DNA from: Bacteroidota bacterium
GTDB taxonomy: Bacteria; Bacteroidota; Ignavibacteria; UBA10030; UBA8401
Assembly: GCA_008933835.1 (NCBI GenBank)
Contig: WBUG01000020.1
Span: 1-48,261 of the forward strand
Direction: 5' to 3'
DNA length: 48,261 nucleotides
Within the stretch, counting starts at the first letter, position 1; each line of letters begins with the position of its first letter. Position numbers and translations under genes: made by a program. Positions 1 through 48,261 of this stretch are shown here, piece after piece. Under the pieces are notes generated by a model that did no database searches, was not told where the DNA came from, and worked only from the letters and a program-made list of their open reading frames with translations.

Positions 1-165
1 GTGGACCGGTCGAAGAAGGGGATGGACGGCGTCGAAGAACGGTATCATCTCGACCGTGTGCCCACCATCGTGGTGGAGCGGCAGGGAAGGGAGGTCGGAC
101 GCATCGTCGAAATGCCGGTGGAGACGCTGGAAAAGGACCTTCGGACCATCCTCGAAGCGAAATGA
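1..165 (+). CDS. C-terminal end of a thioredoxin-like protein (partial)
   Basis: The frame is open from base 1 to the TGA at 163-165 and gives 54 residues; the start lies outside the window. The segment reads VPTIVVERQGREVGRI followed by an amphipathic tail ending in LEKDLRTILEAK. This matches the last beta strands and C-terminal helix of a thioredoxin fold, including the conserved cis-proline position in VPT. The CxxC active site would lie upstream, so redox activity cannot be confirmed. A strong hairpin follows directly. Family assignment rests only on this short tail, so the exact subfamily (thiol-disulfide oxidoreductase, TlpA-like, or bacillithiol-related) is unknown. Confidence 0.6.
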   Translation: MDRSKKGMDGVEERYHLDRVPTIVVERQGREVGRIVEMPVETLEKDLRTILEAK

Positions 166-167
166 AA

Positions 168-200
168 AAGGCCGGACGCGTGTCCGGCCTTCTCATTTTA
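168..200. terminator. Bidirectional intrinsic terminator
   Basis: A perfect 10-bp stem (168-177 with 182-191) closes a GCGT loop. On the plus strand it is followed by a T-rich stretch (TCTCATTTTA). On the minus strand the hairpin is followed by a run of T (complement of 165-169). It sits between the convergent thioredoxin-like gene and the minus-strand lipoprotein gene and can serve both. Confidence 0.8.
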
Positions 201-217
201 TAAGGGAAGCATCCGCA

Positions 218-625
218 TCAGCGGATGGTATCGGTCGCCCCTTCCATGATCCACCGGTTGAAGCCCCGGAGCTGGTTCAGGGTCAGACTCCGGCTCGGCG
301 GCATGGGGGCCGCGCCGGGACGTCCTTCGATGCTCCAGAGCAGCCGGCTCAGCACCGTGTCCCGCGGAATGACGACGTCGTAGAACCGCTGCTTGATGCC
401 GGTGTAGTCCGAAAGGTCCAGATTGCTCGCCTTCGTCTTCACGTCGTGGCAGCCGGAGGTGGCGCAGGCGATGTTGAACAGCGGCTGGATGTGCCGGTTG
501 TAGGAGATGTCCTTCTCCGGGAACACGATGTCCTCGATCTTGCTGACCGGATTCGAGTCGTCCCCGCAGGAGACGAACAGCGCGGCCGTGATCATGACGG
601 CACAGAGCGTGACCGCGCGTTTCAT
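218..625 (-). CDS. Putative haem-binding (cytochrome c-like) lipoprotein
   Basis: This 135-residue protein begins with a lipoprotein signal: positive N-terminus, hydrophobic stretch and lipobox LFVSC with Cys20, so it is probably membrane-anchored in the periplasm or outer membrane. The segment HIQPLFNIACATSGCH resembles the N-terminus of small c-type cytochrome domains, where HIQPIF precedes the haem site. Here the haem motif would be C-x4-C-H (Cys54, Cys59, His60) instead of the usual C-x2-C-H. A later Met in APMPPSRS could be the distal ligand. The start overlaps the stop of the upstream 5'-nucleotidase gene by an ATGA junction, so the two are translated from one message. The lipoprotein call is firm; haem binding is inferred. 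Confidence 0.7.
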   Translation of the reverse strand: MKRAVTLCAVMITAALFVSCGDDSNPVSKIEDIVFPEKDISYNRHIQPLFNIACATSGCHDVKTKASNLDLSDYTGIKQRFYDVVIPRDTVLSRLLWSIEGRPGAAPMPPSRSLTLNQLRGFNRWIMEGATDTIR

Positions 626-2112
626 TCTTCGGTCTCTTTGATGCGGTTCTCGAGCTTCGTGTCGATGACCTTCTGCTGCCGGGCGGCCTCGATGAGGACG
701 TCGCGGTCCGTGACGTTCAGGGCCGTCAGCCGGGACTCGGGAAGTTCCAGTCCGAAGTACTTCTTCGCCTGCGCTGCTACGTAGTTGTTCGTGACGATGG
801 TGTACGTGCGGCGGTCGTCCAGCGTCTGCCGGCCGACCGTTACGTTGTGAAGGGTGCGGACGCCGTTCCGGTTCGCATACACCACGGTCAGTCCGGAGAG
901 CTGGCAGAAGTCGTCGCTGACGGAGACCTGATGCTGCAACATCGAGCGGAGTTCGGCTCCGGTGACGGAGAACGTGACGAGGGTGTTGCCGAACGGACTG
1001 ATCTCCCAGAAGTCCCGCACGGTGAGCGGTCCCGCCAGCACGTCCTTCCGGATGCCGCCGGTGTTCTGGATGGCGATGTCGGACTTCGCGTACGCGCGCA
1101 TCGCATCACAGATCCAGTTGCCGATGTTGCTCTCGCCGCCGGTCCGCTTCCAGTCGCTCTTCAGTTCCGCCACCCGTACGTTCAGTCCGGAGTCCGCCTC
1201 CTTCTCAAGTTCGTCGACGACGGCCGCCACGGCGGCGTCCGGCGTCACGTCCGCCGTCCGGCATTCGATGAGCTCCGACGCGGCGCGCAGCACGGTGTCC
1301 TTCGCCGTGTCGACGGTCAGTTCGATCTTCCCGAGCCAGCGTCCCCGCGAACCGGCCTGGGCGATGAGGATGCCGTTCACGTACTTCGGCCGGAAGAGGG
1401 GCGTATGACTGTGCCCGCCGACGATGACGTCCAGGTCGGGACAGAGCACCGCCAGAAGACTGTCTTCCTGCACCCCCTGATGCGTGAGCGCGATGATGAG
1501 GTCCGCCCCCTTCGCCTTGAGCACCGGCACGAGCCCTTTCACGGTGGCGGCCAGGTCCTTCACGGTGAGCCCCTCGATGTTCTTCGGCAGGGAGAGGGAA
1601 TAGAGTTCCGTGGTCATCAGTCCGATCACCGCCACGTTCGCCCCGCCGACGCGCCGGATGATATAGTCTCCGGCGAACGGTGTACCGCTCTTTTGATCGA
1701 TGAGATTGGCCGAAAGGGCTGGATAGAGGGCGGTCTTCAATTGGGAGGCGAGATTGGTCCGGCCGTAGTCGAAGTCGTGGTTGCCGAGCGAGAAGGCGTC
1801 CGGGCGGAGCATGTTGAGCAGCCGCACCTGCGATGCCCCCTTGGTGATGGAGGAGACGGGCGTTCCCTGGAACTCGTCACCGGCATGCAGTGTCAGGGTC
1901 GCCGAATCGCCCCGGTCATACTTCGCGAGGTACGATGCGAGCGTGGCGGCGCCGCCCACGAAGTACGCGGTGTCGGAGTTCGTCGCCCGGTTGCGGGAAC
2001 GGACCTGGAACGGAACGTTCTGCGAATGGAAGTCGTTCCAGTGCAGGATGGAGACGGTCGCCTCCTGCGCCGCCGCGGCGGAGACCAGAAGGAAGAGAAC
2101 GAGGATGCGCAT
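622..2112 (-). CDS. Secreted 5'-nucleotidase / 2',3'-cyclic phosphodiesterase family protein
   Basis: This 496-residue exported protein has a signal peptide ending near SAAAAQ. The N-terminal calcineurin-like metallophosphatase domain carries the canonical blocks: HWNDFHSQN (residues 24-32), GDEFQGT, GNHDFDYG, LTHQG and GGHSHTPL, which bind the dinuclear metal centre. The C-terminal half is the 5'-nucleotidase C domain, with SPFGNTLV and the substrate-stacking region. The family hydrolyses nucleotides, UDP-sugars or cyclic nucleotides in the periplasm for phosphate and nucleoside scavenging. Length and motif order are normal. It is the first gene of a two-gene unit with the haem lipoprotein and is divergent from the beta-barrel gene at 2182. 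Exact substrate unknown. Confidence 0.88.
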   Translation of the reverse strand: MRILVLFLLVSAAAAQEATVSILHWNDFHSQNVPFQVRSRNRATNSDTAYFVGGAATLASYLAKYDRGDSATLTLHAGDEFQGTPVSSITKGASQVRLLNMLRPDAFSLGNHDFDYGRTNLASQLKTALYPALSANLIDQKSGTPFAGDYIIRRVGGANVAVIGLMTTELYSLSLPKNIEGLTVKDLAATVKGLVPVLKAKGADLIIALTHQGVQEDSLLAVLCPDLDVIVGGHSHTPLFRPKYVNGILIAQAGSRGRWLGKIELTVDTAKDTVLRAASELIECRTADVTPDAAVAAVVDELEKEADSGLNVRVAELKSDWKRTGGESNIGNWICDAMRAYAKSDIAIQNTGGIRKDVLAGPLTVRDFWEISPFGNTLVTFSVTGAELRSMLQHQVSVSDDFCQLSGLTVVYANRNGVRTLHNVTVGRQTLDDRRTYTIVTNNYVAAQAKKYFGLELPESRLTALNVTDRDVLIEAARQQKVIDTKLENRIKETEE

Positions 2113-2181
2113 CGGTGTGGGTCCTTGCGAAGTGATGCGTCAATATAATGATTGTTCGGGAAAAAAATTGTATACTCCGGC
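2113..2181. promoter_or_regulatory. Divergent intergenic region with a TATAAT element
   Basis: This 69-bp gap separates the minus-strand 5'-nucleotidase gene from the plus-strand beta-barrel gene. A perfect TATAAT sits at 2144-2149 on the plus strand, about 33 bp before the ATG at 2182, which suits a -10 box. No good -35 lies at 17 bp spacing (TTGCGA at 2125-2130 is only 13 bp away), so the promoter call is tentative. No minus-strand promoter was recognised. Confidence 0.35.
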
Positions 2182-2874
2182 ATGAAAAAAGCGTTCATCC
2201 TCTTTCTCGCCGTGCTGCCGCTCTCCGCTCAGGATTTCGGATACACGGCCTCGTCACCCATGGAGTTCCGCTCGATCGGGATCGGTTTCGCCGCGGGAAC
2301 GTTCGAAGCGGAAGGGTCCAATCCGCTGCCCGATTCCTCCCGTATCCGCATCACGACACCGATGGCGATGGTGGAATACCGCGAGATGAACACCCGAATC
2401 GCCGCGGGCTATCAGACCTATGACCTTGCCGGACAGGAACGGAGCGCGTTCGCCGTGTCGGCGGTCAGCGGAGCGGAGTTCGCGCTCACCGGCGGCGATG
2501 TGAAGAACGGCGTGTTCATCCCGGTCGTGATCTCGGCGCAGTTCCTGGCGGCGGAGAGGACGCATGCGGGCGCGAGGGATTTCGAGGTCGGGGGTTTCGG
2601 CGCCGGAACGGGACTGAAAGCGAGGCTGCTCTCGGGAGCGTTCGGACTGCAGGGGAGCGTCGTCGGGGCGATACACTATGCGAGCGTCGGATTCGGCGTG
2701 GAGTACGGCTCCATGAGCTCCATTGCGGGGGAAGTGCAGGCGCTGTTCCCCGGTCTTCTCTTCGACGGCATCACCGCCGGTTACCGTTTCGACCTTCAGC
2801 GGTGGAACCTCAGCGACGACATCCTCGACTACCGGCGGACCGCCCATGGGGCGTTCGTCGGCGTCTTCTTCTGA
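2182..2874 (+). CDS. Putative outer-membrane beta-barrel protein
   Basis: This 230-residue protein starts with a clear signal peptide (MKKAFILFLAVLPLSAQ). I chose the ATG at 2182 because the upstream in-frame ATG at 2152 would put ten extra residues before the signal. The rest is rich in glycine and alternating hydrophobic and aromatic residues, and the chain ends in VGVFF, as expected of an outer-membrane barrel with a C-terminal aromatic. No family motif was recognised. It converges on the photolyase gene with only 6 bp between the stops. Function unknown; the barrel call is inferred from composition. Confidence 0.65.
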   Translation: MKKAFILFLAVLPLSAQDFGYTASSPMEFRSIGIGFAAGTFEAEGSNPLPDSSRIRITTPMAMVEYREMNTRIAAGYQTYDLAGQERSAFAVSAVSGAEFALTGGDVKNGVFIPVVISAQFLAAERTHAGARDFEVGGFGAGTGLKARLLSGAFGLQGSVVGAIHYASVGFGVEYGSMSSIAGEVQALFPGLLFDGITAGYRFDLQRWNLSDDILDYRRTAHGAFVGVFF

Positions 2875-2880
2875 ACCCCG

Positions 2881-4287
2881 TCACCCTCCGGACTGCTCCG
2901 CGATGTACCGCTTCACGTCGAACTTCTTCGCACACCCGTTGTCGTTCATATACCGGACCTTTCCGTAGACCGGACGCTCGAACCACGCCCGGTCATGCAC
3001 GCCGCCGATGCTCCACGCGATGCCGGCGTACCCGTTGGGGTCACGGCCGTCCAGTTCGTACCGGTCATTGAGCCGTATCGCTCCCGCCAGCGCCTCCTCG
3101 GGCGATGCGGACCACTCCAGCATCTTCTTCGCCCAGTACATCCGCATGTAGCCGTGCATCTTCCCGGTGCGCATCATCTGGCGCTGCGCCGCGTTCCAGA
3201 GCGGATCATGGGTCTCCGCCGCTTCGAAATCGTCCGCCGAGTACACATGCTCCCGCAGGTCCTTGCGGTGTTCGTTCAAGGTCAGTTGTGCCCAGGCCGG
3301 GAATCCGTCGAACGAATCGTACGCCGTGTTGTAGAACGTGAAATTGTCGCTCAGTTCCCTCCGTACGATCATCTCCTCGAGGAATGCTTCCGCGTTCCCG
3401 CGGTTCTCCGCCGAACCGTTCTTGTCACGCTGTACGATGAGATGGACCGGCCGTCCCTCCCGCTTCACCGTCTCGAGGGCCGCCCGCTGCGGAGCAAGAT
3501 GGCCGAAGTGGAAGTAGGGGGAGAGTCCGGACTGTCCGTCGAGCGTCGGGTCGTTGCGGCGCGCGTCATAGGACGGGAGACCGCTATTGAGGAACCGTTC
3601 CAACACAGCGCGGGCTTCGGCTTCGCCCGGGGAACACCATGCGACGGCGCCGACGGAACGGTCGATGCGGAGACTCCGGTCCGCCGCCTTCCAGTCCGCC
3701 GGCGCGACGGGAAAGGGCCATGCATGCGGATGCTTCCGGACGGCGGGAAACTCGTCGAGGAATTCCGGCAGGAGCCGGTGGACCTTCGGACGGATCGTAT
3801 AGGCGCCGAACTCCTGCTTCGGCGAGACGATACGCGCCGGGACGATGTTGTGCGCGTCCACTTCGTACACCGAAGCGTTCACCGCATCGGTCACCCGCTC
3901 CTTCCACCGCATCGGCAGCCGCAGCGGATTGAAATCGGTGACGAGCGATTCAACGTCGTGTTGGGCGGCGAAACGGGGGAGTGCATGGTCGGGAGCACCG
4001 AGGAGCAGGTGGAAAGGGATGTTCTTTGCCGCGAGCGAGCGCTCGAGCGATTCGAGTCCGGTCAGCATGAACCGGTACTGCCGTTCGGTCGCCTCCAGGA
4101 ATTCGGGAACGAGACAGAAGACCACCGACAGAGGACTCGCATACTTCACGGCGAGGGACTGGGCGAAGAGGAGCGCCCAGTTGTCGTTCATCCGCTGCTC
4201 CCGGTTCATCCAATAGACGACCGTACCGCCGCGGCGGGGACGTTCCTTGAGCGTATGGACCCGTTTCGGATTGACGGGAGAAGCCAT
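2881..4287 (-). CDS. phr: Class II CPD photolyase (deoxyribodipyrimidine photo-lyase)
   Basis: This 468-residue protein repairs cyclobutane pyrimidine dimers in DNA with blue light and FAD. The N-terminal Rossmann-like domain starts with VVYWMNREQRMNDNWAL, a class II signature. The C-terminal FAD-binding helical domain carries the class II blocks DPLWNAAQ, GKMHGYMRMYWAKKMLEW, LNDRYELDGRDPNGY and GKVRYMN. Length is normal for class II enzymes, which are found in scattered bacteria, archaea and eukaryotes and differ from the commoner PhrB class I. The start is 2 bp downstream of the stop of the secreted esterase gene, so it is probably co-transcribed, although no functional link is apparent. 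Confidence 0.92.
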   Translation of the reverse strand: MASPVNPKRVHTLKERPRRGGTVVYWMNREQRMNDNWALLFAQSLAVKYASPLSVVFCLVPEFLEATERQYRFMLTGLESLERSLAAKNIPFHLLLGAPDHALPRFAAQHDVESLVTDFNPLRLPMRWKERVTDAVNASVYEVDAHNIVPARIVSPKQEFGAYTIRPKVHRLLPEFLDEFPAVRKHPHAWPFPVAPADWKAADRSLRIDRSVGAVAWCSPGEAEARAVLERFLNSGLPSYDARRNDPTLDGQSGLSPYFHFGHLAPQRAALETVKREGRPVHLIVQRDKNGSAENRGNAEAFLEEMIVRRELSDNFTFYNTAYDSFDGFPAWAQLTLNEHRKDLREHVYSADDFEAAETHDPLWNAAQRQMMRTGKMHGYMRMYWAKKMLEWSASPEEALAGAIRLNDRYELDGRDPNGYAGIAWSIGGVHDRAWFERPVYGKVRYMNDNGCAKKFDVKRYIAEQSGG

Positions 4288-4289
4288 GG

Positions 4290-6662
4290 TCAGCGGAGCA
4301 GAAGCATCGGGCGCACCGACGTGAACGAGGGGGTGCGCAGACGATAATAGTAGACGCCGCTGGCGTGTCCGGCGGCGTTCCAGGACACCGTGGTAACACC
4401 GGCGGGACGGAATTCGTTCAGCGGAACCGCAACGATGCGGCCGAGCAGGTCGAAGACCGTCACTTCCGCCTTCTCGCGCACCGGCAAGGTGAACCGGAAC
4501 GTCGTGGACGGATTGAAGGGATTGGGATAGTTCTGCTCGAGCGCGTACGTGCCGGGAACGGAAGGAGGGTCCGGCGCCGACATCGGCGCGGCATCGAACG
4601 TGTACATATCGTTCCGAGTGAGCGGTTTGAGGATGCGGATGCCGAACCGGTCACCCGGTATCGGCGCTGCCGCCGATTCGATGCCGGTGAACTGCACATG
4701 CCACGTGAGCCGCTGCGTACCGGCCGTATCGGCATCGATGATGAAGAGCTCGTCGTTCCGGCTGACGGAGCCGTTCATGTCGATCTCGACGAAGACGCAT
4801 TTCGCCTTCCGGTCCAGCGTGGTGTTCCAGACGGTGAACGGGAGGGGTTGCGGCGTGGTGCCGAACAGTCCGAGCGACGTGTCAACGATGCCGGCAGCGA
4901 GGCGGATCTCGTAATCGTACGGCAGCGGAACGGCCTTCACGGTGTCGTTCTCCAAATAGACGTCCACCAGCGACGTGAATCCCTCCAGCGGCGACGTGCC
5001 GATGCGCCAGCGGGTGGAGTCGTGACGGACCGTCGGCTGCGGATGGTCCTTCACGAGCAGCCGCATGCCGTTGAAGAGCGGTCCCTCCGTGACGCCGTCC
5101 ATCTCCGTCGCTCCGCCGACGAGGTATTGTCCCAGGGCGTTCTGCACCAGGTACCGTTTCGGTCCTCCGGAATCCCTTACCGTGATGGTGTACGTTCCGG
5201 CGATGACCGACGAGGGGTCGGCGGAGAGCAGGGCGAACTCGGCGTCGCTGTTCCCGGAGAGATGGACGAACGGAAGTCCGGTGAAACGGTGCCGTGTGTT
5301 TGAAAGAGAGTAGGGACCGGCCGCCGCCTCCGTTCTCACCGTACCGTCATGCGCGGACATCCGCACCATCGTGGCGTTGTTGTTGGGGTATGCCGCGGTG
5401 TTCAGAATGAAACCGCCGGTGTTCACGAATCCGGCATCGATGCGCTGCCACGTCGTTCCGCCGTTGAAGGAGAGGTCGAACGTGAGCTGCAGCGGATCGC
5501 CCTCGGCGTCTCCGGCGATGTACGGTACCGCGATGTATCCGGTCAACGCCGGCGGCATCGGCAGCAGAACAAGGTCCGGCGCGCCGTTCCCCGGATTGTC
5601 CACGGTGAAGAAGGGGGATTCGAACCGGCAGAACACGGTGTCCCCCGCGATGAGGAGGCGCAGACGGTAGAGCGTGCCGTCCGGTCCGGCGGCAGTGTTC
5701 CACTGGAACGAGGCCGCCGTATCGGCCAGCGGTCCCAGCCGGTGCCATTCGTTCCCCATGTCCGACGAGGCGAAGAGCATCGTGCGGAGCGGACCGGCGT
5801 ACGGCAGGCGAGACCATTGCACCGGCACCGTGCCGGAACGTTTCTGCGCCGGAAGGTCGGTCGTGAACGCGGCGTTCAGCATGTTCGGCGCTCCCGTCAT
5901 CTTCTGCCAGTGCAGCGGCAGCGTGATGCTCATGTGCAGGTCCGCGTAGTACCAGTTGTGCTGCGACGACGGATCGAGCAGGAACGAGGGGAGCGCGTTG
6001 AAGATCCCTTTTCCGTTCAGGATGCCGAACGTCGTGACGTTGTTGCCGTTATTGTTCCCGCCGACCGACGCCGTATGATAGAGGAGCTGTATCTGGTGCA
6101 GGGCGTACACGAGCGGAGGGGAAGCGTTCTGGAAGAGCGCGTTGTTGAAGAGGGAGAGCGTTCCGTCGTACGAGCCGGCGGAACAGAAGAACTGCGGTGC
6201 CCCCGCCAGCAGGTTCGTGACGATGAGTCCGCCGAGCGAGAAACCGTCCATCGCCCGGTGCCAGCGCGACGGAACGGTGCGGTAGAGCGAATCGACCGCG
6301 GGGATGAGTTCGTTCACCACGAACCGGTACTCCGGGTCCGTAGCGGGGGCGGAGAGTCCGGGCATCACCAGGATCATTCGGCCGATCTTCTTCCGGGCGT
6401 AGAGCGAGTCGTACACGGTCTTGATGGTGCCTCGTCGGCTGGCGTCCTCCATCGGATCGGCCCATTCGTCCACCGCGCCGCGGAAGAGGTAGACGACGGG
6501 GTAACGGTCCGTCGCACCGTCGTAGTCATGCGGGAGAAGGATGTTGTACTGCATCGTCGTACCGGTCTCGGTCGAGAAGAGCGAATGGAGTTCGATGCGG
6601 CTCGGCTGGGCGGACAGCAGCGCTGCCGGGAGCAGAAGGACGAGAAAGGAAAGGCGGGACAT
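4290..6662 (-). CDS. T9SS-secreted esterase D-type alpha/beta-hydrolase
   Basis: The protein is 790 residues from the ATG at 6662, which follows a GGAGG ribosome-binding site at good spacing and opens with a signal peptide (MSRLSFLVLLLPAALLSAQ). The first roughly 300 residues resemble the esterase D / feruloyl-esterase family (PF00756): YNILLPHDYDG, YPVVYLFRG, and the nucleophile elbow in MDGFSLGGL. The middle is beta-rich and repeats Ig-like segments of unknown role. The last roughly 90 residues are a T9SS type A sorting domain with NYPNPFNPSTTFRF and SGVYYYRL. It is therefore probably exported and anchored or released at the surface. Substrate unknown; an ester-linked polymer or siderophore ester are possibilities. 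Confidence 0.82.
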   Translation of the reverse strand: MSRLSFLVLLLPAALLSAQPSRIELHSLFSTETGTTMQYNILLPHDYDGATDRYPVVYLFRGAVDEWADPMEDASRRGTIKTVYDSLYARKKIGRMILVMPGLSAPATDPEYRFVVNELIPAVDSLYRTVPSRWHRAMDGFSLGGLIVTNLLAGAPQFFCSAGSYDGTLSLFNNALFQNASPPLVYALHQIQLLYHTASVGGNNNGNNVTTFGILNGKGIFNALPSFLLDPSSQHNWYYADLHMSITLPLHWQKMTGAPNMLNAAFTTDLPAQKRSGTVPVQWSRLPYAGPLRTMLFASSDMGNEWHRLGPLADTAASFQWNTAAGPDGTLYRLRLLIAGDTVFCRFESPFFTVDNPGNGAPDLVLLPMPPALTGYIAVPYIAGDAEGDPLQLTFDLSFNGGTTWQRIDAGFVNTGGFILNTAAYPNNNATMVRMSAHDGTVRTEAAAGPYSLSNTRHRFTGLPFVHLSGNSDAEFALLSADPSSVIAGTYTITVRDSGGPKRYLVQNALGQYLVGGATEMDGVTEGPLFNGMRLLVKDHPQPTVRHDSTRWRIGTSPLEGFTSLVDVYLENDTVKAVPLPYDYEIRLAAGIVDTSLGLFGTTPQPLPFTVWNTTLDRKAKCVFVEIDMNGSVSRNDELFIIDADTAGTQRLTWHVQFTGIESAAAPIPGDRFGIRILKPLTRNDMYTFDAAPMSAPDPPSVPGTYALEQNYPNPFNPSTTFRFTLPVREKAEVTVFDLLGRIVAVPLNEFRPAGVTTVSWNAAGHASGVYYYRLRTPSFTSVRPMLLLR

Positions 6663-6759
6663 ACGTACTACCTCCGTTTGTCGAAAGTACGAATCATTCC
6701 CCTGAGTTGAAACCGAGGATTGAACCAAACTCCCCGCCGGTGTGTTAGAATCGGGCGCT

Positions 6760-7113
6760 ATGGAACAGACCAACGCCACGATACGGTTCGACGGACGCGA
6801 GTTCGAATGCCCCATCGGGAGCAATCTCCGCTCCGTGCTGGTGCGGAACAAGGTCACGCTCTATAATGAGGGAGCACGGTTCCTCAACTGCCGCGGACTC
6901 GGCACCTGCGGCACCTGCGCCGTGGAGGTGCGGGGGAAGCTTTCGGTCATGACCCGCATCGAACAGACGCGGATGAACCTTCCCCCGTTGAAGGGACATT
7001 ACCATCTCCGTCTCGCCTGTCAGGCGACGGTGCAAGGGGATCTGGACATCGCCAAGCACGAGGGGTTCTGGGGGGAGAAGGAACGGGAACGCGGACCGTT
7101 GCAATCGACATGA
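6760..7113 (+). CDS. [2Fe-2S] plant-type ferredoxin
   Basis: This 117-residue protein has the plant-type cluster motif C-x4-C-x2-C in NCRGLGTCGTCAVEV and the fourth cysteine in RLACQ. It is a small soluble electron carrier. The ATG at 6760 is preferred over the in-frame ATG at 6742 because the conserved fold begins with TNATIRFDGREFECPIG. The gene is divergent from the esterase gene across a 97-bp gap. TTGAAC at 6720-6725 and TAGAAT at 6746-6751 are possible promoter elements, but their 20-bp spacing is long. The redox partner is not encoded nearby. Its 3' end overlaps the tRNA promoter. Confidence 0.85.
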   Translation: MEQTNATIRFDGREFECPIGSNLRSVLVRNKVTLYNEGARFLNCRGLGTCGTCAVEVRGKLSVMTRIEQTRMNLPPLKGHYHLRLACQATVQGDLDIAKHEGFWGEKERERGPLQST

Positions 7114-7127
7114 GGATTCCGTATATT
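7099..7127 (+). promoter_or_regulatory. Sigma-70-type promoter of tRNA-Thr
   Basis: TTGCAA (7099-7104) and TATATT (7122-7127) are separated by exactly 17 bp. The predicted start, about 7 bp later, lies just before the tRNA at 7142. The -35 box lies inside the last codons of the ferredoxin gene. Confidence 0.6.
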
Positions 7128-7141
7128 GGTCCTCACGCATC

Positions 7142-7214
7142 GCTGGCGTAGCTCAGCTGGTAGAGCAGCTGATTCGTAATCAGCAGGTCACGAGTTCAAG
7201 TCTCGTCGCCAGCT
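7142..7214 (+). tRNA. tRNA-Thr (anticodon CGU, reads ACG)
   Basis: A complete cloverleaf can be drawn. The 7-bp acceptor stem (GCTGGCG/CGCCAGC) is perfect. The D stem is GCTC/GAGC, the anticodon stem is GCTGA/TCAGC around loop TTCGTAA with anticodon CGT, and the T stem is ACGAG/CTCGT around TTCAAGT. The discriminator is T (7214) and CCA is not encoded. It is followed by a strong terminator hairpin. Confidence 0.95.
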
Positions 7215-7218
7215 CAGG

Positions 7219-7253
7219 AAGGACCTGTAGAGATACAGGTCCTTCGCATTTTT
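7219..7253 (+). terminator. Intrinsic terminator after tRNA-Thr
   Basis: A perfect 11-bp stem (7219-7229 with 7234-7244) around a GAGA loop is followed by CGCATTTTT. It lies 4 bp beyond the tRNA discriminator base. Confidence 0.85.
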
Positions 7254-7361
7254 AGAGGAACAACGGCAGGTCACGAGTTCCGGAGTGTTCGTGTCCTTGT
7301 TCGGACGACGTCCCGCCCCGGTGTGGTACCTTCGGCGGGGAAGTCTCGTCGCCAGCTCAGG

Positions 7362-7396
7362 AAGGACCTGTAGAGATACAGGTCCTTCGCATTTTT
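7362..7396 (+). terminator. Second, identical terminator hairpin in repeat copy B
   Basis: This is an exact duplicate of the hairpin at 7219-7253, displaced by 143 bp, and it ends in the same T run. Confidence 0.75.
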
Positions 7397-7508
7397 GGAG
7401 GACCAACAGCAGGTCTCGAGGTCCGGAGTGATCGTGTCCTTGTTCAGACGACGTCCCGCTCCGGTGTGGTACCTTCGGCGGGGAAGTCTCGCCGCCCGTG
7501 CCAACAGA

Positions 7509-7537
7509 AACCGAGGAGACTCGGGTTCTTCGTTTTT
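7509..7537 (+). terminator. Third, diverged terminator-like hairpin
   Basis: AACCGAG (7509-7515), a GAGA loop and CTCGGGTT (7520-7527) form a stem with one bulge, followed by CTTCGTTTTT. The GAGA loop and the TTCG-T-run tail match the two upstream terminators although the stem sequence differs, so it probably closes the truncated third repeat copy. Confidence 0.55.
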
Positions 7538-7729
7538 CCCCTCCGCACCATAAATCGTACTTCGTTATCCGGAATCAAGGCATTTTTTGGGGGGAGCACA
7601 GTTGCATTCCGTTCGATGTTGGGTTACTTTCCCTTCGGACCATTCTCCCATGTTGGCAACACAGCGGACCATCCACAGACCGACCGATACTCCTCCTTCT
7701 TCGAATCCCCATCCCTACCAGGCACGGCC
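7538..7729 (+). other. Non-coding leader before the CheB-CheR gene
   Basis: No gene is supported here. An open frame runs through the stretch into the next gene, but its translation (poor composition, no domain) does not look coding. The -10/-35 elements are not obvious. Together with the repeat array this makes 515 bp between the tRNA and the next start codon. Confidence 0.5.
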
Positions 7730-10660
7730 ATGGCGAAACGCAGGACCACATCCCCGAAACGGCTTCCGGAATCCCCCGTCGTCATCGGCGTCGGCGCATC
7801 CGCCGGCGGGCTCGAGGCGCTGCAGGAGTTCCTCTCGCACGTCCCCGACGCCCTGCAGAACGTCTCCATCATCATCACACAGCATCTCAGTCCGTCGTAC
7901 AAGAGCATGCTCGTCCAGCTGCTGAGCCGTTCCACGAAACGGGAGGTGGTGGAGATCACGACGGACATGGCCATCGAACCGGACCTCGTCTACATCACGC
8001 CGCCGGACCATGAACTGGTGGTGAAGGACGGACGGCTGTACCTCAACAAGTCGACCCACGTCATCGGGCCGAAGCCGTCGGTGGACGCGTTCTTCACCTC
8101 GCTCGCGAGCGAACTGAAGAAGAACTGCATCGGCGTCATCCTCTCCGGCACCGGCAGCGACGGGGCGAACGGCATCCGCGCCATCAAGAAGGGGGGCGGT
8201 CTCACCGTGGTGCAGGAACCGCATACGGCGAAGTACGACGGCATGCCGATCTCCGCCATCCGCACCGAGGCGGTGGACCTGGTGCTCGCGCCGGAACGGA
8301 TGGGGGACGAGATCGCCACCTACCTCACGAATCCCTCCGCGCTGGCCCTGTCCGACGCCGCGCTGTTCCCCTCGCACGACGCGATGACCGACATCCTCAA
8401 CATGCTCTCCAAGCGGACCTCGACGGACTTCTCGCGGTACAAGCAGTCCACCATCGTGCGTCGGCTGGAGAAGCGGCTCTCGCTGCTCCACATCACCACG
8501 CTGGACGATTACGTGAAGTTCGTGAAGGAGAATCCGGCGGAACTGGACCAGCTCTTCCAGACGGTGCTCATCGGCGTGACGGAGTTCTTCCGGGACCCCG
8601 AGGCGTTCGCCATCCTGGAGAAGATGCTCGGCGAGGTCATCGCGAAGAAGGAGCCCAACGAACCGGTCCGCATCTGGGTGTGCGGCTGCGCCACGGGGGA
8701 GGAGGCGTACACCATCGCCATGGTCATCGCCGGCATCCTGAAGGAGCGCATCGGTGAGTACCATGTGCAGATCTTCGCCACGGACATCGACGAGAAGGCG
8801 CTCGACACGGCCCGCCGCGGCGTCTTCCCCGCCGCGTCGCTCGAACGGCTCCCGTCGCGCATCGTGAAATCGTTCTTCAAGAAGCAGTCCGAAGGCCAGT
8901 ACGAGATCTCGAAGAGCATCCGCTCGATGATCCTCTTCTCGAAGCACGACGTCACGGCGAACCCGCCGTTCATGAAACTGGACCTCGTGAGCTGCCGGAA
9001 CATGCTCATCTACCTGAACACGGACCTGCAGAAGTACATCCTCTCACTGTTCCACTACGCGCTCGCCATCGACGGGCTCCTCTTCCTCGGGAAGTCCGAG
9101 ACGGTGGGGCAGTACGGCGACCTCTTCGGCACGCTCGACGGCACCGCCAAGGTCTTCCGCCGCGCCGCGGGGGGACGCACCAAGGCGTTCGCCCTCTCGT
9201 ACTTCCAGCCGACCCGTTCGTACTCCGCCGACGCCGCCGCGATGCGGGACAAGGCGCGGATGAGCGTGGGCGAGATGGTGAAGGAGACACTCTTCAAGAC
9301 CTATGAGCACCCGTTCGTCATCATCAACGAAACGTTCGAGATCCAGGAGATCTACGGCGACGTGCGGCTCGTCCTGAACCTCGGCGAGGGGGTGGTCAAC
9401 ATCAACATCCTCCGGCTCATCGACAAGCAGCTGAACCTGGAACTGCACGCCATCCTCACGAAGGCGGTGAAGGACCGGGTGCCGACGAAGGGGAAGATCC
9501 GGTCGTTCGAGTTCATGGGGAAGCCGTACTTCGTGAAGATCGTCGTGAAGCCGCTCCTCTATACGCAGCAGAGCAGCGAACTCTTCATCGTCGTCTTCGA
9601 GTTCTACAACGGGGAGGAGGACGCGCTGCTCGTCCATCCCGCGGCGGGACAGGACGTCGATCCGCGCATCGAGGAACTGGAGAAGGAGCTGCGGGCGACG
9701 CGGGAGCATCTGCAGACCTACGTGGAGGAGCTCGAGACCACCAACGAGGAGCTGCAGTCGCTCAACGAAGAACTGCAGTCCACGAACGAGGAGCTCCAGT
9801 CCTCCAACGAGGAGCTCGAGACCAGCAACGAGGAGCTGCAGTCCACCAACGAGGAACTGCAGACCGCCTATATGGAGCTGAAGCAGCTGAACTCGCTCAT
9901 CTCCGCCAAGGACGAGAAGCTGAAGAAGTCCGAAGCCCACCTGCATTCCCTCATCAACAACATGCCGGAGGGGATGATCCTCCTCGGCACCGACCTGCGG
10001 GTGCTCATCTTCAACCGCTCGAGCGCCCGCATGTTCCGCGAGAACTTCGGGAAACAGGTCCGCGAAGGGACGAGCATCATGACGCTGATGCCGAAGGAAG
10101 CGGCGCCGCGCTGCTCCGGACATTTCGACGATGCGCTCGACGGCCGGCCCACGCTTGGCATCGTACTGGAAGCGGCGAACACTTCGGGAAAGAGGACCGT
10201 GCTGCGCACCAACATCATTCCGGTGGTGAACGACGACCGCCGGACCGTCTCCATCATCGTCCACTGCACCGACATGACGCAGCATGCGCAGGTCCATTCC
10301 AAGCTGGCGATGACGGAGCGGATGCTCGCCACGGTCTTCCGCACCGCGCCGTACGGCATCTGCCTCACGGACGCGAAGGGCATCTTCGTCGATTTCAACG
10401 ACGCGTACCGCCGGATGTACGGATTCAAGCGAGCGGAGCTGCTCGGGCAGCATTTCACCGTCGTGGTGCCGCCGAAGGACCGGAAACAGGCACGGGCGCT
10501 GCACGACGCCTTCATCGAGAAAGGGAAGGAACCGCCGGCGGAGTGGACGGTCCGCCGGAAGGACGGCCGCCTCAGCACGGTCCAGGTGACGGCGACCCTC
10601 CTGCGGAACGAGGAGGGGGCCCCGTTTAAACTCACCAGCGTCCATCCCGCCGACCGGTGA
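7730..10660 (+). CDS. CheB-CheR fusion protein with PAS domains (chemotaxis-type methylesterase/methyltransferase)
   Basis: The protein has 976 residues from the ATG at 7730, where the recognisable protein begins. Residues 15-200 are a CheB methylesterase domain with catalytic Ser24 (GASAGG), His52 (TQHLSP) and Asp144 (GTGSDG). Residues 220-460 are CheR: the N-terminal helical domain (SRYKQSTIVRRLEKRL), the SAM-binding motif VCGCATGEEAYT and SCRNMLIYL. A coiled coil of TNEELQS heptads follows (about 669-715), then two PAS domains. No kinase domain is present, but a histidine kinase follows 7 bp downstream. In many bacteria these parts are fused in one sensory protein, so the pair probably forms a split version. 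The signal sensed is unknown. Confidence 0.9.
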   Translation: MAKRRTTSPKRLPESPVVIGVGASAGGLEALQEFLSHVPDALQNVSIIITQHLSPSYKSMLVQLLSRSTKREVVEITTDMAIEPDLVYITPPDHELVVKDGRLYLNKSTHVIGPKPSVDAFFTSLASELKKNCIGVILSGTGSDGANGIRAIKKGGGLTVVQEPHTAKYDGMPISAIRTEAVDLVLAPERMGDEIATYLTNPSALALSDAALFPSHDAMTDILNMLSKRTSTDFSRYKQSTIVRRLEKRLSLLHITTLDDYVKFVKENPAELDQLFQTVLIGVTEFFRDPEAFAILEKMLGEVIAKKEPNEPVRIWVCGCATGEEAYTIAMVIAGILKERIGEYHVQIFATDIDEKALDTARRGVFPAASLERLPSRIVKSFFKKQSEGQYEISKSIRSMILFSKHDVTANPPFMKLDLVSCRNMLIYLNTDLQKYILSLFHYALAIDGLLFLGKSETVGQYGDLFGTLDGTAKVFRRAAGGRTKAFALSYFQPTRSYSADAAAMRDKARMSVGEMVKETLFKTYEHPFVIINETFEIQEIYGDVRLVLNLGEGVVNINILRLIDKQLNLELHAILTKAVKDRVPTKGKIRSFEFMGKPYFVKIVVKPLLYTQQSSELFIVVFEFYNGEEDALLVHPAAGQDVDPRIEELEKELRATREHLQTYVEELETTNEELQSLNEELQSTNEELQSSNEELETSNEELQSTNEELQTAYMELKQLNSLISAKDEKLKKSEAHLHSLINNMPEGMILLGTDLRVLIFNRSSARMFRENFGKQVREGTSIMTLMPKEAAPRCSGHFDDALDGRPTLGIVLEAANTSGKRTVLRTNIIPVVNDDRRTVSIIVHCTDMTQHAQVHSKLAMTERMLATVFRTAPYGICLTDAKGIFVDFNDAYRRMYGFKRAELLGQHFTVVVPPKDRKQARALHDAFIEKGKEPPAEWTVRRKDGRLSTVQVTATLLRNEEGAPFKLTSVHPADR
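9734..9859 (+). repeat. Six 21-bp coding repeats (coiled-coil heptads)
   Basis: Six in-frame 21-bp units encode variants of QSTNEEL. They form the coiled-coil linker between the CheR and PAS parts, a known feature of CheB-CheR fusion proteins. The nucleotide repeat follows from the protein heptad. Confidence 0.9.
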
Positions 10661-10667
10661 CCGCCGC

Positions 10668-12935
10668 ATGAACCGCATGAAGAAGACGACGAAACGGTCC
10701 AGCACTCACCCGGCCCCGCCGCCCGCCGACGAGCGCGAGCGCATCATCACCACCTTCGACCGGGTCCGAAAGAGCAAGGCGGCGCGCAGCATGGCCGAGC
10801 TCCACACCCGCGCACGAACGCTGCTGCTCCAACGCAACGGGAACGCGGGGCCGCTGCGCACCGAGATCGAAGAACTGCTCCATGAGCTCGAAGTGTATCA
10901 GGTGGAACTCGAGATCCAGCAGGAAGAGCTCGTCGAATCGCAGCGCAAGCTGGAGGAGACCTCCCGGCGTTACTATGCCCTGTACCATGACGCGCCCGTC
11001 GGGTATGTGACGCTGTCGAAGGACGGACGCATCCTGGAGGCCAATCGGGCGGCCGAGCGTCTTTTCAGCGGGCTCCGTCGTCCCCTCAACGGTTCGTTCT
11101 TCCTGCAGTTCCTGCCGCGGGAGTACCATACGGACTTCCTGAGCAAGGTCCGCCGTTTGTACGCCGGCGCCCCGACCGAGACGTGTGAGACCGTACTGGA
11201 TCCGGCCGACGGACAGCGCCGGTATCTGCTGCTGCACATGAACACCGTGGCTGGACATCCTTCCGAAGGACTGAACCACCGCATCGTCATCGAGGACATC
11301 TCCGCCCGGAAGGAGGCCGAGAGGCTCTACACGGCGTACCAGGCGCGGCTCGAAGAGGAGGTGGAACGGAAAACGAAGAAGGTCTCCGCGCAGAACCGTA
11401 CGCTGCAGCGGGAGGCGCAGAAGCGGAAGGAGCTCATCCGTGTACTGCAGGAATCGGAGCACAAGTACCGCTCGCTGTTCGAATCGTCCGCGGCGTGCTT
11501 CCTCATCACGGACCATGACGGACGCTGCCTCGACGCCAACCGCCCCGCGGTGAAGGCGCTCGGCCGCGCGAAGCGCCTGCTGAAGAACCTCACCCTCATG
11601 GACCTGGCCGTGGAGGAAGACCGGGAGACGGTCGGGGAGTTCTGGAGGGGATTTCCGCACCGGAAGAACGCTGAGGTCATGTTCCGCGCGGCGGTCGGCC
11701 GGCGAGCAGAGACGGTGTTCGAATGCCGCGCAGTGGCGGACGTTCTCCCCGGCATGCATCTCGTCATCCTCCACGACGTATCGGAACGCTCCCGTCTGCA
11801 GCAGGACCTGGAGGCGGAACGGATCCGGTTCCAGTCGGTCATCCGTGGAACGAGCATCGGGACGTGGGAATGGCACATCCCAACCGGCCGCACCATCTTT
11901 AACGAACGATGGGCGGAGATGCTCGGATATTCCCTCAGCGAGTTTCCGGAGCTCTCCATCGACCTGTGGAAGCGCCTCACCCACCCCGAGGACCTCGTCC
12001 GAAGCACCCGTCTGCTCGAGGAGCATTTCGCCGGCCGTTCCGAGTACTACGAAGCGGACATCCGGATGCGGCACAAAGCGGGTCACTGGGTGTGGATCCT
12101 CGACATCGGCCGCGTGACGACGCGGAACGCCGACGGCTCTCCATTGGTGATGCACGGGTTCCACCAGGACATCTCGGAGCGGAAGAAGAACGAAGAGGGG
12201 ATACGGAGGTCGAACGCCGACCTGGAAGAGCGCGTGCGGCAGCGCACCGCGTCCCTGCAGAAGGCGTACGACGAGCTCGAGTCGTTCAGCTACTCCGTGT
12301 CGCACGACCTGCGCGCCCCCATCCGCGCGATCGACGGATTCAGCGTGATGCTGCAGGAGCATCTCCAGCGGTACAACGACGATGAGACGCATCGGCTGTT
12401 GTCGGTCATCCGGCGGAGCACGTCCCGGATGGACCAGCTCATCAACGGTCTCCTCTCCATCACCCGTATCGGCACGCAGGAGATGCGGCCGCAGATCATC
12501 GACATGGAAGAGATGGTCCATGCGGTCATCATCGAGACAGTTCCGGAAGCGGTCCGTACGAGGATACGGCTCGTCGTTTCGCCTGTGCCACCGGTGAAGA
12601 CCGACGCGGTACTGCTGCGCCAGGTGTGGACCAACCTCATCTCGAACGCCGTAAAATATTCCTCCCACCAGCGGAACCCGTCCATCGAGATCTTCTCGAA
12701 GCAGACCCCTGCCGACGTCACGTACTATGTGCGGGACAACGGCGTCGGCTTCAAACAGGAGCATGCCGGGATCCTCTTCGCGCTCTTCCACCGGCTGCAC
12801 ACCGCGGAAGAGTTCGAAGGGATCGGCATCGGCCTCTCGACGGTGAAACGCATCATCACCAGACTCGGCGGCAGCATCGGTGCGGAAGGTGAAGTGGGGA
12901 AGGGGGCGACGTTCTGGTTCACCCTCCCGCGTTAA
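10668..12935 (+). CDS. Multi-PAS sensor histidine kinase
   Basis: This 755-residue protein has no signal peptide or clear membrane segment, so it is likely cytoplasmic. The N-terminus has the helical motif HELEVYQVELEIQQEEL, often seen before PAS domains. PAS domains follow at about 100-210, 265-375 and 385-510; the last has the PAS_3 pattern (GTWEWHIPTGRTIFNERW...GYSLSEFPEL). A coiled coil leads to HisKA with SVSHDLRAPIRAIDG, phospho-acceptor His546, and a HATPase_c domain with N box NLISNAVKYS (Asn660) and GIGIGLSTVKRII. The architecture resembles bacteriophytochrome-type kinases without the chromophore domain. It is in an operon with the CheB-CheR gene. No receiver-domain partner lies in the window. 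Confidence 0.9.
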   Translation: MNRMKKTTKRSSTHPAPPPADERERIITTFDRVRKSKAARSMAELHTRARTLLLQRNGNAGPLRTEIEELLHELEVYQVELEIQQEELVESQRKLEETSRRYYALYHDAPVGYVTLSKDGRILEANRAAERLFSGLRRPLNGSFFLQFLPREYHTDFLSKVRRLYAGAPTETCETVLDPADGQRRYLLLHMNTVAGHPSEGLNHRIVIEDISARKEAERLYTAYQARLEEEVERKTKKVSAQNRTLQREAQKRKELIRVLQESEHKYRSLFESSAACFLITDHDGRCLDANRPAVKALGRAKRLLKNLTLMDLAVEEDRETVGEFWRGFPHRKNAEVMFRAAVGRRAETVFECRAVADVLPGMHLVILHDVSERSRLQQDLEAERIRFQSVIRGTSIGTWEWHIPTGRTIFNERWAEMLGYSLSEFPELSIDLWKRLTHPEDLVRSTRLLEEHFAGRSEYYEADIRMRHKAGHWVWILDIGRVTTRNADGSPLVMHGFHQDISERKKNEEGIRRSNADLEERVRQRTASLQKAYDELESFSYSVSHDLRAPIRAIDGFSVMLQEHLQRYNDDETHRLLSVIRRSTSRMDQLINGLLSITRIGTQEMRPQIIDMEEMVHAVIIETVPEAVRTRIRLVVSPVPPVKTDAVLLRQVWTNLISNAVKYSSHQRNPSIEIFSKQTPADVTYYVRDNGVGFKQEHAGILFALFHRLHTAEEFEGIGIGLSTVKRIITRLGGSIGAEGEVGKGATFWFTLPR

Positions 12936-13024
12936 GACACCCTCTCTCGTACGACACCAATGAAGTCTGCTCTTAAACAAGAGAGATTTGTCCGTAGTTT
13001 GCTGGAATTCTAACAATAATTCGC

Positions 13025-13053
13025 TTGACACTCGTCGAAAATTGGTTTACACT
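13025..13053 (+). promoter_or_regulatory. Promoter of the gntR-type regulator
   Basis: A consensus TTGACA (13025-13030) and TACACT (13048-13053) are 17 bp apart, 34 bp before the ATG at 13087. The preceding gap (12936-13024) contains no gene and no convincing terminator. Confidence 0.65.
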
Positions 13054-13057
13054 TGTA

Positions 13058-13072
13058 TTGTATGATGTATGA
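13058..13072 (+). promoter_or_regulatory. Candidate operator: TGTATGA direct repeat
   Basis: Two adjacent TGTATGA words (13059-13065 and 13066-13072) lie just downstream of the -10 box of the regulator gene. The word TTGTATGA recurs at 13837-13844, at the edge of the palindrome after the gene. Location and shared sequence suggest autoregulation by the GntR protein; this is inferred. Confidence 0.4.
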
Positions 13073-13086
13073 TATGATATAAGAAC

Positions 13087-13812
13087 ATGTTCGCACCGGT
13101 CGAAAATAGAGAGATACTGAGCAAGAAGATCGCCGGGTCGATCGAAGAGGCGATTCACAGCCGGAAGATCACTCGCGGCAACAAGCTCCCCTCCGAAGCG
13201 GAACTCGCAGCGCAGTTCGGCGTCAGCCGGACCGCCATCCGCGAAGCGCTTCGAATGGTGAGCGCCAAGGGACTCATCCGCATCGAGAAGGGGCGCGGCA
13301 TCTTCGTCCAGGACCTCTCGGCAACGACCGTTTCCGATCCGCTCCATCAATACCTGAAATTCAACATCGAACGTGACTATGCGCTCGATGTCATCCACGC
13401 CCGGCAGATCATCGAACCCTCCATCGCCGCCTTCGCCGCGACCCACCGTTCCAATGAGGATGTCGAGAAGCTTCAGGCGAACATCCGCCAGCTCGTCGGT
13501 TACGACGGTGAGTTCGACGGTCTGGCGAAGCTCGACATGGATTTCCATCTTGCCATCGCCGCCGCGTCGCACAACCAGGTGATGCCGCTCATCCTCGATC
13601 CCATCCATCGGCTCATGCCGGAGATCAAGAAGTCGGTCTACGCCACGAACGACCACGCGAAGGAATCAGCGGTGGAATGGCACGGGAAGATCGTCGAACG
13701 CATCATCGCGAGGGATGTGGAGGGGGCGAGGACGATGATGCAGAAGCACCTGGAGATCGCCGAGGAACATATCCGCGTCATGCTGCGGGCTCAGTCCTCA
13801 GAACCGGCGTGA
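13087..13812 (+). CDS. FadR-subfamily GntR transcriptional regulator
   Basis: This 241-residue protein has an N-terminal winged helix (about residues 8-77: KLPSEAELAAQFGVSRTAIREALRMVSAKGLI, wing RIEKGRGIFV). Its C-terminal all-helical FCD domain (about 95-230) carries the ligand/metal residues Asp150, His154, His199 and His221. The family commonly represses sugar-acid catabolism and responds to a uronate-derived intermediate such as KDG or DEH. The gene has its own promoter and heads the polyuronide locus, and a perfect inverted repeat lies 29 bp after its stop. It is therefore the likely pathway-specific repressor. The start codon sits inside the palindrome GAACATGTTC (13083-13092). Confidence 0.9.
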   Translation: MFAPVENREILSKKIAGSIEEAIHSRKITRGNKLPSEAELAAQFGVSRTAIREALRMVSAKGLIRIEKGRGIFVQDLSATTVSDPLHQYLKFNIERDYALDVIHARQIIEPSIAAFAATHRSNEDVEKLQANIRQLVGYDGEFDGLAKLDMDFHLAIAAASHNQVMPLILDPIHRLMPEIKKSVYATNDHAKESAVEWHGKIVERIIARDVEGARTMMQKHLEIAEEHIRVMLRAQSSEPA

Positions 13813-13840
13813 TGGTTTTTTTTGTCCTTCATGAACTTGT

Positions 13841-13857
13841 ATGACATGTGATGTCAT
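13841..13857. promoter_or_regulatory. Candidate GntR operator: perfect 7-3-7 inverted repeat
   Basis: ATGACAT-GTG-ATGTCAT is a perfect palindrome of 17 bp. It lies between the regulator gene and the TonB-receptor gene, where repression of the downstream locus would be expected. It is preceded by TTGTATGA, which also occurs in the regulator's own promoter. FadR-type proteins bind short palindromes as dimers, so this is the best operator candidate in the window. Confidence 0.55.
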
Positions 13858-14092
13858 TCCGAATTGACACGATGCGGCCCCGCTCAGGAGCCATCAGATG
13901 AACCGGCAGCAACGGTCCACGCCGGTCCCGCAACCGGCAGCGGTGCTGAGATTCCGTCAGCGCCAGGTGCAGCAGTCAGAGCGATTCCCGGTCCCTCCGG
14001 AAACCACCGCCGCCGTCGTTCCTCTCGTCCGTTCCCTCCCTCTTGTGCTCCCGTTCCCGACCGCTCTTCGTCAACATCCGAGACCGTCCATC
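13858..14092 (+). other. Long leader of the TonB-receptor gene
   Basis: These 235 bp hold no recognised gene. TTGACA occurs at 13864-13869 without a matching -10. An ATG at 13898 preceded by AGGAG (13886-13890) opens a frame that continues into the receptor gene, but its 65 residues are low-complexity (Pro, Arg, Gln, Val) and precede an obvious signal peptide. It may be an untranslated leader or a translated leader segment. Confidence 0.4.
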
Positions 14093-16927
14093 ATGAAAAG
14101 AATCGCAGCGCTCCTCCTGTTCGGCGCGGTGGTGCTCTCCGCCCAGAGCTCCGGCAAATTGTCCGGAACCGTCACCGACCGCCGCACGGGTGATGCACTC
14201 CCGGGCGTCAACGTCATCGTGAAAGGGAGCCGTCTCGGCGCCGTCACCGGCGTCGACGGCGCATACTTCATCCTGAACGTACCGCCGGGCGAATACTCGG
14301 TCTCCGCCTCCATCGTCGGCTTCGGCACCGTGACCAAACAGTCGGTCATCGTGAACCTCAACCGGACGACCGAAGTGAACTTCGCGCTCGACGAAACGGC
14401 GGTGCAGGAGAAGGAGGTGGTGGTCACCGCGGAACGTCCGGACGTACAGAAGGAGAAGACCTCCACCAGCGACATCCGCCGCGGGGACGAGATCATCGCC
14501 ATCCCGGGCACGCGGGACCTGGCGAGCGTCATCGCCCTCTCCAGCGACGTGTCGGACAACCACTTCCGCGGAGGCCGTGAAGGGGAGGAGCTGTACCTGC
14601 TGCAGGGGATGGGCATCGTCAATCCGCTGGACAACACCACGTCGTTCGCCCCCATCATGAGCGCAGTGGAGGAGGTGGAGGTCATCACGAGCGGGTTCAG
14701 CGCGCAGTACGGCAACGCCCAGTCCGGCGTCGTCAACATCACCATGCGAGAAGGACGGAGCGACAAGTGGACCGCACGGTTCGAAACGCAGGCGCGTCTG
14801 CCCGGCCGGAAGCACTTCGGTCCGAGCGTGTGGGACCCCGCCGGTCAGCCGTACCTCACCATGCTCGACACGTGGGAGAAGTGGATGGCGAACAACCCGA
14901 ACAGCACCACTCCCGCATCGTTCTTCGCCACCATCGGCAACGGATTCGATTCGCGGTACGGGAAGGACGATACGACCCTTTCGCAGATCGCCTGGACCCT
15001 CTATCGTCTGCAGGCGAAGCGGCAGTACGGGCTGGACTACGATGACAAGGTGGACGCCTGGGGCGAGGCGACCGTGGGCGGCCCCCTCTCCGAGAACATG
15101 CGGCTCTTCCTCGCGATGCGGACGGAGAACGAGTGGAGCTTCCTCCCGGCCGCCGAACCGAACCGCTCGCGCACCGTGATGGGGAACGTGGTGTACGACT
15201 TCCGGAACGGGCTCAACGTTCGGCTGAGCGGCGCCTATAAGAACGAGGCGCTCTCCGTCTTCCGCTCCACCCGCACCAACGGATTCTACTCCTGGACGTG
15301 GGACCAGGACCTGGCCCTCGGCCAGCAGCGCACGAACAACTACCAGTACGGGCTCCGGGCCACCTACGCGCCGAGCAGCGAGACCTTCTACGAACTGAAG
15401 CTGAACCTGCTCCGTAACGACCAGCAGGACGGCGCCCCCGCCATCGACCCGGCCGGGTACGCCGGGGACGTCTTCTGGTCCGTCTACTCCAGCTCCAGCG
15501 CACCGGACAACTTCTACTACGGGAACCTGTACGACACCTTCCGCGACGAGAAGACCCGCACGGTCTCGCTCGACGGCAACGTGACCAGCCAGGTGACTCC
15601 GGCGCACATGCTCGTGGCGGGGGTGCAGGCCAACTGGTTCGACGTGGACGTGAACAACGTCCGCTCCGTCAAGTCCGCTACCAGCATGAAGCGCGAGCAG
15701 TACCGCGCGAAACCGTTCGAGTACGGCCTCTACCTCTCCGACAAGATGGAGTTCGAAGGGATGATCGCGAACCTCGGGCTCCGGCTTGACATCTGGGACC
15801 AGAACGTGACCTACTACGCCGACCAGTTCTCGCCGTACCGGTACTTCGTCGACGACAGTTCGTACACCTACGACATGACCCGCGCACTGAAGGACGAGAC
15901 GCCGACCATCGGACGGCTGCAGCCCCGCCTCGGCATCTCGTTCCCGGTCTCGGAGAACACCGTCTTCCACGTCAACTACGGCACCAACGTCCAGCGTCCG
16001 CCCCTCAACCAGACCGTCTCGCAGCAGACGCCGAAGTCGGGCTTCTCCATGATGATCCTCGGCAATCCGCGTCTCCGTCCGCAGGTGACGAACAGCTACG
16101 ACATCGGCGTGATGCAGGCGCTGACGGACGGATTCACGCTGGACATCAGCGGCTACTATAAGGACGTGAAGGACCTCATCCAGCAGGCGTTCTACTTCGA
16201 CCAGGACGGATACTACTATTCCTCCTTCGCCAACCGCGACTACGCGGACATCCGCGGGTTCAAGATCGGGCTCGCGAAACGGAGCGGCATGCTCACCGGC
16301 ACCGTCAACTACACGTACGGTGTGGCGACCGGCAAGAACGCGTCGCCGTTCAACGAATCGTCCAAGTTCTACGAGAACGATCCCGCCGCGACGCAGCTGC
16401 CGACGCCGAAGGACATCCTGATGGACTTCGACCGGACGCACAACCTCGTCGTCACCGCGGTGCTCTCCGTCGGCGAAGAGGAGGGGGTGGAGGTGTTCGG
16501 CATGCGTCCCTTCGCCGACGTGAAGGTCGCCGCATCGTCGTTCGCCCGGAGCGGCCGTCCCTACACGTTCGACGACCAGGGGCTCGGTGCGCTCTACAAC
16601 CGCCGTTCGCCCGCCGAGTACAGCACCAAGCTGAAGGTGACGAAGGAGTTCCGGAAGCTCATCGGTTCCCGTCTCTCGTTCTACGTGGAGGTGAACAACC
16701 TCTTCGACCAGAAGATCCTCTCGTACTCGGCGGTCTTCGCGAACGCGCGCGACAACTCCAGCGGCACCATCACGGAGAACAAGAACATCGAGAAGTACGT
16801 CGCCGATCCGGCCTCCATCCGGTACACCGAGGACCTCAACCATCTCGGGTTCGTCATCGACCAGTCCTTCATGATCTACGACAACGCTCCCCGCAGCATC
16901 AGCGTGGGGATGGTGGTGTCGTTCTAA
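14093..16927 (+). CDS. TonB-dependent receptor with CarboxypepD_reg-like domain
   Basis: The protein has 944 residues from the ATG at 14093, chosen because it begins the signal peptide (MKRIAALLLFGAVVLSAQ). Residues about 20-100 form a carboxypeptidase-regulatory-like beta sandwich (GKLSGTVTDRRTGDALPGVNV). A plug domain follows (RDLASVIAL...VEEVEVITSGFSAQYGNAQSGVVNI), then a 22-strand-type barrel ending in the terminal aromatic SF. It should import oligouronides across the outer membrane with TonB energy. It resembles SusC-type receptors, but no SusD gene follows; instead a large secreted protein and two barrels are encoded. A better ribosome-binding site precedes the in-frame ATG at 13898, so an N-terminal extension cannot be excluded. 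Confidence 0.88.
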   Translation: MKRIAALLLFGAVVLSAQSSGKLSGTVTDRRTGDALPGVNVIVKGSRLGAVTGVDGAYFILNVPPGEYSVSASIVGFGTVTKQSVIVNLNRTTEVNFALDETAVQEKEVVVTAERPDVQKEKTSTSDIRRGDEIIAIPGTRDLASVIALSSDVSDNHFRGGREGEELYLLQGMGIVNPLDNTTSFAPIMSAVEEVEVITSGFSAQYGNAQSGVVNITMREGRSDKWTARFETQARLPGRKHFGPSVWDPAGQPYLTMLDTWEKWMANNPNSTTPASFFATIGNGFDSRYGKDDTTLSQIAWTLYRLQAKRQYGLDYDDKVDAWGEATVGGPLSENMRLFLAMRTENEWSFLPAAEPNRSRTVMGNVVYDFRNGLNVRLSGAYKNEALSVFRSTRTNGFYSWTWDQDLALGQQRTNNYQYGLRATYAPSSETFYELKLNLLRNDQQDGAPAIDPAGYAGDVFWSVYSSSSAPDNFYYGNLYDTFRDEKTRTVSLDGNVTSQVTPAHMLVAGVQANWFDVDVNNVRSVKSATSMKREQYRAKPFEYGLYLSDKMEFEGMIANLGLRLDIWDQNVTYYADQFSPYRYFVDDSSYTYDMTRALKDETPTIGRLQPRLGISFPVSENTVFHVNYGTNVQRPPLNQTVSQQTPKSGFSMMILGNPRLRPQVTNSYDIGVMQALTDGFTLDISGYYKDVKDLIQQAFYFDQDGYYYSSFANRDYADIRGFKIGLAKRSGMLTGTVNYTYGVATGKNASPFNESSKFYENDPAATQLPTPKDILMDFDRTHNLVVTAVLSVGEEEGVEVFGMRPFADVKVAASSFARSGRPYTFDDQGLGALYNRRSPAEYSTKLKVTKEFRKLIGSRLSFYVEVNNLFDQKILSYSAVFANARDNSSGTITENKNIEKYVADPASIRYTEDLNHLGFVIDQSFMIYDNAPRSISVGMVVSF

Positions 16928-16940
16928 CGGAAAGCGCACC

Positions 16941-19124
16941 ATGAACCGAACCATCGTCCTCCTCGCCCTGCTGCTCTTCGCGGCGGCTCTTCCCGCCCAG
17001 CAGCGGAAGTTCGACGTGCACCGCCGCGGCATGCTCCATCAGACGGTGTTCAACACCGGTGAGCTCGGCCGGGCGTATGACCAGGGGACCGGCGGCATCT
17101 CCGCCGGTATGCCGTCGCTCGAATGGCCGGCCCGCTCCGCCATCATCGTCGACTCGAAGCCGTACACCGGTCAGCACAACTCGTTCGGCGGCGGCGTGCA
17201 GCTCAGCATGAACCGCCGCGACACCACACGCATGATGGTGTACTGCGGCGGCGTCTCGGCGCTCCCCATCCTCGGCGTCTCGTCCTTCCCGCTCTCCCAG
17301 ACGCGGCGCGAGAACTTCCCGCTCCTCTCCAACGGCCAGCTGAATCCGACGTACGATCCGAATGAAGCGGAGGAGATCATCACCGCCTCCTGGGCCACCT
17401 CCGCGGGGGTCACCATCACCCGCACCAGCCGCGCATGGAGCATGCCCGATTACGACGACTTCATCATCTACGAATACGAGATGACGAACACCGGGGACAC
17501 GGACGGCAACCCCGCCACTCCCGCGCGGCAGGACACCCTCACCGAGATGGTCGTGAGCTTCTCGCAGGGCTTCGCCCCCGGCAAGACCGGACACGAGCGG
17601 AAATACAACCGCTGGAACGGCAGCGACTTCCAGCAGACCGATGTGTATGCGCGCTTCGACCGGCGGCGATGGCTCAACTACGCGATGAGTGACGACGGTC
17701 TGCCCGAAACGCAGTACTTCACCGAATGGGCGCAGACCGGACTCAACGGCGGCGGTCTTCAGGCTCCCATGGCGGTCGGCTACACCGTGCTCTATTATGA
17801 CACCGCGAGGCTCGCGCGCCGGTCCGAGACGGTCCTCTCCGCATCGAGCGTCGGTCAGAACTCGCCGGTGTGGGACGCGAACGACCATCTCAAACAGCCG
17901 TACCTCAACCGGCTCGAGACCTCGCTGTGGAGCGAATCGAAGTTCGTCGGGAACATGAACATCGCGGCATGGCCCCGGAGCGGCAACAGCGTCTACGGCG
18001 CAACGTTCGGTCCGGACTGGCAGGGACGCGTCTCCTTCAACGTCCGGCAGAGCTGGATCTTCGGCGTGGGCCGGCAGATCGTCTTCGGTCCGTACATCCT
18101 CCGGCCCGGCGAGAGCATCCGCTTCTCCCTGGCCGAGGTCGCCGGGTACGGGGCCGCATCCCTGGCGGAGACGCAGGCCGGCGTGACGGACGAAGGAGGC
18201 AGCTGCGGTCAGGCGTGCAACGAGTCCGCGAGCGCCGCGGCGTTCAATCCGGTCCCGAACTACACGCAGACGGTGACGTACGGATTGGACAACAAGGTGC
18301 ACGGCAGCACGTACCTTTCCACCTATCCGCTTCCGCCGTACGTCAACTCCGGCGTCGTCACACTCCGCGACGTGACCGACCGCGCCATCCAGGCGTACAC
18401 CGGCGCCGCGTCCGTGGTGGACTACGACAGTTCGCAGTACTGGCCGGAACGCTCGGCGGACCGCGGAGCGTACCGGCTTCCGCAGATCGTACCGGCGCCG
18501 AAGATCACGGTCGAGAACACCGCGCTCGCCCAGAACCGCATCACCTGGCTGTCGGCCGTCGAGGGATTCACCGCGCCGCGCCTTGCCGCTCCCTTCTCCC
18601 ACTATCGGTTGCTCAAGTCGGCGCATCCGCTCGGACCGTGGCAGATGCTGGACAGCGTGGGGCTGGCCGATCCGCGGTTCTTCGCCGGTGGTCAATACAC
18701 CGTCATCGACACGGCAACGACGGTGCTGGAGTCGCACTACTACGCCGTCGTCTCGGTGGACCAGGCCGGCAACCGCAGCGGCATGACGAATCTGACGCTG
18801 CACGAGACACAGCTCGGCGGAACGGAGGACCTGCAGAAGGTGGTGGTGGTCCCGAACCCGTACATTGTCCGTTCCGGTTTCTCGGGTGCCGGTGACGTCG
18901 ACAACCGCATCGGGTTCTTCAACCTGCCGCGGCGCTGCACCATCCGGATCATCTCCTACAGCGGCCAGCTGGTCGAGACCATCGACCACGACACCGAACT
19001 CTATTCGCACGAATACCTGAAGACCACCCGCAACAACCAGGTCATCGCTTCCGGCGTCTACTTCTTCGTCGTCGAAACGCCGGACGGAAAACGGACGCAC
19101 GGCAAGTTCGTCGTCATTCAATGA
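16941..19124 (+). CDS. Large secreted protein of unknown function, possible TonB-receptor partner
   Basis: This 727-residue protein has a signal peptide (MNRTIVLLALLLFAAALPAQQ). The body is beta-rich with many aromatic and polar residues, and I recognise no catalytic family. A cysteine pair in GGSCGQACNESA could form a disulfide. The C-terminal roughly 90 residues (VVVVPNPYIVRSGFS...ASGVYFFVVETPDGKRTHGKFVVIQ) look like a FlgD-like/T9SS-type terminal beta domain without the NPFNPST motif. It lies 13 bp after the receptor gene and overlaps the PorV-like gene by an ATGA junction. The position matches that of SusD in Bacteroidetes loci, so a surface glycan-binding role is suggested by context only. 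Confidence 0.7.
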   Translation: MNRTIVLLALLLFAAALPAQQRKFDVHRRGMLHQTVFNTGELGRAYDQGTGGISAGMPSLEWPARSAIIVDSKPYTGQHNSFGGGVQLSMNRRDTTRMMVYCGGVSALPILGVSSFPLSQTRRENFPLLSNGQLNPTYDPNEAEEIITASWATSAGVTITRTSRAWSMPDYDDFIIYEYEMTNTGDTDGNPATPARQDTLTEMVVSFSQGFAPGKTGHERKYNRWNGSDFQQTDVYARFDRRRWLNYAMSDDGLPETQYFTEWAQTGLNGGGLQAPMAVGYTVLYYDTARLARRSETVLSASSVGQNSPVWDANDHLKQPYLNRLETSLWSESKFVGNMNIAAWPRSGNSVYGATFGPDWQGRVSFNVRQSWIFGVGRQIVFGPYILRPGESIRFSLAEVAGYGAASLAETQAGVTDEGGSCGQACNESASAAAFNPVPNYTQTVTYGLDNKVHGSTYLSTYPLPPYVNSGVVTLRDVTDRAIQAYTGAASVVDYDSSQYWPERSADRGAYRLPQIVPAPKITVENTALAQNRITWLSAVEGFTAPRLAAPFSHYRLLKSAHPLGPWQMLDSVGLADPRFFAGGQYTVIDTATTVLESHYYAVVSVDQAGNRSGMTNLTLHETQLGGTEDLQKVVVVPNPYIVRSGFSGAGDVDNRIGFFNLPRRCTIRIISYSGQLVETIDHDTELYSHEYLKTTRNNQVIASGVYFFVVETPDGKRTHGKFVVIQ

Positions 19125-20191
19125 GCAGAGACCGTATGCATATGCACAGACCATCATTCCTGACCTACCTGCTGCTGGCAGCGCTCGTCGCGGGCGTCCT
19201 GCCCCTCCGGGCGCAGAAGGTCGGCACCAGCTCGCTCCAATTCCTGAAAGTGATGCCGACGGCGCGCGCCGCCGCGATGGGTGACGCCTACGCGACCCTC
19301 GCGGCCGGTCCGGACGCGATGTACTGGAACCCGGCCGGCATCGCCGGCGAGACCCGCACCGCGTTCTCCGCCTCGATGGTGCTCTGGCTCTTCGACACGC
19401 GGCAGAACATGCTCGCCGGCACCGTACCGCTGGGGGAGTGGGGCACGGCGGGCGTGCAGCTGCAGTACGTCGATTACGGGACCATGGACGTCACGCGCAC
19501 CGACCGGCTCGATTTCATCGGCTCCAGTCCGGACCTCCGCTACAATCCCGGATACACCGGAGAGACCTTCTCGCCGACCGCCATGGTCATCGGCGTCTCT
19601 TACGCCAACCGGATGACCGACCGCTTCTCCGCCGGACTCAGTATGAAGTACATCCATGAGTCGCTCTGGAATTCCCCCACGGTCGTCCTTACGAAGCCGC
19701 TCACGGGCGAGACCGAAGAGGTGAACACCTACACGCGGCTCTTCCTGTTCGACTTCGGGATGCTCTATAACACCGGATACCGTTCGGTGAAGATCGGCGT
19801 CTCCATCCAGAACTTCGGTTCGCAGGTGAAGTTCGCCCGCGAATGGTTCCCCGCGCCTCTCGCGTTCCGGTTCGGCACCGCCGGCGATCTCATCGGTCCG
19901 GACGCGCTGTTCGCCGCATCGGACGCCCACCGCATCACCGCCGCGTTCGACATCTTCCAGCCCAACGATTACGCGCAGCAGTTCCACGGCGGCGTCGAGT
20001 ACGCGTTCGCCGAGGCGCTCTTCCTGCGGGCCGGATACAAGTTCAACTATGACAACGACGCCCTCACCGCCGGTGCGGGCGTCCGGCAGGAGATCTCCGG
20101 GATGCCGTTCAACGTCGATTACAGTTACGGGGCGATGGGCGACTATCTTCCCGCCGTTCACCGCATCACCGTCGGAGCACAGCTGCCATGA
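19121..20191 (+). CDS. PorV/PorQ-family outer-membrane protein
   Basis: This 356-residue protein carries the family signature after its signal peptide: FLKVMPTARAAAMGDAYATL, then GPDAMYWNPAGIAG. The rest alternates in the manner of a FadL-like 14-strand barrel. PorV-type proteins act with the type IX secretion system, where they hold substrates at the outer membrane for sorting-domain cleavage; others of the family have unknown roles. Start and stop overlap both neighbours by 4 bp (ATGA), so it is translationally coupled inside the receptor operon. Whether it serves T9SS export in general or only this locus is unknown. The signal peptide may begin at either of two Met residues near the start. 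Confidence 0.82.
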   Translation: MSRDRMHMHRPSFLTYLLLAALVAGVLPLRAQKVGTSSLQFLKVMPTARAAAMGDAYATLAAGPDAMYWNPAGIAGETRTAFSASMVLWLFDTRQNMLAGTVPLGEWGTAGVQLQYVDYGTMDVTRTDRLDFIGSSPDLRYNPGYTGETFSPTAMVIGVSYANRMTDRFSAGLSMKYIHESLWNSPTVVLTKPLTGETEEVNTYTRLFLFDFGMLYNTGYRSVKIGVSIQNFGSQVKFAREWFPAPLAFRFGTAGDLIGPDALFAASDAHRITAAFDIFQPNDYAQQFHGGVEYAFAEALFLRAGYKFNYDNDALTAGAGVRQEISGMPFNVDYSYGAMGDYLPAVHRITVGAQLP

Positions 20192-21708
20192 ACACCATCA
20201 GGACCATCCGCCGCACGGCGCTGCTGCTGTGCACCGCCGCCACACTCGCGCATCCGCAGGGGACCGCCGAACCGCTCCTGTTCCAGGGGACCGACGACCG
20301 GCAGACCGCGAACGTGCGTGCGCTCGGCATGGGCGGCACCGTCACCGCCGCCGGCACCGGCGCCTCCGCGCTCTTCTCCAATCCGGCCGCCCTCGCCGGC
20401 ATCGGCGGAGCGGAGATACGCTTCGCCGGCACGTACGCATCGTTCTCGCGGCAGCAGGCACAGCAGTGGGTGCCGAACCGGATCTATACCGGACTCAGTC
20501 TGATGATGGAAGACATGTGGGGGAACATCAAGGCCCCCACCGTCAATGACACGCTCCCTGTGACCGATCCGTGGGAACAGCCGCAGAGACCGTTCGACGC
20601 TTTCGGACCGGACTGGTCCCGCAGCGGCAGTTCCTCCGCACCGCTGGCGTTCTCCGCGGCGATGCCCGTCCCGCTCGGCGATGTCACCCTCGTCGTCGGC
20701 GCCGGCGTGACGATGACGTCCGACCTCGACCACTATTTCCAGAACAATAACGTCACGGACCCGCTGCTCGGCCAGTACCGTCCGAGCCCGCGGCCGGAGA
20801 TGGTTCCGGGAGACACGCTGCGCGTCCGTTGGTATCAGTACAGCCGCAGCCGCGACGGGAGGATCTGGGGCGTCACTCCGGCGGTCGCGTTCACGGCCGG
20901 TGCATTGACGCTGGGCGCATCCGCCACCTACTATACCGGTGAGTCGGACGACCGGGAACAGCGCACCGACCGCGGATTCCTCACGTTCCTGTACAACCGC
21001 TTCAAACTGCAGGACACGGTCCACCTCTCGTACACCCGTCAAGGGACATCGACCTTCACCGGATTCGGCGGAGCCGTCGGAATCCGATACGAACAGCCGG
21101 TCGTCACGCTGGCCGCATCGGCGGAACTGCCGTACACGCTGACCAGGGAGTATTCCGGACAGTTCACGCTGCGGCAGACCACGCTCGTGCAGCGGGCGGC
21201 GTACACGCCGGGTTTGACGGCCGATTCGGTCAACGTCACCGCCATGAACGTTGAGGAGGGGAAGACGGAGAAGATCTCGTTCCCGTTCTCCTATGCCCTG
21301 GGCGTCGTGCTCCGGCCGTTCAACGACTGGTCGTTCGCGTTCGACTATGAAGTACGCAATCTGAGCGGTGTCACCCGCGAACTTGCCTCGACCGCCGGCG
21401 TCACGGAGTGGGTGTCGCGCGGCTCCTTCCGGCTGGGGGCAGAGTACCGCTGGACGCCGCAGTTCGCGCTCCGCGCCGGTTACCGTGAAGTGCCGCAGAC
21501 CTTCTCGCCGGAAGGTTCTGCCATCATCGGCGAGCCGGCCGTTCTCAGCGTCACATCGCTCGGAGCCGGCTGGGAGCTCTTCGGTGCCTCGCTCGATGTG
21601 GCGTACCTGTACGGCTCGCTCCGGTACTCGGACATGTGGCAGTCCAACGTGAACAAGAATTCGACGTACACCCACCGCATCACGGCGGAGCTGGGGTACC
21701 GCTTCTGA
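20188..21708 (+). CDS. FadL/PorV-like outer-membrane transport protein
   Basis: This 506-residue protein with a signal peptide has a pattern close to the preceding protein: ANVRALGMGGTVTAAGTGASALFSNPAALAGIGG, typical of the OmpP1/FadL and PorV superfamily, where a Gly/Ala/Asn-Pro N-terminal hatch precedes a barrel. It ends in GYRF, a terminal aromatic. FadL members move hydrophobic or aromatic compounds; in this locus a role in oligomer uptake or in surface assembly is possible but unproven. It overlaps the upstream gene by 4 bp and is followed by a 43-bp gap before the SDR gene. Confidence 0.75.
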   Translation: MNTIRTIRRTALLLCTAATLAHPQGTAEPLLFQGTDDRQTANVRALGMGGTVTAAGTGASALFSNPAALAGIGGAEIRFAGTYASFSRQQAQQWVPNRIYTGLSLMMEDMWGNIKAPTVNDTLPVTDPWEQPQRPFDAFGPDWSRSGSSSAPLAFSAAMPVPLGDVTLVVGAGVTMTSDLDHYFQNNNVTDPLLGQYRPSPRPEMVPGDTLRVRWYQYSRSRDGRIWGVTPAVAFTAGALTLGASATYYTGESDDREQRTDRGFLTFLYNRFKLQDTVHLSYTRQGTSTFTGFGGAVGIRYEQPVVTLAASAELPYTLTREYSGQFTLRQTTLVQRAAYTPGLTADSVNVTAMNVEEGKTEKISFPFSYALGVVLRPFNDWSFAFDYEVRNLSGVTRELASTAGVTEWVSRGSFRLGAEYRWTPQFALRAGYREVPQTFSPEGSAIIGEPAVLSVTSLGAGWELFGASLDVAYLYGSLRYSDMWQSNVNKNSTYTHRITAELGYRF

Positions 21709-21751
21709 CCGTCTCCATCATCATCACCATCATCGAATCGAAGGAACGCAC

Positions 21752-22507
21752 ATGGCACAATTGAAGGACAAGGTCGCGGTCGTCACCGGCGGCGCGCGGG
21801 ACATCGGCCGGCAGGTCTCTCTGGCGCTCGCCGCCGAAGGGGCGAAGGTCGCGATCAATTATTACGACAATGAAACGGACGCGAAAGAGACCGTGGCGAT
21901 GATCGCCGCGGCCGGCGGGACCGCCGTGATGGTGCAGGGTGACATGACCAAGTTCGCCGACTGCCAGCGTCTGGTGGCCGAGACGCAGAAGGCGTTCGGT
22001 CCCTCCGTCGACATCCTGGTGAACGTCGCGGGCGGATTGATGGGCCGGCATCCCATCGTCGAAATGGAAGAGTCGTTCTGGGACGCGGTCATGAACGTCA
22101 ACCTGAAGAGCGTCTTCTTCGTCTGCAAGGCGGTCATCCCGCATCTGAAGGACGGCGGCGCCATCGTGAACTTCTCCACGCAGGCGGCGCATGACGGCGG
22201 CGGTCCGGGCGCCATCGCGTACGCGGCGGCGAAGTCCGGCGTGCTCGCGTTCACCCGCGGACTGGCGAAGGAGCTCTCCCCGAAGAAGGTGCGGGTCAAC
22301 GCCGTCTCGCCCGGCATGATCAACACGACGTTCCACAACACGTTCACGAAGCCCGAAGTGCGTCAGCGCGTCGCGTCCATGACCCCGCTCGGCCGGGAAG
22401 GGGAGGCGCGCGAAGTGGCGGACCTGGTGCTCTTCCTGGCGAGCGAACGCGCATCCTTCATCAACGGCGAGACGGTGCAGATCAACGGCGGCGTCTTCTT
22501 CGCGTAA
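21752..22507 (+). CDS. SDR-family oxidoreductase, probable DEH reductase
   Basis: This 251-residue classical short-chain dehydrogenase has cofactor motif TGGARDIG (residues 12-19), the NVAGG structural motif, and catalytic Ser142, Tyr157 and Lys161 (YAAAK). The conserved TGxxxGIG has Asp in place of the middle Gly. In alginate loci an SDR reduces 4-deoxy-L-erythro-5-hexoseulose uronate (DEH) to 2-keto-3-deoxygluconate with NAD(P)H, and this gene lies directly before the PL17 lyase and KdgF genes. The DEH-reductase role is inferred from context; family membership is certain. A second SDR is encoded at 26383, so the two may split the work or use different cofactors. Confidence 0.88.
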   Translation: MAQLKDKVAVVTGGARDIGRQVSLALAAEGAKVAINYYDNETDAKETVAMIAAAGGTAVMVQGDMTKFADCQRLVAETQKAFGPSVDILVNVAGGLMGRHPIVEMEESFWDAVMNVNLKSVFFVCKAVIPHLKDGGAIVNFSTQAAHDGGGPGAIAYAAAKSGVLAFTRGLAKELSPKKVRVNAVSPGMINTTFHNTFTKPEVRQRVASMTPLGREGEAREVADLVLFLASERASFINGETVQINGGVFFA

Positions 22508-22518
22508 AGGAACCGGCC

Positions 22519-24699
22519 ATGTCCCGTCACATCCTGACCATCCTGCTGCTCTTGACCATCGCCGCCGCGGCGCCGGGCCAGCCGCGTCCCTCCATGCTGC
22601 TGTCGGAGGGCGACGTCCGGCTCATGCGCGCCTCCCTCGGCACCGCGCCGCTGTTCGACGCGGCCGTGGCGGACGCGAAGCGGCGCGTGGATGCCGCCAT
22701 CGCCGCACCGATGGACGTTCCCGTGCCCGCGGACGCCGGCGGATACACGCACGAACGGCACAAGCAGAACTACACCGAGATGCAGCTCGCCGGCGTGCTG
22801 TTCCAGCTCACACGGGAACGTCGCTACGCGGATTTCGTCCGGACAATGCTGCTGAAGTATGCCGCGCTCTATCCGTCGCTCGGCCGTCATCCCTCCGCCG
22901 CGGGAGAGGCGCACGGGCGGCTCTTCTGGCAGTCGCTCAACGAGACCGTCTGGCTCGTCAACGTCGCGCAGGCGTACGACTGTGTGTACGATGCGGTGCC
23001 GGCGGCGGACCGAACGGTCATCGAACGCGACCTGCTCCGTCCCATGGTGAAGTTCTTCACGGTCGAACAGTCCTCGGTGCTCAACCGCATCCACAATCAC
23101 GGCTCCTGGATGGCGGCGTCGGTGGGGATGGCCGGCTTCGCCCTGCGCGACACCGCCATGGTCTCCGCGGCGCTGTACGGCACCGGCGACGCCCCGGGCG
23201 GGTACCTGCGGCTGCTGGACGGGCTCTTCTCGCCGGACGGTTACTACACCGAAGGGGCGTACTACATCCGGTACGCCATCATGCCCTTCTTCGTCTTCGC
23301 GAAGGCGGTGGACAACAACCGTCCCGGTCTGCGCATCTTCGCCTACCGCGACAGCGTCCTGAAGCGCGCCTTCAACGCGATGCTGCAGCTGACGTACACC
23401 ACCGGACAGTTCCTGCCGTTCAATGACGCACTGAAAGAGAAGTCGTACCGTTCCCCCGAGGTCATCACGGCGCTGAACATCGCCTACGCCACCTTCGGCG
23501 CCGAGCCGTCGCTCCTCACGGTGGCGAAGGAACAGGGGAGCGTCACGCTCACCGGCGGAGGATGCCTGGCGGCGAAAGGGCTCGCGGCCACGTCACTGCT
23601 CCCTCCGTTCCCGTACCGCAGTCTGGAGCTCCGCGACGGTCCGCAGGGTGAACGGGGAGGCATCGGCATCCTGCGGCACGGCGGCAACGACGACCAGCTC
23701 CTGCTGCTGATGAAGTACACCGGACACGGACTCTCCCACGGACATTACGACAAGCTCTCGCTGATGATGTACGACCAGCAGCGCGAACAGCTGCAGGATT
23801 ACGGCGCGGCCCGTTTCATCAACGTCGAACCGAAGTACGGAGGCCGTTACCTGCCGGAGACCAAATCGTTCGCGATGCAGACCATCGCCCACAACACGGT
23901 GACGGTGGACGAGCGCTCCCATTTCGGCGGCGACATCGCCCTCTCCGAACGCTTCTCGGGCACGCGGCACTTCTTCGACGCCGGTACCGGCACGACCGCC
24001 GCCATGAGCGCCCGGTGCAACGACGCCGTGCCCGGCGTCCGGATGCAGCGCACCGTCGTGACCATCGCCGATCCGTCGCTCCCGAAGCCGCTGGCGGTGG
24101 ACCTCTTCCGCGTGGTGTCGGACCGCGAGCATACGTACGACCTTCCGTTCTATTATATCGGTCAGTTCCTGGCGATGAACCAGCGTCTCACCCAGTACAC
24201 GGAACGGCAGGAGGCGCTCGGTACGGCGCCCGGATACCGCCATCTGTGGAAGGAGGCCGAAGGACGCGCGCAGGGGATGGTGCAGTTCACCTGGCTCTCC
24301 GGCAACCGCTACTATTCCGTGAGCAGCGCGGCCGATACCGGCACCACCGTCTGCCGCGTCCGCATCGGCGCGAACGACCCGAACATCAACCTGCGCCGCG
24401 AACCGGCGGTCATCCTCCGCACGCGCGGAACGTCGGCCCTCTTCGCCTCGGTCATCGAACCGCACGGACTGTGGGACGGCACCATCGAGATCTCGCGCGA
24501 CGCGGCGAGCGGCATCGCCGGCGTGACGGTGCTCGCCTCCACGGACGAAGGGAGCGTTGTGCGCCTCGACCGGAAGAACGGGAAGGGCTGGACGGTGATG
24601 GTGGCGAACGGTGCGGCCGATGCGGGCCGTCAGCGGAGCGTGACCGCCGGAGGCACGACGTACCGGTGGACAGGGAACTATGCAGTGACCGTGAACTAA
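22519..24699 (+). CDS. PL17-type oligoalginate lyase (heparinase II/III fold)
   Basis: This 726-residue exported protein has a signal peptide ending near AAAAPGQ. The N-terminal alginate-lyase-like (alpha/alpha) domain contains NHGSW (Asn193, His194) and GYYTEGAYYIRY (Tyr248/Tyr249). The C-terminal heparinase II/III-like beta domain contains GLSHGHYDKLSLMMYD (His407, His409). These match the Asn/His/Tyr/His catalytic pattern known for PL17 exolyases such as Alg17C, which release unsaturated monomers from alginate oligosaccharides. It has no T9SS domain, so it should act in the periplasm on imported oligomers. KdgF follows 15 bp downstream and acts on its product. Length is typical. Confidence 0.9.
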   Translation: MSRHILTILLLLTIAAAAPGQPRPSMLLSEGDVRLMRASLGTAPLFDAAVADAKRRVDAAIAAPMDVPVPADAGGYTHERHKQNYTEMQLAGVLFQLTRERRYADFVRTMLLKYAALYPSLGRHPSAAGEAHGRLFWQSLNETVWLVNVAQAYDCVYDAVPAADRTVIERDLLRPMVKFFTVEQSSVLNRIHNHGSWMAASVGMAGFALRDTAMVSAALYGTGDAPGGYLRLLDGLFSPDGYYTEGAYYIRYAIMPFFVFAKAVDNNRPGLRIFAYRDSVLKRAFNAMLQLTYTTGQFLPFNDALKEKSYRSPEVITALNIAYATFGAEPSLLTVAKEQGSVTLTGGGCLAAKGLAATSLLPPFPYRSLELRDGPQGERGGIGILRHGGNDDQLLLLMKYTGHGLSHGHYDKLSLMMYDQQREQLQDYGAARFINVEPKYGGRYLPETKSFAMQTIAHNTVTVDERSHFGGDIALSERFSGTRHFFDAGTGTTAAMSARCNDAVPGVRMQRTVVTIADPSLPKPLAVDLFRVVSDREHTYDLPFYYIGQFLAMNQRLTQYTERQEALGTAPGYRHLWKEAEGRAQGMVQFTWLSGNRYYSVSSAADTGTTVCRVRIGANDPNINLRREPAVILRTRGTSALFASVIEPHGLWDGTIEISRDAASGIAGVTVLASTDEGSVVRLDRKNGKGWTVMVANGAADAGRQRSVTAGGTTYRWTGNYAVTVN

Positions 24700-24714
24700 T
24701 CAGGAGACAAGCAC

Positions 24715-25092
24715 ATGAAGGTTCAGAAGGAACAGGTGTTCATCGATTTCTCGGCCATCGACTGGGAACATCCCGCGGAGGGGATCCGGCGGAAGGTGAT
24801 GGCGTACGGCGACCAGCTGATGGCGGTCTATGTAGAGTTCGCGAAAGGGGCGGTGGGAGCGCTGCACCATCATCCGCATCTGCAGATCACCTACATCCAG
24901 TCCGGTTCGTTCGATGTGACCATCGGCGGCGTCACGACGAGGCAGAAGGGGGGGGACTTCTATTATATCCCGGCCGACGTGGTGCACGGCGTGGTGGCGC
25001 TCGAAGAGAGCGTGCTCGTCGATTTCTTCACTCCCATGCGCGAGGATTTCGTCCCGAAGGAACGTCCCGCCATGGAAACGGCCGGAGCGTGA
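24715..25092 (+). CDS. kdgF: KdgF-type cupin, unsaturated uronate ring-opening enzyme
   Basis: This 125-residue single-domain cupin has the metal-binding pattern HHHPHLQITYI (His51, His53, Gln57) and His91 in VVHGV. Residue Asp103 in LVDFF matches the region of the catalytic Asp of KdgF. KdgF converts 4,5-unsaturated monouronates to the open-chain ketouronate (DEH) in both alginate and pectin breakdown. No signal peptide is visible, so it is cytoplasmic, or it acts after import. It lies between the PL17 lyase and the MFS transporter, 1 bp before the latter. The sequence pattern and neighbours agree well. Confidence 0.9.
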   Translation: MKVQKEQVFIDFSAIDWEHPAEGIRRKVMAYGDQLMAVYVEFAKGAVGALHHHPHLQITYIQSGSFDVTIGGVTTRQKGGDFYYIPADVVHGVVALEESVLVDFFTPMREDFVPKERPAMETAGA

Positions 25093-25093
25093 C

Positions 25094-26386
25094 ATGAGGA
25101 AGGTCAAAGGACTGCGCTGGTTCGTCATCTCGCTCATCGCGGCGGCCACCATCATCAACTACATCGACCGGACGTCGCTCGCCGTGATGTGGCCCGACAT
25201 TTCCAAGGAGCTCGACCTGTCGAAGGACCAGTACGCCACCATCGTCTCGGCGTTCATGATCGCCTACGCGCTCGGTCAGGCGCTCTCCGGTCGTTTCTTC
25301 GATTGGGTGGGGACGCGCGTCGGGTTCATCGCCTCCATCCTCGTCTGGTCCGCCGCCTGCGCGCTGCACGGCGCGGCACGGAGCATCGTCTCCTTCTCGG
25401 CGTTCCGTGCGCTGCTCGGCGTGAGCGAGGCGGGCAACTGGCCCGGCGCCACGAAAGCGAACGCGGAATGGTTCCCGGTGAACGAACGCGCCCTCGCGCA
25501 GGGGATCTTCAACGCGGGCGCGTCGCTCGGCGCGGTCATCTCGGCGCCGCTCATCGCCTTCCTCTACCTTCTCCTCGGCTGGAAAGCGACCTTCCTCGTC
25601 ATCGGCGCGCTCGGTCTGGTGTGGATCGTTCCGTGGATGATCGTCTACAAGTCCACGCCGGACAAGCATCCGTGGATCACGGACGAGGAGCGCGAGTACA
25701 TCCTGCACGGTCCTTCGACCGCCGCCGCGCCCTCCGCGGAGCGGACGATGACGTGGGGCGAGGCGCTCGGACGCCGGCAGAGCTGGTCCGTCATCGTCTC
25801 GCGATTCTTCCTGGACCCCATCTGGTGGCTCTTCGTGAACTGGCTTCCGATCTACCTGGTGGAATCGTTCGGATTCGACGTGAAGCAGATCGGCATGTTC
25901 GCCTGGGTGCCGTACCTCGGCGCGGCGGTCGGCAGCGTCGCCGGCGGCTGGTATTCGGGCCACAAGATCCGGCAGGGCTGGAGCGTGGACAAGGCGCGGA
26001 AACGGGCCGTCATCATCGGCGCCGTCATCACCTTCCCGGCCTTCATCGGTGCAGCGTTCGCTTCGTCACCCCTGACGGCGGTGACCGTGATGGCGGCGGT
26101 GCTCGGCGGCTATCAGATGATGATGAACAATATCCAGACCCTGCCCAGCGATTTCTACTCCGGCCGTTCGGTCGGCACGGTGGCGGGCATCGGCGGCATG
26201 AGCGCCATCATCGGCGTGCTCGTCTTCAGCACCTGGCTCATCCCGTTCCTCAGCCGCATCAGCTACGTGCCGGTCTTCCTGATGGGTGCAGCGCTCGTCC
26301 CGCTCGGCGTGGCGGCGGTGTACTACTTCGGCGGCACCATCGCGCGCGTGGACATCGGTCCGGCGCCGGAAGGGAAGCGCGGATGA
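25094..26386 (+). CDS. MFS hexuronate/DEH transporter (ACS family, ExuT-like)
   Basis: This 430-residue protein has about 12 membrane segments. The N-terminus LRWFVISLIAAATIINYIDR is the hallmark of the anion:cation symporter family (ExuT, GudP, DgoT), and the loop 2-3 motif is GRFFDWVGTRVGF. FRALLGVSEAGNWPGATKA and the WFPVNERALAQGIFNAG block are typical of hexuronate carriers. It should import unsaturated monouronates or DEH across the inner membrane by proton symport. It is coupled to the downstream KduD-type SDR by an ATGA overlap. Substrate is inferred from the locus. Confidence 0.9.
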   Translation: MRKVKGLRWFVISLIAAATIINYIDRTSLAVMWPDISKELDLSKDQYATIVSAFMIAYALGQALSGRFFDWVGTRVGFIASILVWSAACALHGAARSIVSFSAFRALLGVSEAGNWPGATKANAEWFPVNERALAQGIFNAGASLGAVISAPLIAFLYLLLGWKATFLVIGALGLVWIVPWMIVYKSTPDKHPWITDEEREYILHGPSTAAAPSAERTMTWGEALGRRQSWSVIVSRFFLDPIWWLFVNWLPIYLVESFGFDVKQIGMFAWVPYLGAAVGSVAGGWYSGHKIRQGWSVDKARKRAVIIGAVITFPAFIGAAFASSPLTAVTVMAAVLGGYQMMMNNIQTLPSDFYSGRSVGTVAGIGGMSAIIGVLVFSTWLIPFLSRISYVPVFLMGAALVPLGVAAVYYFGGTIARVDIGPAPEGKRG

Positions 26387-27153
26387 GCGGAGGGTTCCGC
26401 GGAACGCCGTTCGACCTCTCGGGCCGCGTCGCCGTCGTCACCGGCGGAAGCACGGGGCTCGGATTCGGCATGGCGGCGGGACTGGCGGAGGCGGGGGCGG
26501 ACATCGTACTGGTGGACCGGCAGGAACGGACGGAGGCGCGCGCCGCTCTGGCGGCGCTGGGACGGAGGGTCGAAACGGTCACGGCCGACGTGACCGCAGT
26601 GGGGGCGGCAGCGTACATCGTGGAGCGTGCGCTCGCTTGCTTTGGATACATCGACATTCTGGTGAACAACGCCGGCATCATCCGTCGCAGCGATGCGCTC
26701 GAGTTCTCTGAACGGGACTGGGACGACGTGATGCAGGTGAACGCGAAGAGCGTCTTCTTCCTGTCGCAGGCGGCCGCCCGCGGCATGATGGAACGGCGGT
26801 ACGGGCGCATCATCAACGTGGCGTCACTGCTCGCCTTCCAGGGGGGGATACGGGTGCCGTCGTATGCGGCGTCCAAAGGCGCTGTCGCGCAGATGACGAA
26901 AGCGCTGGCGAACGAATGGGCGGCGCACGGCATCACGGTGAACGCCGTGGCGCCGGGATACATGGCCACGAACAACACCCAGGCGTTGCGCGAAGATGCG
27001 GAGCGGGAACGCTCCATCGCGGACCGCATCCCGGCGGGACGGTGGGGGACTCCGGAGGACCTGAAAGGGGCCGCGGTCTTCCTCGCCTCGGAAGCGTCGG
27101 CATACGTCAACGGCCATATGCTGGTCGTCGACGGAGGATGGATGGCACGATGA
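26383..27153 (+). CDS. kduD: KduD-type SDR, 2-deoxy-D-gluconate 3-dehydrogenase family
   Basis: This 256-residue protein starts at the ATG overlapping the transporter stop. It shows cofactor loop GGSTGLG (21-27), NNAGIIRR (95-102), catalytic Ser148, Tyr161 and Lys165 (YAASK), VNAVAPGYMATNNTQALR and VDGGW near the end. The last blocks are characteristic of KduD, which reduces 2,5-diketo-3-deoxygluconate to KDG; some relatives reduce DEH directly. The partner isomerase of the KduI/IolB family is encoded at 30571. With the SDR at 21752 the locus has two candidate reductases. A 41-bp gap with a GGAGG site separates it from the next gene. Confidence 0.85.
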   Translation: MSGGFRGTPFDLSGRVAVVTGGSTGLGFGMAAGLAEAGADIVLVDRQERTEARAALAALGRRVETVTADVTAVGAAAYIVERALACFGYIDILVNNAGIIRRSDALEFSERDWDDVMQVNAKSVFFLSQAAARGMMERRYGRIINVASLLAFQGGIRVPSYAASKGAVAQMTKALANEWAAHGITVNAVAPGYMATNNTQALREDAERERSIADRIPAGRWGTPEDLKGAAVFLASEASAYVNGHMLVVDGGWMAR

Positions 27154-27194
27154 CGAACACTCACGAATCACTCACCAATCACATCGGAGGTAGC

Positions 27195-29030
27195 ATGAGA
27201 ACATTGATGACCGTTGCCGCAGGGCTGCTGCTCATCGCGGCCGTTTCCACGGCGCAGATCAAGAGCGCCAAATCGGGCGTCTGGAGCGCCGACACCACAT
27301 GGGTCGGCGGCGTCGTCCCCACCGCGAACGACGACGTGCTCATCGACACGTCCACCACGGTGACGGTGAACGTGGCGAACGCCGTCTGCAAGAACATGAC
27401 GGTGAAGGGGACGGTGACCTTCCCGGATGTGAACGCGCTCGGTATCGTCATCAACGGCGACCTGCTGATCGAGTCCACCGGAAAGTTCAACACCTACTCG
27501 AGCGGAAGCCCGCTCGGCATCCGGTATCAGACCATCGAGCTGAAGAAGAACCTCACCGTCATGACGGGAGGGAGCTTCGACATGCGCCGCGGTTCGGGCG
27601 CCACGGTGGGTGTCGGCCGCGTCGTGTTCACGGGAACGGAGAATTCCGTCATCACGCTGTCGCAGACCGCCTACGGTTCGAGCGTCGAAGAGTTCAACTC
27701 CGTCATCATCAACAAGAGCGGCGGCGCGAAGGTCGTTCTTGCCGCCGGCAATCTGTACCAGAACAACAACGCCACCAATGCGCCGGACACGCTGCTGTTC
27801 ATCTCCGGCATCGTCGAGACGGGCGACAACACCTGGGTGCACCTCGCCACCAGCAGCGGTTCCATCCAGGGAGCCTCCGATGCGTCGCATATCGTCGGGA
27901 GGATCGGCCGCGGACTCACGAACTCCGGCGGCAACGTCAACCGGCCGTGGCCGCTCGGCGACGGAACGGTGCTGCGTCCCATCTCGCTGCGCATGACCGC
28001 CCCGGCCAACGCCACCGGCCACTACGTGTGGGCGGCGCTCCTGCCGGGCAACGCCAACACCGGTTCCAGCGCTTTCGCGGGGGGCATCGACAAGGTGTCG
28101 GGCATCCGCTACTATCAGGTCGGCTATCTGCAGAACGCCGGTTCCGCCGCGTCGGTGCCGTTCTACGGATTCACCCCCTCATACCGCGACGATGACGGCG
28201 TGAACGCCGGCAACTCGGACCTGCGCGTCGCGGTCTCGACCGACGCCCGCGCGAACTGGACCGGTTACGGTCCGGCGTCGGACACGACGAAGGTCGGGGC
28301 GACGTACTACTCCGTCGCGTCCGATTCCATCGTTCCGCTGCTGACCGTCAACACCGGCACGAGCCTCTTCGTGGCGCTGGCGCGGGCGACCGGTACGGTC
28401 ACGAATCCGCTCGAAGGCAGCTCCAAAGCGCCGCAGTTCGCCGTCTCGCCGAAGTCCATCAATTTCGGAACGACGCCGCAGAACATCTATAAGAACGACT
28501 CGGTCACCGTCTCCAATGCCGGCGACGATACGCTGAAAGTGACCGATATCGTGTCCGATTCCCCGGACTTCGTCGCCGCCTCGACCGATCTGGTCGTCGC
28601 ACCGGGCGGCAGCGTGAAGATGTACGTCTTCTTTGAGCCGACATCCGTCGGTCCGAAGAGCGGCCGCATCATCTTCACGCATAACGCGGCCTCCGGCAAG
28701 GACACGCTCACGGTGAGCGGTACCGCCTCGCCGGTGCAGTCCGTGCGTCCCGGCGACGGGCTGCCCGCCGAGTTCGCGCTCCATCAGAACTATCCGAACC
28801 CGTTCAATCCCTCCACCGTCATCTCCTTCTCGATGCCGGAACGGGCGGCGGTGAAGGCCGAGGTCTTCACGCTGCTCGGAACGCGCGTTGCGGTGTTGTT
28901 TGACGGCGTCATGGGTGCGGGAACACATTCGCTGCAGTGGAATGCGAAGAGCGTCCCCTCCGGCGTCTACTTCTACCGCGTCGCGATGGGTTCGAAGGTG
29001 TTCACGAAACAGATGATGCTGCTGAAGTGA
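27195..29030 (+). CDS. T9SS-secreted protein with a stand-alone G8-like beta module
   Basis: The protein has 611 residues from the ATG at 27195, which has GGAGG 4 bp upstream and begins a signal peptide (MRTLMTVAAGLLLIAAVSTAQ). Residues about 22-400 form the module shared with three other proteins here: SGVWSADTTWVGGVVPTAND at the start, then FDMRRGSG, VEEFNSVIINKSGGAKVVLA, NTWVHLATSSG, GNANTGSS and DDGVN. The start resembles G8-type domains. About 420-515 is an Ig-like/choice-of-anchor segment (SINFGTTPQNIYKNDSVTVSNAG). The last roughly 90 residues are a T9SS sorting domain with NYPNPFNPST. No catalytic motif is seen; a surface glycan-binding role is inferred. Confidence 0.78.
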   Translation: MRTLMTVAAGLLLIAAVSTAQIKSAKSGVWSADTTWVGGVVPTANDDVLIDTSTTVTVNVANAVCKNMTVKGTVTFPDVNALGIVINGDLLIESTGKFNTYSSGSPLGIRYQTIELKKNLTVMTGGSFDMRRGSGATVGVGRVVFTGTENSVITLSQTAYGSSVEEFNSVIINKSGGAKVVLAAGNLYQNNNATNAPDTLLFISGIVETGDNTWVHLATSSGSIQGASDASHIVGRIGRGLTNSGGNVNRPWPLGDGTVLRPISLRMTAPANATGHYVWAALLPGNANTGSSAFAGGIDKVSGIRYYQVGYLQNAGSAASVPFYGFTPSYRDDDGVNAGNSDLRVAVSTDARANWTGYGPASDTTKVGATYYSVASDSIVPLLTVNTGTSLFVALARATGTVTNPLEGSSKAPQFAVSPKSINFGTTPQNIYKNDSVTVSNAGDDTLKVTDIVSDSPDFVAASTDLVVAPGGSVKMYVFFEPTSVGPKSGRIIFTHNAASGKDTLTVSGTASPVQSVRPGDGLPAEFALHQNYPNPFNPSTVISFSMPERAAVKAEVFTLLGTRVAVLFDGVMGAGTHSLQWNAKSVPSGVYFYRVAMGSKVFTKQMMLLK

Positions 29031-30565
29031 TGCTCCGCTCCCTCATCATCATCCTTGCCGCGGCGGTCTTGACCGCTGCGGCGGCGCCGAAGCCCGCGTC
29101 CGTCTTCGGGAACGGCATGGTACTCCAGCAGGGGATGGCGGTCCCCGTGTGGGGGAGCGCCGAGCCGGGCGAACGCATCACCGTGTCGGTCGCCGGGCGC
29201 TCCGCCTCGGCCGTGACGGGGGAGGATGGCCGGTGGAGGGTCTCGCTCGCTCCGCTCACCGCGGGCGGTCCGTACGAGATGACCGTCTCGGGCCGTTCCG
29301 ACGTCATCTTCTCGGACGTCATGGCGGGCGAGGTGTGGATCTGTTCAGGACAGTCGAACATGACCTTCGCGCTGCGGAACACGGTGAACGCGGCAGAGGA
29401 GATCGCGTCGGCGGAATATCCGCTCCTGCGTCTCTTCACCGTCCGGCGGGTCCTATCGGACACGCTTCGTGGCGATGTGGAGGGACGATGGGAGCGGTGC
29501 ACTCCCGGGACCGTCGAAGACTTCTCGGCGGTGGCGTACTTCTTCGGGCGCCGGCTCGCGGACTCGCTCGGCGTACCGGTCGGTCTCGTCCATGTCTCCT
29601 GGGGCGGCACGGCGGCCGAAGGATGGATGCCGCGCTCCGTGCTGCTGAGCGATCCGGACTTCCGCCCCATCATCGACCGGTGGACGAGCGACAGCGTTGC
29701 ATTTCCTGCCGCGATGAAAGCGTTCACCGATTCGCTTCCGGCGCTCAGCGCGCGATGGTCGGCCGATTCCGCCGCGGCGGTGTCGCTCGGCCGGGCGCTC
29801 CCTCGTAAGCCGACGGCTCCGCGGGGACCCGGCCACCGCGATACGCCGTGCGGACAGTACAACGGCATGCTCCATCCGCTCATCCCGTTCGCGATGCGCG
29901 GCGTCATCTGGTATCAGGGGGAAGGGAACGCAGCGAGGGCGCACCAGTACCGCCGTCTCTTCCCGACGCTGATCACAACGTGGAGGTCGCTGTGGGGGCA
30001 GGGTGACTTCCCGTTCTATTATGTGCAGTTGCCGAACCTCGACCGGCAGCCGGAACCGTCACGGAGCGGCTGGGCGGAACTGCGCGAAGCGCAGCTGATG
30101 GCACTGTCGCTTCCGAACACCGGTATGGCCGTGACGATTGATGTCGGAGACCCGAAGGACCTCCATCCGCGGGAGAAGCGCCCGGTGGCGGAACGGCTCG
30201 CGCGCATCGCGCTGGCGAAGACGTACGGACGGCCGGTGCCGTACTCCGGACCGCTCTACCGGACCTTCGAACGGAACGGGAAGAGCATCACCGTTCGGTT
30301 CGATCACGGCGGCGGACTCCGTGCGAACGGCACGGCGGCGCTGACCGGTTTCACCGTGGCGGGCGATGACCGGAAGTTCGTTCCCGCGAACGCCGTCATC
30401 CGCGACGGCGCCGTCATCGTCTCACATCCCTCCGTCCCCGCTCCGGCGGCGGTACGGTACGCCTGGGCGGACGCCCCGGCATGCAACCTCACCAACGCGA
30501 CCGGACTTCCGGCGTCCCCGTTCCGTACGGACGACTGGGAAGAGGTCACGCACGACAGGAAATGA
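29030..30565 (+). CDS. SGNH-family acetylesterase (sialate O-acetylesterase-like)
   Basis: This 511-residue exported protein has a signal peptide (MLRSLIIILAAAVLTAAAAP). An N-terminal beta domain (VLQQGMAVPVWGSAEPGE) is followed by the SGNH esterase core: nucleophile Ser109 in ICSGQSNM, the block VSWGGTAAEGWMP, VIWYQGEGNA and the Asp-His pair in DVGDPKDLHPREK. All four SGNH blocks are present. The family removes O-acetyl groups from sialic acid or, in many polysaccharide loci, from plant or algal glycans. Here deacetylation of acetylated alginate or another acetylated polyuronide is likely but inferred. The ATG overlaps the upstream stop by one base. No sorting domain, so periplasmic. Confidence 0.87.
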   Translation: MLRSLIIILAAAVLTAAAAPKPASVFGNGMVLQQGMAVPVWGSAEPGERITVSVAGRSASAVTGEDGRWRVSLAPLTAGGPYEMTVSGRSDVIFSDVMAGEVWICSGQSNMTFALRNTVNAAEEIASAEYPLLRLFTVRRVLSDTLRGDVEGRWERCTPGTVEDFSAVAYFFGRRLADSLGVPVGLVHVSWGGTAAEGWMPRSVLLSDPDFRPIIDRWTSDSVAFPAAMKAFTDSLPALSARWSADSAAAVSLGRALPRKPTAPRGPGHRDTPCGQYNGMLHPLIPFAMRGVIWYQGEGNAARAHQYRRLFPTLITTWRSLWGQGDFPFYYVQLPNLDRQPEPSRSGWAELREAQLMALSLPNTGMAVTIDVGDPKDLHPREKRPVAERLARIALAKTYGRPVPYSGPLYRTFERNGKSITVRFDHGGGLRANGTAALTGFTVAGDDRKFVPANAVIRDGAVIVSHPSVPAPAAVRYAWADAPACNLTNATGLPASPFRTDDWEEVTHDRK

Positions 30566-30570
30566 CCAGC

Positions 30571-31344
30571 ATGAAACGCGAGATCGTCTTCAGGAACATC
30601 GACGGGAAACCGGGCCGGCATCTGGCCGTCACGCCCGAAACCGCCGCCACCGAGCACCTTTCGGTCGGCTATATCAACCTTTCGGCGGAGGTGCCGTCGG
30701 TATCGTTCGACTGCGGGGTGAACGAGAAGGTGCTTCTCTGCATGAAGGGGGAGGCGAACGTGACGGTGAACGGGAAGCCGTTCCTGCTCGGACTGTATGA
30801 CGCGCTGTACATCCCCCGCGATTCGTCCGTGACCGTCCGCGCGAACGGGGCGAGCCTGCTCGAAAGTTCCGCTCCTGTCGAGAAGGCGTACGATGTCCGT
30901 CTCGTCCGGTGGCTGGATGCCAGCGTGGACCCGAAACTCCACATGAGCATCGGTCAGGAGAGCATGCACCGCGAACTGTACCAGCTCGTCAGCGAGAATG
31001 TCGCTGCCGGACGCCTTCTCGTCGGTCCGACCTTCAGCAATAAGGGGAACTGGACGAGCTGGCCGCCGCATGAACACCGCGATACGTTGGAAGAAGTGTA
31101 CGTCTACTTCAACATGCCGGCGCCCGGTTTCGGCATCCAGCTGGCCTACAGCGATACGCAGTATCCGGACGTGATGGTGCCGGTGCGCGAAGGGGACGCC
31201 GTCGTCGTGCATCACGGCTACCATCCCAACGTCGCCGTGCCGGGGCACGCCATCAATTTCGTCTGGATCCTCTGCGCGAAACGCGAAGGCGTCGACCGCC
31301 GGTACGGCGTCGTGAACGTGCAGCCGGAGTTCAAACCGCAGTGA
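30571..31344 (+). CDS. KduI/IolB-family uronate isomerase
   Basis: This 257-residue double-cupin protein of the KduI/IolB superfamily (PF04962) contains WPPHEHRDTLEEVYVYFNM, with the metal-binding His residues and Glu, and a later His in YHPNV. KduI converts DEH-type ketouronates to 2,5-diketo-3-deoxygluconate, whereas IolB isomerises 5-deoxyglucuronate in inositol breakdown. This sequence has features of both, so I do not assign a symbol. The neighbourhood (KduD-type SDR, KDPG aldolase, KdgK) favours the KduI reaction. I chose the ATG at 30571, with AGGA 10 bp upstream; an ATG at 30562 overlapping the previous stop is an alternative. Confidence 0.82.
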   Translation: MKREIVFRNIDGKPGRHLAVTPETAATEHLSVGYINLSAEVPSVSFDCGVNEKVLLCMKGEANVTVNGKPFLLGLYDALYIPRDSSVTVRANGASLLESSAPVEKAYDVRLVRWLDASVDPKLHMSIGQESMHRELYQLVSENVAAGRLLVGPTFSNKGNWTSWPPHEHRDTLEEVYVYFNMPAPGFGIQLAYSDTQYPDVMVPVREGDAVVVHHGYHPNVAVPGHAINFVWILCAKREGVDRRYGVVNVQPEFKPQ

Positions 31345-31345
31345 T

Positions 31346-33127
31346 ATGAAACGGTTCGTCACCATACCGTTGCTCGCCGCGCTCCTGCTGTGCGCCGCGG
31401 AACGTTCGGAGGCCGGACGGAAGGTCTATTCCACCGCCTCTTCTTTCAAGACGGCACTGCAGAGCGCCGTTCCCGGGGACACCATCGAACTGGCGGACGG
31501 GTCGTACGACATCGGCGGGAACTCGCTGACGAAGTCCGGCACCGCGCAGCAGCGCATCGTCATCAAGGCGCTCAACCGGGGGAAGGCGGAACTGAAGGGG
31601 AAGTCCGCGTTCACCGGCAAGGGCATCGCGTACGTCACCATCGAAGGGTTCCTCGTCACGAGCGACGTCTCCACCGCGGTCAAGACGGAGAGCTGCAACA
31701 ATGTCCGCATCACGCGCAACACGTTCCGGTTGTCGGAGACAACCTCGTCCAAGTGGGTGCTCATCGGCGGCACATACAACATCGCGACCGCGAACAGCTT
31801 CGAGAACCGGGTGGACCATAACCTGTTCGAGAACAAGAAGCAGCTCGGCAACTACATCACCATCGACGGCTCGCCGGACGACCTCGGTTCGCCCGAGGCG
31901 TCCCGCGATGACCGCATCGATCATAACCACTTCCGCACCATCGGACCGCGCGCCGCGAACGAGATGGAGACCGTCCGCATCGGCCACAGCGGGATCTGCC
32001 GCTCCAGCAGCCGCACCGCGGTGGAGTTCAACCTGTTCGAGGAGTGCGACGGGGATCCGGAGATCGTCTCCGTGAAGACCCGGCACACGTCCGTCCGATG
32101 GAACACCTTCCGCCGCTCGCAGGGGACGGTCTGCCTCCGCTCGTCGGACAGCTCGACGGTGGAGGGGAACTGGTTTCTTGGCGGCGGCAAGAGCGGTACG
32201 GGAGGCGTGCGGATGTACGGCAGCGGTCACCGTGTGGTGAACAACTATTTTTCCGGATTGACGGGGGACACGTGGGACGCGCCGGTCACCATCACCAACG
32301 GCGACGCGGAACTGACCGGCTCCGTCACCTCGCACTGGCGGCCGCAGAACATCACCGTCGCCTTCAATACCTTCGTCGGCAACGTGAACAACATCCAGTT
32401 CGGGTTCACCAACAACGGTTCATACTCGAAACCGCCGAAGGACCTACTCGTCGCCAATAACATCGTCGCCGGCGCGCAGAATCCGCTGGTGAAGATCATC
32501 ACGGCTCCGTCCAATCTCACGTACCAGGGAAACATCCTGTTCCCCACCGGCAGCGCCACGGTGGGCATCACGGTCACGGATGCGCAGGCGCGCGTGACCG
32601 ATCCGCTGCTCGTCTTCACGGACAGTCTCTGGCGCATCGCACCCGAAAGCCCCGCCGTCAACGCCGCCGCCGGGTCGTTCCCCTGGGTGATCACGGACAT
32701 CGACGGACAGATGCGCGACGGCGCGCCGGACGCGGGGGCCGACGAATGGTCCGGCGGCACACGGTTCAACCGGCCGCTCACTGCCGCGGATGTCGGTCCG
32801 GAGGGACCGGATTCTCTCGTCATCATCACAGCGGTCCGCCGTCCGGTGACGGCGGCGCCGGGATCTCCGGAACTACTTCGGGTCTTCCCGAATCCGTTCA
32901 ACCCCTCCGCGACGGTCCGATTCACTCCGCCGAACGGGGGAGAGGCCGAGGTGACGGTGACGGACCTACTGGGCCGCGAGGTCACTCTTCTCTTCCGCGG
33001 GACCGTCGAACCGGGACGAGAATACGCATTTCGTTTCGATGCCGGAGCGTTCGCCGCCGGTACATTCTTCGTCCATGCTCAAACCGACGGAGTCCGCACG
33101 GTGCGTCGAATCCTTCTTGTGAAATGA
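31346..33127 (+). CDS. PL6 alginate lyase with T9SS sorting domain, variant active-site block
   Basis: This 593-residue protein has a signal peptide (MKRFVTIPLLAALLLCAAE) and a right-handed beta-helix of the PL6 (chondroitinase B-like) family from about 25 to 470. Conserved blocks are DHNHFRTIGPRAANEMETVR with calcium-binding acidic residues, CDGDPEIVSVK with the presumed Bronsted base Lys244, and Arg265 in VCLRSSD. In the two other PL6 proteins of this window the Arg is followed by His-Gly (LRHG); here it is Ser-Ser. A T9SS domain (PNPFNPSATVRF to AAGTFFVHAQ) ends the protein. It starts 1 bp after the isomerase gene. Surface endo- or exolysis of alginate is expected; specificity may differ. 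Confidence 0.87.
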   Translation: MKRFVTIPLLAALLLCAAERSEAGRKVYSTASSFKTALQSAVPGDTIELADGSYDIGGNSLTKSGTAQQRIVIKALNRGKAELKGKSAFTGKGIAYVTIEGFLVTSDVSTAVKTESCNNVRITRNTFRLSETTSSKWVLIGGTYNIATANSFENRVDHNLFENKKQLGNYITIDGSPDDLGSPEASRDDRIDHNHFRTIGPRAANEMETVRIGHSGICRSSSRTAVEFNLFEECDGDPEIVSVKTRHTSVRWNTFRRSQGTVCLRSSDSSTVEGNWFLGGGKSGTGGVRMYGSGHRVVNNYFSGLTGDTWDAPVTITNGDAELTGSVTSHWRPQNITVAFNTFVGNVNNIQFGFTNNGSYSKPPKDLLVANNIVAGAQNPLVKIITAPSNLTYQGNILFPTGSATVGITVTDAQARVTDPLLVFTDSLWRIAPESPAVNAAAGSFPWVITDIDGQMRDGAPDAGADEWSGGTRFNRPLTAADVGPEGPDSLVIITAVRRPVTAAPGSPELLRVFPNPFNPSATVRFTPPNGGEAEVTVTDLLGREVTLLFRGTVEPGREYAFRFDAGAFAAGTFFVHAQTDGVRTVRRILLVK

Positions 33128-33131
33128 AGTG

Positions 33132-35501
33132 ATGAATACAATGAACACCCGAACCGCAGCTTTTCTCCTCCTTCTCGCGACCGCACTTTCGTCCGCCGAC
33201 GGCGGACAAGTGCAATCCGCCCGCAGCGGTGCGTGGAACGCCGACTCCACCTGGAGCGGCGGAACGGTGCCCGGAGCCGCGGATGATGTGCTCATCGGCG
33301 CCGGACACACGGTCACGCTGAACACGCTCACGACGGAATGCCGTCATCTCACGCTCTCCGGTTCCAACGCGAAACTCCGGTTCGCGGTGGACGGCACCGT
33401 CTCGGGTCTCACCGTGTTCGGGAACGTCACCATCGGTGCCGGAACGTTCCTGCGCGTCGAATCCCGCTCTCCCGCGGGGGCGGCCAACAGCTACGTCGAC
33501 CATGCACTGAACCTGTACGGGAACCTGAAGAACGCCGGCACACTGGACCTGCGGGGCGGAAGCACCACTGGCGGCACCTCCAACGGCGTGCTCACGTCGT
33601 TCCTCGGTCCCGTCAACGACACGGTCTGGCTGACCGGCACCACCTACCGGGCGTCGGTGGAGGAGTTCAACGGCATCACCGTGAACAAGAGCGGCAGCGG
33701 ACGTGTCGTGCTCGCCGCCGGGAACATCTTCATCAACAGCAGCTCCTCCGTCGGTCCCGCCGTGCTCACGCTGACGCGGGGTCTGGTCGAGACCGGCGCG
33801 AACATCATCGTCACCGCCGCCACCGGGAACGGCAGCGTCGCCGGCGGCTCCGATTCGTCGTACGTCTTCGGCGTGATGGGACGCGGGATGAACAGCAGCA
33901 GCGAGACCGAGAAGAAGTTCGAGGTGGGGGACGGGACGGCGTACCGGCCCATCGTCATCCGCACCTCCACCGGGGGCGTGGCGAGCGGTCACTATGTCTT
34001 CGCGTCGGTGGTGAACGGGAATGCGAACAACGGCGCCAGTTTCCTGCAGGGGAACATCGACAGCGTTTCACGGCACCGCTATTACCGTATCGGTTATTCC
34101 AAGGGAGGCATCGCCGGTACGGCCGACTCGATGCGCTTCAAACAGTTCTCCCCGTTCTACCGCGCGGACGACGGCGTGGAACAGAACATGCTCGGCCTGA
34201 CGGTGGCGTACTCGACCGACGCCCGCGGCACCTGGATCAACGCCGGTCCCGCAAACCATGTGGCGGACCTCTCGAACCCTCCGACCGAACTGCAGAGCAC
34301 CGCCGTCACCCCGGAACCGGTCTTGCGTGACAGCGCCGCGCTCTTCATCGCGCTGGCGTACGGTCCGCCGGACATCAGCGGTCCCATTCCGGACGTGCCG
34401 AACGGAAAGTACGGCCCGCTCCCGCTCCATTCGTTCGACCTGTGGAAGGCGAAGTCCGCTTCGCCGACGCCGCTCGTGGTGCACATCCACGGCGGAGGGC
34501 TGACGAGCGGAAGCAAGGCGGACATTTCGCTCAACTACGTATCTGCGCTCCTCGCCAAGGGGATATCGGTGATGTCGGTGAACTACCGGCTTTCGCCGGA
34601 GGTCATCGTGCCGAACCATTACCTCGACTGCGCGCGGGCGATCCAATATGTGCGGCACAACGCCGCGGCGCTCAACATCGACCCGCAGCGCATCGGCGCG
34701 TCGGGAAGTTCCGCCGGAGGTCTCACCGCGTTCTGGCTCAATTTCCATGACGACCTTTCGGACCCGCTCAATGCGGACTCGGTGTTGCGGCAATCGTCCC
34801 GGCTGAAGGGAGTGGCGTGCTGGAGCGGACAGACCACGCTCGACATGCGGGTGGCGCCGGTGTGGGTGGCTCCCATCGTGCTCGATTTCAGCAGCTATTT
34901 TAAGGGAACGATCTTCGGCATGTCGGCCGAGAGCCTGCAGACCCCGTCGGGATACGCATTGCAGGAAATGGCCTCCCCCGCGGCGCATGTGACGGCGGAC
35001 GACCCGCCGGCGTGGATGTACTACAGTTATGTGAATCCCCCCGCGAATTCCAGCGAAGCCATCCATCATGTCGGGTTCGGGAACGGTCTGAAGCATATCA
35101 TGGATTCGCTCGGACTGGCCTCATCCATTCTCACCCCGGCATACGGCGGTTCCGTCACCGATTCCGCGGTCAATTTCTTCCGTCACCGATTCGGCATGAC
35201 GACGACGGCCGTACGGCCGAACAACGCCGCTCCGGACGGATTCCGGTTGGAGCAGAACTATCCGAATCCGTTCAATCCAAGCACCACCATTTCTTTCACG
35301 GTTCCGGAGGGGAGGCACAGGGTCACAGTAACAGTGTACGATGTCCTGGGCAGGGAAGTAACGGTTTTGTTCGATGGAGTCGCTGATGCCCGTCGACACG
35401 TGGTACGATGGAATCCGGTTAAACAGACATCGGGAGTGTACTTCTATCGATTGCAGATTGGTTTGTATTCGTATCAAAAGAAAATGTTATTGCTGCAATA
35501 A
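33132..35501 (+). CDS. G8-like module fused to an alpha/beta-hydrolase esterase, T9SS-secreted
   Basis: This 789-residue protein has a signal peptide after the double start (ATG 33132; ATG 33141 also possible). Residues about 27-410 are the second copy of the shared module (SGAWNADSTWSGGTVPGAAD, VEEFNGITVNKSGSGRVVLA). Residues about 430-690 are an alpha/beta-hydrolase of the carboxylesterase/hormone-sensitive-lipase type: oxyanion HGGG starting at His453, nucleophile Ser527 in GSSAGG, and a possible catalytic His in AIHHVGFG. The T9SS domain follows (NYPNPFNPSTTISF). An ester-removing role at the cell surface is likely, with the module as targeting part. Base composition falls sharply in the last 150 bp of the gene. 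Confidence 0.83.
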   Translation: MNTMNTRTAAFLLLLATALSSADGGQVQSARSGAWNADSTWSGGTVPGAADDVLIGAGHTVTLNTLTTECRHLTLSGSNAKLRFAVDGTVSGLTVFGNVTIGAGTFLRVESRSPAGAANSYVDHALNLYGNLKNAGTLDLRGGSTTGGTSNGVLTSFLGPVNDTVWLTGTTYRASVEEFNGITVNKSGSGRVVLAAGNIFINSSSSVGPAVLTLTRGLVETGANIIVTAATGNGSVAGGSDSSYVFGVMGRGMNSSSETEKKFEVGDGTAYRPIVIRTSTGGVASGHYVFASVVNGNANNGASFLQGNIDSVSRHRYYRIGYSKGGIAGTADSMRFKQFSPFYRADDGVEQNMLGLTVAYSTDARGTWINAGPANHVADLSNPPTELQSTAVTPEPVLRDSAALFIALAYGPPDISGPIPDVPNGKYGPLPLHSFDLWKAKSASPTPLVVHIHGGGLTSGSKADISLNYVSALLAKGISVMSVNYRLSPEVIVPNHYLDCARAIQYVRHNAAALNIDPQRIGASGSSAGGLTAFWLNFHDDLSDPLNADSVLRQSSRLKGVACWSGQTTLDMRVAPVWVAPIVLDFSSYFKGTIFGMSAESLQTPSGYALQEMASPAAHVTADDPPAWMYYSYVNPPANSSEAIHHVGFGNGLKHIMDSLGLASSILTPAYGGSVTDSAVNFFRHRFGMTTTAVRPNNAAPDGFRLEQNYPNPFNPSTTISFTVPEGRHRVTVTVYDVLGREVTVLFDGVADARRHVVRWNPVKQTSGVYFYRLQIGLYSYQKKMLLLQ

Positions 35502-36780
35502 CGGATGCACCTCAACACAATTCACAACACCCATCAGGGAGGACCAATGAAATACGGTGCAATGTTCATCATCGCCGTGTTGATGCTGACGGCATCGATG
35601 ACGGCGCAGACGATAACGTCGCAAGGAGATGGTAACTGGGATTCAACCGTTCCCAATCTCCCTTGGCCGGATGGTGTTGTCCCAACATCGGCGAACGATG
35701 TCGTCATCGCCAGTGGGACGACGGTCACCATCAATGTTTCGGGAGCAGCGTGCAATGATTTGCAGGTGGACGGGATTCTGCCGTTCATCAACGATGGCAC
35801 GGCAGCGAGCATCACGGTAAACGGAAACCTTCTCATCAATAGCGGCGGTTCGTTGACGGCTCTACAGCGTTCGACGGCAGTGTTGTACACAACAAGCCCC
35901 ACAGTCCATACTTTAACGCTTTACGGCAACTTGACGAATAGCGGTACATTTGATATGCGGACCGGCAGCAATGGTACATCCGGTAATACGAACCAAACTG
36001 TTCGTGTCTGTAATATCCACTTACTCGGTACTTCCAATTCCACGATTACTCTTTCTTCGGATGCATACCTATCGGGCAGTGAAGAATTCAATTCCATCAC
36101 GGTGAACAAGACTGGCGGTGCTAAGGTCGTTCTCGCAGACGGCACATTGTATTTGACCAACAATGGCACGGTCGCTGCTTGTGTGTTGACTATGACCAGC
36201 GGGCTTTTTGAGACGGGCAGCAATGTCGTGGTCGCATTAGGAACCTCTTCCGGTGCAGTCTCTGCTTCGAATACCAGTTACATCAATGGGATCCTTGGTA
36301 GGGGGATGTCTACCTCGGGTTCTGTCTCAAAACTTTTCCCTGTCGGAACCGCAACTCAATATCGACCGATCACAGTACGCTCAACGACCTCGGGTGGTGC
36401 TACGGGGCATTATATCAGAGTGGAAGTGATCGACGGAAACGCTAATACCGGTAGCAGCACACTCAACGGAGGGATCGATAAAGTATCTTCCGTTCGGTAC
36501 CATAAGATTGGGTATGTGCAGAATATCAATGGTTCTAACACACCAGCCGCGACGATGACCATTGATTCAACAACAATGAGCTATGGAGCAGATGATGGTG
36601 TGATAACGGTAAATACTAATCTACGTGTTGCGACATCTACCGATGACCGTGCAACGTGGAATGCACTGGGACAGACATTTACGCATACAACATCAATAAC
36701 TGCCTCAGACACGACCATTAAACCGGATAAATTCAGTTCTCCATATGTCTTGAATAGTGGCTCGTTCATATACGCTGCCC
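35400..36780. other. Low-G+C patch inside the locus
   Basis: Hand counts of seven sampled 60-base rows between 35401 and 36780 gave roughly 35-48% G+C, against about 60% just upstream (35161-35220) and 68% for 36781-36840. Codon choice changes with it (many A/T third positions). The patch covers the end of one T9SS gene and about two thirds of the next. The right border is abrupt, at the conserved ANATGG...LPVEL linker; the left change is gradual after the NYPNPFNPST codons. Confidence 0.8.
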
Positions 36781-37373
36781 TTGCCAATGCCACCGGCGGC
36801 GCCAATCCCCTGCCGGTCGAGCTGGCCTCTTTCACCGCCTCCGCGAAGAGCGGCATGGTCGAACTCGCTTGGCGGACCGCCACCGAGACGAACAACGCCG
36901 GATTCGACGTGCAGAAGAGGGCGGGGGATGCATGGACGTCGGTCGGCTTCGTCGCCGGTGCCGGCACCAGCAATGCGCCGAAGAGCTATTCGTTCGTGGA
37001 CCGGAACGTCGAGACCGGCGTGACCTCCTATCGTCTGAAACAGACCGATCGCGACGGGAAAGTGTCGTATTCGAACACGGTGGAAGTGAACGCGGTCGGC
37101 GCTCCCACGGTGCTGGCGCTCAACGGCAACTATCCCAATCCGTTCAACCCGGCCACCACCATCAGCTTCACGGTCCCGTCGGACGGTATGGCGGTCGTGA
37201 AGGTGTTCGACATCCTCGGCAAAGAGGTGGCGACGGTGTTCAGCGGCGCGGCGCTCTCCGGAAAACGGTATGCGGCTCCGTTCGACGCCACGGCCCTCCC
37301 GAGCGGCGTCTACTTCTCGCAGCTCGAGTTCGGAGGTCAGCGGCTCGTGAAGCGGATGATGCTGTTGAAGTAA
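35547..37373 (+). CDS. T9SS-secreted protein with stand-alone G8-like module (mosaic gene)
   Basis: The protein has 608 residues from the ATG at 35547, preceded by GGGAGG at good spacing and opening with a signal peptide (MKYGAMFIIAVLMLTASMTAQ). Residues about 22-415 are the third copy of the shared module (VVPTSANDVVIASGTTVTIN, FDMRTGSN, EEFNSITVNKTGGAKVVLA, GNANTGSS, GIDKVSSVRYHKIGY). A linker (LPVELASFTASAKSGMVELAWRTATETN) and the T9SS domain (NYPNPFNPATTISF, LPSGVYFSQL) follow. No catalytic motif. The module part is low in G+C while the linker and sorting domain match the host composition, so the gene looks recombinant. Function is unknown; a glycan-binding surface protein is the simplest guess. 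Confidence 0.78.
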   Translation: MKYGAMFIIAVLMLTASMTAQTITSQGDGNWDSTVPNLPWPDGVVPTSANDVVIASGTTVTINVSGAACNDLQVDGILPFINDGTAASITVNGNLLINSGGSLTALQRSTAVLYTTSPTVHTLTLYGNLTNSGTFDMRTGSNGTSGNTNQTVRVCNIHLLGTSNSTITLSSDAYLSGSEEFNSITVNKTGGAKVVLADGTLYLTNNGTVAACVLTMTSGLFETGSNVVVALGTSSGAVSASNTSYINGILGRGMSTSGSVSKLFPVGTATQYRPITVRSTTSGGATGHYIRVEVIDGNANTGSSTLNGGIDKVSSVRYHKIGYVQNINGSNTPAATMTIDSTTMSYGADDGVITVNTNLRVATSTDDRATWNALGQTFTHTTSITASDTTIKPDKFSSPYVLNSGSFIYAALANATGGANPLPVELASFTASAKSGMVELAWRTATETNNAGFDVQKRAGDAWTSVGFVAGAGTSNAPKSYSFVDRNVETGVTSYRLKQTDRDGKVSYSNTVEVNAVGAPTVLALNGNYPNPFNPATTISFTVPSDGMAVVKVFDILGKEVATVFSGAALSGKRYAAPFDATALPSGVYFSQLEFGGQRLVKRMMLLK

Positions 37374-37421
37374 GTTCCACCGGACGGCGCCGGGGTGACC
37401 CGGCTCCGCCCGCTACAGACC

Positions 37422-40223
37422 ATGACCGGACATCGAATGCGATCCATCTTTATTCTTATCATTCTTGTATCCCCTCTCATGTTCGTGCGGGGACAGGCGT
37501 TCCTCACGGCCGACGGACCGGGGAACACCTACGAACGCATCAACAGCGTCCTCGCGCCGTCGGGCGATGTCGTCGAACACCCGGAATGCGTCCATCCGGA
37601 GTTCGGCCGGCACATCGCCGAAGTGTGGGATGCCGCGCTGGGGAAGTACGTCTTCGAGTTCTACATCCACGTCACGCCGGACAACGACCGCTGCATCAAC
37701 TTCGACCGCCAGCGGATGGAGATCAAGACGTACGACGCCTCCCCCGCCGCCTATAAAGGGGTGTACGGCGAGACCGTCACGTACAAATGGCGATTCTGGA
37801 TGCCGGTCGGATACAGACCGTCGCCGAACTTCACCCATATCCATCAGGTGAAGGCGGTGGGAGGGAACGACGACGATCCGCTCATCACCCTCACCGTCCG
37901 GAAGGGGAGTCCCAACAAGGTCGAGCTCATCCACAACAATACGACGAAGGTCGCCATCGTCAATCAGTCCCTCTTCGAAGGGAACTGGGTGGAATGCACC
38001 GAGATCATCAAGATCGACTCGCTCGCCGGCACCTATTCGATGGTCATCCGGAACGTCGCCACCCGGGCGGTCATCCTCTCCTACAGCAGCGCCAGCATCA
38101 TGACCATCCGCTCGGACAACGATTTCATCCGTCCGAAGTGGGGCATCTACCGCAGTCTGCTCTCGTCCGCCGATCTGCGGGACGATACGCTCCGGTTCAC
38201 CGACCTGTACGTCGGAGAATCGACCTCCACCGCCGCTCCGGCGGCGCCCTCGGCGCTCGCGGCGACGGTGCTCTCGTCGACGCAGGTGGGCCTGACGTGG
38301 ACCGACAATGCGTCCAACGAAGAATCGTTCCGCATCGAGCGCTCGGCGAACGGTTCGGTCTGGGATTCCGTCGCCGCCGCGGACCCGAATGCGACGACGT
38401 ACACCGATGCCGTTCCGTACACCGCCGTGCCGTACTATTACCGCCTCCGGAGCGAGAACACGTTCGGTCCATCCGCCTACACGGCTGTCGTCTCCTCCGT
38501 TCCCGGGAACATCGTCTCCGTCGCTGACGGGCTCTGGAGTTCCGGCGCCACCTGGAGCGGCGGCGCGGTCCCGACCGGCTCGGACAACGTGGAGATCGCG
38601 CAGAACGATACCGTGACCATCGATGTCGCCGGTGCGGCGTGCAACGGACTGTCGGTGCACGGCAGCCTCACATTCGCGAACGCAGACGCACGTTCCCTCA
38701 CCGTGAACGGCGACGTTACGGTGGCGTCAACGGGGAACTTCAACGTCTATCAAACGGGAAGTCCGACCGGACTCCTGACGCACACCCTCACGCTCAAGCA
38801 GGACCTGACGGTGGCGTCCGGAGGGAGGTTCGACATGCGCCGAGGGAGCGGAAGCAACGTCGCCGTCGGGACGGTCGTCTTCAACGGACCGGCGAACAGC
38901 GTCATCACCCTCGCGCAGACGACGTACCAGAGCGGGGTCGAAGAGTTCAATGCGGTCACGATCGATAAGTCGTCCGGCGCGAAAGTGGTCCTGGCGTCGG
39001 GGAATCTCTTCATGTCCAACAATAATTCGACCGGTCCGTCGGTGCTCAACCTGTCCAACGGCATCATTGAGACCGGGAGCAACACCTGGGTCCATCTTTC
39101 CACCTCCAGCGAAGGGGTGACGAACGCCTCCGTTGCGAGCTATGTGGACGGAGCCCTGGGCCGCGGCGGGAACACCTCTGCCGGTACGACTCGCACCTTC
39201 GAAGTGGGGGATGCGGCCGGGTACCGTCCGGTCACGCTGACGACCTCCGCCGGCATCACCAGCGGCGGATATCTCGTCGTGCGGTGCGTGAGCGGCGATG
39301 CGGGGAACGGCGGTACGCTCCTTGGCGGCATCGACCGGGTGTCGTCCGTACGGTACTATGATGTGACGTTCCGGAAAGGGACCGGCTCCACCGACACGGG
39401 CAAGGTCTCCAAATCGGTCTTGAACTATGCCGCCGGGGACGGAGTGGCGCACGGCAACACCGCGCTGCGCGTCGCCTTCTCCACGGACGGACGGCAGAGC
39501 TGGACGGCGGTCGGTCAGACCACGCCGCATGTCACATCGGTTTCGGCGGCGCTGACGCCCATCACCCCGGATAATTTCCCCTCCGTCATCCAGTTGAAGA
39601 ACGACTCCGCATTCTCGGTCACGCTTGCCAATGCGACCGGCGGCGGGAACACACTGCCGGTGGAACTGACGCGCTTCACGGCCTCGGGCGTGCACCGCGC
39701 CGCACGGCTCGAATGGGAGACCGCGACGGAGTCCAACAGCGCATCGTTCGACGTGGAGCGGAACGTGGGGGGTGGAGGGGAGTGGCGGACCGTCGGCCGC
39801 ATCGAAGCCTCCGGCAACGCCCATTCGCCGCGGCGATACAGTTACATCGATTCCGGTTTTCCGGCGGGCGTGGTGCGGTACCGGCTTCGCATGAACGACC
39901 GAGACGGAACGTTCCGGTATTCGGGGGAGGTCACGGTCACGGTCGGCGCAGTCCCGAACCGGATGATGCTCGGGAGCAATTTCCCGAACCCCTTCAACCC
40001 CGTCACCGCCATCGAGTTCTCGGTGGAGCGGGACGGGAGGGCGGAACTGTCCGTGTTCACCCCGCTCGGACAGAAGGTCGCGGAGCTCTTCCGCGGACGC
40101 GCGGAGGCCGGGAGGCTGTACTATGTCTCGTTCGACGCGGCGGACCTGCCGTCCGGCGTCTACCTCTATCGTTTGACCACTACGGACGGTTCCCTCTCCC
40201 GCAAGATGCTGTTGGTAAAATGA
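37422..40223 (+). CDS. Multidomain T9SS-secreted lyase candidate with Fn3 and G8-like module
   Basis: The protein has 933 residues if it starts at ATG 37422; ATG 37437 is equally possible. After the signal peptide, residues about 26-265 form a beta-jelly-roll-like domain with YKWRFWMPVGY, FTHIHQVKAVGG and LITLTVRKGS, reminiscent of heparin-lyase-I/PL20-like polysaccharide lyases; this is a resemblance, not a firm match. A fibronectin type III domain follows (about 272-358), then the fourth copy of the shared module (about 365-755: SGATWSGGAVPTGSD, FDMRRGSGSN, VEEFNAVTIDKSSGAKVVLA). A linker with LEWETATESNS and a T9SS domain (NFPNPFNPVTAIEF) end it. A surface polyuronide lyase is likely. Confidence 0.78.
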   Translation: MTGHRMRSIFILIILVSPLMFVRGQAFLTADGPGNTYERINSVLAPSGDVVEHPECVHPEFGRHIAEVWDAALGKYVFEFYIHVTPDNDRCINFDRQRMEIKTYDASPAAYKGVYGETVTYKWRFWMPVGYRPSPNFTHIHQVKAVGGNDDDPLITLTVRKGSPNKVELIHNNTTKVAIVNQSLFEGNWVECTEIIKIDSLAGTYSMVIRNVATRAVILSYSSASIMTIRSDNDFIRPKWGIYRSLLSSADLRDDTLRFTDLYVGESTSTAAPAAPSALAATVLSSTQVGLTWTDNASNEESFRIERSANGSVWDSVAAADPNATTYTDAVPYTAVPYYYRLRSENTFGPSAYTAVVSSVPGNIVSVADGLWSSGATWSGGAVPTGSDNVEIAQNDTVTIDVAGAACNGLSVHGSLTFANADARSLTVNGDVTVASTGNFNVYQTGSPTGLLTHTLTLKQDLTVASGGRFDMRRGSGSNVAVGTVVFNGPANSVITLAQTTYQSGVEEFNAVTIDKSSGAKVVLASGNLFMSNNNSTGPSVLNLSNGIIETGSNTWVHLSTSSEGVTNASVASYVDGALGRGGNTSAGTTRTFEVGDAAGYRPVTLTTSAGITSGGYLVVRCVSGDAGNGGTLLGGIDRVSSVRYYDVTFRKGTGSTDTGKVSKSVLNYAAGDGVAHGNTALRVAFSTDGRQSWTAVGQTTPHVTSVSAALTPITPDNFPSVIQLKNDSAFSVTLANATGGGNTLPVELTRFTASGVHRAARLEWETATESNSASFDVERNVGGGGEWRTVGRIEASGNAHSPRRYSYIDSGFPAGVVRYRLRMNDRDGTFRYSGEVTVTVGAVPNRMMLGSNFPNPFNPVTAIEFSVERDGRAELSVFTPLGQKVAELFRGRAEAGRLYYVSFDAADLPSGVYLYRLTTTDGSLSRKMLLVK

Positions 40224-40251
40224 AACGTCCTTTAATCCCCGCGATGAATCT

Positions 40252-42261
40252 ATGACACGCACGTTCCGCACCGTGGTGTTCCTGTTCTCCGTTCCGCTGT
40301 TGCTGAACGCGAAGACGCATCTCGCCTCCTCGGCGGTGAAAGTCGATTCGGTCTGCAAGATCACCGTGCCCGGCGATACCATCCTCCTCGCGCCGGGGAC
40401 CTGGACGAACCAGGTGGTGACGTTCAAGGGGAACGGCACGGCACAGGCGCCCATCGTTCTCCGTGCGGCGACGTACGGGAGCGTCACGCTCACCGGTACA
40501 TCGCGGCTCCGGATGGGCGGGACGTGGCTCGTGGCGGAGAATCTGGCGTTCTCCGGGACGTTCAGCGGGAGCGGCGATATCATCGAGTTCCGCGACGGGA
40601 GCGGCACCAACGCCGCGGACTGCCGGCTCACCCGCACCTCCGTGACCTCGTACAACCCGACGGACAAGACGAAGGAGAACAAGTGGGTCTCGCTCTACGG
40701 ACAGCGGAACCGGGTGGACCACTGCTCCTTCGAGAACAAGACCAACTACGGCGCCACGCTCGTGGTCTGGCTCGCTGCGTCGCCGAACTACCACCGCATC
40801 GACAGCAATTACTTCGGTGTGCGGCCGAACCTGAACGATAACGGCGGCGAGACCATCCGCGTCGGCACCAGCGACTGGTCGATGTACGATTCGTTCACGA
40901 CGGTGGAGTACAACCTGTTCGACCGGTGCAACGGCGAGATCGAGGTCATCTCCAGCAAGTCGTGCGGGAACGTGTACCGGTACAACGTCTTCCGCTCCTG
41001 CGAAGGGATGCTCACGCTCCGCCACGGAAACCGCTGCGACGTGTACAATAACTGGTTTTTCTGTGCGTTCGTCCCCAACTCCGGCGGCATCCGCATCATC
41101 GGCGAGGATCACCGGGTCTACAATAATTATATCGAGAACAGCGACGGCTCGAGCATGAAGACCGGCATCACGCTGGTGAACGGCGTGCCGGACTCGCCGC
41201 TGAACCGCTACTTCCAGGTGAAGCGCGCCGTGGTGGTGCACAACACGCTCGTCGGCAACCGGTACTCCGTCCATGTCGGCGCCGGGAAGGACTCGGAGCT
41301 CTCGCTGCCGCCGCTGGATTGCATCATCGCCAACAACATCGTCTGGAGCACGAGAGGGACGCTCGTGACATATACGGACACGCCGATCAACATGACGTAC
41401 GCCGGGAACATCTTCTTCGGTTCGGCGGTCGGCATCACGCTCCCCGCGGGCAATACGGTGGCGGATCCGAAACTGCACTTCGGCCCGGACAGTCTCTGGC
41501 ACATCACCGGCGAAAGTCCGGCCGTCAATGCGGCGGCCGGTTCGTATCCCTTCGTCACCGCGGACATGGAAGGACAGCCGCGCAGCGGCGCGTTCGATGT
41601 CGGAGCGGATGAATGGTCCGCCGCACCCACCGCCGTCCGTCCCGTGACGCGCGACGATGTCGGACCGACCGCCGTCATCACTGGCATCACGCTTCCGGTG
41701 GAGCTCACGCGCTTCACCGCAGCGGCGACGTTCCGCGGGACGCTGCTGGAATGGGAGACCGCGTCCGAGAGGAACAGCGATTCCTTCGATGTGGAACGGA
41801 AGGGGAGAGGAGCAGGGGCATGGCGCCGGGCGGGACGTATCCCGGCCGCCGGGAACTCCCATTCGCCGCAGCGGTACAGTTACATCGATTCCGGATTCCC
41901 CGCCGGTGCGGTGCTCTACCGCCTCCGGTCGAACGACCGTGACGGCACATTCCGGTATTCGGCGGAGGTCTCCGTCACCGCGGGTTCCGTCCCGGACCGG
42001 CTCACGCTCGGGGAGAACTATCCCAATCCGTTCAATCCCTCCACCGCCATCGAGTTCACCGTCGGTCGTGATGGTCCCGCGGAACTCTCGGTCTTCACGC
42101 TCCTCGGCCAGCCGGTGGTGCGGCTCTACCGGGGAACGGCGCGGAAGGGAGAGCGGTACAGCGCCAGGTTCGACGCGTCCGGTCTGCCGTCGGGGGTCTA
42201 TCTCTGCCGGCTCATGACGCCGGAAGGTTCACGCACCCGGAAAATGCTCTACACGAAATGA
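40252..42261 (+). CDS. PL6 alginate lyase with T9SS sorting domain
   Basis: This 669-residue protein has a short signal peptide (TVVFLFSVPLLLNA). The PL6 right-handed beta-helix covers about 25-455, with NGGETIRVGTS, CNGEIEVISSKS (Lys236) and MLTLRHGNRCDVYNNWF (Arg257, His258). This is the canonical PL6 catalytic and calcium-binding set. A linker with LPVELTRFTA and LEWETASERNS and a T9SS domain with NYPNPFNPSTAIEF follow; this roughly 190-residue tail is closely similar to that of the preceding gene. It should cleave alginate outside the cell by beta-elimination. It begins 28 bp after the previous stop and ends 7 bp before the aldolase gene. Confidence 0.9.
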   Translation: MTRTFRTVVFLFSVPLLLNAKTHLASSAVKVDSVCKITVPGDTILLAPGTWTNQVVTFKGNGTAQAPIVLRAATYGSVTLTGTSRLRMGGTWLVAENLAFSGTFSGSGDIIEFRDGSGTNAADCRLTRTSVTSYNPTDKTKENKWVSLYGQRNRVDHCSFENKTNYGATLVVWLAASPNYHRIDSNYFGVRPNLNDNGGETIRVGTSDWSMYDSFTTVEYNLFDRCNGEIEVISSKSCGNVYRYNVFRSCEGMLTLRHGNRCDVYNNWFFCAFVPNSGGIRIIGEDHRVYNNYIENSDGSSMKTGITLVNGVPDSPLNRYFQVKRAVVVHNTLVGNRYSVHVGAGKDSELSLPPLDCIIANNIVWSTRGTLVTYTDTPINMTYAGNIFFGSAVGITLPAGNTVADPKLHFGPDSLWHITGESPAVNAAAGSYPFVTADMEGQPRSGAFDVGADEWSAAPTAVRPVTRDDVGPTAVITGITLPVELTRFTAAATFRGTLLEWETASERNSDSFDVERKGRGAGAWRRAGRIPAAGNSHSPQRYSYIDSGFPAGAVLYRLRSNDRDGTFRYSAEVSVTAGSVPDRLTLGENYPNPFNPSTAIEFTVGRDGPAELSVFTLLGQPVVRLYRGTARKGERYSARFDASGLPSGVYLCRLMTPEGSRTRKMLYTK

Positions 42262-42268
42262 GGAGACG

Positions 42269-43228
42269 ATGAAGGACGTTCTGACACACATATCCGATTC
42301 CGGCATCGTTCCGGTCATCGCCATCGACGACGCGGAGAACGCGGAACCGCTCGCGGGAGCGCTGATGGACGGGGGATTGCCCTGCGCCGAGGTCACGTTC
42401 CGCACCGCGGCGGCCGCGGAATCCATCAAACGCATCGCCGTCCGGTATCCGGAGATGCTCGTCGGCGCCGGCACGGTGCTCACGGTGGATCAGGTGAAGA
42501 CGGCGGTGGGGAACGGGGCTCGTTTCATAGTTTCGCCCGGACTGAATCCGAAGACGGTCGAATACTGCCTCGCCAACGGCGTGCCGGTCTTTCCCGGCGT
42601 GGCGACGCCGTCGGACGTGGAGCGGGCGCTGGAACTCGGACTGTCGGTGGTGAAGTTCTTCCCCGCCGAAGCGAACGGCGGTCTGAACTACCTCAAAGCG
42701 ATGGCCGGTCCGTACCGTCAGATGCGGTTCATCCCCACCGGCGGCATCGACGAATCGAACCTTCTGTCGTACCTCCGGTACGCACCCATCGTCGCCTGCG
42801 GCGGCAGTTGGATGGTGAAGCCCGAAGCGATCGCGGAGAGGCGGTTCGACGAGGTGCGCTCCCTCACGCAGCGCGCCGTGTCGCTGATGCTCGGTCTGGA
42901 ACTGAAGCATCTCGGCATCAACGCCTCGTCTCCGGAGGAATCGCTGCGGCAGGCGACCATCATCGCCGCCCTGCTGAACGTGCCGGTGAAGGAAGGGAAC
43001 TCGTCCAATTTCGCCGGCGCGCAGTTCGAGGTGATGAAACGGCCGTACCGCGGAACGCACGGCCACGCCGCCATCGGCACCCATTTCATCGAGCGGGCCG
43101 TGGCGCATTTCGAACGGCGCGGATTCCGTTTTGCGCCGGAGACGAACGTCGAAAAGAACGGGAAGCGCGTCGCCGTCTACTTCGAAGAAGAGTTCGCCGG
43201 CTTCGCCTTCCATCTGCTCCAGAACTGA
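42269..43228 (+). CDS. eda: KDPG aldolase fused to a C-terminal VOC/glyoxalase-like domain
   Basis: This 319-residue protein is cytoplasmic. Residues 1-205 are a class I KDPG/KHG aldolase barrel with Glu41 in AEVTFRT, VGAGTVLT, the Schiff-base Lys129 in VVKFFPAE and TGGI. It cleaves 2-keto-3-deoxy-6-phosphogluconate to pyruvate and glyceraldehyde-3-phosphate, the last step of uronate breakdown, and pairs with KdgK at 47820. Residues about 208-319 (LGLELKHLGINASSPEES...) resemble half of a vicinal-oxygen-chelate (glyoxalase) domain, with a possible metal His214. Stand-alone Eda is about 210 residues, so this is a fusion. The role of the extra domain is unknown. Confidence 0.9.
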   Translation: MKDVLTHISDSGIVPVIAIDDAENAEPLAGALMDGGLPCAEVTFRTAAAAESIKRIAVRYPEMLVGAGTVLTVDQVKTAVGNGARFIVSPGLNPKTVEYCLANGVPVFPGVATPSDVERALELGLSVVKFFPAEANGGLNYLKAMAGPYRQMRFIPTGGIDESNLLSYLRYAPIVACGGSWMVKPEAIAERRFDEVRSLTQRAVSLMLGLELKHLGINASSPEESLRQATIIAALLNVPVKEGNSSNFAGAQFEVMKRPYRGTHGHAAIGTHFIERAVAHFERRGFRFAPETNVEKNGKRVAVYFEEEFAGFAFHLLQN

Positions 43229-43237
43229 GAGGACCCC

Positions 43238-44455
43238 ATGACCGCACGCCCGATGTTCTTCCTGCTCATCACGTTCTTCATCGCCGTTCCGGCGGACGCG
43301 CAGAAACCGCGCACGTTCGTCCTGAACGCCGACACGCTCGCCGCCGTGCAGGAGCGGGTGTTCCGGGGGGACAAGGCGTACGCCCCGGCGCTGAAGCGGC
43401 TCACCAAGGACGCCGGCAAGGCGATGGAGCAGGAGATCGTCGCCATCACGTCGAAGACCGTGCTGCCGCCGAGCGGCGACGCGCACGACTACTATAGCCT
43501 CAGCCGCTACTGGTGGCCCGACCCCTCCAAGCCGGACGGACTGCCGTACATCCGCCGCGACGGCGACGTGAATCCCGAGATCGAAAAGGTCACGGACCAC
43601 GTCACGCTCAATCAGTTCATCAAGACGGTCCATACGCTGGCGCTCGCCTACTACTACACCGGCAACGAACAGTACGCGGAACGGGCCGCCCTCTGGCTCC
43701 GCACCTGGCTCGTCGATCCCGCCACGCGCATGTCGCCGCACCTCCGCTACGCGCAGATGGTGATGGGACGGAAGGAGGAACGGGGGACCGGCATCCTCGA
43801 CGCTCGGGAGTTCTCGCAGCTCGTGGACGCCATCGGCATCCTGCGTCTCTCGCGCTCCCTCACCCCCGCGGACAACGAGGCGGTCACCGCCTGGTTCAAG
43901 CAGTACCTCCGCTGGCTCCTCGAAAGTCCGAACGGCTGGCACGAACGCGGCGCTCGGAACAACCACGGCAGCTGGTGGGACGTGCAGACCACCGCCATCG
44001 CGCTCTTCGTGGGGGACAAGGCCACGGCGGCAATGATCTGTGACAGCGCGAAGGTGAAGCGCATCGGATATCAGTTCCAGCCGGACGGTTCACAGCCGGA
44101 AGAACTCGTCCGTACGCTCTCGTACCACTACTGTCAGTTCAATCTGTTCGCCCTGACCCGTTTGGCGGACCTCGCCCGTCATACGGGGGTGGACCTGTGG
44201 GGGTACACGACGGCGGACGGCCGGTCCATGCGGGGCGGACTCGACTATCTCATCCCGTACGCGAAGAAGGAGAAGAAGTGGGAGCATGTGCAGATCAAGG
44301 AGATGGACTTCGACATGGTATCGTTCTCCGCTCTGAAAGCCTCCGCGCGGTTCGGTGACACGGCATACCGTGCGTTCTTCGAACAATATTATTCCGGCAA
44401 CCGCGAAACGGACCGCATCATTCTGATGTACGGCGTTCCGCCCGTCCGCCGTTGA
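43238..44455 (+). CDS. PF05426-type alginate lyase (PL5/PL38-like)
   Basis: This 405-residue exported protein has a signal peptide ending at ADAQ. The alpha/alpha toroid of the alginate_lyase family (PF05426) is indicated by YYSLSRYWWPDPSKPDGLPY (residues 85-104), LALAYYYTGNEQYAERA and the catalytic-type NNHGSWWDVQ (241-250: Asn-Asn-His), with a later RTLSYHY. The WWPDP-type subgroup is common in Bacteroidetes. It looks closer to PL38 (glucuronan/alginate) than to Pseudomonas AlgL (PL5), but this needs comparison. No T9SS domain, so probably periplasmic. It lies 9 bp after the aldolase gene and 16 bp before a PL6 gene. Confidence 0.83.
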   Translation: MTARPMFFLLITFFIAVPADAQKPRTFVLNADTLAAVQERVFRGDKAYAPALKRLTKDAGKAMEQEIVAITSKTVLPPSGDAHDYYSLSRYWWPDPSKPDGLPYIRRDGDVNPEIEKVTDHVTLNQFIKTVHTLALAYYYTGNEQYAERAALWLRTWLVDPATRMSPHLRYAQMVMGRKEERGTGILDAREFSQLVDAIGILRLSRSLTPADNEAVTAWFKQYLRWLLESPNGWHERGARNNHGSWWDVQTTAIALFVGDKATAAMICDSAKVKRIGYQFQPDGSQPEELVRTLSYHYCQFNLFALTRLADLARHTGVDLWGYTTADGRSMRGGLDYLIPYAKKEKKWEHVQIKEMDFDMVSFSALKASARFGDTAYRAFFEQYYSGNRETDRIILMYGVPPVRR

Positions 44456-44471
44456 CAAGGGACCATCGTCT

Positions 44472-45866
44472 ATGAGAACGTCCGCTCTCGTCCTCCTTTC
44501 CTTCCTCATCGTCGCCGCTACCCCGGCGGAAGAACGCCGCTGCCGGACCACCGCGGAATTGCTGCGCGAGCTCGCATCCGCCACACCGGGCGTCACGGTC
44601 GTTCTGGACGACGGTGAGTATCCGCTCGAATCGCCCGTCACCGTATCGGTCCAGGCAACGGCATCCCGGCCCTTCGTCATCACCGCACGGAACCGCGGCA
44701 AAGCGGTCATCACCGGAAATACCCGGCTGCTCCTGCGCCGCGCATCGCATGTCGTCATCGACGGGCTCGTCTTCCGCAACCGGGGTTCCGCGGCCGTACG
44801 GCTGGAGGGGTGCACCGGCGTCCGCATCACCAGGAACCGCTTCGCTCTGAAGGAAGAGGGGCGCGGCAGCTGGGTGATGGTGACGGGCGTACCGGGGGAC
44901 AGCGTCACGCTGAGCCGGGGGAACCGCATCGACCGGAATCTCTTCGAAGGGAAGAAGGAGTTGGGGAACTTCATCACCGTCGAGGGGACGAAACGCTTCG
45001 CCCCCGCGGTGTCGCAGTACGACACCATCGAGTTCAACCATTTCCGCGACATCGGTCCCCGCGCGGAGAACGTGCTGGAGGCCATCCGCATCGGCTCGTC
45101 CGAGTACACGCTCTCGAAAGGGTACACGCTCTTGAGGAACAATCTGTTCGAGCGGTGCGACGGAGATCCGGAGTACATCTCCATCAAACAGAGCGCCTGC
45201 ACCGTCCGCGCCAACACCTTCCGGGAATGCCTCGGTTCGCTCTCGCTCCGGCACGGCAACGGGAGCGTGGTGGAGGAGAACGTCGTTCTGGGGAACGGTC
45301 GGACCGGAACGTTCCTGGACAGCACCGGAAAACGGTGGACCCTCGGCACCGGCGGGGTCCGTTTCTGCGGAGACAGCATGATCGTCCGCGGCAACTACTT
45401 TGAGGGGCTCACCGGCACCGAGTGGGACGCGACCATCGCCGCGACGAACGGCGACGCGGACTACGGCGAAGGGATGCCGCTCACGAAGCATTTCCGCATC
45501 ACCAACACGCTGCTGGAGGGGAACATCCTCGTCAACAACCGCGGCGGTCTGGAGATCGGGTTCGACGGTGCGGGATTCCAGGGGAACTGGTGGCACCGTC
45601 CGCCGGTGAACCTCACCGTACAGAACAACATCATCGCCGGTACGACGGACACACTGGTGAAGCTCTTCACTCCGCCGGAACGGAGCCGATTCATCGCGAA
45701 CATCGTGCATCCTGCCGGTTCCGCTGCCGCCTCGGCGGTGCCGCTCGAAGGGGTCACCGTGAAGGATCCCCGTCTCGTCCGCGTCAACGGACTCCTGCTG
45801 CCGGAAGGGGTGAAGAGCCCGCTGAAGATCCTCACCGCAGCGGATGTGGGACCCGACGCTCCGTGA
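44472..45866 (+). CDS. PL6 alginate lyase without a sorting domain
   Basis: This 464-residue protein has a signal peptide (MRTSALVLLSFLIVAATPAE). The whole mature chain is the PL6 beta-helix, with DIGPRAENVLEAIRIG, CDGDPEYISIKQ (Lys239) and SLSLRHGNGSVVEEN (Arg260, His261). The usual Lys/Arg catalytic pair and calcium-site acids are present. Unlike the PL6 proteins at 31346 and 40252 it stops at the end of the helix domain (TAADVGPDAP) with no T9SS tail, so it should stay in the periplasm and work on imported oligomers. The next gene starts within its stop codon (GTGA overlap). Confidence 0.88.
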   Translation: MRTSALVLLSFLIVAATPAEERRCRTTAELLRELASATPGVTVVLDDGEYPLESPVTVSVQATASRPFVITARNRGKAVITGNTRLLLRRASHVVIDGLVFRNRGSAAVRLEGCTGVRITRNRFALKEEGRGSWVMVTGVPGDSVTLSRGNRIDRNLFEGKKELGNFITVEGTKRFAPAVSQYDTIEFNHFRDIGPRAENVLEAIRIGSSEYTLSKGYTLLRNNLFERCDGDPEYISIKQSACTVRANTFRECLGSLSLRHGNGSVVEENVVLGNGRTGTFLDSTGKRWTLGTGGVRFCGDSMIVRGNYFEGLTGTEWDATIAATNGDADYGEGMPLTKHFRITNTLLEGNILVNNRGGLEIGFDGAGFQGNWWHRPPVNLTVQNNIIAGTTDTLVKLFTPPERSRFIANIVHPAGSAAASAVPLEGVTVKDPRLVRVNGLLLPEGVKSPLKILTAADVGPDAP

Positions 45867-47776
45867 ACGTCCGGTGGGTGATACCGCTCATCCTTCTCCT
45901 CGGCAGCGCCCCAGAGATGACGCAGGCGCAGAGTTGGAACTCCGCACTTCTCCGGTTCGATTCGAACGGCCGTCTCGAATACGCGGCGGATCCGCTGGGG
46001 AATCGTCTGCCGGACTTCAGCTATGCCGGATACCGCAACGGGAATGAACCCGTTCCGTTCATCCCGGATGTCCTGACCATCGGTCCCGTTCCGGGGGACA
46101 ATACCGCGCACATCCAGGCGGCGATCGATTCCGTCGCCAAACGTCCCATCGGTCCGGACGGCTTCCGCGGTGCGCTCCGGCTGCTGCCCGGTGTGTACCG
46201 TATCACCGGCACGGTCCGGCTGAACCAATCGGGCATCGTGCTCCGCGGCGCGGGGCAGGGGAACGATTCGACGGCGAACACCATCCTGTTCGCGCTCGGC
46301 GACACGCCGCATCAGCGTTCCGTCATCGTCGCGGGAGGCGGCACCACGTCGCGATGGAAGGAGAAGGATCCGGCCGTGACTGCGCAGAACATCGTGACCG
46401 ACACCGTCCGGACCGGAGAGCGTTCGTTCACCGTCGCGGACGCATCGCAGTTCTCCGTCGGGGACAACATCATCATCCACCATCCCTGCACGGAAGCGTG
46501 GCTGGCCGCCATCGATTTCGGCGGCTCGCATACCGGCGAACCGGGTGCCGATTCCGTCGATGTGCCGTGGAAGAAGGACAGTTATCCCATCTATTATAAC
46601 CGCAACATCACCGCGAAGACCGGGAACACGCTCACCGTCGATGTGCCGCTTTTCTACACGCTCGTTCGCTCGCTCTCGCAATCCGTGATCTACAAGTACG
46701 CCCGAACGAACCTCAGGACGCGCATCGGTATCGAGAACCTGCGGGTGGACATCGACGCGGGAGATGTCACGTCCAATGCGAACGGGAACGAGAACCACGC
46801 ATGGAACGCGGTGGAACTGAACACGGTCGAGGACGCCTGGGTGCGCGACTGCACCATGCTCCACTTCGGTCACGCCGGGGTCATCACCAACACCACCACC
46901 CGGGCCACGGTGGAGCGCGTGTCCGCTCTCGATCCGGTCAGCATCATCACCGGCGAACGGCGGTACAATTTCAACACGTACACCGCTTCGCAGCAGGTCC
47001 TCTTCCGGGAGTGCATCGCGACGAACGGGCGGCATCACTACGTCTCGAACGGCACCACCTACGCGTCGGGGAACGTGTTCGTGGACTGCACCTCGAAGGG
47101 TGCCTACGCTTCGAGCGAGGGACACCGGTCATGGAGCCAGGGGTTCCTGTGGGACAACCATACCGAACTAAACGGTCCGCGCTCCGGCGTGAAGATCCTC
47201 CTCGGACTCTATAACCGGGGGTACTACGGCACGAGCCACGGCTGGGCCATCGTCAACTCGGTCGCCTGGAACTGCGACGTCCGCACCGCAGCGCTCATCG
47301 TACAGCGTCCTCCCACCGCGCAGAACTTCGCCATCGGCTGCACGGGCGAGGTGACCGGAGCGAGACCGCCGGCCCCTTTCGCGCATCCGGACGGATTCAT
47401 CGAGGGAACAGGGAAGGATTCGCTGCAGCCGCGGTCCCTCTACTATGCACAGCTGGAGGACCGGAAGAGACTGTCCGGTCTCCGCGGTGAGTCCGCCGCT
47501 CCTGACGAGTTCCGTCTTTTCCAGAACTATCCGAATCCGTTCAATCCATCCACCACTATCGCGTTCCTGGTCCCTGCTACTGCTTCGACGACGGCTCTCG
47601 CGCTGAAGGTCTACGACCTGCTGGGGCGCGAAGTGATGACGCTGGCGGAAGGAGACCGCTCGCCCGGCCGTCATACGGTCTCGTTCGAAGCCGCCGCACT
47701 CCCGAGCGGTGCGTATTTTTATCGGCTCGAATCGGCTCGATTCTCCGCCACCGCCAAAATGCTTCTTCTTCGCTGA
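45863..47776 (+). CDS. T9SS-secreted right-handed beta-helix protein, possible lyase
   Basis: The protein has 637 residues from the GTG at 45863, which overlaps the previous stop and gives a proper signal peptide (VNVRWVIPLILLLGSAPEMTQAQ). The early part FSYAGYRNGNEPVPFIPD and PGDNTAHIQAAIDSVA followed by GALRLLPGVYRITGTVRLNQSGIVLRG is typical of pectate-lyase-3/GH28-like beta-helix proteins. The later rungs hold many His and Asn residues (CIATNGRHHYVSNG). No known catalytic triad was recognised. It ends with the T9SS domain (NYPNPFNPSTTIAF, LPSGAYFYRL). Its place among PL6 and PF05426 lyases suggests a polyuronide substrate; lyase or hydrolase activity is open. Confidence 0.8.
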   Translation: MNVRWVIPLILLLGSAPEMTQAQSWNSALLRFDSNGRLEYAADPLGNRLPDFSYAGYRNGNEPVPFIPDVLTIGPVPGDNTAHIQAAIDSVAKRPIGPDGFRGALRLLPGVYRITGTVRLNQSGIVLRGAGQGNDSTANTILFALGDTPHQRSVIVAGGGTTSRWKEKDPAVTAQNIVTDTVRTGERSFTVADASQFSVGDNIIIHHPCTEAWLAAIDFGGSHTGEPGADSVDVPWKKDSYPIYYNRNITAKTGNTLTVDVPLFYTLVRSLSQSVIYKYARTNLRTRIGIENLRVDIDAGDVTSNANGNENHAWNAVELNTVEDAWVRDCTMLHFGHAGVITNTTTRATVERVSALDPVSIITGERRYNFNTYTASQQVLFRECIATNGRHHYVSNGTTYASGNVFVDCTSKGAYASSEGHRSWSQGFLWDNHTELNGPRSGVKILLGLYNRGYYGTSHGWAIVNSVAWNCDVRTAALIVQRPPTAQNFAIGCTGEVTGARPPAPFAHPDGFIEGTGKDSLQPRSLYYAQLEDRKRLSGLRGESAAPDEFRLFQNYPNPFNPSTTIAFLVPATASTTALALKVYDLLGREVMTLAEGDRSPGRHTVSFEAAALPSGAYFYRLESARFSATAKMLLLR

Positions 47777-47819
47777 CTTCCATTGAACAATGATCGATGA
47801 AAACGTTACGAGGACCATC

Positions 47820-48261
47820 ATGCCGCTGAACATCCGAACGAAAGAAACGACCTCCTTCGACCTCATCGCGCTGGGCGAGACGATGATCCGCCTGTCGCCG
47901 CCGGGCCACCAGCGCATCGAGTTCACGCCGCAGCTGGAGGTGTGGGTGGGTGGCGGAGAGTACAACGTCGCCTACGCGCTCTCCCGCCTGGGCCTCCGCA
48001 CCGGCTGGATCGGCGGCCTGAACGACTCCCCGATGGGCGCCATCGTCAGGAACCACGCCCGCGCGGTGGGAGTGAACGTCGAGTACGCCGTCACGCGCAA
48101 GTATGACGGCATGGGGAAGAAGGACCGCATCGGTCTGAACTTCACCGAGGTGGGGTTCGGTCCGCGAGCCTCGGTGACGCTGTATGACCGCGCATACTCG
48201 GCCACGGCCGGCATCAAGCCGGGGGAGGTCGATTGGAAGGAACTGTTCGGGAAGAAGGGGG
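47820..48261 (+). CDS. kdgK: 2-dehydro-3-deoxygluconokinase (KdgK), PfkB family, 5' part
   Basis: The frame runs from the ATG at 47820 to the window end, giving 147 residues. The ATG has GAGGA 5 bp upstream; an in-frame ATG at 47790 lacks one. FDLIALGETMIRLSPP and VWVGGGEYNVAYALSRLG (PfkB signature 1), then GWIGGLNDSPMGAIV, are the N-terminal blocks of KDG kinases. KdgK phosphorylates 2-keto-3-deoxygluconate to KDPG, the substrate of the aldolase at 42269. The ATP-binding C-terminal half lies beyond the window. Confidence 0.88.
   Translation, partial: MPLNIRTKETTSFDLIALGETMIRLSPPGHQRIEFTPQLEVWVGGGEYNVAYALSRLGLRTGWIGGLNDSPMGAIVRNHARAVGVNVEYAVTRKYDGMGKKDRIGLNFTEVGFGPRASVTLYDRAYSATAGIKPGEVDWKELFGKKG

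Follow-up and report, generated by a model that had tools for sequence, protein, structure and literature searches.

A secreted protein of 727 residues, encoded on the forward strand at positions 16941 to 19124 of the 48,261-nucleotide window (the whole stretch of DNA analysed here, from contig WBUG01000020.1 of a Bacteroidota bacterium), belongs to a family whose genes lie between a gene for a TonB-dependent receptor (TBDR) and one for a PorV-family outer-membrane barrel, and this triad is conserved across genomes of the phylum. Because the protein, hereafter P0001, recurs between a TBDR and a PorV of its own, we suspect that it is the receptor's surface partner and that the downstream barrel anchors it at the outer membrane, a reading to which we assign a probability of roughly 60%. 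An initial annotation of this DNA had placed the protein in the "SusD position" as a surface partner of the receptor. The position was borne out, P0001 is not a SusD homologue, and the consistency of the gene pairing argues for a partnership that is itself putative. That annotation overlooked that PorV is as much a member of the unit as the other two genes, and that the C-terminal tail of P0001 belongs to a distinct class.

The reading frame opens with an ATG at 16941, closes with the stop codon at 19122-19124 and begins 13 nt after the end of the receptor frame at 16927, confirming both the 727-residue product and the 13-bp spacing reported earlier. Its N-terminus, MNRTIVLLALLLFAAALPAQ followed by Q, resembles by eye a signal peptidase I signal, and the probable Sec signal peptide read from the translation (16941..17000, + strand) would be cleaved before Gln21; the Gln21-Arg22 pair is invariant across the five sequences of alignment A1. 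The Cys of a lipobox is absent, with no Cys within residues 1-40 and the first at residue 102. At the other end of the gene, the PorV-family frame, if it starts at the earliest ATG (19121), shares 4 nt with the end of P0001, as ATGA. This overlap is likely rather than certain because two further in-frame ATGs lie just downstream of 19121. Thus, the translational link to a PorV-like gene proposed earlier holds as an overlap or abutment, its exact extent depending on the PorV start.

The setting of P0001 is an alginate/uronate utilisation locus, all the listed genes of which lie on the + strand. A GntR/FCD regulator (13087..13812) precedes the receptor (13898..16927, likely true start 14093), which carries CarboxypepD_reg and a TonB barrel (PF00593); on this receptor the SusC/RagA model TIGR04056 reaches 50.6 bits, over residues 87-191 only and below its cut-off of 368. 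After P0001 and its PorV-family partner (19121..20191) come a second, FadL/PorV-like barrel of 506 residues (20188..21708), an oligoalginate-lyase-like enzyme (22519..24699) with Hepar_II_III_C and Alginate_lyase matches that scores 672 bits against an NCBIfam cut-off of 1400, and an MFS sugar-acid transporter (25094..26386). SDR enzymes, many lyases bearing tails of the type IX secretion system (T9SS) and G8-domain proteins also lie downstream. Between 27138 and 47776 of the window, the alginate enzymes are accompanied by G8-domain proteins and several chondroitinase-B-like lyases carrying ordinary T9SS tails, a mixture that suggests that more than one uronate substrate is handled. Just ahead of the utilisation locus, at 7466-12935, are genes for a CheB-CheR-PAS hybrid protein and then a PAS histidine kinase.

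Searching the host genome with P0001 recovered ten further members of the family, and all 11 genes are downstream of a TBDR gene and upstream of a PorV-family gene. In one of these loci (L061:9329-13067) a 205-aa lipoprotein-like gene separates the surface protein from its PorV. Overall, strict triads were found 101 times in the 115 loci that we collected, 98 of which had been fetched for a relative of P0001. Within the taxonomic family, 17 of 23 loci (20 regions around the best matches and three loci from public metagenome-assembled genomes) are strict triads; the other six consist of a tandem pair (L009) and five truncations at contig ends, two of them (L011 and L085) apparently on one and the same contig, and in each of the five the readable half is in order. 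Close relatives of P0001 occur in 38 of the 395 genomes that represent the phylum. Outside the family, 38 of 39 close-relative loci are strict triads, and in the exception (L145) the contig ends inside the protein; these are 39 of the 41 places listed, a probable duplicate of L010 (G117:C7) and a short G087 fragment having been left aside. A long type of the protein, whose open frames span some 920-1,380 aa in the loci inspected, is present in 142 of the 395 genomes. Among 36 of its listed places, picked by hand to span families, 35 are strict triads and one is ordered TBDR-PorV-protein. Consistent pairing with TonB receptors, the check that the initial annotation had proposed, is therefore what these loci display, and homologues situated mostly away from TBDRs, which it had named as evidence against its reading, were looked for and none was seen among the loci examined.

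The host genome also contains breaks in the pattern. At one locus (L064) the order is protein-PorV-TBDR, and another (L062:9431-15052, minus strand) has no such protein, the TBDR being followed directly by PorV; a 573-aa gene of SusD size, with a lipobox-like start, lies just upstream of that TBDR. The surroundings of the triads are varied. One (L053, on host contig C17) has a LacI regulator and a pair of alpha-amylase (GH13) genes for neighbours, a second (L057) is next to GH3, GH94 and GH2 genes and a LacI regulator, and a third (L056) is next to GH3/GH2 genes and an MFS transporter, with an RpiR regulator beside L058 and peptidases beside L060. The L053 locus is a candidate starch system laid out as TBDR, surface protein and PorV, in a genome in which SusD was not found.

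That absence is shared by most of the family, since SusD was missing from 21 of its 22 genomes, the host included, and a search of the host genome with PF07980 returned zero matches. The T9SS translocon, by comparison, is widespread, with SprA_N detected in 21 of the 22, again including the host. The presence of SprA, the absence of SusD and the sugar enzymes and regulators beside triads together make us regard the triad as a unit for nutrient uptake, and such three-gene units seem to be common. We considered whether the long type replaces SusD at the level of whole genomes and rejected the idea: across the 395 genomes the two often coexist (both in 73, the long type alone in 69, SusD alone in 139 and neither in 114; p 0.53). 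Given this lack of anti-correlation in the phylum at large, and despite SusD being found in only 1 of the 22 family genomes, any claim of replacement is confined to the locus.

The bulk of P0001 is a body (residues 21-521; 17001..18503, +) without a known domain, followed by a probable Fn3/Ig-like domain (residues 522-606; 18504..18758, +) proposed from predicted strands, matches to Fn3-type folds and a low-confidence model with a pLDDT of 52. Pfam gave zero matches to the protein at E<=0.1, and the NCBIfam hits touched its tail only (T9SS_PorZ at 26.7 bits, cut-off 260, and the type A model TIGR04183 at 20.8 bits, cut-off 23). Neither the domains of Pfam and NCBIfam nor the solved structures searched cover the body. 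The description of P0001 as an orphan lacking any known domain is accurate for the curated libraries, and the label needs correcting because its relatives are many. With tails removed and deep alignments on both sides, alginate-type bodies align with those of the "mid" type at an hhalign E of 1.4e-43 over 498 columns and with those of the long type at 4.1e-18 over 331 columns, showing the body of P0001 to be homologous to both; an earlier comparison of short and long bodies built on few sequences had returned tail similarity only, and the relation emerged with the deeper alignments. Structure prediction was less informative. The AlphaFold2 model of the whole protein has a pLDDT of 40 and that of its last 223 residues one of 52, and Foldseek paired the latter with generic Fn3/Ig domains at a TM of about 0.3, with PorZ at rank 34. 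This weak model and its rankings were kept out of the evidence on the tail class. Homology to SusD was rejected, as neither SusD_RagB nor a related Pfam model matched P0001 or 16 relatives at E<=0.1.

A body with no assigned family, in a locus rich in T9SS-tailed lyases, invites the suggestion that P0001 acts outside the cell as an enzyme of a family not yet described, such as a uronate lyase or an esterase, that it uses its PorV for export only and that it sits in a receptor operon incidentally. We regard this as quite improbable. A confident match to a known enzyme family, also named in advance as evidence against surface partnership, was sought in Pfam and NCBIfam for 17 close and eight long members, and tail matches were all that was found. 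Homologous bodies recur beside very different enzymes and always adjoin a TBDR. Moreover, the T9SS-tailed lyases of the locus carry ordinary tails of the PNPFN type and have no PorV of their own.

The tails of the triad proteins form a class of their own and are not the usual sorting tail. In P0001 the domain occupies residues 627-727 (18819..19121, +) and reads VVPNPY...CTIRI...ASGVY...GKFVVI, in keeping with a general pattern for PorV-paired tails of VVPNPY...CTIRI...VASGVY...GKFAVIK, as opposed to the PNPFNPST... of ordinary tails. PF18962 detects 132 sorting tails in the host genome; when places were compared, none of the 11 triad tails was among them and, by hand, none of the 132 was found directly before a PorV gene. 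Over a wider set of 177 distinct tails (182 before duplicates were removed), the motif PNPF[NR][PGS] is present in 0 of 66 PorV-adjacent tails and in 77 of 111 others. In a tree of 176 of these, one tail shorter than 95 aa having been left out, a single branch with a support of 58 divides paired from other tails. The class changes once on this tree, against a mean of 54 after shuffling, and none of 500 shuffles gives so few changes. For this count two tails had been relabelled by hand as PorV-paired: that of L061, where the small lipoprotein gene intervenes, and that of L009, whose PorV is cut off by the contig end. Without the relabelling the number of changes is 3 instead of 1. At L009 (5734-10160) the surface protein is duplicated in tandem, and the two copies are flanked by a single TBDR and a single PorV; the copy beside PorV has a paired tail and the outer copy an ordinary PNPFN-type tail, which makes a natural tail swap.

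The solved tails nearest to the paired class are those of PorZ and PorU. When solved structures were searched with a profile built from the 11 paired tails, PorZ (4.9e-5) came first, then PorU (0.014) and FlgD (0.039), whereas a profile of 11 ordinary tails found other sorting domains instead. Text in PMC11285876 describes an extra beta-hairpin after strand 5 that is common to the PorU and PorZ tails. Among the tails that could be scored, the stretch between strands 5 and 6 is at least 11 residues long in 49 of 53 paired and 12 of 91 other tails, with 32 of the 176 (15 paired and 17 other) unscorable. Each of these similarities is weak when taken individually. As for the standard models, TIGR04183, which P0001 narrowly fails to reach, matches 16 of 17 relatives at E<=0.01; PF18962 has no match in P0001 and matches 11 of the 17 at E<=0.1; and PF13585 (CHU_C) matches 14 of the 17 weakly at E<=0.1. 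A type B tail was rejected, since TIGR04131 has no match over its cut-off in the host genome and none at a triad. The tail that the earlier description likened to those of FlgD and the T9SS is of a distinct class nearest PorZ and PorU, with FlgD close behind, rather than the usual sorting tail.

The partner of P0001 is placed in the PorV family by a score of 207 bits to PorV_fam (NF033709, cut-off 90) and by its position in the PorV tree. The host genome has 17 PorV-family matches over this cut-off, 11 of them in triads, and the six others include those at L064, L062 and L059. The last has the top score (293 bits) and lies between two T9SS-tailed genes, the preceding one of which we read from its sequence as PorU-like. 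In a tree built from 108 PorV proteins, of which 100 come from triads and the other eight from the host genome only, branching follows the type of surface protein and not the species, with 45 of 45 alginate-type PorVs in one starred clade that spans classes of the phylum. The surface protein and its PorV are thus co-inherited. For the 11 host triads, distances between tail and PorV correlate with an r of 0.56, those between PorV and TBDR with 0.76 and those between body and TBDR with 0.89. The tail-PorV correlation being no higher than those of the other pairs, this mirror-tree comparison shows co-inheritance rather than contact.

The same correlations bear on the alternative of a pure secretion or adhesion unit, in which an adhesin or matrix protein travels with its own shuttle, like type B cargo with SprF, and the receptor is co-regulated and makes no contact. 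Type B tails and SprF provide known examples of cognate cargo and shuttle genes (sections of PMC12618676), so the idea has a precedent, and we consider it unlikely rather than far-fetched. It leaves the near-invariant third gene, that of the TBDR, unexplained, and in the host genome it is between the TBDR and the body that divergence is most closely tracked. A different proposal takes the barrel as its starting point. The PorV-family barrel is weakly similar to OMPP1/FadL and the next gene encodes a second FadL-like barrel, such that the former could be a FadL-like channel for product diffusion, gated or plugged by P0001, with the TBDR serving a separate route. This strikes us as very improbable, as the barrel scores more than twice the PorV_fam cut-off and goes together with the T9SS tail class of the paired protein. 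The second barrel itself reaches 48 bits to PorV_fam, below the cut-off of 90, and 34.8 bits to Toluene_X, with a weak similarity to BamG (44.5 bits, cut-off 250); as a frequent fourth gene, it recurs after PorV in most alginate-type loci.

We return to P0001 as a putative partner of the receptor, for which several known systems offer points of comparison. As in the SusC-SusD (RagA-RagB) systems, a polysaccharide locus has a TBDR gene and, directly behind it, one for a comparably sized secreted surface protein. Unlike SusD, however, P0001 has no SusD/RagB similarity or lipobox and is predicted, at low confidence, to be all-beta; the TBDR falls below the SusC/RagA cut-off and a PorV barrel is added. 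P0001 would therefore work in the manner of the SusC-SusD pair without being a SusD homologue, its anchor being a barrel and not a lipid. Our source on SusCD in this comparison of TBDR lids is PMC11658791. That the partner of a TBDR need not be SusD is illustrated by BtuB-BtuG (PMC10404256), in which a lipoprotein on the cell surface, BtuG, serves vitamin B12; P0001 instead has a T9SS tail and a PorV. With PorU:PorV and PorZ:PorQ the likeness lies in a tailed surface protein, an adjacent PorV/PorQ-family gene and the closest solved tails, although retention by the barrel is here putative, and the PorU-like gene that we read before PorV at L059 extends the parallel to the host genome. P0001 differs from PorZ in its score far below the T9SS_PorZ cut-off, its link to a TBDR and its many copies per genome. 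Type B cargo likewise has its gene followed by that of a cognate outer-membrane barrel, the dedicated PorP/SprF shuttles being established in the relevant sections of PMC12618676 and documented further in part of PMC9143113, but the tail of P0001 is not of type B and its barrel is of the PorV family.

The closest printed parallel is the alginate locus of Rhodothermus marinus, given in part of PMC9530828 in the order tonB-hypA-hypB-hypC. There, hypA (2,181 nt) is annotated "T9SS type A sorting", hypB (1,056 nt) "PorV/PorQ family" and hypC is 1,398 nt long. Judged by printed order, sizes and annotation alone, the gene order is the same as ours and the sizes are similar, and the second barrel at 20188-21708 corresponds by position to hypC. 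In the relevant portions of that article the hyp genes are reported as hypothetical, and neither a function nor a partnership nor a broader pattern is proposed for them; SusD and SusC are not mentioned anywhere in its text. A description of TBDR, protein and PorV as an uptake unit did not turn up in searches of open-licence papers.

How might the triad operate? Judging from its N-terminus, P0001 would be exported by Sec and cleaved by signal peptidase I. Its C-terminal domain may then direct it to the T9SS for passage through SprA, a translocon that is present in the host and that it would presumably use. A dedicated PorV paralogue would next collect the protein by its tail and retain it uncleaved, as the tail class and the gene pairing suggest, by analogy with PorV-PorU and PorQ-PorZ in Porphyromonas gingivalis, where portions of PMC5562754 describe the PorU and PorZ tails as uncleaved, with PorV and PorQ, respectively, retaining the two proteins on the outside of the cell. 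Displayed on or beside the TBDR, the body could bind substrate as SusD or BtuG does for its receptor, the substrate probably being alginate or other uronate oligosaccharides. From these considerations we infer that P0001 is exported by the T9SS, is retained uncleaved by PorV, contacts the TBDR and binds substrate.

One generalisation, which we put forward tentatively and at somewhat less than even odds, is that a TonB uptake machine common in the Bacteroidota unites a receptor, an unlipidated and uncleaved T9SS lid and a private PorV in one three-part complex. According to this view, PorV would serve generally as an anchor for surface proteins, with one round of duplication and specialisation for each nutrient system. 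If this interpretation is correct, much of the Bacteroidota would rely on neither SusD nor lipoproteins for surface capture in TonB-dependent uptake, and the many PorV paralogues would gain a role. It would also contradict the rule, as printed in sections of PMC12618676, that a single PorV shuttle serves every type A tail. Genes that are now called hypothetical would then become readable as uptake systems.
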